From the NCBI GenBank assembly GCA_021205755.1, contig JAJPWX010000023.1, positions 1 through 48,076 on the forward strand: a stretch of 48,076 nt of DNA. Direction: 5' to 3'. The position numbers and the translations under genes are program-made. The stretch comes from Lachnospiraceae bacterium. Lineage in GTDB: Bacteria > Bacillota > Clostridia > Lachnospirales > Lachnospiraceae. Below are positions 1 to 48,076 of the stretch, in pieces (position 1 is the stretch's first letter; every line of letters starts with the position of its first letter). Below the pieces are notes generated by a model that did no database searches, was not told the DNA's origin, and was given only the letters and a program-made list of their open reading frames with translations.

Positions 1-3000
1 ATTATATAAAGAAAGATGGAGACGAGGACTGGCGTGGATACTCACGGTGGTCATGATTTTGACGAATCAGTCTATAATATTGGCGGATGATGGCCAGATT
101 GTGGTGGAGAGCAGCACAGAGCTTACTTCAGAGGTGACTGTGACAGAAGAAGATGGCTCTGGTGCAGATTCGGAGACCACGGCGACCACAACGCAGACAG
201 AGACAGCGGCGGAGCCGGAATCCGCGGCTTCTTCGGATGCCACGCCAGAGACAGATTCCTCTGATTCGAGCGCAGCAGAATCGTCTGCGTCTGAATCGGA
301 TTCGACGGAAACGGTGGAGCAGAATTCTGGTTTGGTTGAATCAGTGGAGTCAGAGACAGAGCCGACGTCTGCATCGGTGTCGGAGTCTTCGGAGGAAACG
401 GAATCTTCAACGGGAGCGGATTCGGGGACAGATACCAGTGTGGAATCGGATGCAGGAGTCGAGACAAACGCAGATACGGAGGAAGAAACCGGGACAACTT
501 CTGCTATAGAAGCAGAGACAGAAACGGAGACTGCGACAGAGACAGAAACGGAAAATGCCGAAGTAGGGGGGGGTATTTTCTACACTTGATGTAACGATTA
601 CGCAGGAAATCTTCCTTGATACGGATACAGATTCTGATGTGGTTACGGATACAGATGGGGATGGAAATGAGAATGCGGACGAAAGCGAAGACGCGGATTC
701 GGAGGAAAATTCGGATGCGGACTCTTTCTATGCGGTAAAATATACAATTAAAATAAAGAATACGTCAGCAGACACGGACGCAGAGGACGTGTCTGTAAAG
801 GTTGTGTTTGGGGAAAATCTGACCTGGTATGAGCGGGAGGATGACGAGACGGTCATTTCCGTTGAAGATCAGACGGATGCGTGGTATTTTATAGAGGATA
901 TCCGGGATCTGTCCGGGGTTCCCTCGCAGTATAACCTGGATGAACTGACAGAATACGCAGAAAACAGTACAGATAGTGAAAAAGCGCTGGAGCCGTATGC
1001 TTCGGCTGTTGTTTGGGTGGATCAGAAGATCGCCGCGGGAGAAGAGGAGGAGTATGTCTTCTACGCAGCGATCACAGAAGGGATCACCACGACAGACGAG
1101 CTGCCGGCTCTTTATTTTGTGGCAGGGGGGGCAGGTCGTAAATACGGCTGAGGATCAGAACGTGATCCAGTGGAAGAACGAAAATCTGCTCGCGGAGAAC
1201 GAGACGGAAGAAGAGACGGAGACCGAAAGCGAGACGGAGGCAGAAAGTGAAACGGAAACGGTGAGCGAGATGGAAAACGAGACCGAGAGCGAAACCGAAA
1301 CAGAAACAGAGATGAGTGCATCCCTGACGTATGAGGGTGGAGATTATGCTGTTACGGTTTCATACGGATCTGACGCGCAGCTTCCGGATGGGGTGGAGCT
1401 GATTGTCTCAGAGTATGCGGTGGATTCCGAGACCTGGCAGGCGAGGTATGCCGAGGCGGCAGAGCTTTACAGCCTGGAGACATTCCGACTGTTCAATATC
1501 GGGCTGTACGCGGAAGAGGAAGAAGTGGAGCCTGCAGCTGCGGTTAATGTTGCAATTACTTTCGCCGGCGCGCTTGCCGGTACAGGCGACTTATCGGAAG
1601 CAGATGCAATGGAAGCAGCTTCCGTGAGCGTAATTCATTTTGCTGAAGCAACTGGAAGCGGAAAAACCGGAACCGGAGAAACTGAAAGCGATGAAACTGG
1701 AAGCGGAGAAATTGAAAACGAAGAGGCCGGAATCGAAGAAAGCAGAAGCGAAGCAACCCAAAATGGAGTGACTGGAAGCGAAGAATCTGGAAATGAGTCC
1801 ATCGAGATTCTTGACGCTGTGGTGGAATATTCGAATGACGGGCAGACTGTCACGTTTACATCAGACAGCTTTTCTGACTATGGGATAGCTGTGGTTTCGG
1901 ATGAGAATGAGACCGATCTTGCCACTTTGCAGGATCTGATTAATCTGGCTGCGGCTGCAACGGAAGATGTGACTTTGACCACAGCCACGACGGATTCTTC
2001 CGGTGAGGAGACAACAACAAAAACAGCAATCCTGACCGCTGCGACGGATTCGTCTGAGGCGGTGATTACTCTTTATGCGGATTTTACGGAGAACCTGGAG
2101 ATTCCGTCCGGCACGACGGTCACGATTGATTTGCGTGGGCATACCTTGTCACCGGCGAAGAACGGGTCTGCGATTACGGTGAATGGCACGCTGACGCTTA
2201 TTGGCGCGAACACGGTTGCAGAGAACGGAGCTTCGGAGGGCGCCCGTGTCACAGTCACGGAGGGCGAAGGCTCTCTTGCAAATACAGATGAGACACTTAC
2301 CAGCGTCCGCGGTGTGGATGTTGCAAAAGGCGGCAGCTTCACCCTGATCAATGCTACTATCACCGGGTTTTCTGTTACCGGCAATGGCGGCGGCGTTTTC
2401 GTGGAAAACGGCGGCGCATTTGCCATGAACGGCGGTATCATACGGGACAACGCAGCGTCAGGCTATGGCGGCGGTCTCTTTATCTATGATGCTTCATCTG
2501 GGATTTCGATTTTGAAGAGTGCTGTTTGTGGGAATACGGCATCAAAGGGCGGCGGCATTGCGTTTGCTTCGTTTACATTGGATACGGATGGCACAACGAT
2601 AACGGATCTGTCCGTTACGGATAACACATCGGCAGGTACAGGCGGCGGCATTTATTCGGCGGCTACCGATTCTGTGATGGCGTACCTTTCTTACTGCACG
2701 GTTTCCGCTAATACGGCGGGTGCGAACGGCGGCGGCATTTACTTTGCGTCAAAGTCAACGGTGACGCTTGCATATTGTATGGCAAACGACAACCTGGTCG
2801 AAGCAGACGGGATACGTTGCGGAGGAGGAATCTGTATCGGCGCCACTTCGGATACGAGCAGTACGGGATGTGTGTTCACCATGATCGGAGGCTCTGTTTC
2901 CAGAAATACCATCCACAGCACCGACAGTTCAAACACCTATGGCGGCGGTCTATTTGTAGGTGGATATGCGGCAGTCGACATGACTGACGTCACGGTGGAT

Positions 3001-6000
3001 GGAAATACAGGCGCAAACAAGGGTGGCGGAATTGACATCTACGGTAACGAAGCAGACTGTACGCTCACGGATCTTACCGTGACGAATAATACAGGTATTT
3101 ACAGTTCCGGCACATCCACTACTCAAAACGGTGACGGAGGTGGTCTGCGGACCGGAAGCAGCAGCAGAGGAACTGTTACAGTGAATGGAGGTACCTACGC
3201 GAATAATTACTGTGATGGATTTGGCGGCGGAATGTATATTTACTCGACAGGGATTATTAAAGGAAACGTACAGATCTATGGAAATTCTGCAACGTCCTCC
3301 GGCGCCGGTGTCTTCTGCCGGTATCTGACAATTGAAACTGATGATGACGAGGAAATAGTAATTTATGGAAATACCTGTTCCTCGTCTGGAGGCGGGGTTT
3401 GTGCTTATTGTAGCCTGCAAATGTCCGGAAATGTGAGCGTTCATGATAATACGGGATCCAGTGGTGCCGGTATCTATATAGCGCTCTCATCCTCGACATC
3501 TCCGATCGGAAACATCAGCGGGAATGTCGAAATCTACAGCAATACTTCAAGCGGAAATGGCGCTGGTATTTATGCATCTTCCTACCTTACGGAGCTGGTA
3601 CTGTCTGGTTCAGTGAGCATCCATGACAATACGGTAACAGGTGCAAACTACCAGGGCGGCGGTGTCTACGTTACGAATGCTTTGTCAATCAGCGATGAAG
3701 TGGAGATTTATGATAATGCGGCCGGCTCAAGTGGCAGCGGCGGCGGCGTTTATGTGTCGGGCGGGGCGTTTACCATGACCGATGGTCGGATCTATGGCAA
3801 TACATCCGGCTCAAATGGCGGTGGAGTGTATCTGGGCGGGTCGGCGACGCATGTAATATCGGGCGGCGCGATTTATAATAACATTTCGAAATATGGCGGC
3901 GGCATTTATGCGAGCTCCAATACTGCGGATCTTGAAATTACGGGCGATGTCGAGATCTATGGCAATACAGCCACTGCAACAAGCTATGGCGGCGGTGGCA
4001 TTCTGACAAAGTGCAGTACGACCATAGACGGCGGCAGTATTCATGACAATACAGCGGCGAACTGTGGCGGTGGAATTTACATTGTGTGTCAAGGCAGCCA
4101 GGAACTGACGGTTGAAATTAAAGCAAAGGCGGATGCCGATGCCGATGGGAAGACTGCCATGATTTATGACAACGTCTCTCAGACTGCAAATGGCGGCAAT
4201 GACATTTATATGGCTGCGCAGTCGTCGAACAGCTATGGCGTGGTTACAATGAACTTGGACGCGGCGACAGGATTTACGGATGGAAACCGATCCGGCACCT
4301 CATGGTACCATGAGAATGGGACGGAAACGGATCCATATATAACGACATCCATTTCTGTTGCAAGCGATACGGCAGACAGAGCATCCGGCAAGCAGGATGC
4401 ATATACGTTTGTATATAACTCGGAAAAAATCGCATGGATAGAGAATACGGATCAGGAAGGAGGCACTTACTTCGGTTCGGTTCAGGCGGCGGTTGACTAT
4501 ATAGAAGCTTATTATTCTAAATATGGTGAATTGCCGGCTGATACTACGATCACCATGCTCGCGGACAGCCGCGAAGATGTTGTGGTCGGGGACGGAAGTA
4601 CAGTGGTTACGGCAACCCTTGATCTGAACGGATGCATTCTGCGGGCAAAGTCCGGAAGCGTGATCACCGTTAATGGAGGTTCTTCACTTACCATTTGTGA
4701 CAGCTCTTCATCTGAAGACGGTGATGGGACGGATGAGTCCGGTCAGATTACAGGGGGCAGCGGCACCTCGATTAATTCGGTAACCTGTGGCGGAGGCCTC
4801 TGTGTTCTGGGCTCGGTTACGCTGGAGAGCGGCACCATCACAGACAATACTGCTGACTGCGGGGCAGGCGTATACGTGGCTGCCTCTGGGAGCTTTACCA
4901 TGACGGGTGGCTCCATTGCCGGAAATTCCACAGACAGTGACGGACAGGGAGGCGGCGTTTACCTGGCCGGTTCCGGAGCAGAATTTATGATGAGCGGCGG
5001 CAGTATCACGGAAAATAGCGCGTCATATGGCGGCGGCGTTTCCATTGCCGGCGGTACGTTTACCATGTCCGGCGATGCCGAAATCAGTGCGAACACGGCA
5101 TCTGGAAACGGCGGCGGCGTTTATCTTACGGACGGCACGGCAGCAGTGTCAGGGAATGCAATAATCACTGAAAATACAGCAACCGGAGACGGCGGCGGCA
5201 TCTACGCAGCCGGGGGTACTTTTGCCGTGTCAGAAAGTGCAGAAATTAATGCGAACACTGCATCCGGCAATGGCGGCGGCGCTTATGTGGGAAGCGGCGC
5301 GACGTTTTCGATGGATGGCGGGATTTTTACAGAGAATTCGGCGACCGACGGCGGCGGGATTTATGTAGCGGACAGTGACGCTGCGCTTACGGCTGCCTCC
5401 GGTTTTCTCTATGCGAATACGGCGTCCTCCGGCTCCGCGAATGATGTTTATCTTGCGGCAAACAGCAAGTCTGTGCTCTTTGCGGTTTCGGATATGAGCA
5501 TGACCGATACTTATGACAGCTGGTATGATATGAATGGAGATGGTTCAGAGGAGTATCCATATTATAGGACAGACGCTCTGGATAACAGCGAATCCGGTAA
5601 AGAGCATGATTATGCTCTGACGGCGACCCTGTCTGAGAGTGATGGCGGATACGTGGCGTATATTCCGCTTTCTGACGGTGAGACGGCGGAAAGCACCGGC
5701 GTGACGACCATATACGCGGTACAGCAGACAGACGAGAGTGGAGAAGTGTATTATGACTATACGGAGACCGCACCAGAAGGCACGGAACAGGAAGGTGTGA
5801 CATCCGGGGAAGCAGTAAAGTCCGCTTCGGGCCATTTCTACACAACAGTTCAGGCTGCGGTGAACGCGGCGGGAAAGGACGGCATCGGGACGACCATTTA
5901 TCTGCTCTGTGACCATGCGGAGAAAGTAAATGTATCGACAAGCTCCGAAATAACGGTGGATCTGAATGGCTATACGCTTTCTACAGAGGGAAGCTATGTC

Positions 6001-9000
6001 TTTTATATGACAGGGGCGGCGGTTGGCCGCAGGCTGACCATCCTTGATCAGTCAACAGCATATGCCATGGGCAGCCCGGCGGTAACGCTCGATGTCTTTC
6101 ATAATCCGGAGACTGGTGCCATCGGCACGCTGACCCCGGCGGACGGCAATTCCGCTGACTTCCCGCGCGCGGTTAATATGGGCAATGTTATGGCGGCGTC
6201 TGCTGATAACACAGGTTCCCTTACGATTGACGGCGTTACCATCACCGGATTTGGGGACAGCAGCATGACGGCATCGGAGTCCGCTTCTTACGCAGGAGGC
6301 GCGATCACCGCAGGATATGGAAACTGTGTTATCCTTACGGGCTATACCGTGATCGAAGGGAATGATGCCTCCATCGGCGGAGCCATCAGTATGAATGTAA
6401 AACAGAATTCATCCTATCCGGTATACCTCACCATAGAAGATGATGTAGTAATCAGTGGCAACAGCGCATATCTCGGAGGCGCGATCTGGTTCTATAACGG
6501 GGTATCCGCATCTGGAAGTGATGTGGTTACGATTGGCAAAGCTTCTATTGAGGAAAATTCTGCTTCAGGGCAGTATGGCGGTGCATATATTTATGTAAAT
6601 ACCGGAAGAACAGTTTTTTCCGGCACCGTGTTCTCAAATAACACGGCGGTGAAGAACTACGGCGGTGCGTATATCGAATTTTCCTCAACCGGAACAGGGA
6701 ACAATGCTGAGGTGACAGATGTGACTGTGACGGGAAACCGGGTTACGAACGGAACAGGAGGCGGTCTGTATTTCTATAAGGGCAGCGTAGTCGTTTCCGG
6801 AGGGACATTCAGTGAAAACTATTCTAGGGCAAATGGTTCGGTCGTGGCGCTGGGATTAAATACTGTTGCAAGTAGTTCTTCGATAAGTGAAACAACATTC
6901 ACAGAGAACAGTACCGTAAGAGGAAGCATGATCTATATAAATGCTTCCACGGTTACGCTTTCTGGAGTGATTGTGGAACAAAATACCGGTGCAAATTATA
7001 ATGCGGCAGGTGTGTATATCTACGGAAACTGTACAATCACCCTGAAAGATGGATGTGAGATAAAGGACAATCAGACAAGCGGCATCTACAAAAATGGCAA
7101 CAACGGGACTCTGACCCTGACGGATACGGAGATTTCGGGCAACTCCTTCTATGGTATTTATTCAAATGGGAAACTGAATGTAGAAAAAGGGACCGTGATT
7201 TCCGGGAACGGAGACAGCGGAATATACGCTGGCAGCGGCACGGTGACCATGGAGGATGGGGAGATATCCGGCAACACGGCAGTGAGAGGCGCCGGTATCT
7301 ATGCGAACGGCACAGTGACAGTAAATATTTCCGGCGGAACGATCACCGGAAACGAGGCGACCGGCACATCCACTACCAGCAATAGCCTGACAACCTATTA
7401 TGGAGGGGGAGGTATTTTCGCGAAAGGAACTTCCGCGACTGCCATGGCGACAGTGAATATCTCCGGCGGAACCATCACCGGGAATTCAGGAAACTATGGC
7501 GGCGGGATCAGTGCGAACCATTATTCGAAGGTCACTGTCACCGGAGGCACTGTTACAGGAAATACCGCAGCCGTTTACGGAGGAGGCGTTTATCTGGCGA
7601 GCAATACGGCGACACTTACTCTCGGCACAGTATCGGAAGATGACGATGGAGCGGAAACCGTATCTTATGATGGGTGTTCCGGCATGCTCTATGGTAATTC
7701 GGCAGGACTCGGGCAGGATGTTTACGCGCTCTATTCTTCTTCCTACGCCAACACGTACCTTTACCTGATTGATGCTGAGACCATGATGAGCAGCAGTAAT
7801 TATGAAGGCATTGGATGGTACAATGAGTCCACCATGATAACGACAACGGATACCATCGTCTATGCACCTGTAAAGAGGGCTTATCCGCTGACGCTTGATT
7901 TCACATCGAAGACAACCGTGGCGGTGGTGTGGTGTACTGATTTGGATGGAACCGACACTGCCGGGTATCAGGAGTTTACTTCTGTGCAGGACGCATTTGA
8001 CGCGATCCTGGCGGATGAAAAGGCCGGGACGGGACTTTATTGTACCAGTGAGATCACAAGCCCGGAGGTCATTCTGGTTGATGATGTGAAAGAGAGCGTG
8101 GAGGTATCTTCCGGCACGACGGCGATATTGAATCTGAATGGCTACACGCTCACAGGATTTTCGACCGCAATCGAGTGCTATGGCACTCTCACAATTAAGG
8201 ATGTACAGTATACCGATACGGATGATACAGCGAGTGAGTATTATAATGCGAACTATAGTGCTCTGGTGTCTATCAATCAGTCTCTTCATGCTGATTCGGA
8301 AGGGACGACCACAAAGACCGGCGCGGGAAAGGATGAGACTGACACGGGTTATACCGGCACGATCACCGGCACGGCGTCCACGAACGGAGGCGGCATTTAT
8401 GTCCATTCCGGCGGAAATGTGACTATGGTCAGCGGGCAGATCGCAAACTGTACTGCCGGCGGCAGTAACACGGGTACGGCTTACGGAGGAGCCGGGGTGT
8501 ACATTGAGGGCGGCACATTTACGCTCACGGGGACAGCTTCCATCAACAATTGTTCCACCAACGCCTACGGAGCGGCAGTCTATTTGACGACTGCGGCAGG
8601 TTCCTTTATCATGTCGGGCGGCACCATCTCGGACAACACAGCGGTGGGTGGTGCGGTCTATGTGGCGAACGGCACGTTCAAGATGACCGGCGGCGAGATC
8701 ACGGGAAATACTGCGACATCCTATGGCGGCGGCGTTTATGTAGGCAGTTCAGGGAAAGTGACCGCTACCGGCGGCGAAATCACGGGAAATACGGCGGCGC
8801 AGCGCGGCGGCGGTATCTATATGGGAGGTACCGTGAATCTTTCCGGTGTTACCGTATCAGACAACACCGTAACTGCCGCGCTCAGTTCGACGCAGACTAC
8901 GGGATCGGGCGGCGGCATCTATGTGGCCGGAGGAACCCTCACGATTAAGACCGGTACAAAAATTACGGGCAATACGGCGTCCCGGGGCGGCGGTATTTTC

Positions 9001-12000
9001 CAGAGCAGCGGGACAATTACGATGTCTGGTGGGCAGATCACAGGGAATATGGCGGACTACGGCGGCGGAGTCGCCCAGTATTCTTCCGGGTCGGGGACAT
9101 TTAAGCTTTCCGGCGGCGTCCTTTGTGACAATACCTCAAATTATACGGTTGGCAACGATGTGTATTCAACAACAGACAGCGGCACGGTGGGTACGGGTTC
9201 CTCAAAGGTTACCCTGATCCGCGCAGCTACTATGTCGGAATCTGGATACGAAGAGGATTATAATGTCTGGAGAGACGACACATACAGTGGCGATGAGGAA
9301 AGCGGGAGCTATATCGGTGACGGTCTGTATGTAACCGAGACAGTTTCCTCCTACAACGGCGTGCGGCTGACAGCGGCAAAATACGGGGAGACGGAGGAGG
9401 AAGAGACAGAAACCTCCAGCCTGTCCGTAAAAGAGATTATTATTGATGATTCAAATAATGGAATTGTGGACGGCACGTCTGTGTGGGATAGTGACGGCGC
9501 GGTGACGGCATATGAGACCGGCGAAACCACAAACGAAACTTGGTCTGCCACGGGTAATGTGACGAAGAATCCTCTGGCAAAGATGTGGACGGCGGGGAGT
9601 GATGCAAATGCTGGAAATGGTCTGGTGCGCAGTTTCGACAGGGTCACTTATTACTGCGCTGCCAATACGCAAGGCGTAGATGTTGAGGATACAGAGGATA
9701 GGGTGAAGCTTTATGTGCAGGTAGAGATTCCTCTTTCCAATGACCAGGCTGAGCTTGTCTATGTGAATGGCCTGGATTCCTATGAACTCACGGAATCCGA
9801 TGATGGCGAGGCTCAGATCCTGACAGGATACATAGAAGTCAAGGAAATGACCGGATATACTCCATTCGCGATCGCAGTCGATGTGAAAGCAATGAAAAAT
9901 GGAGAACTTGTAAAGCCTGTATTTACGTCCTGGATTGAAGAAAATTCAGAGAATAAGGAGACACCTGCCACATTTACGCCTGCTGCCGTAACAGTATCCG
10001 CAACCGGCAAGTACAATGTGACTCTGGAGAAGAATTCTACGCTGAACTATACCGGCTATTTTGACATGACGACCGGCCAGGAGACAACAAAGTCGGAATA
10101 TGAGAACAATAATGATGACGGCCATATTATTTACGGGACCATGCTTGGTTATGGCGTGACGCTGTCCCTGTGGAATGACGCTACAAACAAAGGAATGAAA
10201 GGAGTGGAAATACCGGAAGGGGAACTTTCATTTGACTTTTCCCTCAAGAGCACGATAACCCTGAATGCGCTGGATGACAGCGGCGATGATGACGATGGAA
10301 CCGATTCGTCAGACGCAGACAGTATAAGCGTGGCGCCGTATATCTGGGCCTACAAGGCCAATGAAAATACAGATACGGGAAGCAATCTGTCCGGTACGAT
10401 TAAGAACGCCAACATGAACTGGAATGACGAGGATGATCTGACGAGTACGACGCAGTACGCGTATGACGGAGCGCCGTATAATACGTGCGGCATTTCCTCC
10501 ACATCTTCTTATCTGACCTGCTATTCCGGAGGTTCCTGGTCGGCATCCGGCAGCAACCCTGAGAGCGAAACTGCAGAATCCACGACAGTTACCTTTACTG
10601 TCAGCGGCTACACAATTGACAGTACATTCGAGACAAGCTATCCGACCAGGATGTCGGATAACAATACATACAGCAATTTTAACAATAAATATACAAGAGC
10701 TTTTTCCGCAGGCTATATACAGGTGATTGTGCCGGTCAATGATATTCTTACAGCGGATGTGGACGAGGGGACTTATGTGTCGATCGAGGTTGCGGCGCTT
10801 GTCTCAGACCTGGCCCTGACGGCGGGAAACGGAGGCGTTGTAAATCAACTGGTTGAGTCAGATCTTGAGTCAATCACAGCCTGGTATGCTTCGGAAGGAA
10901 GCGATGCATATAAGGATCATGCCACCAATGAGGTAAAATATAGTGACAACTATGTATCGGAGACAACCGGCCTGTATCTTTTCTCGGAAGGGGATGAGGT
11001 ACTGATAAAAGCAAACTATTTCCGCAATTCGACAGATAGCGCAAATCTTCCGTCTACACGCTCGAATGGAAACGGCTCTGCCCTGCTGGGAAGCACTGTG
11101 TATGTCGGAAGCTATCTTCAGTTTGGCAGCAGCAGAATCGACGCTTCGACAATGCAGGATGAGCAGGAGATTACAAACCAGGTGGAGTACAATTACCTGA
11201 CCGCAATCAATGTCCTGCAGAAGTTTGACTCGAACGCCTATACGCCCGTGGGTACGAGTGAAGCGATCGTGGATCAGAAATATTCGCTTACCGGGACATC
11301 AAACTACATCACGGAGAGCAGTACGTCGGAGCGAATCTTTCGGATTACGACGACCGAGTCAGCGACCGACTGGGATGGCTATACGAATAAAACCATGAGC
11401 TATACCCTGACCATTCTGTACGCTGCGAAGCCGGACGGTTCGGCATGGAAGTATGCGACAGATTCTGCGGGATACCAGTCACCGGTCGGTGATATGGATA
11501 ACTATAACGAGGAGGATCTGATCTATTTTAGGACGCTTGACGAGCTGTATTCTTGTTTCGGGTATGATGACGACGGAAATCCGAAAGGCGTATGTGTCGG
11601 CATCCTTTATGAGTTCCGCGACTGCTGCATCCGGAATGATCGGACAATTGACATTGTGGCGAAAATGAACGTGACGGACGATTATGACGCAGTCGGAAAT
11701 ACGTATTGCATTACCAATGACGTACTCGGCTGGACGACTTATCGCCCCACTTATAAAGCGGCTCTGGAGGCGGGGACGCTGGATAAGATCTTGTATGATT
11801 TTTCGTGGAGCGATGTAACTTATGCCAGCCAGAATGGAACTACCGCTTATGGAACAGGGGGAGGACCCGTGCCAGAAAGCTATACCACCGCGAAAAAGAA
11901 TTATGTGGAGGTGGATGGTTATACTTATGACGGGGCCGCAAGAAAGACGAATTATTTAACCGACTACATCAAGACCGAGTATTCCGGCGGTTATATGCTG

Positions 12001-15000
12001 AGCACTACGCATTTATCCGGCTGGTATTATGGAAATACACTCCTGATTTATACTCTGGATTCGGATATCAGTATTGATGTAACGGACAAGGCTAGCAAGG
12101 ATTCGAACGATACGAAGTATTATTACAATATCAATAACGGAGAATGGACGGCAAACTTCAAGGTAACTCCGAGCATAGGACTGGACACCTCAGTCTCAAA
12201 TGATATTGTGCTGAACGGGGAGACCGCAGTGAACGTAACCGTCAGCATTACGCTGCCCGAATATCTGAGTTATAACGATGGGACACTTGTGTTTGATTAT
12301 TCTAAATCAGATTATGAGGAGGGCGAGCTGGACTGGGCGGTCGTGTATGTCAAAAACAGCGACGGTACGTCAACCATTACCCTGACGACGACGATTTACG
12401 ATCCCGATAAAGAACTTCCATCATTTTCCTACTGTGCGACCATAGGGACGCCGGGCGACAGTGCCTCGATTCAATCGATTCTCAACAAGACCCTGACGAC
12501 GAAGGCAGAAATATACATTGCCTATGAAAGTGAGGGTGAGGAAGAAAAAATAGGAGGAGTGACAAAATACGATACGGCAGGGATTGTGCCGACCGGTTCC
12601 GCACAGGACTACATCTGGGTCGAAGCGGAAGGAAAACAGGAGCTCGGCGAGGATCTCGTATTTAACCTGAACTATAATTATGCCGAGGGTTCTTACAATA
12701 CCGTGGAGATCGGCACGCTTCTGCCCTATAACGGCGATGGCCGTGGAACCTCCTTTACCGGGGCGTATAAGGTATCCAGGATCACACTGACATTTACGGA
12801 TGAAGAAAGCTACAAGGCATATATAGGTTCTTATGAGTCAACAGATCCAGCTACTTCAACGACTGGAAAACTGCTGTACTACAGCGAAATTCTGTCATTT
12901 GAATCAGATAACACGGGTGAGATAACCAATCTGACAGACATCATGAGTTCTTTGTCAGGCGGAACAGCGTTTTCAGCATCTCCGATTACTGGTACTGGTA
13001 CAGATGAGAGTGAAAATACAGTATATACGGTTACCTATTCCCTGACGGAGGAAGAGCAGACTGCGCTGACGCAGCTTTCAACAAAGAGTGGCGGCTCTGG
13101 ACTGTATGTTTATCTGCCGTCGGTAGTGCAGAATGATACAGTGACGATCAGCGTGACGCTTCAGCCTGCCACGACGAGTACGGCCGGATATGTCAGCCTG
13201 CTTGAGGACAGTGTGGATGAATCCGTGCAGGCGGGAGGAAATATTTATTACGAGAATATGTTCTACCGCCAGTATTCGAGCGTTAGCGGAACGACTTACA
13301 ATTCATACCTGAGCAATTCCGCATATATTACAATCGTCGAGCGGAAGCTGTCAGGAAGAGCATGGCTCGACCAGGACCGAAACGGAGCCTACAGCACTGT
13401 AAGCGGAAGTACGGATCGGGCGATGCAGGGGATAGAGGTATATCTGTACACGGATACTGCGCCGATTGAAAACGATGTGGTGACAAAAGAGACCGAAGCA
13501 GATGGTAGTGCTGTCTGGTCACAGAGCCTGAGTACAACGACGACCGACGAGAATGGAACCACTACCACTAAAACAAAAACCTTGTCTATTGGAACTGTCA
13601 CACTGGAGAACGTGTATACCTCCAGTGGCACTGGTGAAATGGTAACACTTTACCCCGCACAGGATGTCCTTGGCAATCTGGTAGCTCCGGTACAGACGTC
13701 ATCTACCGGCCTTTATACCTTTGAGAACCTGGCGGCCGGGAATTATTACGTGGTATTTAAGGACAGCGACGGTTCCTACACGGTTGCGGCAAATGGAAGC
13801 AGCGAAGCGGAAGATACGCCGATCGCATTTTCAAAGCTCAGCGTGACAACCACAGCGAAGGCTTCCCTGTCCGGACCGTATAACAAATCGCTGCCGGACT
13901 ATGATACATCGTCAACATCCGGTATAACGCCGCTGGAGCAGGCCTACGCTTCAAAACTGATATCTGACGACAGCAGGGGAACGACGACGATTACAGCTAA
14001 CGCAATTGAACTTCCGGAGATCAGCGAAATATCCGGGAATACCTATACGACATCAAACTGGAACGCAGGATTTTACTATATTGAGTTGAATCTTGAAAAA
14101 GTGTGGGAGAACATCATCAGCGGGATTGAAGAAGGAACCGCAGTAACGTTTGAAGTCACGGGAACCATGACAGACGACAGTGGCAGTGAGCCTGATGCCA
14201 CAGTGGTGGTAGATGATAAGTATACATTGACACAGGGGAGTTCTTCGACCAATGTCAGCGTTTCGAAAAATAATACCAAGGTCACTTCTCCGACGGTGAC
14301 AGTAACTGATGACATAGCAACGGATGGTACAGTAACTTGGACTCTGGGGACGGTAGCGCTGCAGGCAAAGGATGCATCCGGCGAAATCAGCTACAGCATC
14401 ACAGAATCGGCTGTGAAAACGGTAAACGAAAACGGCACAACAACAACCCAGGATCTCAGCGGCTTTGTGACCACTGTAGAGACGGAGGACAACAGCACAT
14501 CCTCCTCGACCATATCGGTGACCGCGACTAATACGCAGGTTTTGTATGAGCTTGTGCTGTATAAGATCAGTACGAGTTCAGGTGGGCAGATATCGTATCT
14601 TTCTAATGCGACATTTACACTGTACACGGATTCAGGTTGCACGACAGAAGTCCCTTCGACTGAGATTTCTGCAGGCAGTGCGTCCGCAACTTCCGGCGCG
14701 AATGCTTTAAGCACTGCGACAAGTGCTGAGAGCGAGACCGGAAAACTTTACATCGGAAAGATTGCCGCGGGCACCTACTATCTGAAAGAGTCTGCCGTAC
14801 CGTCTGGGTATACGTTGAACCAGAGTGTGTGGAAGATAGTTATTTCGTATAATAAAAACGATCCAACGACACCGGTTATCACCGTGACATTGGTGAAAGA
14901 TGAGAATGGAAATGATGTATCTAATCAGACGCCTTTCACTTTGGACACTACGTCTACGACAGGCGGAACGGATACATACTACCTTGCTTCCGATTCCTCC

Positions 15001-15180
15001 TCGGCTGTTAACGGTACGTGCACCCTGTACACGCTTTCGTTCCAGATGAAGAATGTGGTTACATATTCCCTGCCAGCGACTGGCTCCGTCGGCATCGTAT
15101 GGCCGACACTTGCAGGCATTGCGCTGATGCTCGCGGCGCTGGTGATGAACGAGAGAAAAAGGTGGGGAGCGAATGCGTGA
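1..15180 (+). CDS. Giant LPXTG-anchored beta-helix surface adhesin, 5' partial, two frameshifts
   Basis: Cell-wall-anchored surface protein, probably an adhesin or pilus-tip protein. The frame is open to the window edge, so the start codon lies upstream. The visible N terminus is a signal peptide (basic KERWRR, hydrophobic stretch, likely cleavage after ILA near nt 82). A Ser/Thr/Glu-rich stalk follows (110-565, again 1190-1315). Four right-handed beta-helix modules with GGGIY and ITGNTA repeats fill about 2100-9170. A long unrecognised region (9430-13300) leads to an SdrD-B/CnaB-like domain (13340-13900), a CnaB-like domain (14070-14520) and a SpaA-like domain with E-box KESAVPSGY (14530-14880). 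The sorting signal LPATG is at 15070-15084, then a membrane helix and RKR. The frame shifts by one base at the G8 run (566-573) and at the G7 run (1125-1131). Deleting one G from each restores one frame of 5059 codons. As written, translation stops at 589. Ligand unknown. Confidence 0.85.
566..573 (+). repeat. G8 homopolymer at frameshift 1 of the giant adhesin gene
   Basis: Eight consecutive G within codons for VGG. As written the frame ends at a TGA at 587-589. With seven G it continues as GGVFSTLDVTITQEIF into the downstream coding frame. This is either a phase-variable slippage tract or a homopolymer sequencing error. Confidence 0.9.
1125..1131 (+). repeat. G7 homopolymer at frameshift 2 of the giant adhesin gene
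   Basis: Seven consecutive G after the YFVA codons. As written the frame stops at 1149-1151. With six G it reads FVAGGQVVNTAEDQNVIQW and joins the 14-kb downstream frame. It breaks the frame in the same direction (+1 G) as the tract at 566. Confidence 0.9.
2100..9170 (+). repeat. Coding repeats: four tandem beta-helix modules
   Basis: Degenerate coding repeats of about 60-90 nt encode GGG(I/V)Y turns alternating with ITGNTA/ISDNTA strands, typical of right-handed parallel beta-helices (Pmp/pectate-lyase-like). Each module opens with a cap containing LxGxxL, encoded near 2130 (DLRGHTL), 4617 (DLNGCIL), 5960 (DLNGYTL) and 8128 (NLNGYTL). The last three caps are preceded by a helix of the type SVQAAVDYI, TVQAAVNAA or SVQDAFDAI. 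The repeats are too diverged in DNA to be a simple tandem array. Confidence 0.85.
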
Positions 15181-15259
15181 AAAGCAGATACATAAAAGAA
15201 AAATTCTGGGAAACTGGATGTGTGGGAAACAGCAACTGGGAGTTCCGACGGGGGGGTGA
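15173..15259 (+). CDS. Possible 28-aa peptide overlapping the adhesin stop and ending in a G run
   Basis: An ATG at 15173 overlaps the last codons of the giant adhesin gene (the TGA stop is at 15178-15180), so it could be translated by reinitiation. It encodes a basic 28-residue peptide (MREKQIHKRKILGNW...) ending in PTGG, where both glycines and the preceding codon's last base come from the G7 run at 15250-15256. There is no clear ribosome binding site and no homologue I recognise. It may be chance. Confidence 0.25.
   Translation: MREKQIHKRKILGNWMCGKQQLGVPTGG
15250..15256 (+). repeat. G7 homopolymer between adhesin and pilin 1
   Basis: Seven consecutive G at the end of the small coupled frame 15173-15259. 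It is the third of four G runs of 7 or more in the window, all within the first 15.6 kb. Changing its length adds or removes only a few codons of the small frame, so no large protein depends on it. Confidence 0.85.
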
Positions 15260-15440
15260 ATGATGAGTGAATGAAATACAGATACGGGAAATGGAAAAGA
15301 GTGAAAAACGGGTGTGCAAACGGCGGATACGAAAAATGCAGGAGTGTGAAAGATATTCCGGAAAAGTCCGCGATGGATAAACAACAGAAATGACAGAAAA
15401 TTATAAGCGATAAGCTACTGTAAACCATGAGAAACGATAG

Positions 15441-15516
15441 ACCGGGCGGCCAAAAGCGCCTGCGAAAGCATTGCCCCGGTGAAAGCACAAAAACAATGGT
15501 GCCAGATAGACACCAT
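15441..15516 (+). promoter_or_regulatory. Structured 5' leader of pilin 1 with pre-RBS hairpin
   Basis: The 358-nt stretch between adhesin and pilin 1 has no convincing gene but can fold. ACCGGG (15441-15446) pairs with CCCGGT (15475-15480). Between them are a GGC/GCC stem and a small hairpin with a GAAA loop (15461-15470). Then ATGGTG (15496-15501) pairs with CACCAT (15511-15516) across the 9-nt loop CCAGATAGA, 10 nt before the Shine-Dalgarno AAGGAGAG. The last hairpin has a close counterpart before pilin 2. I cannot assign it to a known riboswitch class. Confidence 0.5.
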
Positions 15517-15538
15517 GAAAATTAAGAAGGAGAGGTAA

Positions 15539-17489
15539 ATGAGCATGAAAAAAATGTGGAAAAAGATGATGCCGCTTTTGGCGGCGATTTCGCTCTCGCT
15601 CGCAGCGGGGGGGGGTGACGGCCGGAGCGACAGAGACAGAGCAGCTGGAGGCTGAAACTGAACAAGGCGGAAGTGAGTACATAGTAACGAACACTGCGAC
15701 GGTCACGATTGATGGAACTTCCGCATTGAGCGGCAGCAGCGTATCAATCAGCGATGTGACATTTACGACTTATCGGGTATTATACGCAACCTACGATGAA
15801 GACTCTAATGCATTTGAGTGGCATTTAACAAATTGGGCTGCAGATGCTCTTGTAAAGACAAGCGGTGCCGATGGTATAACTACGTTTGCTACGGAGGAGG
15901 CGGCAATTGCCGCCATCAGTGGGATCACAACCAGTGGTACAGGTACATCATCAACTACCGAACAGAATGCCATTATCAATTATCTGGCTTCTTATGTAAA
16001 AACTGCTAGTCCTGCGATATCAACATATAGTGTTTCATGGAGTAAAAGTGGAAATAAAGCAACGAAAAACCTTCCAGTCGGTGGCTATCTGGTGCTTGCG
16101 GGCAACTCGAATATGTCTTTCCTTAACATGTTTGTCAGTGTTGATGTAGAGGGTACCTCGGGAACGGCGAGCAATCAGTGGATTGTAAGTGCCAATAATG
16201 TGGTGCTGAAAGGAAAAGTAATCAGCATTGAAAAAGGTGTGAATGATAGTGGTACCTCATCAACTTATAGTGATACTGCTGACGCTCAGGTTGGTGATAC
16301 GGTATATTATGAGATCACCGTACCCGTGCCGCAGTTTGCGATCGATTGTAAAACTTATCTGTTCCAGATTGTGGATACGCCGTCAAATGTCGCTATTGAC
16401 TTCGACAGTGTTACGGTCAAGGCCGGGACATGGAGTGCTCAGAACACAGTAGATCCTGGTTCTGCCACTTTGCTGTACAGGGCTGTGTATAACAGTAGTT
16501 TGGATACGTGGAGTTATGTAGATACCTCTAATACCTCTGATCCGAAGAATGCGGGTGGTTATACCGCAGTTCTGTCGTCACAGGATAGTTCTCTGACGAT
16601 TGATTTCTCGGATCTGTACTTGGCTACATTTTATGACGCGACCAGTCAGACGTATCCCTATGACTACGTTTATATTACTTATTCTGCCGAAGTGCTTTCC
16701 ACAGCGGTAACGACACTTGAGACAGGTAACGGAAATACAGCGGAGCTAACTTATGGATCAAGCTATACAACATCAGTGGATCATAATGAGGGTGAAAGTA
16801 AGGCGAAAGTAAACACGTATCAGCTGAAATTGACAAAAACAGCAACTAACGGTACGAATACAACTCTTTCAAATGCTGAATTTGAAGTGTTTTACTATGT
16901 CACAGAAGGTACCGGTGTTGACACAAAAGTGACAGAGTATACGTTAAGTTTCATTCAGAATTCAGATGGAAGCTATGAAGTGGTAGACTCCACGGATACG
17001 CCAACCTCAACAACCGTGAAAACAGATGACAACGGAACGCTCACACTGATCGGTCTGGATTCGGATAAGGTCTATTACATTCAGGAGGTAGTGGCGCCGT
17101 CCGGATACTCGTTGAACGAAAACGTGGCAACATTCAAAATAACAGTTGATAATAGTGTGTCTCTGAGCAGCAGTGACAGCGTAGAGTACACTGGTTTTGA
17201 GCGCGGAGATCAGACTGGAACGAATGCGGAGCCTGGCGGCTCCAGCAAGACAGTAGTTTCAACGAGCAAATCGTGGACAATTGGCACTGACTCAGTTACT
17301 GTTGGAACGGAGAGTGTCACAGAAGTAAGCCTGACCGTGACGGATACAAAAATTGCAGCCCTTCCCGCAACGGGTAGCGTTGGTATTATCGTATTTACGA
17401 TTGCCGGTGTGGCGATCATGATATTAGCTTTGATTTTGATCAATGGCGGAAAAAGCAAAGAAAAGGCAGGACAGGGAATGAAGAGATAA
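15539..17489 (+). CDS. LPATG major pilin / SpaA-like surface protein 1, frameshifted in signal peptide
   Basis: Sortase-polymerised pilin or related surface protein. The start is ATG 15539 (or 15545) after AAGGAGAG; the protein begins MSMKKMWKKMMPLL, a signal peptide. A run of nine G (15607-15615) inside the signal-peptide codons shifts the frame and leads to an early stop. With eight G the frame reads LAAGGVTAGATETEQ and continues for 650 codons. Mature protein: N-terminal pilin-type domain, a central domain with PVPQF, a SpaA-like domain with E-box YYIQEVVAPSGY (nt 17070-17110), LPATG at 17361-17375, a membrane helix and a basic tail. It is paralogous to the next gene over its whole length. 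A GTG at 15615 opens the long frame but would lack a signal peptide, so it is not a credible start. As written the product is off. Confidence 0.85.
15607..15615 (+). repeat. G9 homopolymer in the pilin 1 signal-peptide codons
   Basis: Nine consecutive G, the longest homopolymer I noticed in the window. Nine G give LAAGGGDGRSD and a stop shortly after; eight G give LAAGGVTAGATE and the full 649-aa pilin. Its location in the signal peptide, early in the gene, is typical of phase-variable surface genes. Confidence 0.9.
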
Positions 17490-17585
17490 AAATTTCATTG
17501 TTCCTGCTCTGTATGGAAATCAATCCTTTGGTTTCCGGGAACGCTGCTTTGACCGCATTGAGAAAGTGAATCATAAAAAAGCAGC

Positions 17586-17626
17586 GGAGACTGCTATCGT
17601 AAATCGTAATATTCGATAGCAGCTCC
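17586..17626 (+). terminator. Strong hairpin between the two pilin genes
   Basis: CTGCTATCG (17591-17599) pairs with CGATAGCAG (17614-17622), extended by GGAG/CTCC with one bulged A. No T run follows on the plus strand; an A6 run lies just before it, so it would look like a terminator only on the minus strand. On the plus strand it may be a partial terminator or an mRNA-stabilising or processing hairpin. Confidence 0.4.
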
Positions 17627-17702
17627 CAGAAACTGTTCATGGCGTGCCCTTCTAGGACACCCCTGTATTCTCGGTTTCTTAATAGTAAATCGGGAATCCA
17701 AC

Positions 17703-17721
17703 CGGTGCCGGATGGACACCG
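17703..17721 (+). promoter_or_regulatory. Pre-RBS hairpin of pilin 2, matching that of pilin 1
   Basis: CGGTG (17703-17707) pairs with CACCG (17717-17721) across the 9-nt loop CCGGATGGA. The pilin 1 hairpin has the same loop length and the related loop CCAGATAGA. In both leaders exactly 22 nt separate the hairpin from the start codon, and both use AAGGAGAG as Shine-Dalgarno. Confidence 0.5.
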
Positions 17722-17743
17722 CCAAAGAAAAGGAGAGATTTAC

Positions 17744-19582
17744 ATGAAGAGAGTATGGAAAAAAATGGCAGCATTGCTCATGATGATGGCGATGGTATTT
17801 GGAATTAGCATCATTGCAGAAGCAGCAGCGTCAACAACAGGTGCTGGTGAATTGACAACTCATACGTTATACACCGTGGCTAATGTGGTATCTAATACCG
17901 CCACAGTTGAAATTAGTGGTATTGATACACAGGCGGATGCAGTAAGCTTTAAAACATATCAAGTAATTTATGCCACCTATGACAGCACTTCCAATGAGCT
18001 TGAATGGCATTTGACTGATTGGGCGACTACAGCATTAAGTAGTACTTCTTATACGACGGATGATGTGATTAAGGCGTTGGCAATTGGTTCAACACCGTCT
18101 GCGTCCACTACGGGGCAAAGCACTACCGAGCAGAGCGAAGTCATAAATGTTTTGGCGGCTTATATCGCAGCTAATAATACGGTATCCACTTATGCGACAC
18201 TGACAGGAGATTCTGCAGCTGAATTTACAACCACTTCTACGGGAACTGCCTCTACTACAGCGACTCTGGCGGTCGGTGCGTATCTGGTGATTCCGACCTG
18301 TGCGAATATGTCTTTTTTGAATATGTTGGTGAGCGTGGATGTTGATGGAACCACAGGTAACACTGGAACAACCGCAAAAGATGGATGGGTGCTTACTTCA
18401 AATGGAGCGGTGCTGAAAGGCAATCTTTTGTCAGTTAGTAAAACAGTGAGCGATACTGAGAACGGAACCTATGGTGAAACCGCTGATGCGCAGATCGGAA
18501 CGACAGTATATTATCAACTCAAAGTGTATGTGCCGAAGTTTGCGGAAAATGACAGCGAAAAAATCTTTTATGTAGAGGATACAGCAACAAACCTGAAAAT
18601 TGATGCAACCAGTGTGAAAATTTTAGCCTATGGTTGGGGTGATGAATTAATTGCCTGTAATGATATAACAGCTTCTGATGGTACAGCACAATATTATGCA
18701 TCGACTGATTCTACGGGAAGTAAACTGACCGTTATATTTTCAAACGCTAAGTATCCCTATTATGATAGAACTTTCTATGATGATTCGGATGGATCTTATC
18801 CGTATGACTATGTGATTATTTCGTACAGTGCGGAACTCCTAGATGAGGCTGTTGTAACTACAGGAAATAAGAACAGTGCAACCATGACGTATGATTATGA
18901 TAACCATACTTCTGTTACAACACAAGCAGTTACGACCGCTGTATATACCTATGAGGTAGACCTGACAAAACTCGCGGAAGGAACGACCACGACATTGTCA
19001 AATGCATCCTTTGAAATAACCGACAGTAATGGAAATAAGCTTAATTTTACTAAGGATACTTCAGCAAGCACAGATGATCTCCCGGTATATCGGGTAGCTG
19101 ACACGTCAGTAGCGTCTAAAGATAAGAGTCCAGTAATCACCACAGGTACAGATGGGGTAAGAATCATCGGATTAGATGAAAGTGTAGCATATACGATTGT
19201 CGAGACAGTGGCACCTTCCGGATATACGTTGAACACGAATACGCTGACATTTACAATTACAGATATGACATCTGATGCAGATGCTTCACCGAATGGGACT
19301 ATTGATGTAATTACTTTGGCGGAGAACCAGGGAAATACAACGACTTTGAACTGGTCAACAAGTAATGACGAGAAAGATTGGCCGACTGGACGGACATGGA
19401 GTGTCAGCCTTACACCATCATCCACAGGAGGTTTTGGTATGTCAGTCACTGATACCAAAATCGCTGCTCTCCCGGCCACCGGTAGCGTCGGCATTATCGT
19501 CTTCACTATCGCTGGCGTAGCAATCATGATTCTGGCTCTGGTGCTGATCAATTCAGGCAAGAGCAAACAAAAGAAAGCTTGA
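17744..19582 (+). CDS. LPATG pilin / SpaA-like surface protein 2 (intact)
   Basis: Intact 612-aa pilin-type surface protein. The start ATG 17744 follows AAGGAGAG at 6 nt; longer upstream reading lacks a ribosome binding site and would add non-signal sequence. Signal peptide MKRVWKKMAALLMMMAMVFG with likely cleavage after AEAA. The N-terminal domain has TATVEISG and FKTYQVIYATYDSTSNELEWHL-type sequence shared with pilin 1. A central domain contains VYVPKF. A SpaA-like domain follows, with E-box YTIVETVAPSGYTL. The sorting signal LPATG is at residue 576, then a membrane helix and the tail GKSKQKK. It should be polymerised or anchored by the class C sortases encoded from 26173. It is the only one of the three large surface genes here with an uninterrupted frame and the only one without a long G run. 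Confidence 0.85.
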   Translation: MKRVWKKMAALLMMMAMVFGISIIAEAAASTTGAGELTTHTLYTVANVVSNTATVEISGIDTQADAVSFKTYQVIYATYDSTSNELEWHLTDWATTALSSTSYTTDDVIKALAIGSTPSASTTGQSTTEQSEVINVLAAYIAANNTVSTYATLTGDSAAEFTTTSTGTASTTATLAVGAYLVIPTCANMSFLNMLVSVDVDGTTGNTGTTAKDGWVLTSNGAVLKGNLLSVSKTVSDTENGTYGETADAQIGTTVYYQLKVYVPKFAENDSEKIFYVEDTATNLKIDATSVKILAYGWGDELIACNDITASDGTAQYYASTDSTGSKLTVIFSNAKYPYYDRTFYDDSDGSYPYDYVIISYSAELLDEAVVTTGNKNSATMTYDYDNHTSVTTQAVTTAVYTYEVDLTKLAEGTTTTLSNASFEITDSNGNKLNFTKDTSASTDDLPVYRVADTSVASKDKSPVITTGTDGVRIIGLDESVAYTIVETVAPSGYTLNTNTLTFTITDMTSDADASPNGTIDVITLAENQGNTTTLNWSTSNDEKDWPTGRTWSVSLTPSSTGGFGMSVTDTKIAALPATGSVGIIVFTIAGVAIMILALVLINSGKSKQKKA

Positions 19583-19605
19583 GAAAAGGGACAAAGAGGT
19601 AGCGA

Positions 19606-19752
19606 ATGAGTAAATTGGGAACTTCGTTTGAAGCAGTGAAAGAGGATTTGCTGACAGACGGCGAATTTAAAATGGAATATGAAAGGCTGCGGCCAGAGTA
19701 TGAGGCGATTCGACGGATTGTTACAGACAAAAGAGAACAAAATCTGATTTAG
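19606..19752 (+). pseudogene. HigA/XRE-type antitoxin remnant (N-terminal 48 aa)
   Basis: Starts ATG 19606 shortly after the pilin 2 stop, with GAGGTAG upstream. The 48 residues (LGTSFEAVKEDLL, EYEAIRRIVTDKREQNL) match the helical leader that precedes the helix-turn-helix domain of HigA-like XRE antitoxins. A stop (TAG 19750-19752) falls exactly where the helix-turn-helix would begin (usual QNLTQ...). No cognate RelE/HigB toxin frame is visible. I read it as a decayed toxin-antitoxin remnant; assignment rests on remembered family consensus. Confidence 0.6.
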
Positions 19753-19784
19753 ACGGAGTTCCCGGAGAAAGATGTCATTCGTAC

Positions 19785-19874
19785 AAATTATGAGATAAAA
19801 GAAAGTGATTAGAACATAGTGATCAATGTCATAAACTCGAAATTTTAGGAAGTTTGTGGAATGAATGCAACAAA
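19785..19874 (+). repeat. Diverged direct repeat, copy 1 (upstream of DUF4143 ATPase)
   Basis: About 90 bp similar to 23089-23176. The last 26 nt (19849-19874, containing GTTTGTGGAATGAATGCAAC) are identical to 23151-23176. The rest is diverged (AAATTATGAGATAAAAGAAA versus AAATTTTGAGACAAAAGAAA). The two copies bracket the two ATPase genes. Confidence 0.75.
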
Positions 19875-19876
19875 CC

Positions 19877-19905
19877 TTGACTTCTGCATCCTTTTATGAC
19901 ATACT
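19877..19905 (+). promoter_or_regulatory. Probable sigma-A promoter of the DUF4143 ATPase
   Basis: TTGACT (19877-19882), 17-nt spacer, CATACT (19900-19905), about 28 nt before the start codon and directly after the 26-nt repeat. Confidence 0.5.
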
Positions 19906-19932
19906 TTCTGTCAGAAAGGTGGTGCGGCGTCT

Positions 19933-21249
19933 ATGCTCAGGCATGAATTAAAGAAGCGGGATTTGTACCTTGACAAAATGATTGCTTTTCAGGATACAGA
20001 AATGATCAAGGTGATAACCGGTATCCGTCGCTGCGGAAAGTCCAGTTTAATGAAGCTTATGATAAGCCATTTGAAAGAGAGTGGCATTCCAGAGCGGCAG
20101 ATCATTGAAATGAATTTCGAGTCGATGGCGTTTGCCGATATGACTCCCAGAGATTTTTATGAGTATGTGAAAGAGCGTATTATCCCTGATAAACGGATGT
20201 ATTTGTTTTTTGATGAAGTACAAAGGATTACCGGGTGGGAAAACGCAGTGAACTCATTTCGGGTCGATTTTGATTGTGATATTTATATCACAGGCTCAAA
20301 CGCGTACCTTTTGTCCTCTGAATTGTCTACCTATCTGTCGGGGAGATATGTGGAAATTAAGGTGCTTCCATTGTCTTTTCAGGAGTTTCTGGATTTTCAT
20401 GGATATGCCGTGACAGAAAAAAAGACGCCTTCCGGCGCTGCCCGGAAGCGCATCATTGATGCGGATAGCGATGTCTATGACGCCAGAGAACTCTTTGGGG
20501 AATATGCCCGTTATGGCGGGATGCCCATGCTTGCTGATGTCGGTCTGGAACCGGATCGTGTTGCGGCCGCGCTGGATGGTGTGTATTCGGCAGCAGTGGT
20601 CAATGATATTCTGGAACGGGAGCGGCGTAAGGGGCAGCATATGATCACAGACCCGGTTCTGCTCCGGAAGATCATTATGTTCCTGGCTGATAATATTGGG
20701 AGTAATGTTTCTGCCACCTCCATTGGGAATACGCTTACAAACGAGGGCCTGCTTGAGGATGGGAAGCGGAAAGCCAAACCCGCTGTCAGGACAATACAGG
20801 CATATATTGAAGCATTAAAGGAAGCATATGTTTTTTATGAGATAAAGCGTTTTGACATCCGGGGCAGAGAATACCTGCGTACGCTTGGCAAGTATTATAT
20901 TGTCGATACAGGGCTGCGCAATTATCTCCTGGGATATCGGGACGGAGACACCGGGCATATTTTGGAAAATATTATCTTCTTCGAACTGATGCGGCGCGGA
21001 TACGATATTGCGGTAGGTAAGATTGATAACAAAGAAGTAGACTTTATTGCGACAAAAGCCGACGAGAAAAAATATATCCAGGTCACGGAGAGCATGAATG
21101 CTCCGGAGACACGAGAACGCGAGCTTGCGCCGCTTCGTAAGATAAAGGATAACTACGAAAAAATTGTGATTGCAATGGAGTGTGATATGCCTCAACCGCA
21201 GGATGGCATTAAAATAATTCGTGCAATGGATTTTCTTCTGGATGGCTGA
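19933..21249 (+). CDS. AAA_14 / DUF4143 family ATP-binding protein
   Basis: A 438-aa P-loop ATPase of the AAA_14-DUF4143 family. Walker A GIRRCGKSS is at residues 30-38, Walker B MYLFFDEVQ at 89-97, followed by ITGSNAYLLSSELSTYLSGR, a sensor/arginine-finger stretch typical of the family. The C-terminal half carries a degenerate PD-(D/E)XK-like core with EVDFIATK and YIQVTES. Length is usual for the family. The start ATG 19933 follows AAAGGTGG at 10 nt. Family members are common in accessory regions of gut Firmicutes; their cellular role is not established, and a defence or toxin-antitoxin role is only inferred. It is a monocistronic unit with its own promoter, lying between two diverged direct repeats together with the next ATPase gene. 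Confidence 0.85.
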   Translation: MLRHELKKRDLYLDKMIAFQDTEMIKVITGIRRCGKSSLMKLMISHLKESGIPERQIIEMNFESMAFADMTPRDFYEYVKERIIPDKRMYLFFDEVQRITGWENAVNSFRVDFDCDIYITGSNAYLLSSELSTYLSGRYVEIKVLPLSFQEFLDFHGYAVTEKKTPSGAARKRIIDADSDVYDARELFGEYARYGGMPMLADVGLEPDRVAAALDGVYSAAVVNDILERERRKGQHMITDPVLLRKIIMFLADNIGSNVSATSIGNTLTNEGLLEDGKRKAKPAVRTIQAYIEALKEAYVFYEIKRFDIRGREYLRTLGKYYIVDTGLRNYLLGYRDGDTGHILENIIFFELMRRGYDIAVGKIDNKEVDFIATKADEKKYIQVTESMNAPETRERELAPLRKIKDNYEKIVIAMECDMPQPQDGIKIIRAMDFLLDG

Positions 21250-21336
21250 CCGTGTTCCGGGGGGACGATTGACAGATATACTGGTCATGAAACGCTGGAT
21301 TGATGTGTAAGAGGTTTTGTGATAAGATAAATTATT

Positions 21337-21363
21337 GTAACTGTGAAAGCACTGAACAGTTAC
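21337..21363 (+). repeat. 27-nt dispersed palindrome, copy 1
   Basis: Arms GTAACTGT and ACAGTTAC around an 11-nt centre GAAAGCACTGA. The same arms with near-identical centres occur at 29670-29696 and 41017-41043. This copy sits 40 nt before the start of the next gene. Confidence 0.85.
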
Positions 21364-21403
21364 AGATTATCTGTATTCGGATGTGAGACTGGAGGTGAGC
21401 GGT

Positions 21404-23071
21404 GTGGGGAAATTAAGGATGCCGATTGGCATTGATGATTTTGGAAAGCTGCGCACGAATAATTTTTATTACGTAGATAAAACCGGCATGATAAAAGAGC
21501 TTTTGGCAAATTGGGGAGAAGTAAATCTTTTTATACGTCCGCGCCGCTTTGGCAAAAGCATAAATATGAGCATGCTCAAATATTTCTTTGAAATCGGCAC
21601 AGACAAGAGCCTGTTTGATGGGCTGGCAATATCAAAGGAAACAAAACTGTGCGAGGAATACATGGGGCAGTATCCTGTGGTTTCAATCACATTGAAACAG
21701 GTGACGGGAGCAACGTTTGAAGATGCAAAAAATAACATATGGGATGTGATCAGTGAAGAAGCTATCCGATATTCGGTTTTATTGAAATACGAGGATGTCG
21801 CGGAATGGGATAAGTCTCGTCTTCTGGATATTATTAACAGGAAAAGAGGACTGGAAAGCTCATTAAAACTCTTATCAAGACTTCTTAATGAACATTACGG
21901 TAAAAAAGTCATTATATTAATAGATGAGTATGATGCACCCCTTCAAAAAGCATACGAGAACAATTATTACGATGATATGGTTGGACTTATCCGCCAGATC
22001 TTTGGCTATGCTTTAAAATCGAATGAGTCCCTGTTCTTCAGCGTGCTGACAGGGTGTATGCGGATCTCAAAGGAAAGCATTTTCTCCGACCTCAACAATC
22101 CCAAGCTTCACTCAATCAGCGATGAGCGTTTCGATGAATGGTTTGGGTTCACGGATGATGAAACCGTTCGGATGTTGAATTACCTTGGATTGACGGAATA
22201 TTATGAGGTTACAAAGGAATGGTACGATGGCTATCGGTTTGGTGAACAGAGTGTGTATTGTCCATGGGATGTTATCAACTGGTGCGACCAGCTTTTGAAT
22301 ACATCAGACCGCATCCCGCAGAATTTTTGGGTAAATTCCGGTTCGACGGATATTATTCGCCAGCTGGCAGAACAGGCGGACAGCATTACCCGCGACCAGA
22401 TTGGTGTTTTGATAGAAGGCGGGACAGTCCGTAAAAAGCTGGTACAGGATTTGACATATAGAGATATGATGGATCAGCCGGATAATATATGGAGTATTCT
22501 ATATACATCGGGCTATCTGACGCATCGTGCACGGTATGAGGATGGAAGCTGCGACCTGTGTATTCCGAATCGTGAAGTAAAGAACATTTTTATAACGAAG
22601 GTTGATTCCTGGTTTACAGCAAAGGTACTTGAAGATGAGGATGGACTAAAAGAATTTTTTGAGTCTTTTGTGTCTGGAAACGCGGAGGCTTTGGAAGACT
22701 GCCTCAATTTCCACCTTGCCGAATCGATCAGCTATCTGGATGGCGGAAATTATGAGGATAAAGAAACATTCTACCATGGTTTGCTTATCGGAATGTTCAG
22801 AACAAAAAAAGGTTGGGAAATTAAGTCTGAGCGCGAGGCTGGAAATGGAAGGGCGGATATAACTGTGTTTGATCTGCGTAAGAAAGAAGCATACATTATT
22901 GAAGTAAAATATTCAAAAGAGAATGCGGACCTGACGACGGATGCACAAGAAGCGATTGACCAGATTAACAGGCTTCATTATGATCAATACTTCAGTCAAC
23001 GGCTGCCGAAGAGTATCAGACATTACGGAATTGCGTTCTGCCTGAAGCAGTGCAGGGTTTTGACAGAGTAA
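21404..23071 (+). CDS. AAA-ATPase-like / PD-(D/E)XK nuclease-domain protein
   Basis: A 555-aa protein of the common AAA-ATPase-like (PF09820) plus PDDEXK_9 (PF08011) architecture. The N terminus MPIGIDDFGKLR...YYVDKTG is characteristic; the P-loop-like RPRRFGKS is at residues 45-52, and LIDEYDAPL follows as Walker B. The C-terminal nuclease-like core shows GRADITVFD and AYIIEVKYSK near residues 483-505, fitting a PD-(D/E)XK fold. I chose GTG 21404 because GGAGGT lies 7 nt upstream; a longer start at GTG 21383 lacks such a site. These proteins occur in multiple copies in gut anaerobes and their function is not known. The 27-nt palindrome lies just upstream and the second diverged direct repeat follows the stop codon. 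Confidence 0.85.
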   Translation: MGKLRMPIGIDDFGKLRTNNFYYVDKTGMIKELLANWGEVNLFIRPRRFGKSINMSMLKYFFEIGTDKSLFDGLAISKETKLCEEYMGQYPVVSITLKQVTGATFEDAKNNIWDVISEEAIRYSVLLKYEDVAEWDKSRLLDIINRKRGLESSLKLLSRLLNEHYGKKVIILIDEYDAPLQKAYENNYYDDMVGLIRQIFGYALKSNESLFFSVLTGCMRISKESIFSDLNNPKLHSISDERFDEWFGFTDDETVRMLNYLGLTEYYEVTKEWYDGYRFGEQSVYCPWDVINWCDQLLNTSDRIPQNFWVNSGSTDIIRQLAEQADSITRDQIGVLIEGGTVRKKLVQDLTYRDMMDQPDNIWSILYTSGYLTHRARYEDGSCDLCIPNREVKNIFITKVDSWFTAKVLEDEDGLKEFFESFVSGNAEALEDCLNFHLAESISYLDGGNYEDKETFYHGLLIGMFRTKKGWEIKSEREAGNGRADITVFDLRKKEAYIIEVKYSKENADLTTDAQEAIDQINRLHYDQYFSQRLPKSIRHYGIAFCLKQCRVLTE

Positions 23072-23088
23072 AAAGATTCTATCCTGGC

Positions 23089-23176
23089 AAATTTTGAGAC
23101 AAAAGAAAGTGGTCAGGATATGATGATGAATGCCATAAACTAAAAAACAAGAAGTTTGTGGAATGAATGCAACAAA
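23089..23176 (+). repeat. Diverged direct repeat, copy 2 (upstream of HTH regulator)
   Basis: Partner of 19785-19874; the last 26 nt (23151-23176) are identical between copies. The end of this copy overlaps the first codons of the HTH gene if its start is ATG 23167. The corresponding frame reads NFETKESGQDMMMNAIN here and NYEIKESD-stop-NIVINVIN in copy 1, so the repeat may be the relic of a coding end. Confidence 0.7.
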
Positions 23177-23859
23177 ATTTGGCCAGAGATGTGGATATGC
23201 GAAGATCAGATAATTTTAAGAACAGCTACGAGAATAAGTTTGAAAAGCAGGATAAAAAAACCTCTGGAAATGCTTCTGGCAATCCCAGAGGCGCAGGTCG
23301 TAAGCGCCGCCTTTCACCAGAGCAGCTTGAGCAGATTCGGCAGGCGTACGCGGAAGGGAGAACGATTACTGAACTGGCAAAGGAGTATGGGATTTCGCGT
23401 CAGACTCTTTCCGGCTATTTGAATGAATCCCGGGAAGTAGAGAATGTGATCAAATCAGCCAGCAAATGGAAAAAGCTGAACCGGGAGTTTCCTTCGGAGC
23501 ATCTTGAGAAATATTCCATGCGCATGGATTATATGTGCAGAGAAGAACTTTGTACAGTGATCCTGATTAGTTTCCGCGACCAGGAGATTCTGATCAGAAA
23601 TCATACGATGGATGTGATTCACCGGGCATTTGGAATTAAGGAAAAACCGGATTGGAAAGATTTTGAGGAATTTCTGGAGGATCGCTGCTTTCCGAGAACT
23701 CGATTTCAGCTTCAAATGATACTCTCAGATCTGGGGTTGGATTTTTATGATCCTTTAGCAATAATTGAAAAAACGCAGGGAAAGATGGCAGAGGATCTCC
23801 AGTGGATTCGGATATGGTATTTTCGGGCGGGGCTGAATGAAGACACTTTGGTAGAATGA
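23167..23859 (+). CDS. HTH regulator of the kind found next to HipA-like toxins
   Basis: A 230-aa protein. The N-terminal 45 residues are charged and low in complexity. A resolvase-type helix-turn-helix follows (SPEQLEQIRQAYAEGRTITE, LAKEYGISRQTLSGYL; about residues 50-85). The C-terminal domain (LGLDFYDPLAIIEKTQGKMA) is one I remember from Firmicute proteins encoded immediately before HipA-like kinases. The role is probably antitoxin or autoregulator. The start is uncertain: ATG 23167 overlaps the repeat and has no good Shine-Dalgarno, while ATG 23197 is in frame and also weak. The gene is followed after 17 nt by only the first 38 codons of a HipA-like protein, so the regulator appears to have lost its partner. 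Confidence 0.65.
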   Translation: MQQNLARDVDMRRSDNFKNSYENKFEKQDKKTSGNASGNPRGAGRKRRLSPEQLEQIRQAYAEGRTITELAKEYGISRQTLSGYLNESREVENVIKSASKWKKLNREFPSEHLEKYSMRMDYMCREELCTVILISFRDQEILIRNHTMDVIHRAFGIKEKPDWKDFEEFLEDRCFPRTRFQLQMILSDLGLDFYDPLAIIEKTQGKMAEDLQWIRIWYFRAGLNEDTLVE

Positions 23860-23876
23860 TGGGAGAGAGGATTTAT

Positions 23877-23993
23877 ATGCATACGATAGAAATCCACACG
23901 GAGACGGTGCAAACCGGGGTCGGTCATTCTTCCAAAGGAAATCAAACGAAATGGATTCAGGATGGCTGGTGGTATAGGGCTGATGCACTTTGA
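23877..23993 (+). pseudogene. HipA-like toxin remnant (N-terminal 38 aa)
   Basis: ATG 23877 is preceded by GGGAGAGAGG. The product (GHSSKGNQTKWIQDGWWYRA then DAL-stop) matches the beginning of Firmicute HipA-like kinases, where KGNQxKW and WYKAD precede the kinase core. The TGA at 23991 ends it before any catalytic motif, and the following 140 nt contain no continuation that I can recognise in any frame. I read it as a deletion-truncated toxin. Confidence 0.55.
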
Positions 23994-24137
23994 TATTTTG
24001 CTTGTTGATACTGGCTTTATGTGCTAAACTACTTTCATAGATCTCATTGCATTTTTCGGATATAGGAAGTGTAAAAGAATTTGTCTGCATGAACAGTATT
24101 TCTGCGTTGCGGTCAGAGAAAAACGGGGTGGCAAGCT

Positions 24138-25454
24138 GTGAAGTTGAAGAATGTAAATATCAAGAATTATAGATGCTTTAAAGAGACAGATATAGACTTT
24201 GATGATCACATAACGCTGATTGTAGGTAAAAATGGAGCTGGTAAAACAGCCATTCTGGATGCAGTGGCGGTTTCAATTAGTACATTTCTGCTTGGTATCG
24301 ATGGTGGAGTCAGCAGGAGTATATTAAAAGAAGATGCCAGATATGAATTTCATGATTTGAATGGAACAGTTGATCCTCAGCATCAGTTCCCGGTAAGTAT
24401 TGAGAGTAGAGGAGATTGCTGTGGTAAGCGTGATATAAATTGGCTTCGCTCTTTGAATTCTGCAAACAGTAAGACTACTACCAAAGATGCGTGTAAATTG
24501 ACGGAGATTGCTATATACGTTCAAAATCAGATTATGACTGGAGATAAGACACTGGTTCTTCCGCTTCTCTCTTATTATGGTACTGGACGGTTATATGCTC
24601 AGAAAAAAGGAAAGCGTAATATGCAGTCCTTGACGGAGTTTAAGCGTCAGGTCGGATATGTTGATTGTATGGCTGCAGAGTCAAATGAAAAATTAATGCT
24701 GAGCTGGTTTCAGAAGCAGACATTGAAGAGCCTGCAGGAACAGCAGAAAACGGGTGTTTTGGCAGCATCATTGCTTTTAAAGACGGTGGAAAAAGCGATA
24801 TGTAAAAGTTATGAGAAAATCAGTGGGGCAAGTAATGCATCCCTTGTTTTTGATTTGGATACGCATAAACTGATTTTGGAGTTCCAATCATCAGATGGCA
24901 GCATCCAAAAGTTCGCGATGGACGAGATGAGTGATGGCTACAAGAATACTTTAAGTATGATTGGAGATATTGCATATCGTATGGCGGTTTTGAATCCCAC
25001 TTTGGGAGAACGGGTACTGGAAGAAACGCCGGGGATTGTATTGATTGATGAAGTAGATCTCCATTTACACCCGCAATGGCAGCAGACGATTCTGAAAGAC
25101 TTGCACGAAGTATTCCCGAATATCCAGTTTGTCGTCACTTCACATGCACCAGCGGTTATCAATTCAGTTCCAAGAGAGCAGATTCGAATTTTGGACAATG
25201 GAGAAATTTATATGCCGGCAGCTGAAACCTATGGACGGGATGCGAATTCTATCTTAAGAGAGGTTATGAAGGTATCGGAAAGACCGGAAGATGTCAAGAG
25301 AAAATTGGATATGTTCTACACTTGCATGGATGAGAAAGACTATAATACAGCAGAAGAAGTATTGATATCAATAGAGAACATTGTTGGGACAACAGATCCT
25401 GACATCGCAGCGGCGAGGACGTCCCTGGAACTGGAAAAACTATTGGGGGAATAG
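24138..25454 (+). CDS. PtuA-like AAA ATPase of a Septu-type defence pair
   Basis: A 438-aa ATPase of the RecF/OLD-like AAA group. Walker A GKNGAGKT is at residues 30-37; the family stretch SYYGTGRLY follows near 150. The ABC-like signature region is DEMSDGYKN, Walker B IVLIDEVDLHLHP is near residue 300 and the switch region is FVVTSHAP. The start is GTG 24138 with GGGGTGG upstream. The next gene, 3 nt downstream, encodes an HNH protein. An ATPase followed by an HNH nuclease is the arrangement of Septu (PtuA-PtuB) and of the effector pair in retron Ec78. No reverse transcriptase gene is present, so Septu is the better reading. Function is inferred from family and pairing; anti-phage activity is untested, and the partner gene is split. 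Confidence 0.75.
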   Translation: MKLKNVNIKNYRCFKETDIDFDDHITLIVGKNGAGKTAILDAVAVSISTFLLGIDGGVSRSILKEDARYEFHDLNGTVDPQHQFPVSIESRGDCCGKRDINWLRSLNSANSKTTTKDACKLTEIAIYVQNQIMTGDKTLVLPLLSYYGTGRLYAQKKGKRNMQSLTEFKRQVGYVDCMAAESNEKLMLSWFQKQTLKSLQEQQKTGVLAASLLLKTVEKAICKSYEKISGASNASLVFDLDTHKLILEFQSSDGSIQKFAMDEMSDGYKNTLSMIGDIAYRMAVLNPTLGERVLEETPGIVLIDEVDLHLHPQWQQTILKDLHEVFPNIQFVVTSHAPAVINSVPREQIRILDNGEIYMPAAETYGRDANSILREVMKVSERPEDVKRKLDMFYTCMDEKDYNTAEEVLISIENIVGTTDPDIAAARTSLELEKLLGE

Positions 25455-25457
25455 TCT

Positions 25458-25967
25458 ATGATCGTAGTAAAAAGAGGAAAAGAACCAAACAGTCTGCTGG
25501 AATTCCGTAAGCAAAATCCGGAAGCAGATTATGAGGATACTCCATCTAATGTATTAAATGATATCAGAACACAGATGTGGAGAGAGCAAAGACATCTGTG
25601 CGGGTATTGTATGAGGAGGATTAACAGCCCGGATGTCGAAAGAATTGAACACTGTATTCCAAGACATCCAAAAGGTGAAGCAGCACACGATAAGCAGGCT
25701 GCGTTGAATTATAAGTGGATGCTTGGCGTTTGTTATGGTAATAGCCTGAATCGAGGGGTGAAGCCAGAAGAAATAACGTGTGATGCCCACAGACGTAATA
25801 TTGAATTGACAATCAATCCCTATGACGAAACATCAGTTAGAAAGATTAAGTATAAGGCAGATGGAAGAATTTATTCAGAGGATCCGGAGATTAACAAAGA
25901 TGTGACAGAAACTTTAAATCTTAATTGTGAAGCTGTATCATTACCTCAGACACGGAAAAAGTGTTGA
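25458..25967 (+). CDS. PtuB-like HNH nuclease, main part (frame broken near the C terminus)
   Basis: A 169-aa N-terminal part of a TIGR02646/PtuB-like HNH protein. Zinc and catalytic candidates are CGYC (residues 48-51), IEHCIPRH (63-70), the later VCYGN and CDAHRRN, and LTINPYDETS. The family segment LNLNCEA is reached before the frame ends in QTRKKC at TGA 25965-25967. The rest of the domain is encoded one frame back from 25961, ending at 26131 with the expected PYCGIIISWLE. The break lies at CGG AAA AAG: one more A, or a -1 ribosomal slip on AAA AAG, would give one protein of about 224 aa. The stop also overlaps an ATG (TGATG), which would allow the tail to be made separately. Loss of function by mutation is the simplest alternative. 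Confidence 0.75.
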   Translation: MIVVKRGKEPNSLLEFRKQNPEADYEDTPSNVLNDIRTQMWREQRHLCGYCMRRINSPDVERIEHCIPRHPKGEAAHDKQAALNYKWMLGVCYGNSLNRGVKPEEITCDAHRRNIELTINPYDETSVRKIKYKADGRIYSEDPEINKDVTETLNLNCEAVSLPQTRKKC

Positions 25968-26131
25968 TGGCAGAGAAAGCCAGAATTGCAAGGAAGTGTA
26001 AAGGAAAGACACAGGATGCATATATGCAGGAGCTGAGACGTACATATGTAAGCTTAGTAAATGAACGGAATTTGACGCCATATTGCGGAATTATTATTTC
26101 CTGGTTGGAGGATAAACTAAAGGGTAAATAA
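25967..26131 (+). CDS. C-terminal fragment of the PtuB-like protein, TGATG-coupled
   Basis: A 54-aa frame starting at the ATG inside TGATG. Its sequence (MAEKARIARKCKGKTQ, then ELRRTYVSLVNERNL and PYCGIIISWLEDKLKGK) is the expected end of a PtuB-like protein. It has no ribosome binding site of its own apart from GGAAAAAG, so expression would need translational coupling or frameshifting from the upstream frame. Confidence 0.6.
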   Translation: MAEKARIARKCKGKTQDAYMQELRRTYVSLVNERNLTPYCGIIISWLEDKLKGK

Positions 26132-26172
26132 AAATTCAGTGCGACGGCCTTCATGAGAAAAGGAATTTTGCA

Positions 26173-27144
26173 ATGAGGAAGATCAGCTTAAGAAAGAAAA
26201 CGGCCGCGGGCAGTGGAAGGAACCCAGCGCTGACCCTGCTGTTTGTGGTGGGTTTTCTGCTGGTGCTGTATCCGGTGTTTGGCAACCTTTGGAATGCGTA
26301 CCGGCAGCAGCGGCTGTCCAATACCTATGAGGCAGAGGTGGAAAATCTGACGCAGGATGAGTACGCGGATGAATGGGCGGCGGCGGAGGCTTACAATGCT
26401 GCGAATTCCCCGATCTGGGTGCCGGATGCGTTTTCGGATGAGGAAGTAGAGGCGGATGAGGAATACGAAAGCCTTTTGAATGTGGCCGGGGACGGCATCA
26501 TGGGCTATCTGGAGATTCCGAAGATTGATATAAAGATTGCGATTTACCATGGCACCAGCGATGAAGTGCTGACAAAGGGAGCGGGACATCTGCACGGCTC
26601 TTCTCTGCCGGTCGGCGGCGAGGGGACGCATGCGGTTATCGCGGCACACCGGGGGTTGCCGTCCGCGCCGTTGTTTACCGACTTGGATCTTCTGGAGATC
26701 GGGGATCAGTTTTATCTGTATGTGCTGGATGAGGTGCTGGCCTATGAGGTGGATCAGATTCTGATTGTGGAGCCGGATGAGACGGAGTCGCTCGTGCAGA
26801 CGCCGGGCGAGGATTATGTGACGCTCGTGACCTGCACGCCTTACGGCGTCAATACCCAGAGGCTCCTGGTGCGGGGGCACCGGGTGGAATATACGGTGGA
26901 GCGGTACGAGGAAGAGGCAGACAAAAGCACTTCCTCTATGGCGACCAATTATGTGCTGGTGGCGCTGCTTGGGCTGCTTACGGTAGCGGTGGCGTCCGTG
27001 CTGATTCGGATGTATTATCGCAGGAAAGCAGAGCGCGCGGCGGCTGGGAACGTAGATGCGGCTGGCAATGAGGCGACGGCCAAAGAAAATCGTGACACAG
27101 TGACGTCGAAGAGTGAGAATCCGGCAGCGGGAGGAGACAGCTAG
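26173..27144 (+). CDS. Class C (pilin-polymerising) sortase 1
   Basis: A 323-aa membrane transpeptidase that cleaves LPXTG-type signals and joins pilin subunits. An N-terminal membrane helix (LLFVVGFLLVLYPVFG) and a C-terminal helix (VLVALLGLLTVAVASVL) with a basic tail are both typical of class C. Catalytic residues are visible: His159 in AAHRG, Cys221 in TLVTCTPYG and Arg230 in NTQRLLVRG. A candidate lid segment SPIWVPDAF precedes the catalytic domain. The start ATG 26173 follows AAAAGGA. The stop codon is immediately followed by the ATG of sortase 2, so the two are co-translated. The pilins it would act on are encoded 6.6 kb upstream, on the other side of the accessory island. Confidence 0.92.
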   Translation: MRKISLRKKTAAGSGRNPALTLLFVVGFLLVLYPVFGNLWNAYRQQRLSNTYEAEVENLTQDEYADEWAAAEAYNAANSPIWVPDAFSDEEVEADEEYESLLNVAGDGIMGYLEIPKIDIKIAIYHGTSDEVLTKGAGHLHGSSLPVGGEGTHAVIAAHRGLPSAPLFTDLDLLEIGDQFYLYVLDEVLAYEVDQILIVEPDETESLVQTPGEDYVTLVTCTPYGVNTQRLLVRGHRVEYTVERYEEEADKSTSSMATNYVLVALLGLLTVAVASVLIRMYYRRKAERAAAGNVDAAGNEATAKENRDTVTSKSENPAAGGDS

Positions 27145-28185
27145 ATGGGCGCGGACAGGGAACCGGAAAAACAACAGAAGGAGAAGTCGGGCTCCAGGGT
27201 CAATGTTCGAACCCTCCTGGGCATGCTGATTTTCGTGTTTGGACTGTGCGTGATACTTTACCCGGCGGTGAGTGATCGCTGGAATCAATGGAGGCAGTCG
27301 CGTCTGACACAGAATTATGAACAGACGGTGGAGCAGCTGCAGGAGGATGATGTATCGGAATTATGGGAGGCTGCGTGGGAATATAACGCGAATCTCACAG
27401 GAAATACGATTGGCGACGCGTTTGAAGGGATTGCTCTTACCGAGACGGAAGGGCTGACGGCTTCGGAGGCAGCTGCGGAGTCAGAAGATACTTCTGGAGC
27501 AGATTTGGTAAGTGATACTTCGGACATGGCTGCGGAGGCCGATGCGGAATACGAGACGGAGGAAGTTCTCTCCGCCTCGAAAGCGGATACCCTTTATCAA
27601 TCGCTGCTGAACCCGGCGGGCGACGGCATTATGGGCTATCTTTCGATTCCGAAGATAGATGTTTACCTTCCGATTTACCATGGTACGGACGCGGAAGAAC
27701 TGCAAAAGGGCGTCGGGCACCTTTATGGTACTTCGCTGCCGGCTGGCGGCGAGGGAACCCATACGGTACTCGCGGGCCACAGAGGGCTGCCCTCGGCGGC
27801 GCTTTTGACGGATCTGGATTATCTGGAGGAAGGGGATCTTCTCTATTTATATATACTGGACGATGTGCTGGCGTATGAAGTGACCGGCGTTGAGGTGGTA
27901 GAGCCGGACGAGACGGACAGCCTTGCGATTCAGGCGGGGGAAGATCTGATTACGATAGTGACCTGCACACCTTATGGGATCAACACGCATCGCCTGCTGG
28001 TACATGGCTCCCGCGTGGAATACGTTCCGGAGGAGGAACAGGAAACCGTCACACAGGTGCTGGATCTGCACAGCTTTGCGTGGATGGCGTATGGGCTTCC
28101 GGCAATTGGCATTGCATTTGTACTTTTGCTGGCCTTGCTGATGCGTGTTCGAAGAAAACGGCGGGAGCGGAGAAATCAGGAATAA
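27145..28185 (+). CDS. Class C sortase 2
   Basis: A 346-aa paralogue of the preceding sortase, starting directly after its stop (TAGATG). It has an N-terminal membrane helix (LLGMLIFVFGLCVILYP), then an acidic insert of about 60 residues rich in Glu, Ala and Ser between helix and catalytic domain, not present in sortase 1. Catalytic residues are His212 in LAGHRG, Cys274 in TIVTCTPYG and Arg283 in NTHRLLVHG. A C-terminal helix and RRKRRERR follow. Two class C sortases in one pilus cluster often divide the work between shaft subunits and minor subunits; which one uses LPATG and which the VQTGD substrate of the next gene cannot be told from sequence. Confidence 0.9.
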   Translation: MGADREPEKQQKEKSGSRVNVRTLLGMLIFVFGLCVILYPAVSDRWNQWRQSRLTQNYEQTVEQLQEDDVSELWEAAWEYNANLTGNTIGDAFEGIALTETEGLTASEAAAESEDTSGADLVSDTSDMAAEADAEYETEEVLSASKADTLYQSLLNPAGDGIMGYLSIPKIDVYLPIYHGTDAEELQKGVGHLYGTSLPAGGEGTHTVLAGHRGLPSAALLTDLDYLEEGDLLYLYILDDVLAYEVTGVEVVEPDETDSLAIQAGEDLITIVTCTPYGINTHRLLVHGSRVEYVPEEEQETVTQVLDLHSFAWMAYGLPAIGIAFVLLLALLMRVRRKRRERRNQE

Positions 28186-28327
28186 AATTTGCCTGGACAA
28201 TGGGTTCGTTATGTAACCTGTTGTGAGAGTGGCAGCAAAAATGGAGCGGAAGCTCTGAGATGAAATGCGCAGGAAAAGCTGAGGCGCGAGATTGATACAA
28301 TCTGAGAAACAAAAGGGGGAACCGGAG

Positions 28328-29515
28328 ATGAGGAGGAACGTGTATAGGAACAGATACAAAGGAATACTAACGGGATTCCTTTGTCTGCTTCTGCTCTGTG
28401 GGGTATGCCAGCGCGCAGGCGCGATGGAGACCGGAATTGATACATCAAAGACAGATGGAACGCTGACTGTCAGCTATATCTATGGAACGGATTCGGACAC
28501 GGAAAAAAACACAGCCATTTCCGGAGCAAGCTTTCATATTTACCGCATCGCGGAGATATCCTCCGGAGGTGTGTACACGCTGGTGTCCGGGCTTGCGGAC
28601 AGCGGAGTAACGAGTGACCAGCTCAATCAGATGGAGCACGCCCAGGAAATGAATAACGTAATCGAAGCGATAGCGTCTTTTCTGGAGGACGAAAAATCGG
28701 AACAGGCACATCGCGGAGCAGCATCCTTTACGGAATATCAGCAGGCAGCTACGGATGAGAACGGTGTCGCTAAATTCGAAAATCTGGAGGTCGGCCTTTA
28801 TCTGCTGACTGCTGATGAATGGACACAGGATGACGTGACCTACAACAGTATTCCCTCACTTGTAAGCATACCAACGGCAGATGACAGCGGCACCGAGTGG
28901 GAATATGATGTGGCGGTCAGCGCAAAGGTGGAGGCAGTCTCAGCGAGCCTGGACGATGAAGAGCCATCGACCGGTTCCGGGAGTGATTCGCCGGAAGAGC
29001 CATCGACGGGGTCTGGGGAAAACCCGCCGGAAGAGCCATCGACCGGAACAGAGGAGAAACCATCGGAAGAAACCGAAGAGCCGACGACCGGGGAAACGGG
29101 CTCGGATGTCGAACCGGAGAGCGAATATCCGGCGGAACCAGATACCGAACCGGAGAGTGAATTGCCGATGGAGACGAATCCGGAACCGGAGAGCACGTCC
29201 GCTGAGGAGACGGAAACAGAAGGAATGACGGAATCAGAACTGACGACGGAAAGTGAAACGACGCCTGCGACTGAGGATGAGACGGATCCTGTGACCGAAA
29301 GTGAAACAGCGGTCGTGACGGAGAGTGAAACGACGGCTGTAAATGAGAGCGAGACGGCCTCGACTGCGTCGGAGACAGAGAGTGAAACCAGTACAGAAGC
29401 TGCGGTGCAGACGGGAGATACTACACCGCTTGAAACATGGATGCTTGTACTTGTGTTCTCAGCCGGAGCTGTGATCCTGCTGGCAGTTCAGCAGAGACGG
29501 CGCCATGTGAGGTAA
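28328..29515 (+). CDS. SpaA-like minor pilin / anchor protein with VQTGD sorting signal
   Basis: A 395-aa surface protein. I chose ATG 28328 because AGGGGGA lies at a suitable distance and the product begins with a signal peptide (RRNVYRNRYKG, then ILTGFLCLLLLCGV; cleavage near GAMET). One SpaA/CnaB-like domain follows (ISGASFHIYRIAE ... FENLEVGLYLLTADEW). A long Pro/Glu/Thr/Ser stalk comes next, with three tandem EEPSTG units and many ETE/ESE repeats. The C terminus is VQTGDTTP, a hydrophobic helix and RRRHVR, a sorting signal of the QTGD type rather than LPXTG. It is probably a basal or minor pilin, co-transcribed with the two sortases. The stalk resembles the N-terminal stalk of the giant adhesin. 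Confidence 0.8.
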   Translation: MRRNVYRNRYKGILTGFLCLLLLCGVCQRAGAMETGIDTSKTDGTLTVSYIYGTDSDTEKNTAISGASFHIYRIAEISSGGVYTLVSGLADSGVTSDQLNQMEHAQEMNNVIEAIASFLEDEKSEQAHRGAASFTEYQQAATDENGVAKFENLEVGLYLLTADEWTQDDVTYNSIPSLVSIPTADDSGTEWEYDVAVSAKVEAVSASLDDEEPSTGSGSDSPEEPSTGSGENPPEEPSTGTEEKPSEETEEPTTGETGSDVEPESEYPAEPDTEPESELPMETNPEPESTSAEETETEGMTESELTTESETTPATEDETDPVTESETAVVTESETTAVNESETASTASETESETSTEAAVQTGDTTPLETWMLVLVFSAGAVILLAVQQRRRHVR

Positions 29516-29560
29516 GAGGATTTTTCATATTTTCAGGATTTTAAGGTGCCAAATGGTTCT

Positions 29561-29577
29561 GCGTGCCAGTGGCACGC
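29561..29577 (+). other. Perfect short hairpin downstream of the pilus operon
   Basis: GCGTGCC (29561-29567), loop AGT, GGCACGC (29571-29577). It has no T run and lies between the minor pilin stop and the terminator. It could contribute to 3'-end stability. Confidence 0.4.
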
Positions 29578-29620
29578 GTTCCGGTTCGGGGCGAAGCGAA
29601 GACCACAGGATGAGTATATT

Positions 29621-29658
29621 AAAAGGATGCATTGGGACAATTCCAATACATCCTTTTT
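29621..29658. terminator. Bidirectional intrinsic terminator
   Basis: AAAAGGATG-C-ATTGG (29621-29635) pairs with CCAAT-A-CATCCTTTT (29643-29657) around a 7-nt loop, with a T run on the right and an A run on the left. It separates the plus-strand pilus operon from the convergent minus-strand gene. Confidence 0.75.
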
Positions 29659-29669
29659 AAACATTTCCT

Positions 29670-29696
29670 GTAACTGTAAAGATACTGAACAGTTAC
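29670..29696 (+). repeat. 27-nt dispersed palindrome, copy 2
   Basis: Arms GTAACTGT and ACAGTTAC, centre AAAGATACTGA. It is the same element as at 21337 and 41017, here directly after a terminator. Confidence 0.85.
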
Positions 29697-29726
29697 CATT
29701 TTCTTATCCGATAAACCCGACAGATC

Positions 29727-30719
29727 TCAGACTGCGTCCGCGACCGCCTCTTCGATGGTCTCTTCCAGATCTTCTGCTTCTCCGGCCGCAATCGCGTCGA
29801 GCGCTTCCTGCGGAACTGTGATCTCTTCTACATCATCGTAGGACATGGTGTAGTCCATGGACAGATCATTGATGATAAGCGTGACGATAGAGGTATCTCC
29901 TTCGGCAGCAAGGGATTCGGCAAGGTAATCATTCAGTGCGGTCATGTCGCTGTCGTTCAGGTCGATATGCATAGCTACCGGCAGGTAGGTTGTGGTATCT
30001 ACGTAATACTCGATATTGACAATCAGTCCGTCGAGCAGCTCCAGAGCGGCATCCAGATCGGCATCTTCCGTAATCTCGGAGGCGTCTTCCCCGATTTCCG
30101 CAGCCAGTTCTTCTGCTTTTTCAAGGATGGTGGTTACCGTGGAGGTATCCATGGTGGTTGTCAGAAGATAGCATTCTGTGCCCTCGTAGTCTGCTGCTTC
30201 CGAAGCAAGGGTGAAATCAATCCCCCATTCGGTCATTTTGCTGTAATCCAGTGAATCAGTGAGTTCCATCAGTGACTGGATGTCAGAGTCTTCCATGGAG
30301 GCGGAAGAATATTCCCAGGTGCCCGCGCCTTCTTCATCCGAAGCAGAATCCTCTGTGTAGACGTAGACTTCCATCGTGTCATCACCGCTGACCATGTACA
30401 TCTGCATATCGATGGTCTCGCCTTCTCCGAAGGTGGAGATCGTCATGGTGCCTGTCATTGCTGCGGCGAGCGGATCCGTCGTCGCCTGAATGTCATAGTC
30501 AGCGCCGACGTAGATGCCGATCGAGGAAGAGGTCGTATCGTCACTTACATTGATCGTAACGTCACAGTTCATGTCGAGAGAAGAAGTCGTACTTTCAACC
30601 GCCGCGGCATTTTCCTGTACCTTCGTCAGGACGCTTTCTGCCGTCTCGGCACTGTCAAAACCACACAGCATGGAGACACTGCCCAGTGCCAGAAGCCCGA
30701 TTAACCATTTGTTTTTCAT
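29727..30719 (-). CDS. Secreted acidic DUF6612-like protein
   Basis: A 330-aa exported protein. The start is at 30719, where an AGAAAGGATC-type site lies upstream on the minus strand; a longer start lacks this. Signal peptide MKNKWLIGLLALGSVSMLCG. The cysteine at the end could suggest a lipoprotein, but the residue before it is Leu, so the lipobox is poor. The mature part alternates strands rich in Thr/Ser/Asp with helices rich in Glu/Ala (SAETAESVLTKVQENAAAVE; QEALDAIAAGEAEDLEETIE). Segments such as NIEYYVDTTTYLPVAM and MDYTMSYDDVEEITVP fit the LolA/LppX-like DUF6612 family of Lachnospiraceae. Function is unknown; lipid or hydrophobic-ligand binding is a guess. It has its own promoter and is convergent with the pilus operon. 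Confidence 0.7.
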   Translation of the reverse strand: MKNKWLIGLLALGSVSMLCGFDSAETAESVLTKVQENAAAVESTTSSLDMNCDVTINVSDDTTSSSIGIYVGADYDIQATTDPLAAAMTGTMTISTFGEGETIDMQMYMVSGDDTMEVYVYTEDSASDEEGAGTWEYSSASMEDSDIQSLMELTDSLDYSKMTEWGIDFTLASEAADYEGTECYLLTTTMDTSTVTTILEKAEELAAEIGEDASEITEDADLDAALELLDGLIVNIEYYVDTTTYLPVAMHIDLNDSDMTALNDYLAESLAAEGDTSIVTLIINDLSMDYTMSYDDVEEITVPQEALDAIAAGEAEDLEETIEEAVADAV

Positions 30720-30772
30720 AAATTTTGATCCTTTCTTGTTTGTATTTGATATGCGCAAAACCTTCACGCGCA

Positions 30773-30801
30773 ATTATACCATTCTGATTTTAAAGTGTCC
30801 A
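30773..30801 (-). promoter_or_regulatory. Sigma-A promoter of the DUF6612-like gene
   Basis: Read on the minus strand: TGGACA (30801-30796), 17-nt spacer, TATAAT (30778-30773), about 54 nt upstream of the start codon. Confidence 0.7.
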
Positions 30802-31062
30802 CAGAAGATATTGGAAATAATGAAAATTAAGAAAAAGTTTTGCTCCTTTCTGGCGGAATTTGCGGTAAAAACAGCTTGAATTAATATTTCCTGGAGTGTA
30901 CAATTGGTTACTGTCCACACCTGTCATGGCTGAAATGACGGATTGGCTCTGCTCTTTTTTCCTAACATGGTGCGGCACAAAAATACAGCTGGATATCTGG
31001 AAGGACGGTGCGCGTTTGCATTAGGAAGCTTTACCATGCGGCGGCGCCGGAGTGTACGCATT

Positions 31063-32358
31063 ATGAATTATACAGAAGCGGTGGATTACATAGAGAGTAC
31101 CCCGAAGTTTACGAAGAAAAATAACCCGGAAAATACACGCGAGCTGCTTTGCCGGATCGGGCGTCCGGAGAGAAAGATGAAGGTCATCCATGTGGCCGGG
31201 ACGAACGGAAAAGGCAGTGTCTGTGCGTTTTTGTCGACCATTCTGACGGAGGCGGGACACCGCACCGGCCTGTTTACCTCGCCGCATCTGGTAGAGATTA
31301 CGGAGCGCTTTGCGATTGATGGGGAGCAGGCGTCTGGGGAGGAATTTGCCCGCGCGTTTACGCGGGTGAAGCAGGTGATCGATGAGATGGTCGCGGACGG
31401 CTTTGCGCATCCGGCATATTTTGAAACGCTGTTTGCGGTGGGACTGCTGATTTTTGAAGAGAGAGAAGTCGAATACCTGGTTCTGGAGACGGGGCTGGGC
31501 GGACGGCTGGACGCGACAAATCTGGTGGAGCGGCCGATTGCCTGCGTGATCACGAGCATTAGTCTGGATCACATGGAGTATCTGGGCGATACGGTGGCAA
31601 AGATTGCGGGCGAAAAAGCAGGGATTATCAAGGAAAGTGTTCCTGTGGTCTATGACGGGCGCGATCCGGACGCGGCGGCGGTGATTGCCGCGCAGGCGGA
31701 GAAAATGCACGCGAGAGCATACCGCTACGACGCCTCGATGTGCCAAATACTGGGAAAAACCGATAAAAGCATTGATTTTCTGCTGGATTCCGGTTATGAT
31801 GAAAAAATGAATGTGACCGTGCCATATCTGGCGCCCTATCAGGTGGTCAACAGCTCGCTGGCGCTGATTGCCCTGCGTGTCATCGACCCGGAGCGTACGA
31901 TCAGTACGGCACAGGCAGCGGCCGGGATTGCCCGGACGCGCTGGCCCGGCCGGATGGAGACGGTGATGCCAGGTGTAGTGCTGGATGGTGCACACAACGC
32001 AGACGGGATTAAAGAATTCATCCGCACGATTCAGGGAGTATCGGGGAAGGTCTCGCTTTTGTTTTCCGCGGTGGCGGATAAAGAGTACGAAAGAATGATT
32101 CAGGAGATCTGCGAGGGCGTGAGCCTTTCTTCTGTGGTCGTGACGCAGGTCGGCGGTTCGCGTATTGTGCCTGCGGAAGAGCTGGCGGGGGTTTTTCGAA
32201 AATATACGTCCGCGCCGGTCACGGCTAAAGCAAATGTGCGGGAAGCGTTTGAGACGGCGCTTGCCGGACGGGGAGACGGGATGCTGTTCTGCGCCGGGTC
32301 GCTGTACCTGGTGGGAGAGCTGAAGGCGCTTCTGGCGGAGCGCAACGTTATATGCTGA
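31063..32358 (+). CDS. folC: Folylpolyglutamate synthase / dihydrofolate synthase
   Basis: Cytoplasmic ATP-dependent ligase that adds glutamate to folates (and, in many bacteria, to dihydropteroate). The 431-aa product starts at ATG 31063, giving the usual N terminus MNYTEAVDYIESTPKF. P-loop GTNGKGSV is near residue 48, then TSPHLVEITERF. LETGLGGRLDATN, ITSISLDHMEYLGDT and GEKAGIIK are Mur-ligase-family motifs in order. The C-terminal domain has RWPGRMETV and LDGAHN. Length is normal. The 343-nt gap to the divergent gene contains that gene's promoter; I found no strong promoter for folC itself. The ribosome binding site is weak (GGAG about 12 nt upstream). Confidence 0.93.
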   Translation: MNYTEAVDYIESTPKFTKKNNPENTRELLCRIGRPERKMKVIHVAGTNGKGSVCAFLSTILTEAGHRTGLFTSPHLVEITERFAIDGEQASGEEFARAFTRVKQVIDEMVADGFAHPAYFETLFAVGLLIFEEREVEYLVLETGLGGRLDATNLVERPIACVITSISLDHMEYLGDTVAKIAGEKAGIIKESVPVVYDGRDPDAAAVIAAQAEKMHARAYRYDASMCQILGKTDKSIDFLLDSGYDEKMNVTVPYLAPYQVVNSSLALIALRVIDPERTISTAQAAAGIARTRWPGRMETVMPGVVLDGAHNADGIKEFIRTIQGVSGKVSLLFSAVADKEYERMIQEICEGVSLSSVVVTQVGGSRIVPAEELAGVFRKYTSAPVTAKANVREAFETALAGRGDGMLFCAGSLYLVGELKALLAERNVIC

Positions 32359-32462
32359 TGGCTGCGGCCGGAAGATATGATTTTGCAGATTCACAGGGGA
32401 TTGCGTCAAGGCCTGCGTAAAATTTGTATAGGGGAATACACAGCAGGCAAAGGAGAGTACAT

Positions 32463-32621
32463 ATGATTAATTATGAGGAAGAACTGAAAAAATTTCACAC
32501 CAGCATGGACGTCAATGAGGCGGAGGATGCGATTTACAGCCGGGATCTGACGGACATGAGTGATATTCTCAAAGAGATGCTCAGGGAAGAGAAGAAGAAC
32601 AGAAAGCAGGGCAGCCGATGA
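32463..32621 (+). CDS. Small hypothetical protein coupled to the TPR protein
   Basis: A 52-aa acidic/helical protein (MINYEEELKKFHTSMDVNEA ... ILKEMLREEKKNRKQGSR) with a good ribosome binding site AAAGGAGAG. Its stop overlaps the next start as ATGA, so translation is coupled. It has no membrane segment and no motif that I recognise. The arrangement (small helical protein plus zinc-ribbon/TPR protein) suggests they work together, but the function is unknown. Confidence 0.75.
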   Translation: MINYEEELKKFHTSMDVNEAEDAIYSRDLTDMSDILKEMLREEKKNRKQGSR

Positions 32622-34246
32622 AATGTATTTATTGTAATACTCCTCTCGGCGCGTCTGATTATTGTACGGGCTGCGGAGCCGATGTCTCGATACTGAAGCG
32701 GATTGTCCGCATTTCCAATCTTTTGTATAATGAGGGTCTGGAAAAGGCGCGCGTCAGGGACATGGAGGGAGCGATTACCTGTCTGAAGCGCAGCCTGAAG
32801 TTCAGTAAGGAGAACACCGACGCGCGGAATCTGCTGGGGCTGTGTTATTACGAGACGGGTGAGGCGGTCTCTGCACTCTGCGAGTGGGTTATCAGCAAAA
32901 ATCTTCAGGCGGAGGACAACCTTGCCGATTATTATATTGACCAGCTGCAGAATAATAAGAACCGGCTGGATACCATCAATCAGTCGATTCGTAAATACAA
33001 TCAATCTGTTCTGTATTGCCGGGAAGACAATGAGGACATGGCGATCATACAGCTGAAAAAGGTGATCAGCCACAATCCGAAGCTGGTGAAGGCTTATCAG
33101 CTTCTGGCACTTCTCTATATGAAGCGGCAGGAATACGAGCGTTCACGAAAGCTGCTCAAAAAGGCTGTTCAGATTGACGCGACAAATACGACGACGCTGC
33201 GTTATCTTCAGGAGATTGAGACTGCGACCGGCAAGAGCACCAGCCTGAGCCGGCGTCATAGAAAAAATGAGCGGGAGCCGGAGGAGGGCGAAGAGCAGGT
33301 ATCCGGCACGCTGCGTTACCTGAGCGGGAATGAAATGATCATTCAGCCGACCACGTTCCGCGACAGCTCGACCATCGCAACCTTTATCAATATTATTCTG
33401 GGAATCCTGCTGGGCGGCGCAATTGTCTGGTTCCTTGTCGTACCGGCGAACCGCCAGTCTGTCAATGATTCTGCAAATAAGCAGGTCACTGAGGCGAACA
33501 CGAAGCTGGCCGCGGTTCAGGTACAGGCGGAGGAGCTCCAGGAGGAGATCGACGGCTATGAGGAGCAAATTGCGGACGCTGAGGATGAGCGCGACGCGGC
33601 ACTTGCCAAAGCGGACAGCTACGACGAGCTGCTCGCGGTTGCGAATCTTTATATCAGCGGCAATGAGTCCAGCGCCGCCGACCAGATTCTGACGCTGAAC
33701 GCAGATGATTACGAGGACAATGCGCTGGCTCTGTACGAGAGCATCCGGAGCGCGGTGGCCGCGAGCCTGTTTACCGAATACTACAACGCAGGTACGACCG
33801 CTTACGTCCAAAAAGACTATCAGACGGCTGCGGACAATCTGGCTCTGGCGGTAGAAGCCGACTCGGAGCGCGAGCAGTCCAATCATTACAATGCCCTGCT
33901 TTACTTAGGTATGGCGTATTATTACCTGGGTGATCGGGACAGCGCGGACGAGGTCTTCAACCAGATCGTGGAATACTATCCGGAGAACGCTTCGGTGGTA
34001 GAGGGCTATATTTCCTCCTCTTCCTCCACCAGTGACGGTACGAGCACCAATACGTTGGATTTAAGCGGGCTGGGGGACGCGGCTACAGACGTCACAGCCG
34101 AGACCGACGCCAGCACGACGACCGCCGATACGGGTGACGATATCGTGATCTACGATAATGACAGCACGACCACATCCAGTGAAGTCGTCTGGACCGACCC
34201 GACCACCGGCCTCCAATACGACGCCAACGGAAACGTGATAAACTAG
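32618..34246 (+). CDS. Zinc-ribbon / TPR membrane protein
   Basis: A 542-aa protein. The N-terminal zinc ribbon has CIYC (residues 3-6) and CTGCG (16-20). TPR-like helical pairs follow (ARNLLGLCYYETGEAVSALC; NPKLVKAYQLLALLYMKRQE). A single membrane helix (TFINIILGILLGGAIVWFLV, near residue 260) is followed by a coiled coil (KLAAVQVQAEELQEEIDGYE...), more TPR-like repeats (YVQKDYQTAADNLALAVEAD) and a Ser/Thr/Asp-rich tail. Topology is probably zinc ribbon inside and coiled coil/TPR outside. Its role may be scaffold or sensor in the envelope; the sequence does not give a substrate. Confidence 0.8.
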   Translation: MKCIYCNTPLGASDYCTGCGADVSILKRIVRISNLLYNEGLEKARVRDMEGAITCLKRSLKFSKENTDARNLLGLCYYETGEAVSALCEWVISKNLQAEDNLADYYIDQLQNNKNRLDTINQSIRKYNQSVLYCREDNEDMAIIQLKKVISHNPKLVKAYQLLALLYMKRQEYERSRKLLKKAVQIDATNTTTLRYLQEIETATGKSTSLSRRHRKNEREPEEGEEQVSGTLRYLSGNEMIIQPTTFRDSSTIATFINIILGILLGGAIVWFLVVPANRQSVNDSANKQVTEANTKLAAVQVQAEELQEEIDGYEEQIADAEDERDAALAKADSYDELLAVANLYISGNESSAADQILTLNADDYEDNALALYESIRSAVAASLFTEYYNAGTTAYVQKDYQTAADNLALAVEADSEREQSNHYNALLYLGMAYYYLGDRDSADEVFNQIVEYYPENASVVEGYISSSSSTSDGTSTNTLDLSGLGDAATDVTAETDASTTTADTGDDIVIYDNDSTTTSSEVVWTDPTTGLQYDANGNVIN

Positions 34247-34254
34247 TTCCGAGC

Positions 34255-34475
34255 AGCAGCAAAACAGAAGAACAGACCAGGCGGATTTATCCGCCGGGGG
34301 CTGTAATTCTGTTTTGGGATGGGCGGAACGCCCATACAGCCACAGACATACGACGCGTATAGCGGCGTATAGCCTGCAAAGCAGGCGGTCTGCGGCCTGC
34401 TGTTCGGAACGTATTGTGGTAGCAGCAAAACAGAAGAACAGACCAGGCGGATATATCCGCCAGGGGCTGTTCTTC
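34255..34475. repeat. Palindrome array with a 50-bp direct repeat
   Basis: A 50-bp unit occurs at 34255-34304 and 34421-34470 with two mismatches. Each holds the palindrome GGCGGAT(T/A)TATCCGCC flanked by longer complementary arms (AACAG/CTGTT). Between them are ATGGGCG-GAA-CGCCCAT (34319-34335), GCCTGC-AAA-GCAGGC (34372-34386) and other GC-rich inverted repeats. It occupies most of the 312-nt gap between the TPR gene and spoIIAA. It looks like a REP/BIME-type palindrome cluster. Confidence 0.75.
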
Positions 34476-34509
34476 GAAAACATATACATAAGAGAATCCC
34501 GGGAGTATG

Positions 34510-34535
34510 GGAGAGCGCGAATGCGCTCTCCTTTT
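34510..34535 (+). terminator. Intrinsic terminator upstream of spoIIAA
   Basis: GGAGAGCGC (34510-34518), loop GAAT, GCGCTCTCC (34523-34531), then TTTT. It ends only 8 nt before the AAGGAGGTG of spoIIAA, so it either ends read-through from the TPR gene or acts as an attenuator for the sporulation operon. Confidence 0.75.
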
Positions 34536-34558
34536 CGATTTTAAGGAGGTGTATCATT

Positions 34559-34885
34559 ATGGATTCTGTATTTACAATCGCGGGTACGATCATGCGCATT
34601 CATTTGCCTGCGGAAATCGACCATCATGTATCAGAACAGCTCTGCGGTCAGATTGACCGGCTTGTGCAGAGGAAGCATATCCGCTGTATTTTATTTGACT
34701 TTGCGGATACGACCTTTATGGATAGCGCGGGTGCGGGTATGCTGATTGGCCGCTATAAAACGATGCGGTTTATGGGGGGAAATGTGATGGCGGTGAATGT
34801 CAGCCGCCGCATGGAGAGGGTATTGGCTCTGGCTGGAATTGATAAGATTATGGATATTTATGAAACGGTGCCGTTGGGATTATAG
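34559..34885 (+). CDS. spoIIAA: Anti-sigma F factor antagonist SpoIIAA
   Basis: A 108-aa STAS-domain protein of early sporulation. When dephosphorylated it binds SpoIIAB and releases sigma F in the forespore; SpoIIAB inactivates it by phosphorylation of a serine. The phospho-acceptor region FMDSAGAGMLIGRYK contains the conserved Ser in DSAG. Length and fold elements are normal. The start ATG 34559 follows AAGGAGGTG. First gene of the classic spoIIAA-spoIIAB-sigF operon; SpoIIAB starts 12 nt after its stop. Confidence 0.93.
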   Translation: MDSVFTIAGTIMRIHLPAEIDHHVSEQLCGQIDRLVQRKHIRCILFDFADTTFMDSAGAGMLIGRYKTMRFMGGNVMAVNVSRRMERVLALAGIDKIMDIYETVPLGL

Positions 34886-34897
34886 GGGGAGAGCACA

Positions 34898-35524
34898 ATG
34901 CATCAAAATGAAATGAAACTGGTATTTGACAGCCGCTCCTGCAATGAGAGCTTTGCACGGGTTACGGTTGCGGCTTTTATGACACAGCTGAATCCTACGC
35001 TTGAAGAAGTGGCGGATGTCAAAACCGCGGTATCCGAAGCGGTGACGAATTCGATTATTCATGCATATGGGGAGTCCTGGAAAAGAATGCGGATAAGTGC
35101 GGAAAAAGCAGAGAAGATAGAGATTACCTGCCGCATCTATGAAAATGTGTTGGAAGTGGAAGTGCGCGATACCGGCTGCGGCATCGCGGATGTGAAGCGT
35201 GCGATGGAACCGATGTTTACGACAAAGGCGGAATGTGACCGCGCGGGCATGGGATTTGCCTTTATGGAGGCGTTTATGGACACGCTGGAGGTGGAATCGG
35301 AGCTGGGAAAGGGAACAACGGTGCGCATGAGCAAACGGATCGCGCGAGGCAATGCGCAATATGCAGAGGAAATTTCTACACATACGGAAGGACATGAACG
35401 AGTTATGAGTGCCGTGGAGCGAAATCCTGTGGCAATGATTGGAAAGGAATCTGTGGGTAACGCTTATGGGTCGACCGGCGGATACCCGGGAAATAATTCG
35501 ACAGAAAGGCGGAACGCAGACTGA
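34898..35524 (+). CDS. spoIIAB: Anti-sigma F factor / serine kinase SpoIIAB with C-terminal extension
   Basis: GHKL-type protein kinase and anti-sigma factor that holds sigma F and phosphorylates SpoIIAA. The N-box is EAVTNSIIHAYG, the G1 box RDTGCGI, and the lid/G2 part is ECDRAGMGFAFMEAF. The kinase core ends near residue 148 (GTTVRMSKRI), as in usual SpoIIAB of about 145 aa. Here some 60 extra residues follow (ending GYPGNNSTERRNAD), polar and without a predicted domain. The start ATG 34898 follows GGGGGAGAG. Its stop overlaps the sigF start (TGATG-type junction at 35522-35526), so the pair is translationally coupled. Confidence 0.92.
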   Translation: MHQNEMKLVFDSRSCNESFARVTVAAFMTQLNPTLEEVADVKTAVSEAVTNSIIHAYGESWKRMRISAEKAEKIEITCRIYENVLEVEVRDTGCGIADVKRAMEPMFTTKAECDRAGMGFAFMEAFMDTLEVESELGKGTTVRMSKRIARGNAQYAEEISTHTEGHERVMSAVERNPVAMIGKESVGNAYGSTGGYPGNNSTERRNAD

Positions 35525-36240
35525 TGGAGCACACCCTTGCGTTGATCGAGAGAGTACACGAGGGGGATAAGGAAGCCAGGGAGCAGCTGGCGGAAGAAAA
35601 TATGGGGCTGGTTTTCACGGTTGCGCGCCGTTTTCTCGGACGAAACTGCGATTACGAGGACCTTGTGCAGATTGGCTGCATTGGCTTGCTGAAAGCGATC
35701 GATCATTTTGATTCGTCCTTTGAAGTGCGGTTTTCCACCTATGCGGTACCGATGATTGTCGGTGAGATCCGCCGCTTTCTGCGCGACGATGGCCTGATCC
35801 GGGTGAGTCGTTTGCTCAAAGAATCCGCTGCCAAAGCCTGGCAGGCCAGGGATGCGCTGGAAAAACAGACCGGAACTGAGCCGACGCTGAATGAAATCGC
35901 ATCTAAAGCTGGCATCCCTCCGGAAGAGCTGGTGCTGGCGATGGATGCGGCGGCCGACGTTCAGTCTTTGAGCCAGACCATTTATCAGGGAGATGGGACA
36001 CCGGTGCTGCTCGGCGACCATCTTCCTGATGAAAAGGATTATAACGAAGCTCTGCTCAACCGCATGCTTCTGACACAGCTTTTGCAGATGCTGGAGCCGG
36101 ATGAGGAAAAGCTCATCCGGATGCGTTATTTTGACGAGATGACCCAGGTGCAGGTTGCTGCGGCGCTTGATATGACCCAGGTGCAGGTTTCCCGCGCGGA
36201 GAAACGGATATTGCGGCGGATGCGGGAAGCGGGGACGTAG
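35524..36240 (+). CDS. sigF: RNA polymerase sigma-F factor
   Basis: A 238-aa forespore-specific sigma factor. Region 2 contains NMGLVFTVARRFLGR, DLVQIGCIGLLKAIDHFD and RFSTYAVPMIVGEIRRFLRD. Region 3 contains TEPTLNEIASKAGIPPEEL. Region 4 has RYFDEMTQVQVAAALDMTQV and QVSRAEKRILRRMR. The MTQVQV hexapeptide occurs twice, 11 residues apart, within region 4. Overlap with the spoIIAB stop codon indicates translational coupling and fixed stoichiometry of sigma and anti-sigma. Length is normal. Confidence 0.95.
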   Translation: MEHTLALIERVHEGDKEAREQLAEENMGLVFTVARRFLGRNCDYEDLVQIGCIGLLKAIDHFDSSFEVRFSTYAVPMIVGEIRRFLRDDGLIRVSRLLKESAAKAWQARDALEKQTGTEPTLNEIASKAGIPPEELVLAMDAAADVQSLSQTIYQGDGTPVLLGDHLPDEKDYNEALLNRMLLTQLLQMLEPDEEKLIRMRYFDEMTQVQVAAALDMTQVQVSRAEKRILRRMREAGT

Positions 36241-36362
36241 CAGTGATATATAGAAGAAAAACGCTCAGACGGAAATTTCATAATTTCCCGCATCTCCTCA
36301 TAAGATAGCTTATCGGAAAACGCACAGGCGAATTCCGGGAGCTGTGAGAGGGAGGACGGGGT

Positions 36363-37541
36363 ATGAATGACAGATCTTTGCGGGTATTGGAGCAGTATGA
36401 ACTGGAACTCATCAGTACGAGGAGGGGACGTGGCTCCTGGATTTTTGAGACGTCTCAGGGATTAAGGATTTTGAGCGATTATTCCGGCTCGGAAAATCGG
36501 GCTCTGTTTCAGAATTGTGTGATGGACAGGGTTCGGGAGGGCGGATACGCGAATGTAGACAGAATTCTCCCGAATAAGGAAGGGCTTCTGGTCTCAAAAG
36601 ACTGGGAGGAGCATCGCTATGTGGTAAAAGAATGGTATACCGGCCATGAGTGCGATACATCAAACGAGGTAGAGATTCTGGCTGCGGTTCAGAATCTGGC
36701 GCGCCTGCATCGGCTGATGCGGTTGAAAGAAGATTCAGTTTATCCGGAGATTTCCATTGCAGGAGCCGACGATAACCGGAAGAAAAAGAGCGATGAGGCA
36801 GAGATGATAGCAGACTCAGGCGTTGGGATGGAGAATGGGGAAGATGCCAGTGGTACGACAGTAGAAATGACACCAGCGGATGAGGTGGCGAATACAGAAG
36901 GAGAATCTCCTTCGTTTCGTGTGCCATCTATAGAAATTTTTCGAAGAAATTATACGGCACAGCCGCCTCTTATGGAGCTTCATGCCTGGAACGCCCAGCT
37001 TCGCAAGATTCGCTCTTTCGTACGCACACGCCCGCGAAAAAGTGCGTTTGAGCGGTCATTTCTGGAATGCTTTGAGCGGTATTTTGTTCAGGCGCTGGAG
37101 GCGGAGCGCCAGCTTACGGATATTTCGGAACGCCTGGAGACTTTGCGTACGGCTCAAAGTGGTATGGTATGCCATGGCGATTACAGCCACCATCATATTC
37201 TAATGCGAGGATATGAAGTTGCCACAACGAACTTTGACAATTGCCGGTTTGATTTTCAGGTAAACGATTTATATCGTTTCATGCGTAAAATATTAGAGAA
37301 GCATGACTGGAATACACGTCTGGGAATGCGGATGGTGGAAACTTATGACCGAACCAGGACGTTATCCGGTGTCGAGCGGCGTCTGTTGTTCGTGCGGATG
37401 CTGTATCCGGAGAAATTTCGCAAGCTCGCAGCCAGCTATTATAGCAGCAACAAGGCCTGGATATCCCGCCAGTATATGGAGAAGCTGGAAAAAATAAACC
37501 GCCAGGAGGCGGCGCGGCAGGCATTTATGAAGCGGCTGTAA
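36363..37541 (+). CDS. CotS-like spore coat kinase-fold protein
   Basis: A 392-aa protein of the CotS/YutH aminoglycoside-phosphotransferase-like fold found in spore coats. Visible kinase-lobe elements are RGSWIFETSQGLRIL and HRYVVKEWYTGHE (Lys of the N-lobe), the catalytic-loop counterpart HGDYSHHHILM, and TTNFDNCRFD in the metal-binding position. The loop Asn expected a few residues after HGD is His, so catalysis is doubtful. A charged, low-complexity insert of about 60 residues (nt 36760-36915) interrupts the N-lobe/C-lobe junction. The start ATG 36363 has GGGAGGACGGGG upstream. Location directly after sigF supports a sporulation role. Confidence 0.8.
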   Translation: MNDRSLRVLEQYELELISTRRGRGSWIFETSQGLRILSDYSGSENRALFQNCVMDRVREGGYANVDRILPNKEGLLVSKDWEEHRYVVKEWYTGHECDTSNEVEILAAVQNLARLHRLMRLKEDSVYPEISIAGADDNRKKKSDEAEMIADSGVGMENGEDASGTTVEMTPADEVANTEGESPSFRVPSIEIFRRNYTAQPPLMELHAWNAQLRKIRSFVRTRPRKSAFERSFLECFERYFVQALEAERQLTDISERLETLRTAQSGMVCHGDYSHHHILMRGYEVATTNFDNCRFDFQVNDLYRFMRKILEKHDWNTRLGMRMVETYDRTRTLSGVERRLLFVRMLYPEKFRKLAASYYSSNKAWISRQYMEKLEKINRQEAARQAFMKRL

Positions 37542-37610
37542 AAGGAATATGAATATCAGCCGGTATGTGAAAAACAGCCTGAAAAACAATTAGAAAGACT
37601 TTGAAAGCGA

Positions 37611-37639
37611 TTGACAAAACGATTTTTATTTATTATAGT
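37611..37639 (+). promoter_or_regulatory. Sigma-A promoter of the T-box/proS transcript
   Basis: TTGACA (37611-37616), 17-nt spacer, TATAGT (37634-37639). It matches consensus closely and lies directly before the T-box leader. Confidence 0.85.
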
Positions 37640-37644
37640 AAACG

Positions 37645-37938
37645 GCAGGCAGCGATGTAAAGCTGCTGTAACAGCATAAGATAAATAAGCGCCTGCGAGG
37701 CAGGTAAAAAGATTTTGTGCGTAGAAGAAGAATAGTAATCCAAAAGCGCTATTCAGAGAGAGACCGGCTGGTGGGAGGTCTTTGGCAGCGTGGGTGAACC
37801 GGCTTTGGAGCATCCGTGAGAAATTGCGGCGTATCCCGGCGTTAGCGGGAAAAGAGGTGAGCGGCGCATTTGCCGCTAAGAAGGGTGGTACCGCCGGTAT
37901 TCCGGTCCCTGAATGGGATTGAGAGACCGGCGTTTTTT
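37645..37938 (+). promoter_or_regulatory. T-box riboswitch controlling proS
   Basis: The leader carries the invariant T-box sequence GAAGGGTGGTACCGC (37880-37894). It also has a stem I with AGAGAG and GGCTGGTG elements (about 37755-37775), a stem with CCCG/CGGG near 37830-37850, and a terminator whose GCCGGT (37893-37898) pairs with ACCGGC (37926-37931) before T6. Uncharged tRNA should stabilise the antiterminator. The downstream gene makes tRNA-Pro the expected ligand; GAACCGG (37797-37803) may hold a proline specifier codon, but I could not fold stem I to prove this. Confidence 0.9.
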
Positions 37939-38052
37939 CTTTCTTATGAGTACAGGCAGGAAAATCTGAGACTGACGTTTTATTCTGTAAGAGAGATTGC
38001 AGTAACGGAGAAGAGATTGGTCGTTACAGTTTGTGAAGGAAGGAGAACGATT

Positions 38053-39492
38053 ATGGCAAAGGAAAAGAAACTGGTGGAGTCCATTACCTCGATGGAAGAG
38101 GACTTCGCGCAATGGTACACGGATGTGGTGAAGAAAGCGGAGCTGACAGACTATACGAGCGTGAAGGGCTGTATGGTAATCAAGCCTGCGGGCTACGCGA
38201 TCTGGGAAAATATTCAGCATGAACTGGATCGGCGCTTTAAGGAGGTCGGCGTGGAGAATGTGTATCTGCCGATGTTTATTCCGGAGAGCTTGCTGCAGAA
38301 GGAAAAGGATCATGTGGAAGGCTTCGCACCAGAGGTGGCGTGGGTGACGCACGGCGGGCTGGAGCCGCTGCAGGAGCGTATGTGTGTGCGGCCGACTTCG
38401 GAGACGCTGTTCTGCGATTTTTATAAGAACGATATCCATTCCTACCGTGATCTGCCGAAGGTGTACAACCAGTGGTGCTCTGTAGTGCGCTGGGAGAAGA
38501 CGACCCGTCCATTCCTGCGTTCGAGGGAGTTTTTGTGGCAGGAAGGCCATACGGCACACGCGACAGCAGAGGAGGCCGAGGAGCGCACAATTCAGATGCT
38601 GAATGTGTACGCGGATTTTTGTGAGGAGGTTCTGGCGATTCCGGTTATCAAAGGCCGCAAGACCGACAAGGAAAAGTTCGCCGGTGCAGAAGCGACCTAT
38701 ACCATCGAGTCTCTGATGCATGATGGCAAAGCTCTGCAGTCCGGTACAAGCCATAATTTCGGCGATGGCTTTGCGAAGGCCTTTGAGATTCAGTACGCAG
38801 ATAAGGATAATACCCTGAAGTACGTTCATCAGACCTCCTGGGGCATGACGACGCGTATGATTGGCGCGATTATCATGGTACACGGGGACAACAGTGGTCT
38901 GGTACTGCCGCCGCGCATCGCTCCAACGCAGGTGATGGTGATTCCGATCCGTCAGCAGCAGGAGGGCGTCCTGGACAAAGCGAATGAGGTGAAGGCAGCG
39001 CTGGCGGCGAGTGGTCTGCGCGTGAAGCTGGACGATTCGGAGAAGAGTCCGGGCTGGAAATTCTCAGAACAGGAGATGCGCGGAATCCCAGTGCGTGTGG
39101 AATTAGGACCGAAGGACATCGAGGCGGGCAACGCTGTGATCGTTCGCCGCGACACGAGAGAAAAGATAACCTGCGCGATCGATACGCTTGCGGAGAAAAT
39201 CGCAGAAGTGCTTGATACCATGCAGAAAGATATGCTGGAGCGGGCGCGGACGCACCGCGACACGCACACCTACACGGCTACGACCAAAGAAGAATTCAAA
39301 CAGATCGCGGATGAAAAGCCGGGCTTTATCAAGGCTATGTGGTGCGGCTGCCAGGAATGCGAGGACGCGATAAAGGATGAGATCGGAGTAACCTCCCGCT
39401 GTATGCCGTTCGAACAGGAAATGCTGGCGGATACCTGTATCTGGTGCGGCAAGCCGGCGAAGCACATGGTCTACTGGGGGAAAGCTTATTAA
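38053..39492 (+). CDS. proS: Prolyl-tRNA synthetase, archaeal/eukaryotic-type
   Basis: Class II aminoacyl-tRNA synthetase charging tRNA-Pro. The 479-aa product starts at ATG 38053 with AAGGAGAAC upstream; the longer in-frame opening runs through the T-box leader and is not coding. N-terminal [18 protein letters not shown] and [13 protein letters not shown]; class II motif 2 region [18 protein letters not shown]; motif 3 region [19 protein letters not shown] followed by [16 protein letters not shown]. Absence of the bacterial editing insertion and presence of the C-terminal domain with CGCQEC and CIWCG (zinc-type cysteines) identify the short ProS type common in Clostridia. Regulated by the T-box upstream. 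Confidence 0.95.
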
Positions 39493-39543
39493 AGGTAAGT
39501 CTTTCCTGTACGGACAAATGTTTTCACAAAAAATGCATTTTTT

Positions 39544-39573
39544 CTTGACAAATACCTTTGAAAACAGTATAGT
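39544..39573 (+). promoter_or_regulatory. Sigma-A promoter of livK
   Basis: TTGACA (39544-39549), 18-nt spacer, TATAGT (39568-39573), 82 nt before the livK start. The 5' side is AT-rich (AAAAAATGCATTTTTT), a short palindrome that could serve a regulator. Confidence 0.8.
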
Positions 39574-39655
39574 TCACTGTATCAGGGTTTTTCGGGCGTA
39601 TTATTTCAAAAGGACGCACCGGATGTGCCCGAATTATTAAGAGGAGGTACTTATT

Positions 39656-40807
39656 ATGAAATTCAAGAAAGCACTTAGCCTGGCTCTCTGTGGAGCAATG
39701 GTAGCTGGCTGCTTCGGCACAGTGGCATCTGCTGATGAGGAACTGACCTGGAAGATCGGCGGTATCGGACCGATCACCGGCGCGGCATCTGCGTATGGTT
39801 CTGCGGCAATGAACGGCGCACAGATCGCGGTTGATGAGATCAACGCGGCAGGCGGCATCAATGGTTATCAGATTGAGTTCAACGCACAGGACGATGAGCA
39901 TGACTCAGAGAAGTCTGTTAACGCGTACAACACCCTGAAGGACTGGGGTATGCAGGCTCTGGTCGGCACCGTTACGACGGCTCCCTGCCTGGCGGTTGCT
40001 CCGCTTGCAGCAGAGGATAATATGTTCATGATTACTCCGTCTGCATCCGCAGAAGAGTGCATCAGCTATGGCACCAATGAGTTCCGTATGTGCTTTACAG
40101 ACCCGGCACAGGGTACTGCTTCCGCACAGTACATCGGAGAAAACCTGGATGTGACAAAGGTCGGCGTGATCTATGACAGCTCCGACGTATATTCATCCGG
40201 TATCTACGCTACCTTCCGTACAGAAGCTGAGAATCAGGACTTCGAGATCGTAGCAGCTGAGGCATTTACATCGGACAGCAAGACCGATTTCTCCGCACAG
40301 ATTCAGGCGATGATCGATGCGGGAGCAGAGCTGGTATTCCTTCCGTTCTATTACAATGAGGCTTCTATCGTATTTACACAGGCTGCGGCTCTGGAGTATA
40401 GCCCGCTGTGGTTTGGTGTAGACGGTATGGATGGTATCCTTTCTGTAGAAGGCTTTGACCTGTCTCTGGCTGAGGGCGTTATGCTTCTGACTCCGTTCTC
40501 CGCAGATGCAGAGGACGAGCTGACCCAGACTTTCGTAGCGACCTATCAGGATCTCTACGGTGAGGTTCCGAACCAGTTCGCGGCAGATGGTTATGACTGT
40601 GTATACGCGATCGCGACCGCTCTGGCAACCACAGACCTGGATCCGAGCGCAGATGCTTCTACGATCAGCGATGCGCTGCAGGCAGCGATGCTTGAGATCT
40701 CCATGGACGGTCTGACCGGCAGCGGCATGACCTGGGATGAGGACGGAGAAGTCTCCAAGAGCCCGAAGGCAGTTGTGATCCAGGACGGCGTTTACGTAGG
40801 ACTGTAA
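39656..40807 (+). CDS. livK: Branched-chain amino acid ABC transporter, substrate-binding protein
   Basis: A 383-aa periplasmic-binding-protein-type receptor of the Leu/Ile/Val family, exported and lipid-anchored: signal peptide MKFKKALSLALCGAMVAGC with a good lipobox (VAGC). The mature protein starts ADEELTWKIGGIGPITGAAS and has ALVGTVTTAPCLAVAP and MITPSASAEECI. Later segments are VGVIYDSSDVYSSGIYATFR and DAELVFLPFYYNEASIVF-like sequence, both typical of the type I fold. The start ATG 39656 follows AGAGGAGGT. Strong promoter and ribosome binding site, and a terminator before livH, fit higher expression of the receptor than of the membrane components. The actual ligand may be another amino acid or small amide. 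Confidence 0.93.
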   Translation: MKFKKALSLALCGAMVAGCFGTVASADEELTWKIGGIGPITGAASAYGSAAMNGAQIAVDEINAAGGINGYQIEFNAQDDEHDSEKSVNAYNTLKDWGMQALVGTVTTAPCLAVAPLAAEDNMFMITPSASAEECISYGTNEFRMCFTDPAQGTASAQYIGENLDVTKVGVIYDSSDVYSSGIYATFRTEAENQDFEIVAAEAFTSDSKTDFSAQIQAMIDAGAELVFLPFYYNEASIVFTQAAALEYSPLWFGVDGMDGILSVEGFDLSLAEGVMLLTPFSADAEDELTQTFVATYQDLYGEVPNQFAADGYDCVYAIATALATTDLDPSADASTISDALQAAMLEISMDGLTGSGMTWDEDGEVSKSPKAVVIQDGVYVGL

Positions 40808-40896
40808 TTGGAATGATTCTGCATAATCGGATTCGCTTGGCGGGTTCCGGTTCCAACTGAAAATGAAGTCATTTAGAAAAACTTAAAATGACCCGA

Positions 40897-40927
40897 CAGG
40901 GGGTTGCAGCGGGCAGCCCCCTGTTTT
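40897..40927 (+). terminator. Terminator/attenuator between livK and livH
   Basis: CAGGGGG (40897-40903) pairs with CCCCCTG (40917-40923) followed by TTTT. It sits in the 260-nt gap between livK and livH and probably lowers read-through so that livK is transcribed most. Confidence 0.8.
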
Positions 40928-41016
40928 CTGGTATGAAGCGCTGCGGCGGGCAAAAAATATTGCTGTTTATGTTGTGTTCGAATTTGCGCTTCTCTCCGGT
41001 CATTTTAAGAACAGGT

Positions 41017-41043
41017 GTAACTGTGAAGGTACTGAACAGTTAC
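41017..41043 (+). repeat. 27-nt dispersed palindrome, copy 3
   Basis: Arms GTAACTGT and ACAGTTAC, centre GAAGGTACTGA. It ends 24 nt before the livH start and thus lies in the untranslated region of the livHMGF transcript. Confidence 0.85.
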
Positions 41044-41067
41044 GAACAGGGAAAATAGAGGTGTCCC

Positions 41068-41952
41068 ATGAGTTTTATTTCTTATCTGGTAAATGGTATC
41101 AGCCTCGGCAGTGTATATGCCATAATCGCACTTGGCTATACCATGGTATATGGTATTGCGAAAATGCTGAATTTTGCACACGGGGACGTGATTATGGTCG
41201 GCGGCTACGCAGCGTTTTCGATCATGATGTATTATGGCGGCAGCCCGCTGATGGCGGTGCTTGTGGCTATTGTGGTATGTACAGTGCTGGGAATTGCGAT
41301 TGAGACGATTGCGTATCGGCCGCTTTTGGAAGCTGCGTCTCCGCTGGCTGTTTTGATTACGGCGATCGGTGTCAGCTATTTTTTACAGAACGTTGTTCTG
41401 CTCATTTTCGGCTCCACGCCGAAGAGCTTCCAGTCTGTGGTAACTCTGTCGAATGTAAAGCTGTTTGACGGTGCGCTGACCATATCCGGCACTACGATTG
41501 TGACAATCGCGAGCTGTATAATTATCATGGTAGTTCTGACTATATTCATTAACAAATCCAAACCAGGACAGGCGATGCTGGCGGTTTCTGAAGATAAAGG
41601 CGCCGCGCAGCTGATGGGAATCAATGTGAATGGCACGATTGCGCTGACATTCGCGATTGGCTCCGGTCTGGCTGCGATTGCAGGTGTGCTGCTTTGCTCC
41701 GCTTATCCGTCTCTGACTCCGTATACAGGCTCCATGCCCGGCATTAAGGCATTTGTGGCAGCTGTCTTCGGCGGGATCGGATCCATCCCGGGCGCGATGG
41801 TCGGCGGAATTCTGCTTGGCGTAATCGAGATTCTGGCGAAAGCGTATATTTCATCGCAGCTGTCGGACGCGATTGTGTTCGGAGTGCTGATTGTTGTGCT
41901 TCTGGTAAAGCCGACCGGACTGTTTGGCAAGAAGATTCAAGAGAAAGTATAG
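41068..41952 (+). CDS. livH: Branched-chain amino acid ABC transporter permease LivH
   Basis: A 294-aa integral membrane permease with about eight hydrophobic segments. The family N terminus is SFISYLVNGISLGSVYAIIA with LGYTMVYGIAKMLNFAHGD. The EAA-like loop region includes GIKAFVAAVFGGIGSIPGAM and VGGILLGVIE. The start ATG 41068 follows TAGAGGTGT. It pairs with LivM in the membrane and uses LivG/LivF for ATP hydrolysis. The stop is 10 nt before the livM start. Confidence 0.94.
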   Translation: MSFISYLVNGISLGSVYAIIALGYTMVYGIAKMLNFAHGDVIMVGGYAAFSIMMYYGGSPLMAVLVAIVVCTVLGIAIETIAYRPLLEAASPLAVLITAIGVSYFLQNVVLLIFGSTPKSFQSVVTLSNVKLFDGALTISGTTIVTIASCIIIMVVLTIFINKSKPGQAMLAVSEDKGAAQLMGINVNGTIALTFAIGSGLAAIAGVLLCSAYPSLTPYTGSMPGIKAFVAAVFGGIGSIPGAMVGGILLGVIEILAKAYISSQLSDAIVFGVLIVVLLVKPTGLFGKKIQEKV

Positions 41953-41962
41953 AGGCGCGCAC

Positions 41963-43030
41963 ATGGAAATAGTAGAGAGAATGAAGAAAAAGAATTTCAA
42001 AAGCAGCATGATCACGTATGCTATGGTGATTATTGCCTTTGCCATCATGCAGGTATGGAAAACATCCGGAAATCTTTCCAGTCTGCTGACTGGCCTGCTG
42101 GTTCCGATCTGCGTTTATGTGGTGCTTGCGATCTCATTGAACCTGGTGGTCGGTATTTCCGGTGAGCTGAGCCTGGGACATGCCGGGTTTATGTGTGTCG
42201 GCGCGTTTGCGAGTGCTTTTTTCTCAAAATGTACCGTTGATGTTATCACGTTTGTGCCGCTGCGCTTTCTGCTGGCGGTTCTGATCGGGGCGGCGGTAGC
42301 CGCAGTTTTTGGTCTGCTGATTGGTATTCCGGTACTGCGCTTGCGCGGTGATTATCTGGCGATTGTGACGCTGGCATTTGGCGAAATTATTAAAAATGTC
42401 ATTAATATTTTTTATATCGGACTCGACAGCAATGGTTTTCACGTTTCTACGCAGGATCAGTTTTCCCTGAATATGGAGGCGGATGGACAGATCATCCTGG
42501 GCGGCCCGCAGGGAATCACGAACATTCCGAAATGTTCGACTTTTGTGGCCGGGGTGATTTTGATTCTGGTGGCGCTGTTTATTGTGCTGAACCTGATCAA
42601 TTCCCGCGATGGGCGCGCGATTATGGCGATCCGGGATAACCGTATTGCGGCAGAGTCGATCGGCATTAACATTACAAAATATAAGCTGATGGCTTTTACC
42701 ATCTCAGCGGCACTTGCCGGGGCGGCGGGAGCGCTTTACTCGCATAACCTGTCCACACTGCAGGCGTCGAAGTTTAATTTCAACACGTCGATCCTTGCAC
42801 TGGTGTTCGTGGTACTAGGCGGGATTGGGAACATGCGCGGCTCCATTATTGCAGCTGTGATTCTGACAGTGCTTCCGGAAATGCTGCGTTTCTTGTCCGA
42901 TTATCGTATGCTGATTTACGCGATCGTGCTGATTGTGATGATGATTTTCAACTGGGCGCCGAAGTCGCTTGAACTGCGTGAGCGCTACCTGGGCCGTTTC
43001 TTCCACAAATCCGCGAAGGAGGGCGAATGA
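41963..43030 (+). CDS. livM: Branched-chain amino acid ABC transporter permease LivM
   Basis: A 355-aa membrane permease, second half of the Liv channel. Hydrophobic segments are visible throughout (SSMITYAMVIIAFAIMQVW; LVPICVYVVLAISLNLVVGI). Family motifs are SGELSLGHAGFMCVGAFAS, LRLRGDYLAIVTLAFGEI, and VLGGIGNMRGSIIAAVIL as the EAA-like loop. I chose ATG 41963 (GAGG upstream); the earlier in-frame opening overlaps livH. One base separates its stop from the livG start. Confidence 0.94.
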   Translation: MEIVERMKKKNFKSSMITYAMVIIAFAIMQVWKTSGNLSSLLTGLLVPICVYVVLAISLNLVVGISGELSLGHAGFMCVGAFASAFFSKCTVDVITFVPLRFLLAVLIGAAVAAVFGLLIGIPVLRLRGDYLAIVTLAFGEIIKNVINIFYIGLDSNGFHVSTQDQFSLNMEADGQIILGGPQGITNIPKCSTFVAGVILILVALFIVLNLINSRDGRAIMAIRDNRIAAESIGINITKYKLMAFTISAALAGAAGALYSHNLSTLQASKFNFNTSILALVFVVLGGIGNMRGSIIAAVILTVLPEMLRFLSDYRMLIYAIVLIVMMIFNWAPKSLELRERYLGRFFHKSAKEGE

Positions 43031-43031
43031 T

Positions 43032-43793
43032 ATGGCAGCAATGTTAGAGGTGAAAAATCTCGGAATCTCTTTCGGCGGACTGCGCGCGGTCAACGCGCTT
43101 GATCTGACTATTGAAAAGGGTGCGCTCTATGGGTTGATTGGTCCGAACGGAGCTGGCAAGACGACCGTCTTCAATCTGCTGACCGGCGTTTACAAGCCAA
43201 GTGAGGGCAGCGTACTTTTGGACGGAGAGAGTATTGTCGGAAAAAGTACCATTGAGATCTGCAAATGCGGAATCGCCCGTACGTTTCAGAATATCCGTCT
43301 GTTCAAAGACTTGCCTGTGATCGATAATGTAAAAGCAGCTCTTCAGAATGAATATAAATATTCGCTGTTTTCCAGCATTTTCCATACGCCGACCTACCGC
43401 AGGGTGGAAAAAGAGATGGATGAGAAAGCGTTGGAACTGCTGAAGGTATTTGATTTGGACGGCGTAGCGGATTACAAGGCGTCGAACCTTCCCTATGGTC
43501 GGCAGCGGAAGCTGGAGATTGCGCGTGCACTGGCAACGGATCCGAAGCTGCTGCTTCTGGACGAACCGGCGGCCGGTATGAACCCGAATGAGACCAAGGA
43601 ACTGATGGAGACCATTCATTTCGTGCGCGACCATTTCGGCGTGACCATTTTGCTGATTGAACACGATATGAAGCTTGTTGCGGGAATCTGCGAGAAACTG
43701 ACGGTATTGAACTTTGGCGAAGTGCTCTCTCAGGGCAAGACGGCGACTGTGTTGCGGGATCCGCAGGTGATCACAGCGTATCTGGGCGAGTGA
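43032..43793 (+). CDS. livG: Branched-chain amino acid ABC transporter ATP-binding protein LivG
   Basis: A 253-aa ABC ATPase. Walker A GPNGAGKTT, Q-loop in RTFQNIRLF, the LivG-type signature NLPYGRQRKLEIARAL instead of the canonical LSGGQ, Walker B LLLLDEPAAGMN and the H-loop LIEHDMKLV are all present. The start ATG 43032 (MAAMLEVKNLGISFGG) follows GGAGGGCGAATG. Together with LivF it energises the LivH/LivM channel. Confidence 0.94.
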   Translation: MAAMLEVKNLGISFGGLRAVNALDLTIEKGALYGLIGPNGAGKTTVFNLLTGVYKPSEGSVLLDGESIVGKSTIEICKCGIARTFQNIRLFKDLPVIDNVKAALQNEYKYSLFSSIFHTPTYRRVEKEMDEKALELLKVFDLDGVADYKASNLPYGRQRKLEIARALATDPKLLLLDEPAAGMNPNETKELMETIHFVRDHFGVTILLIEHDMKLVAGICEKLTVLNFGEVLSQGKTATVLRDPQVITAYLGE

Positions 43794-43889
43794 GAATTTG
43801 TTTGCGGATGCATAAAGACAGGATTCCGATTTGCCGGAGTAAAACGTTTTGTTCGAAGTCGGTTACACGGAAGGAAGGAGAAAAGCATA

Positions 43890-44600
43890 ATGGCGATGCT
43901 TGAAGTAAAAGACCTGGAAGTGTTCTATGGCGTGATTCAGGCAATCAAAGGGGTTTCTTTCGAGGTCAATGAGGGAGAGATCATTGCTCTGATTGGGGCA
44001 AACGGCGCCGGAAAGACTACGATTCTGCACACGATTACAGGCCTGATTACGCCGAAAAAAGGCCATGTTATTTTTGAGGGGCAGGATATCACCAAAACTC
44101 CGGCACATAAGATCGTAAAAATGGGGATGGCGCACGTACCGGAAGGCCGCCGGGTATTTTCCCAGCTGACCGTTTACCAGAATCTAAAGATGGGCGCCTA
44201 CACCCGTTCTGATAAGAATGAAATCGAAGAAAGCCTTGGGAAGGTATATAAACGATTCCCGCGTCTGGAGGAGCGCAAAAACCAGGTGGCCGGAACACTT
44301 TCCGGCGGCGAGCAGCAGATGCTTGCGATGGGGCGTGCGCTTATGTCAAACCCGCGCATCATCGTCATGGACGAGCCATCGATGGGGCTGTCTCCGATTC
44401 TCGTCAATGAGATTTTTGACATTATCCAGAGCGTGAGCGCAAGCGGTACGACCGTGCTTCTGGTTGAGCAGAATGCAAAGAAGGCGCTCGGAATTGCGGA
44501 CCGCGCCTATGTACTGGAGACTGGCAAAATCGTCCAGGAAGGCAGAGCGACCGACCTGATGGATGATGAATCAATCAAAAAGGCATATCTGGGCGAGTAA
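43890..44600 (+). CDS. livF: Branched-chain amino acid ABC transporter ATP-binding protein LivF
   Basis: A 236-aa ABC ATPase. Walker A GANGAGKTT, signature LSGGEQQMLAMGRAL, Walker B IIVMDEPSMGLSP and H-loop LVEQNAKKAL are present; N terminus MAMLEVKDLEVFYGVIQAIK. The start ATG 43890 follows AGGAAGGAG. The 96-nt gap from livG contains no terminator. Last gene of the liv transcript; a terminator follows at 44682. Confidence 0.94.
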   Translation: MAMLEVKDLEVFYGVIQAIKGVSFEVNEGEIIALIGANGAGKTTILHTITGLITPKKGHVIFEGQDITKTPAHKIVKMGMAHVPEGRRVFSQLTVYQNLKMGAYTRSDKNEIEESLGKVYKRFPRLEERKNQVAGTLSGGEQQMLAMGRALMSNPRIIVMDEPSMGLSPILVNEIFDIIQSVSASGTTVLLVEQNAKKALGIADRAYVLETGKIVQEGRATDLMDDESIKKAYLGE

Positions 44601-44681
44601 AAAACAATTTTGCAGCTATTTAAGACAGTACTTCACACTTGCTGCGAGGGACATGAAATTTTATATTGCAGACATCTTTTC

Positions 44682-44705
44682 AGGCACCTTTCGGGGTGCC
44701 TTTTT
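44682..44705 (+). terminator. Terminator of the liv operon
   Basis: AGGCACC (44682-44688) pairs with GGTGCCT (44695-44701), then TTTT. The rest of the 325-nt gap to the next gene holds that gene's promoter and nothing else I can support. Confidence 0.85.
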
Positions 44706-44799
44706 GCACGGCAGGAAAGCTCTCCGAACTTTCTTATTGGGCAAAAAACCTCCGGGAGAAATGGGTTTTAATGCATTAGTGAAATTACACAAAATTAAC

Positions 44800-44828
44800 T
44801 TGCTATATGCCGAAAAAGATGTTACACT
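44800..44828 (+). promoter_or_regulatory. Probable promoter of the cytidylate-kinase-like gene
   Basis: TTGCTA (44800-44805), 17-nt spacer, TACACT (44823-44828), about 98 nt before the start codon. Confidence 0.6.
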
Positions 44829-44925
44829 AAAAGAAAAATAGAGAGTAAATAGAGAAATAAGCGAGAATACTACAGAAAAATCAGAAAATTTGATTTGGCT
44901 TGAGAGAGAAAGAGAGGTGCAGAGT

Positions 44926-45564
44926 ATGGCTCAAAACATCGTCATAACAATCGCGCGTCAGTTTGGCAGCGGCGGGAAAACGGTTGGCCAGATGCTTGCA
45001 AAGGATCTGGGAATCAAATGCTATGATAAGGAAGTCCTTCGGCTGGCTTCCGACGAGAGTGGGATTAATGAAGCTCTGTTTCAGGAGAAGGATGAGAAAC
45101 TGAAACGCGCCCCGCTTTTCGAAAAAACAAAGGGCGAGTATAAGGGGCGTCTGATCTCGCCGTCAAGTGAGGAATTTATCAGCGACCACAATTTGTTTAA
45201 TTATCAGGCCAAGATCATCCGCGACCTGGCGGATCAGGAATCCTGCGTCATCATTGGGCGTGCTGCGGACTATGTCCTCAAAGATTATGAGGGGCTGGTC
45301 AGTGTCTTTGTCCATGCACCGAAAGCCTATTGTGTTCGGCAGGCAATCGAGCGTTGCTCCTGCCGTCCGGACGAAGCAGAAAAGTTTGTGGAAAAAACAG
45401 ACAAAACCCGCAGTGACTTTTACAATTACTATACCGGCAACAAGTGGAACGATGCGAGGAACTACGATCTTTGTCTGAACAGCCAGCGCCTGGGATTTGA
45501 GGGTGTGATGGCAGCGATCGAAGCTTATATTCGCATCCGGTTTGGGAAGCTTCCGAACGAGTGA
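44926..45564 (+). CDS. Cytidylate kinase-like family protein
   Basis: A 212-aa P-loop protein of the cytidylate-kinase-like family (PF13189). N-terminal IVITIARQFGSGGKTVGQ carries a P-loop-like GSGGKT; CYDKEVLRLASDESGI and SCVIIGRAADYVL are family segments; the C-terminal part has YYTGNKWNDARNYDLCLNS. It is distinct from true Cmk, so the substrate is uncertain; it may phosphorylate a nucleotide or a related small molecule. I chose ATG 44926, which has AGAGAGGTG upstream. Single gene with its own promoter and terminator. Confidence 0.85.
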   Translation: MAQNIVITIARQFGSGGKTVGQMLAKDLGIKCYDKEVLRLASDESGINEALFQEKDEKLKRAPLFEKTKGEYKGRLISPSSEEFISDHNLFNYQAKIIRDLADQESCVIIGRAADYVLKDYEGLVSVFVHAPKAYCVRQAIERCSCRPDEAEKFVEKTDKTRSDFYNYYTGNKWNDARNYDLCLNSQRLGFEGVMAAIEAYIRIRFGKLPNE

Positions 45565-45606
45565 AAATGAGAAAATGTTTTTTATGCGGTTTAGATGCAT
45601 ATTGCG

Positions 45607-45637
45607 TGGGATTCCTGTTTCGCAGGGATCCCATTTT
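45607..45637 (+). terminator. Terminator after the cytidylate-kinase-like gene
   Basis: TGGGATTCCTG (45607-45617), loop TTTCG, CAGGGATCCCA (45623-45633), then TTTT, with one mismatch in the stem. Confidence 0.85.
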
Positions 45638-45746
45638 AAGTGCTTCCACTGCGCTTTCAATCCTCGCCGGGTGGCATCCCACATCTCGTGCGGGGTGTGG
45701 CCAGTAATGCAATCTTATTTCAAACGTGAGATAAAGAAAAAGAGTA

Positions 45747-45775
45747 TTGACAATTTTATTGCGATAAGATACTAT
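45747..45775 (+). promoter_or_regulatory. Sigma-A promoter upstream of the unknown 192-aa gene
   Basis: TTGACA (45747-45752), 17-nt spacer, TACTAT (45770-45775), 115 nt before GTG 45890. Confidence 0.7.
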
Positions 45776-45889
45776 AAGAATGTGTTTATGTGGATTTGAT
45801 TCTAAAGCAATTCAGAATTTTCAGAATGAGAAAGTGATTATTATTTATAATCATATTTCTCTCAATGCTTATGTTCAAAAGGCTTATAT

Positions 45890-46468
45890 GTGAATTTGCC
45901 AGTTCCTGCTTTGAACCGATTCGAAGTGCGGAGGGACAAGACAGGAAACAAGTTCATGCTCACCACTGGGGAAGAACAGGTGGGAGATATGGCTGTCGAG
46001 TGGAAAAAATTAGAACTGAAACAGGGAGAAGTGAAATCAACCGGACAGAGTATCGTGTCAAATGTTCCTGGATATGAAACGAATCGGGAACGAAGGAAAG
46101 CACCTGTCAGCGATTATTTGGTTGCATGTGAAGAAGGAGAGCTGATTGAATACCAGAAGCAGCTCCTTTTTGACGTGCTTGGCCCGATTTTCTTTGGCAA
46201 AAAGCAGGCAGGCAACCGAGAAGAGCTGGCGCAGCTGTTCTGTGTCCGCTATGGTATTGATGTGCAAAAGGATTTTTGCGAAGGAGATGAACATTTTGAG
46301 GAATTTCGAGAAGCGCAGGAAGCAATTGCGGAAGGACTGTGCATTTACGGCGGGCAGATTGCGTTTGGTGACTGCGTACTCGCGGAGATAGCGGGAACCA
46401 TCTGGGAGGATCTGGAAAAGCAGGATAAACACAAATTCAGACGGATCAATACAATGTTGGAAGAGTGA
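45890..46468 (+). CDS. Unrecognised 192-aa protein
   Basis: I do not recognise this protein. It is mostly soluble and acidic. It begins MNLPVPALNRFEVRRDKTGN from GTG 45890 (AAAGGC upstream); an in-frame ATG at 45956 is an alternative start. The C-terminal two thirds look helical, with REELAQLFCVRYGIDVQKDF, EEFREAQEAIAEGLCIYGGQ and AFGDCVLAEIAGTIWEDLEK. There is no signal peptide or membrane segment. A strong promoter lies upstream and a hairpin follows. It sits between core genes and a site-specific recombinase, so it may be cargo of an integrated element. Confidence 0.6.
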   Translation: MNLPVPALNRFEVRRDKTGNKFMLTTGEEQVGDMAVEWKKLELKQGEVKSTGQSIVSNVPGYETNRERRKAPVSDYLVACEEGELIEYQKQLLFDVLGPIFFGKKQAGNREELAQLFCVRYGIDVQKDFCEGDEHFEEFREAQEAIAEGLCIYGGQIAFGDCVLAEIAGTIWEDLEKQDKHKFRRINTMLEE

Positions 46469-46535
46469 CACCATCTGCTATAAGAGAATGCACGGGAAAG
46501 CGTTGGTTCTTTGAAAAATAGTAGACGCGCGATGG

Positions 46536-46567
46536 ATCAGGCAGGGAGAAAAAGCTTCCTGCCTGAT
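46536..46567. terminator. Hairpin between unknown gene and integrase
   Basis: ATCAGGCAGG (46536-46545) pairs perfectly with CCTGCCTGAT (46558-46567) around a 12-nt loop. There is no long T run on either side, so termination strength is uncertain. It lies between the convergent unknown gene and integrase. Confidence 0.5.
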
Positions 46568-46685
46568 ACCTTTAAGAATGAAAAATGTGGAAATTTACAG
46601 CATTTCATACGGAGTTAGGATCGAATATTGTAATTACTTTCTTACGGACTATTACGGATTTGTTAACGTAATTTTTTTAGGCTAA

Positions 46686-46707
46686 TAGTCACAAACTAGT
46701 CACAATC
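46686..46707. repeat. 11-bp-spaced TAGTCAC repeats, pair 1 (integrase 3' end)
   Basis: TAGTCACAAAC and TAGTCACAATC follow each other with an 11-bp period at 46686 and 46697; the second overlaps the last codons and stop of the integrase gene. They are probably recombinase arm-type binding sites. Confidence 0.55.
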
Positions 46708-47868
46708 AGGGATCTTGATTTTTTCAATTTCTGAACGCAGCTCTTCTACTGTTCTGTGCCCGTAAACGCCATTTGTGATATCGCTCCCAAAAGAATGCCC
46801 CAGCATTCGCTTTCGATCCGATTCACTGACTTTGAATTTTTCGCAGAGGCGGGAAAAAGTATGCCGACAATCGTGCGGTGTGTGACGAGCGATTCCTGCT
46901 GCTTTTAAGATCTTATAGAAACCACTTCGAATGGTATCATTGGAAACCGTCACCAGACGTCCGCCATTTCTTTTCAGTCTGGTAACTACAAGTGATTGGA
47001 TAGCACTGTGGATGGGAACAATCCGGTTTTTACTTGCCGCCGTTTTTACGCCGCCTCTGAAATACCATTCTGTTGTGTTCACTTCCATCTTAGCGTAGGC
47101 CGATATTCGAAATCCGGAATAGCACATGATCAGAGCTAATTCTGCGTTCGGGTCTGTCTTATGCTGCCAGAGAATCGCCAGCTCCTCATCGGAAAACGGC
47201 ACGCCATGTTCATCATCCTCCGCATCCGGCAGGGTAAGATATTGCGCGTAATTTCGATTGCAGAGATCTCTGGGTTCGGCGAATTTGTACATTTGCTTTA
47301 ACAGTGTCATGATGTTTTCGAGACTGGCTTTTTTCAGTGTACAGTCATCCAGGCATTTTTGCAGCTCAGCGAGCGTAATTTCCCGAAAAGGCCTGTCATG
47401 CAGTGACGCGCAATTATGAAAAGCAGTCCTCGTACTGTGCGCCGATTGCTTTGAAAGTTTTTTTGCTGCTTTTTCTCCGTACTTCCAGGTAAAAAAGAGA
47501 TCATATACCTCTGAAAAAGTTAAGGAATCTTCCGCTTTTTTCCCATCATCTTTATGTAATTGCGCAGAAAAATCGGCCAGAATCCGACTACAGAACGCAT
47601 CAAGATCTGCTTCTGAAGCATCTCGGTAGGATTTAAATTGCAGTTCATCCCCCGGTTTATACGTCCCAGCGTGGTATGCATTCAATACAGCAAACCCGAC
47701 ATACCAGTCATCAACATAGCATAACGCCGGAGGGCGCAGATACCGTCCTCGCTCATCTTTTTCTAACGCCGGAGGATGAACCGCGTAACAATTTCTCCGA
47801 TTCTCCCCCAGAAAGCGGATGCTTCCGTATCTGTTTGGGAGACGGGGAAAACGTTTTCTCTTTGGCAT
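46696..47868 (-). CDS. Tyrosine recombinase / phage-type integrase
   Basis: A 390-aa site-specific recombinase. A basic N terminus (MPKRKRFPRLPNRYGSIRFL) and an unusual N-terminal region of about 110 residues precede the SAM-like core-binding domain (SLTFSEVYDLFF ... TLLKQMYKFAE). The catalytic domain shows Arg in CYSGFRISAYAKME, Lys in VKTAASKNRIVPI, HxxR in TPHDCRHTFSRL, the second His in MLGHSFGSDI and the Tyr nucleophile in NGVYGHRT. All catalytic residues are present, so it is likely active. No excisionase, relaxase or structural phage genes are in view, so the element is either small, decayed or extends beyond the right edge. Confidence 0.9.
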   Translation of the reverse strand: MPKRKRFPRLPNRYGSIRFLGENRRNCYAVHPPALEKDERGRYLRPPALCYVDDWYVGFAVLNAYHAGTYKPGDELQFKSYRDASEADLDAFCSRILADFSAQLHKDDGKKAEDSLTFSEVYDLFFTWKYGEKAAKKLSKQSAHSTRTAFHNCASLHDRPFREITLAELQKCLDDCTLKKASLENIMTLLKQMYKFAEPRDLCNRNYAQYLTLPDAEDDEHGVPFSDEELAILWQHKTDPNAELALIMCYSGFRISAYAKMEVNTTEWYFRGGVKTAASKNRIVPIHSAIQSLVVTRLKRNGGRLVTVSNDTIRSGFYKILKAAGIARHTPHDCRHTFSRLCEKFKVSESDRKRMLGHSFGSDITNGVYGHRTVEELRSEIEKIKIPDCD

Positions 47869-47950
47869 AAGACAGCTTCCTTTCTATATGATTCGTAGCC
47901 CAAAGTATACCACAAAAAGAGTTGTTTTGCGATATCTACGGATCATTTAT

Positions 47951-47972
47951 TAGACACATATTAGTCACAAAG
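47951..47972. repeat. 11-bp-spaced TAGTCAC repeats, pair 2 (upstream of integrase)
   Basis: TAGACACATAT (47951) and TAGTCACAAAG (47962) repeat with the same 11-bp period as the pair at 46686, in the same orientation. They lie about 90 bp upstream of the integrase start. Confidence 0.55.
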
Positions 47973-48022
47973 CAAACAACAATAGCTGGAATATCAAGGG
48001 GAAAATAGAAAATCGATTTAGT

Positions 48023-48076
48023 ATGAAGTTAAAAAGAACTAAGCTTGCAGCCTTAGCGTTGACCGCATTGATGGCT
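48023..48076 (+). CDS. Start of a secreted protein, cut by the window end
   Basis: Eighteen codons from ATG 48023 encode MKLKRTKLAALALTALMA, a typical signal-peptide start. AAGGGGA lies about 20 nt upstream, farther than usual. The frame is open at the window edge, so the product is unknown. Confidence 0.45.
   Translation, partial: MKLKRTKLAALALTALMA

Follow-up and report, generated by a model that had tools for sequence, protein, structure and literature searches.

Poly-G tracts in a pilus and adhesin locus of a Lachnospiraceae bacterium as probable contingency loci

The two G tracts that start at positions 566 and 15607 of the DNA analyzed here are likely contingency loci, as are, probably, most of the other tracts of at least eight G in surface genes of the same genome. 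The stretch, referred to below as the window, covers positions 1 to 48,076 of the + strand of contig JAJPWX010000023.1 (GCA_021205755.1, Lachnospiraceae bacterium). Three hallmarks of simple-sequence contingency loci were found: an excess of tracts, tract lengths that set the reading frame or lie in the start region, and differences in length and state between species. Replication-slippage contingency loci (phase variation) account for the data better than does a systematic over-call of homopolymers, and the original prediction, which had proposed such loci, is supported by the excess of runs of at least eight G, by their location in surface and envelope genes, and by shared tract positions that differ in length and frame across species. 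We infer from the sequences that tract length varies within populations, that this variation results from slippage, and that switching is favored by selection. The features of the locus are listed in Table 1.

Table 1. Coordinates of the G runs and of the adhesin and pilus genes in the window
Feature	Position	Strand	Remarks
Adhesin, first open piece	2..589	+	Open frame; signal-peptide-like start (by eye), acidic Ser/Thr/Glu-rich stalk up to tract A
Tract A, G8 then TA	566..573	+	Frames differ on its two sides (reading and codon score)
Adhesin, second open piece	567..1151	+	Open frame
Tract B, G7	1125..1131	+	Splits frame (reading and codon score)
Adhesin, third and main open piece	949..15180	+	4744 codons; beta-helix and SpaA domains (Pfam); LPATG-type end near 15070 (by eye)
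G7 between adhesin and pilin 1	15250..15256	+	Intergenic; no reading frame affected
Pilin 1, start and signal-peptide-like stretch	15539..15606	+	Frame unlike that of the rest of the gene (by eye)
Tract C, G9	15607..15615	+	At signal peptide end of pilin 1; frame break by reading and codon score
Pilin 1, main open piece	15570..17489	+	640 codons; isopeptide/SpaA domains, LPXTG anchor
Pilin 2	17639..19582	+	Open frame; without a G tract of 7 or more
Two sortase genes	26173..28185	+	First matches class C sortase above cut-off
Third pilin-like gene	28292..29515	+	SpaA and major-pilin matches weak, below cut-off

On its + strand, the window contains exactly four runs of at least seven G, at 566 (G8), 1125 (G7), 15250 (G7), and 15607 (G9); our recount agrees with the earlier observation that all four lie in the first 15.6 kb and that the remainder reaches at most six. 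The next longest are two G6 runs (21259 and 34774), and C runs longer than five are absent from the window. Clustering of such runs in the pilus and adhesin locus, which had also been proposed, holds inside the window but not genome-wide: the genome has 31 runs of at least seven G (16 G7, 7 G8, 7 G9, and 1 G10, counted from 55 overlapping matches), and 27 of them lie elsewhere. The window is about 12 times denser in such runs than the rest of the genome (4 observed against 0.37 expected; Poisson P = 6e-4); however, allowing for the choice of the densest among about 84 windows, the P value is only about 0.05, and the clustering is therefore not used as support. The genome's surplus of G runs is at lengths of eight and above, where 15 runs were observed and about 1.8 are expected from the G6-to-G7 decay. 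Runs of this length are present in 43 of the 47 genomes of the genus.

Three of the four window runs interrupt genes, as originally predicted: at 566, 1125, and 15607, different frames are open on either side. All three breaks fall in the same offset class, which agrees with the claim that each run is one G too long but fits two G too few equally well, since the offset is known only modulo 3. Across the genome, the codon score gave clear frame breaks at 5 of the 15 runs of at least eight G and called none of the 15 in frame; among A runs of at least eight, it gave no breaks in 30 and called 6 in frame (20 of the 21 runs of at least nine A were included). Start regions are also affected, in that 4 of the 15 long G runs lie 4 to 14 nt upstream of an ATG, compared with 12 of 244 G5 and G6 runs. 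Shorter runs were flagged by the codon score as well (G5, 6/175; G6, 3/59; A7, 8/141; A6, 8/423), and three G6 and three A7 runs among these were inspected; the 59 G6 runs comprise 40 control loci hand-picked from the first 100 of 157 places, together with G6 runs in other loci. One tract (L054), which adjoins a stretch of N, received no frame call.

In the proposed mechanism, replication slippage would add or remove G residues where a long run lies close to the 5' end of a surface protein gene. The gene would be ON when one frame covers both signal peptide and mature protein and OFF otherwise. In both the adhesin and pilin 1, a G tract separates the frame of the signal peptide from that of the LPXTG part, and sortases are encoded in the cluster. 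The state recorded in the assembly would be OFF for the giant adhesin and for pilin 1, with pilin 2 and the sortases open. The contig starts at the first open piece of the adhesin, for which there was no Pfam match. Tract B appears to have grown more recently, and in this genome alone, out of a shorter G run of the adhesin; that run is shorter or interrupted in all six of the relatives listed, six being the most listed per tract.

Homologous tracts in related genomes occur in different states. Four groups of homologous surface gene tracts within the genus comprise 20 copies, of which 8 are in frame, 9 belong to one out-of-frame class, and 3 belong to the other; this comparison is between species, with one genome per species, and uses mostly draft assemblies. 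Tract A has a homologue in five other genomes and is absent in G014. Tract C has homologues in G008, G011, and G013 and is absent in G007 and G016 (G012 [L195] and G014 [L196] were left out of this comparison). The pilin loci of G011 and G008 are 90.7% identical over 505 nt, yet they differ in tract and in state, with one species in frame and the other out. At a place similar to that of the intergenic run at 15250, G011 has a G6 run (L188:312).

Among 28 proteins searched from 30 automatically chosen loci in relatives (L116 to L145; L116 lacked a suitable frame, and L142 repeats L132), at least 7 match pilin, glycosyl- or sugar-transferase, Wzz, or acyltransferase-3 families. None of these families appears among the matches listed (25 of 83) for 42 G6 control genes. 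Two further sets, L146 to L165 and L187 to L206, were hand-picked, the former mostly for closely spaced tracts, and it is not a fair sample. Tract B, a sortase tract, and a ceramidase-like tract are private to the genome studied here, and the gene broken by a G8 run in G010 (L139) is ClpB-like rather than a surface gene. By codon score, the offset classes in the genus set number 7, 14, and 3 of 24 (chi-square, 7.75; P of about 0.02), and therefore one class is in excess. Private or missing tracts, the ClpB-like case, the uneven offsets, and the weak clustering in the window are points against reading the tracts as contingency loci.

A systematic over-call, in which the G runs are reported too long and the genes are in fact intact, had been raised as the alternative and is unlikely. 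The offset class shared by the three window breaks also leads in the genus set, with 14 of 24, and PMC9187656 describes G-tract lengths in databases as unreliable. However, uniform offset does not hold as a rule, since homologous tracts in related genomes include in-frame copies and both out-of-frame classes, and callable tracts from 30 further genomes of the family are evenly divided among the classes (3, 3, and 3). Nor would such an error yield an excess of long G runs concentrated in certain genes, and none of the 30 long A runs showed a frame break. An open frame can be read straight through five G7 runs of the genome, which lie in ordinary genes in four cases and in a surface gene in the fifth, and the codon score agrees for three of them.

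Ordinary gene decay, which would make pseudogenes of the adhesin and the pilin and leave the tracts as no more than incidental places of frameshift, is decidedly improbable. The adhesin does carry two separate breaks (566 and 1125), one of them at a private tract; however, the main frames are still open over 4744 and 640 codons, the breaks are located at G runs rather than scattered along the genes, and the same tract positions are kept in other species, some of them in frame. Programmed recoding, by which ribosomal frameshifting or transcript slippage would give some full-length protein from a gene fixed out of frame, is very improbable: an offset class common to many tracts would suit a fixed direction, and one tract (L038) adjoins larC, a recoded gene in other bacteria, but homologues should then conserve the offset, and all three values were found.

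Of the explanations considered, replication-slippage contingency loci thus remain the preferred one, and the G-tract pilus switch of Bifidobacterium breve UCC2003 is their nearest known counterpart; sortase-dependent pili are switched there by G tracts in bbr_0113 and bbr_1889 (Penno et al. 2022, PMC9187656). As described there, that system likewise belongs to a gut commensal, the first pilus gene is split by a G tract into secretion-signal and LPXTG frames, the pilus cluster has its own sortase, and similar tracts occur in other species of the genus. In B. breve, according to the same text (PMC9187656), tagged-molecule sequencing was used to measure slippage, and electron microscopy showed the pili, whereas the present system is known from sequence alone. 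It also differs from that account in belonging to another phylum, in carrying tracts in two genes of the locus and in many genes outside it, and in the TA ending described below. Campylobacter jejuni, as portrayed in PMC6437147, similarly turns surface structure genes, including those for glycosyltransferases, on or off by frame through G tracts about 8 to 10 long; it is a Gram-negative pathogen in which polysaccharide and glycan genes are prominent, whereas the window encodes pili and a giant wall-anchored adhesin. Homopolymers within genes have likewise been treated as switches in prokaryotes by Orsi et al. 2010 (PMC2831843); in the portion available, Clostridia appear only in the list of sampled groups, and neither poly-G tracts nor Lachnospiraceae are mentioned (PMC2831843). 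Among the titles listed from the open-licence literature, at most 20 per search, none reported poly-G contingency loci in Lachnospiraceae, which is a weak negative.

If the reading as contingency loci is correct, these gut commensals would diversify pili, adhesins, and surface polysaccharides with a type of switch best known from Campylobacter. Affected genes are automatically annotated as truncated or as lacking a signal peptide, and surface repertoires would therefore be under-counted. Work on host binding, antibody coating, or phage resistance in such commensals would then have to record tract length.

Long G runs in Lachnospiraceae also tend to end in TA: this is the case for 44 of 87 tracts of at least eight G, 42 of which come from hand-picked loci, compared with 28 of 394 G5 and G6 runs. 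The ending was found in 12 of the 30 automatically chosen tracts of relatives and in 6 of 15 in the genome studied here. It occurs at coding and noncoding sites alike and in each of the three codon phases. Coding pressure was rejected as its cause, since the codon positions of the first base past the run are spread (10, 13, and 12) and tracts without a coding call behave alike (9 of 15); descent from a small number of ancestral TA tracts was set aside, since the contexts look unrelated by eye. It is possible, if doubtful, that the family makes or maintains poly-G switches by a site-preferring process, in which case the lineage would have a mutational or enzymatic preference of its own for lengthening G runs that abut TA, in addition to plain slippage. 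The TA ending itself is new, and it offers a direct handle on the origin of such tracts. Inside the family (396 genomes), there were 721 occurrences of GGGGGGGGTA compared with 191 of reversed controls, while outside it (197 genomes of the phylum) the skew was nearly gone (291 compared with 238); genomes with a motif numbered 210 in the family set and 120 in the phylum set (118 and two of the family).

The window holds a pilus locus of the sortase-assembled type (table); it spans 1-48076 of contig C126, in a draft genome of 4,024,550 bases and 136 contigs. The stretch between the pilins and sortases (19933-25454), which has the appearance of a mobile or defence insert, contains an AAA_14/DUF4143 gene, an AAA-ATPase-like/PDDEXK_9 gene, an HTH_7 resolvase-like gene and a PtuA-like ATPase (its PtuA match was under the cut-off). 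The four runs of at least seven G that had been read in the window by eye, at 566 (G8), 1125 (G7), 15250 (G7) and 15607 (G9), were confirmed, as was the original reading that three of them split a frame with a uniform offset: at 566, 1125 and 15607 the sequence is open on either side, the frames differ, and the offset class (the difference modulo 3 between the frames before and after the run) is the same. At 15250, between the adhesin and pilin 1, there is no frame to break. The claim that such runs cluster here held only in part. Their density in the window is approximately 12 times that of the rest of the genome; however, there are 31 genome-wide and therefore 27 outside the window, and an equally enriched window would arise by chance among the roughly 84 possible ones with a probability of about 0.05.

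Features of the pilus locus and genes at long G runs in the source genome
Class	Feature	Position or contig	Remarks
Pilus locus	giant adhesin	2-15180	three open pieces; beta-helix and SpaA domains, LPATG-type end
Pilus locus	pilin 1	15539-17489	
Pilus locus	pilin 2	17639-19582	
Pilus locus	two sortases	26173-28185	
Pilus locus	third pilin-like gene	28292-29515	
At least G8	adhesin	566	
At least G8	pilin	15607	
At least G8	two further giant secreted proteins	C16, C75	without Pfam matches
At least G8	sortase	C47	
At least G8	ceramidase-like protein	C101	PF04734
At least G8	hexapeptide acyltransferase	C120	adjoining gap
At least G8	GGDEF/EAL protein	C2	at its end
At least G8	nickel-insertion (larC-like) gene	C37	directly before start codon
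At least G8	LytTR regulator	C47	directly before start codon
At least G8	GHKL kinase	C88	directly before start codon
At least G8	alanine racemase	C110	directly before start codon
At least G8	three places	C26, C79, C108	intergenic or opposite-strand
G7, frame split	adhesin	1125	
G7, frame split	acyltransferase-3 gene	C122	by reading
G7, open through	3,057-residue surface gene	C117	12 SpaA stretches
G7, open through	aminotransferase; SpoIIE-like gene; solute-binding protein; phage-like gene		

The genome contains 157 runs of exactly G6 and 16 of exactly G7, a decay of about tenfold. Had this decay continued, about 1.8 runs of at least G8 would be expected; 15 were observed (P ~1e-9). G7 is background-like, and runs of at least G8 form an unusual class. 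A systematic over-call of homopolymers during sequencing, which the uniform offset had seemed also to fit, is unlikely: when frame breaks were scored by codon-frame score on G and A runs, those of at least G8 gave five breaks and none in frame (n=15), G7 gave one break and three in frame (n=16), and runs of at least A8 gave no breaks and six in frame (n=30). Possible breaks were also flagged at shorter runs (G6, 3/59; G5, 6/175; A7, 8/141; A6, 8/423). On reading, two of the three flagged G6 cases (L085 and L112) were open through the run and L090 was ambiguous; three flagged A7 cases comprised a larC-like gene, apparent overlapping genes and an apparent real break. The last, an apparent frame change at L037:3079 (C30), is perhaps another unstable site. 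At L043:612 (C87), a frame that by eye is histidine-phosphatase-like is interrupted by an extra stretch soon after a G7.

Runs of at least G8 were found in 43 of 47 genomes of the genus, and four homologous tract groups were compared via anchor peptides flanking the tract or by reading through the frames. The adhesin tract at 566 varied from 6 to 9 in length among six genomes (two in frame, three in one offset and one in the other) and was absent at the homologous position in G014. The pilin tract at 15607 was in frame in one of four genomes and out in three, and was absent in G007 and G016. A second pilin family, whose seven copies are partly paralogues within a genome, had four in frame, one in one out-of-frame class and two in the other. 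Of three copies of a tract in a giant protein's signal peptide, one was in frame. Together (n=20), 8 were in frame and 9 and 3 out, which fits random phase (P = 0.21), although the sequences, being related, are not independent. Between G011 and G008 the pilin loci share 90.7% identity over 505 nt, yet their tracts differ in length and state. The tract at 1125 is private to the source genome, the run being shorter or interrupted in all six relatives listed, as are the sortase and ceramidase-like tracts; G021, a sister genome with 93% identity over 3,790 nt, has an open ceramidase-like gene. Offsets by codon score were uneven over the whole genus set (7, 14 and 3; n=24) and 3, 3 and 3 across nine callable tracts in the wider family, where 30 genomes each contributed one locus.

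The excess of runs of at least G8, the frame breaks and the differing lengths and states in relatives bear out with good confidence the suggestion that these G tracts are real and are contingency loci of an already known kind. By analogy with Campylobacter and Bifidobacterium, which would also be the guide to its rate and to selection, slippage of the replication machinery at runs of at least G8 would most likely alter tract length, bringing the mature adhesin or pilin into or out of frame with its signal peptide; individual cells would therefore display or lack that pilus component. The same arrangement in B. breve was followed by electron microscopy and tagged-molecule sequencing (PMC9187656), so that pili and slippage were both examined, whereas here tract anatomy and between-species frame states were established from sequence. 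Other reports deal with Campylobacter poly-G and chicken gut abundances (PMC6437147), Campylobacter jejuni poly-G genes (PMC8355987) and homopolymeric tracts in prokaryotes (PMC2831843). Our search of open-licence papers listed no report of such contingency loci for this gut-bacterial group.

Pfam matches were obtained for 28 genes at tool-chosen tracts in relatives, where one gene may match several families. Among the 25 of 45 families listed were pilin backbone (two genes), glycosyltransferase group 1 families (two genes), and Bac_transf, Polysacc_synt_2, Wzz, acyltransferase-3 and PglD_N (one each), together with a conjugation protein, Dam methylase, solute-binding protein and ClpB-like ATPase. 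For 42 G6 control genes, neither pilin nor glycosyltransferase families were among the 25 of 83 listed, which comprised aminotransferases, transporters, glycosyl hydrolases and other enzymes. A biased pick of 27 close-spaced tracts gave glycosyltransferase family 2 (five), hexapeptide transferases (three), Bac_transf (two) and glycosyltransferase group 1 (two). A switch would not be expected in a ClpB-like AAA gene, yet one such gene has its frame broken by a G8 at L139:1508 (G010, C11).

The part of these results that would surprise a specialist is a family-limited ending of the long runs. The two bases after the run were TA in 44/87 runs of at least G8 in own and related loci (own, 6/15; tool-chosen relatives, 12/30), as against 6/30 for G7, 6/77 for G6, 22/317 for G5 and 119/1845 for G4 (at least G8 versus G5-6, P = 1e-19). 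This ending was present in every codon phase and at 9/15 tracts without a coding call; the bases preceding the run had no strong consensus. Across 396 family genomes, GGGGGGGGTA occurred 721 times versus 191 for the reversed control ATGGGGGGGG, with the motif exceeding the control in 181 genomes and falling below it in 34. Outside the family (197 of 199 phylum genomes), the counts were 291 for GGGGGGGGTA versus 238 for ATGGGGGGGG, with 74 genomes above and 48 below. The skew is largely confined to the family (family versus phylum, P = 2e-21, the genomes not being independent). In the ceramidase-like gene, GTA already stands behind a short G run in some relatives (L248 and L250); therefore, TA may come first, with the G run then growing against it.

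Runs lay 4-14 nt before an ATG that opens a frame of at least 120 codons in 4/15 cases for at least G8, 2/16 for G7, 2/59 for G6 and 10/185 for G5. Since runs of at least G8 were the more frequent there (4/15 versus 12/244 for G5-6, P = 0.009), some tracts may adjust translation rather than the frame. G tracts in the Shine-Dalgarno region were seen in the source genome (L038, L040, L044, L051, L047 and L048) and in relatives (L155, L156 and L164), the genes behind them including a LytTR regulator and a GHKL kinase; such tracts could act through spacing. The same gene boundary, with a similar upstream gene, carries G8 at L044:4998 (own C88) and G10 at L162:1691 (G016, C125).
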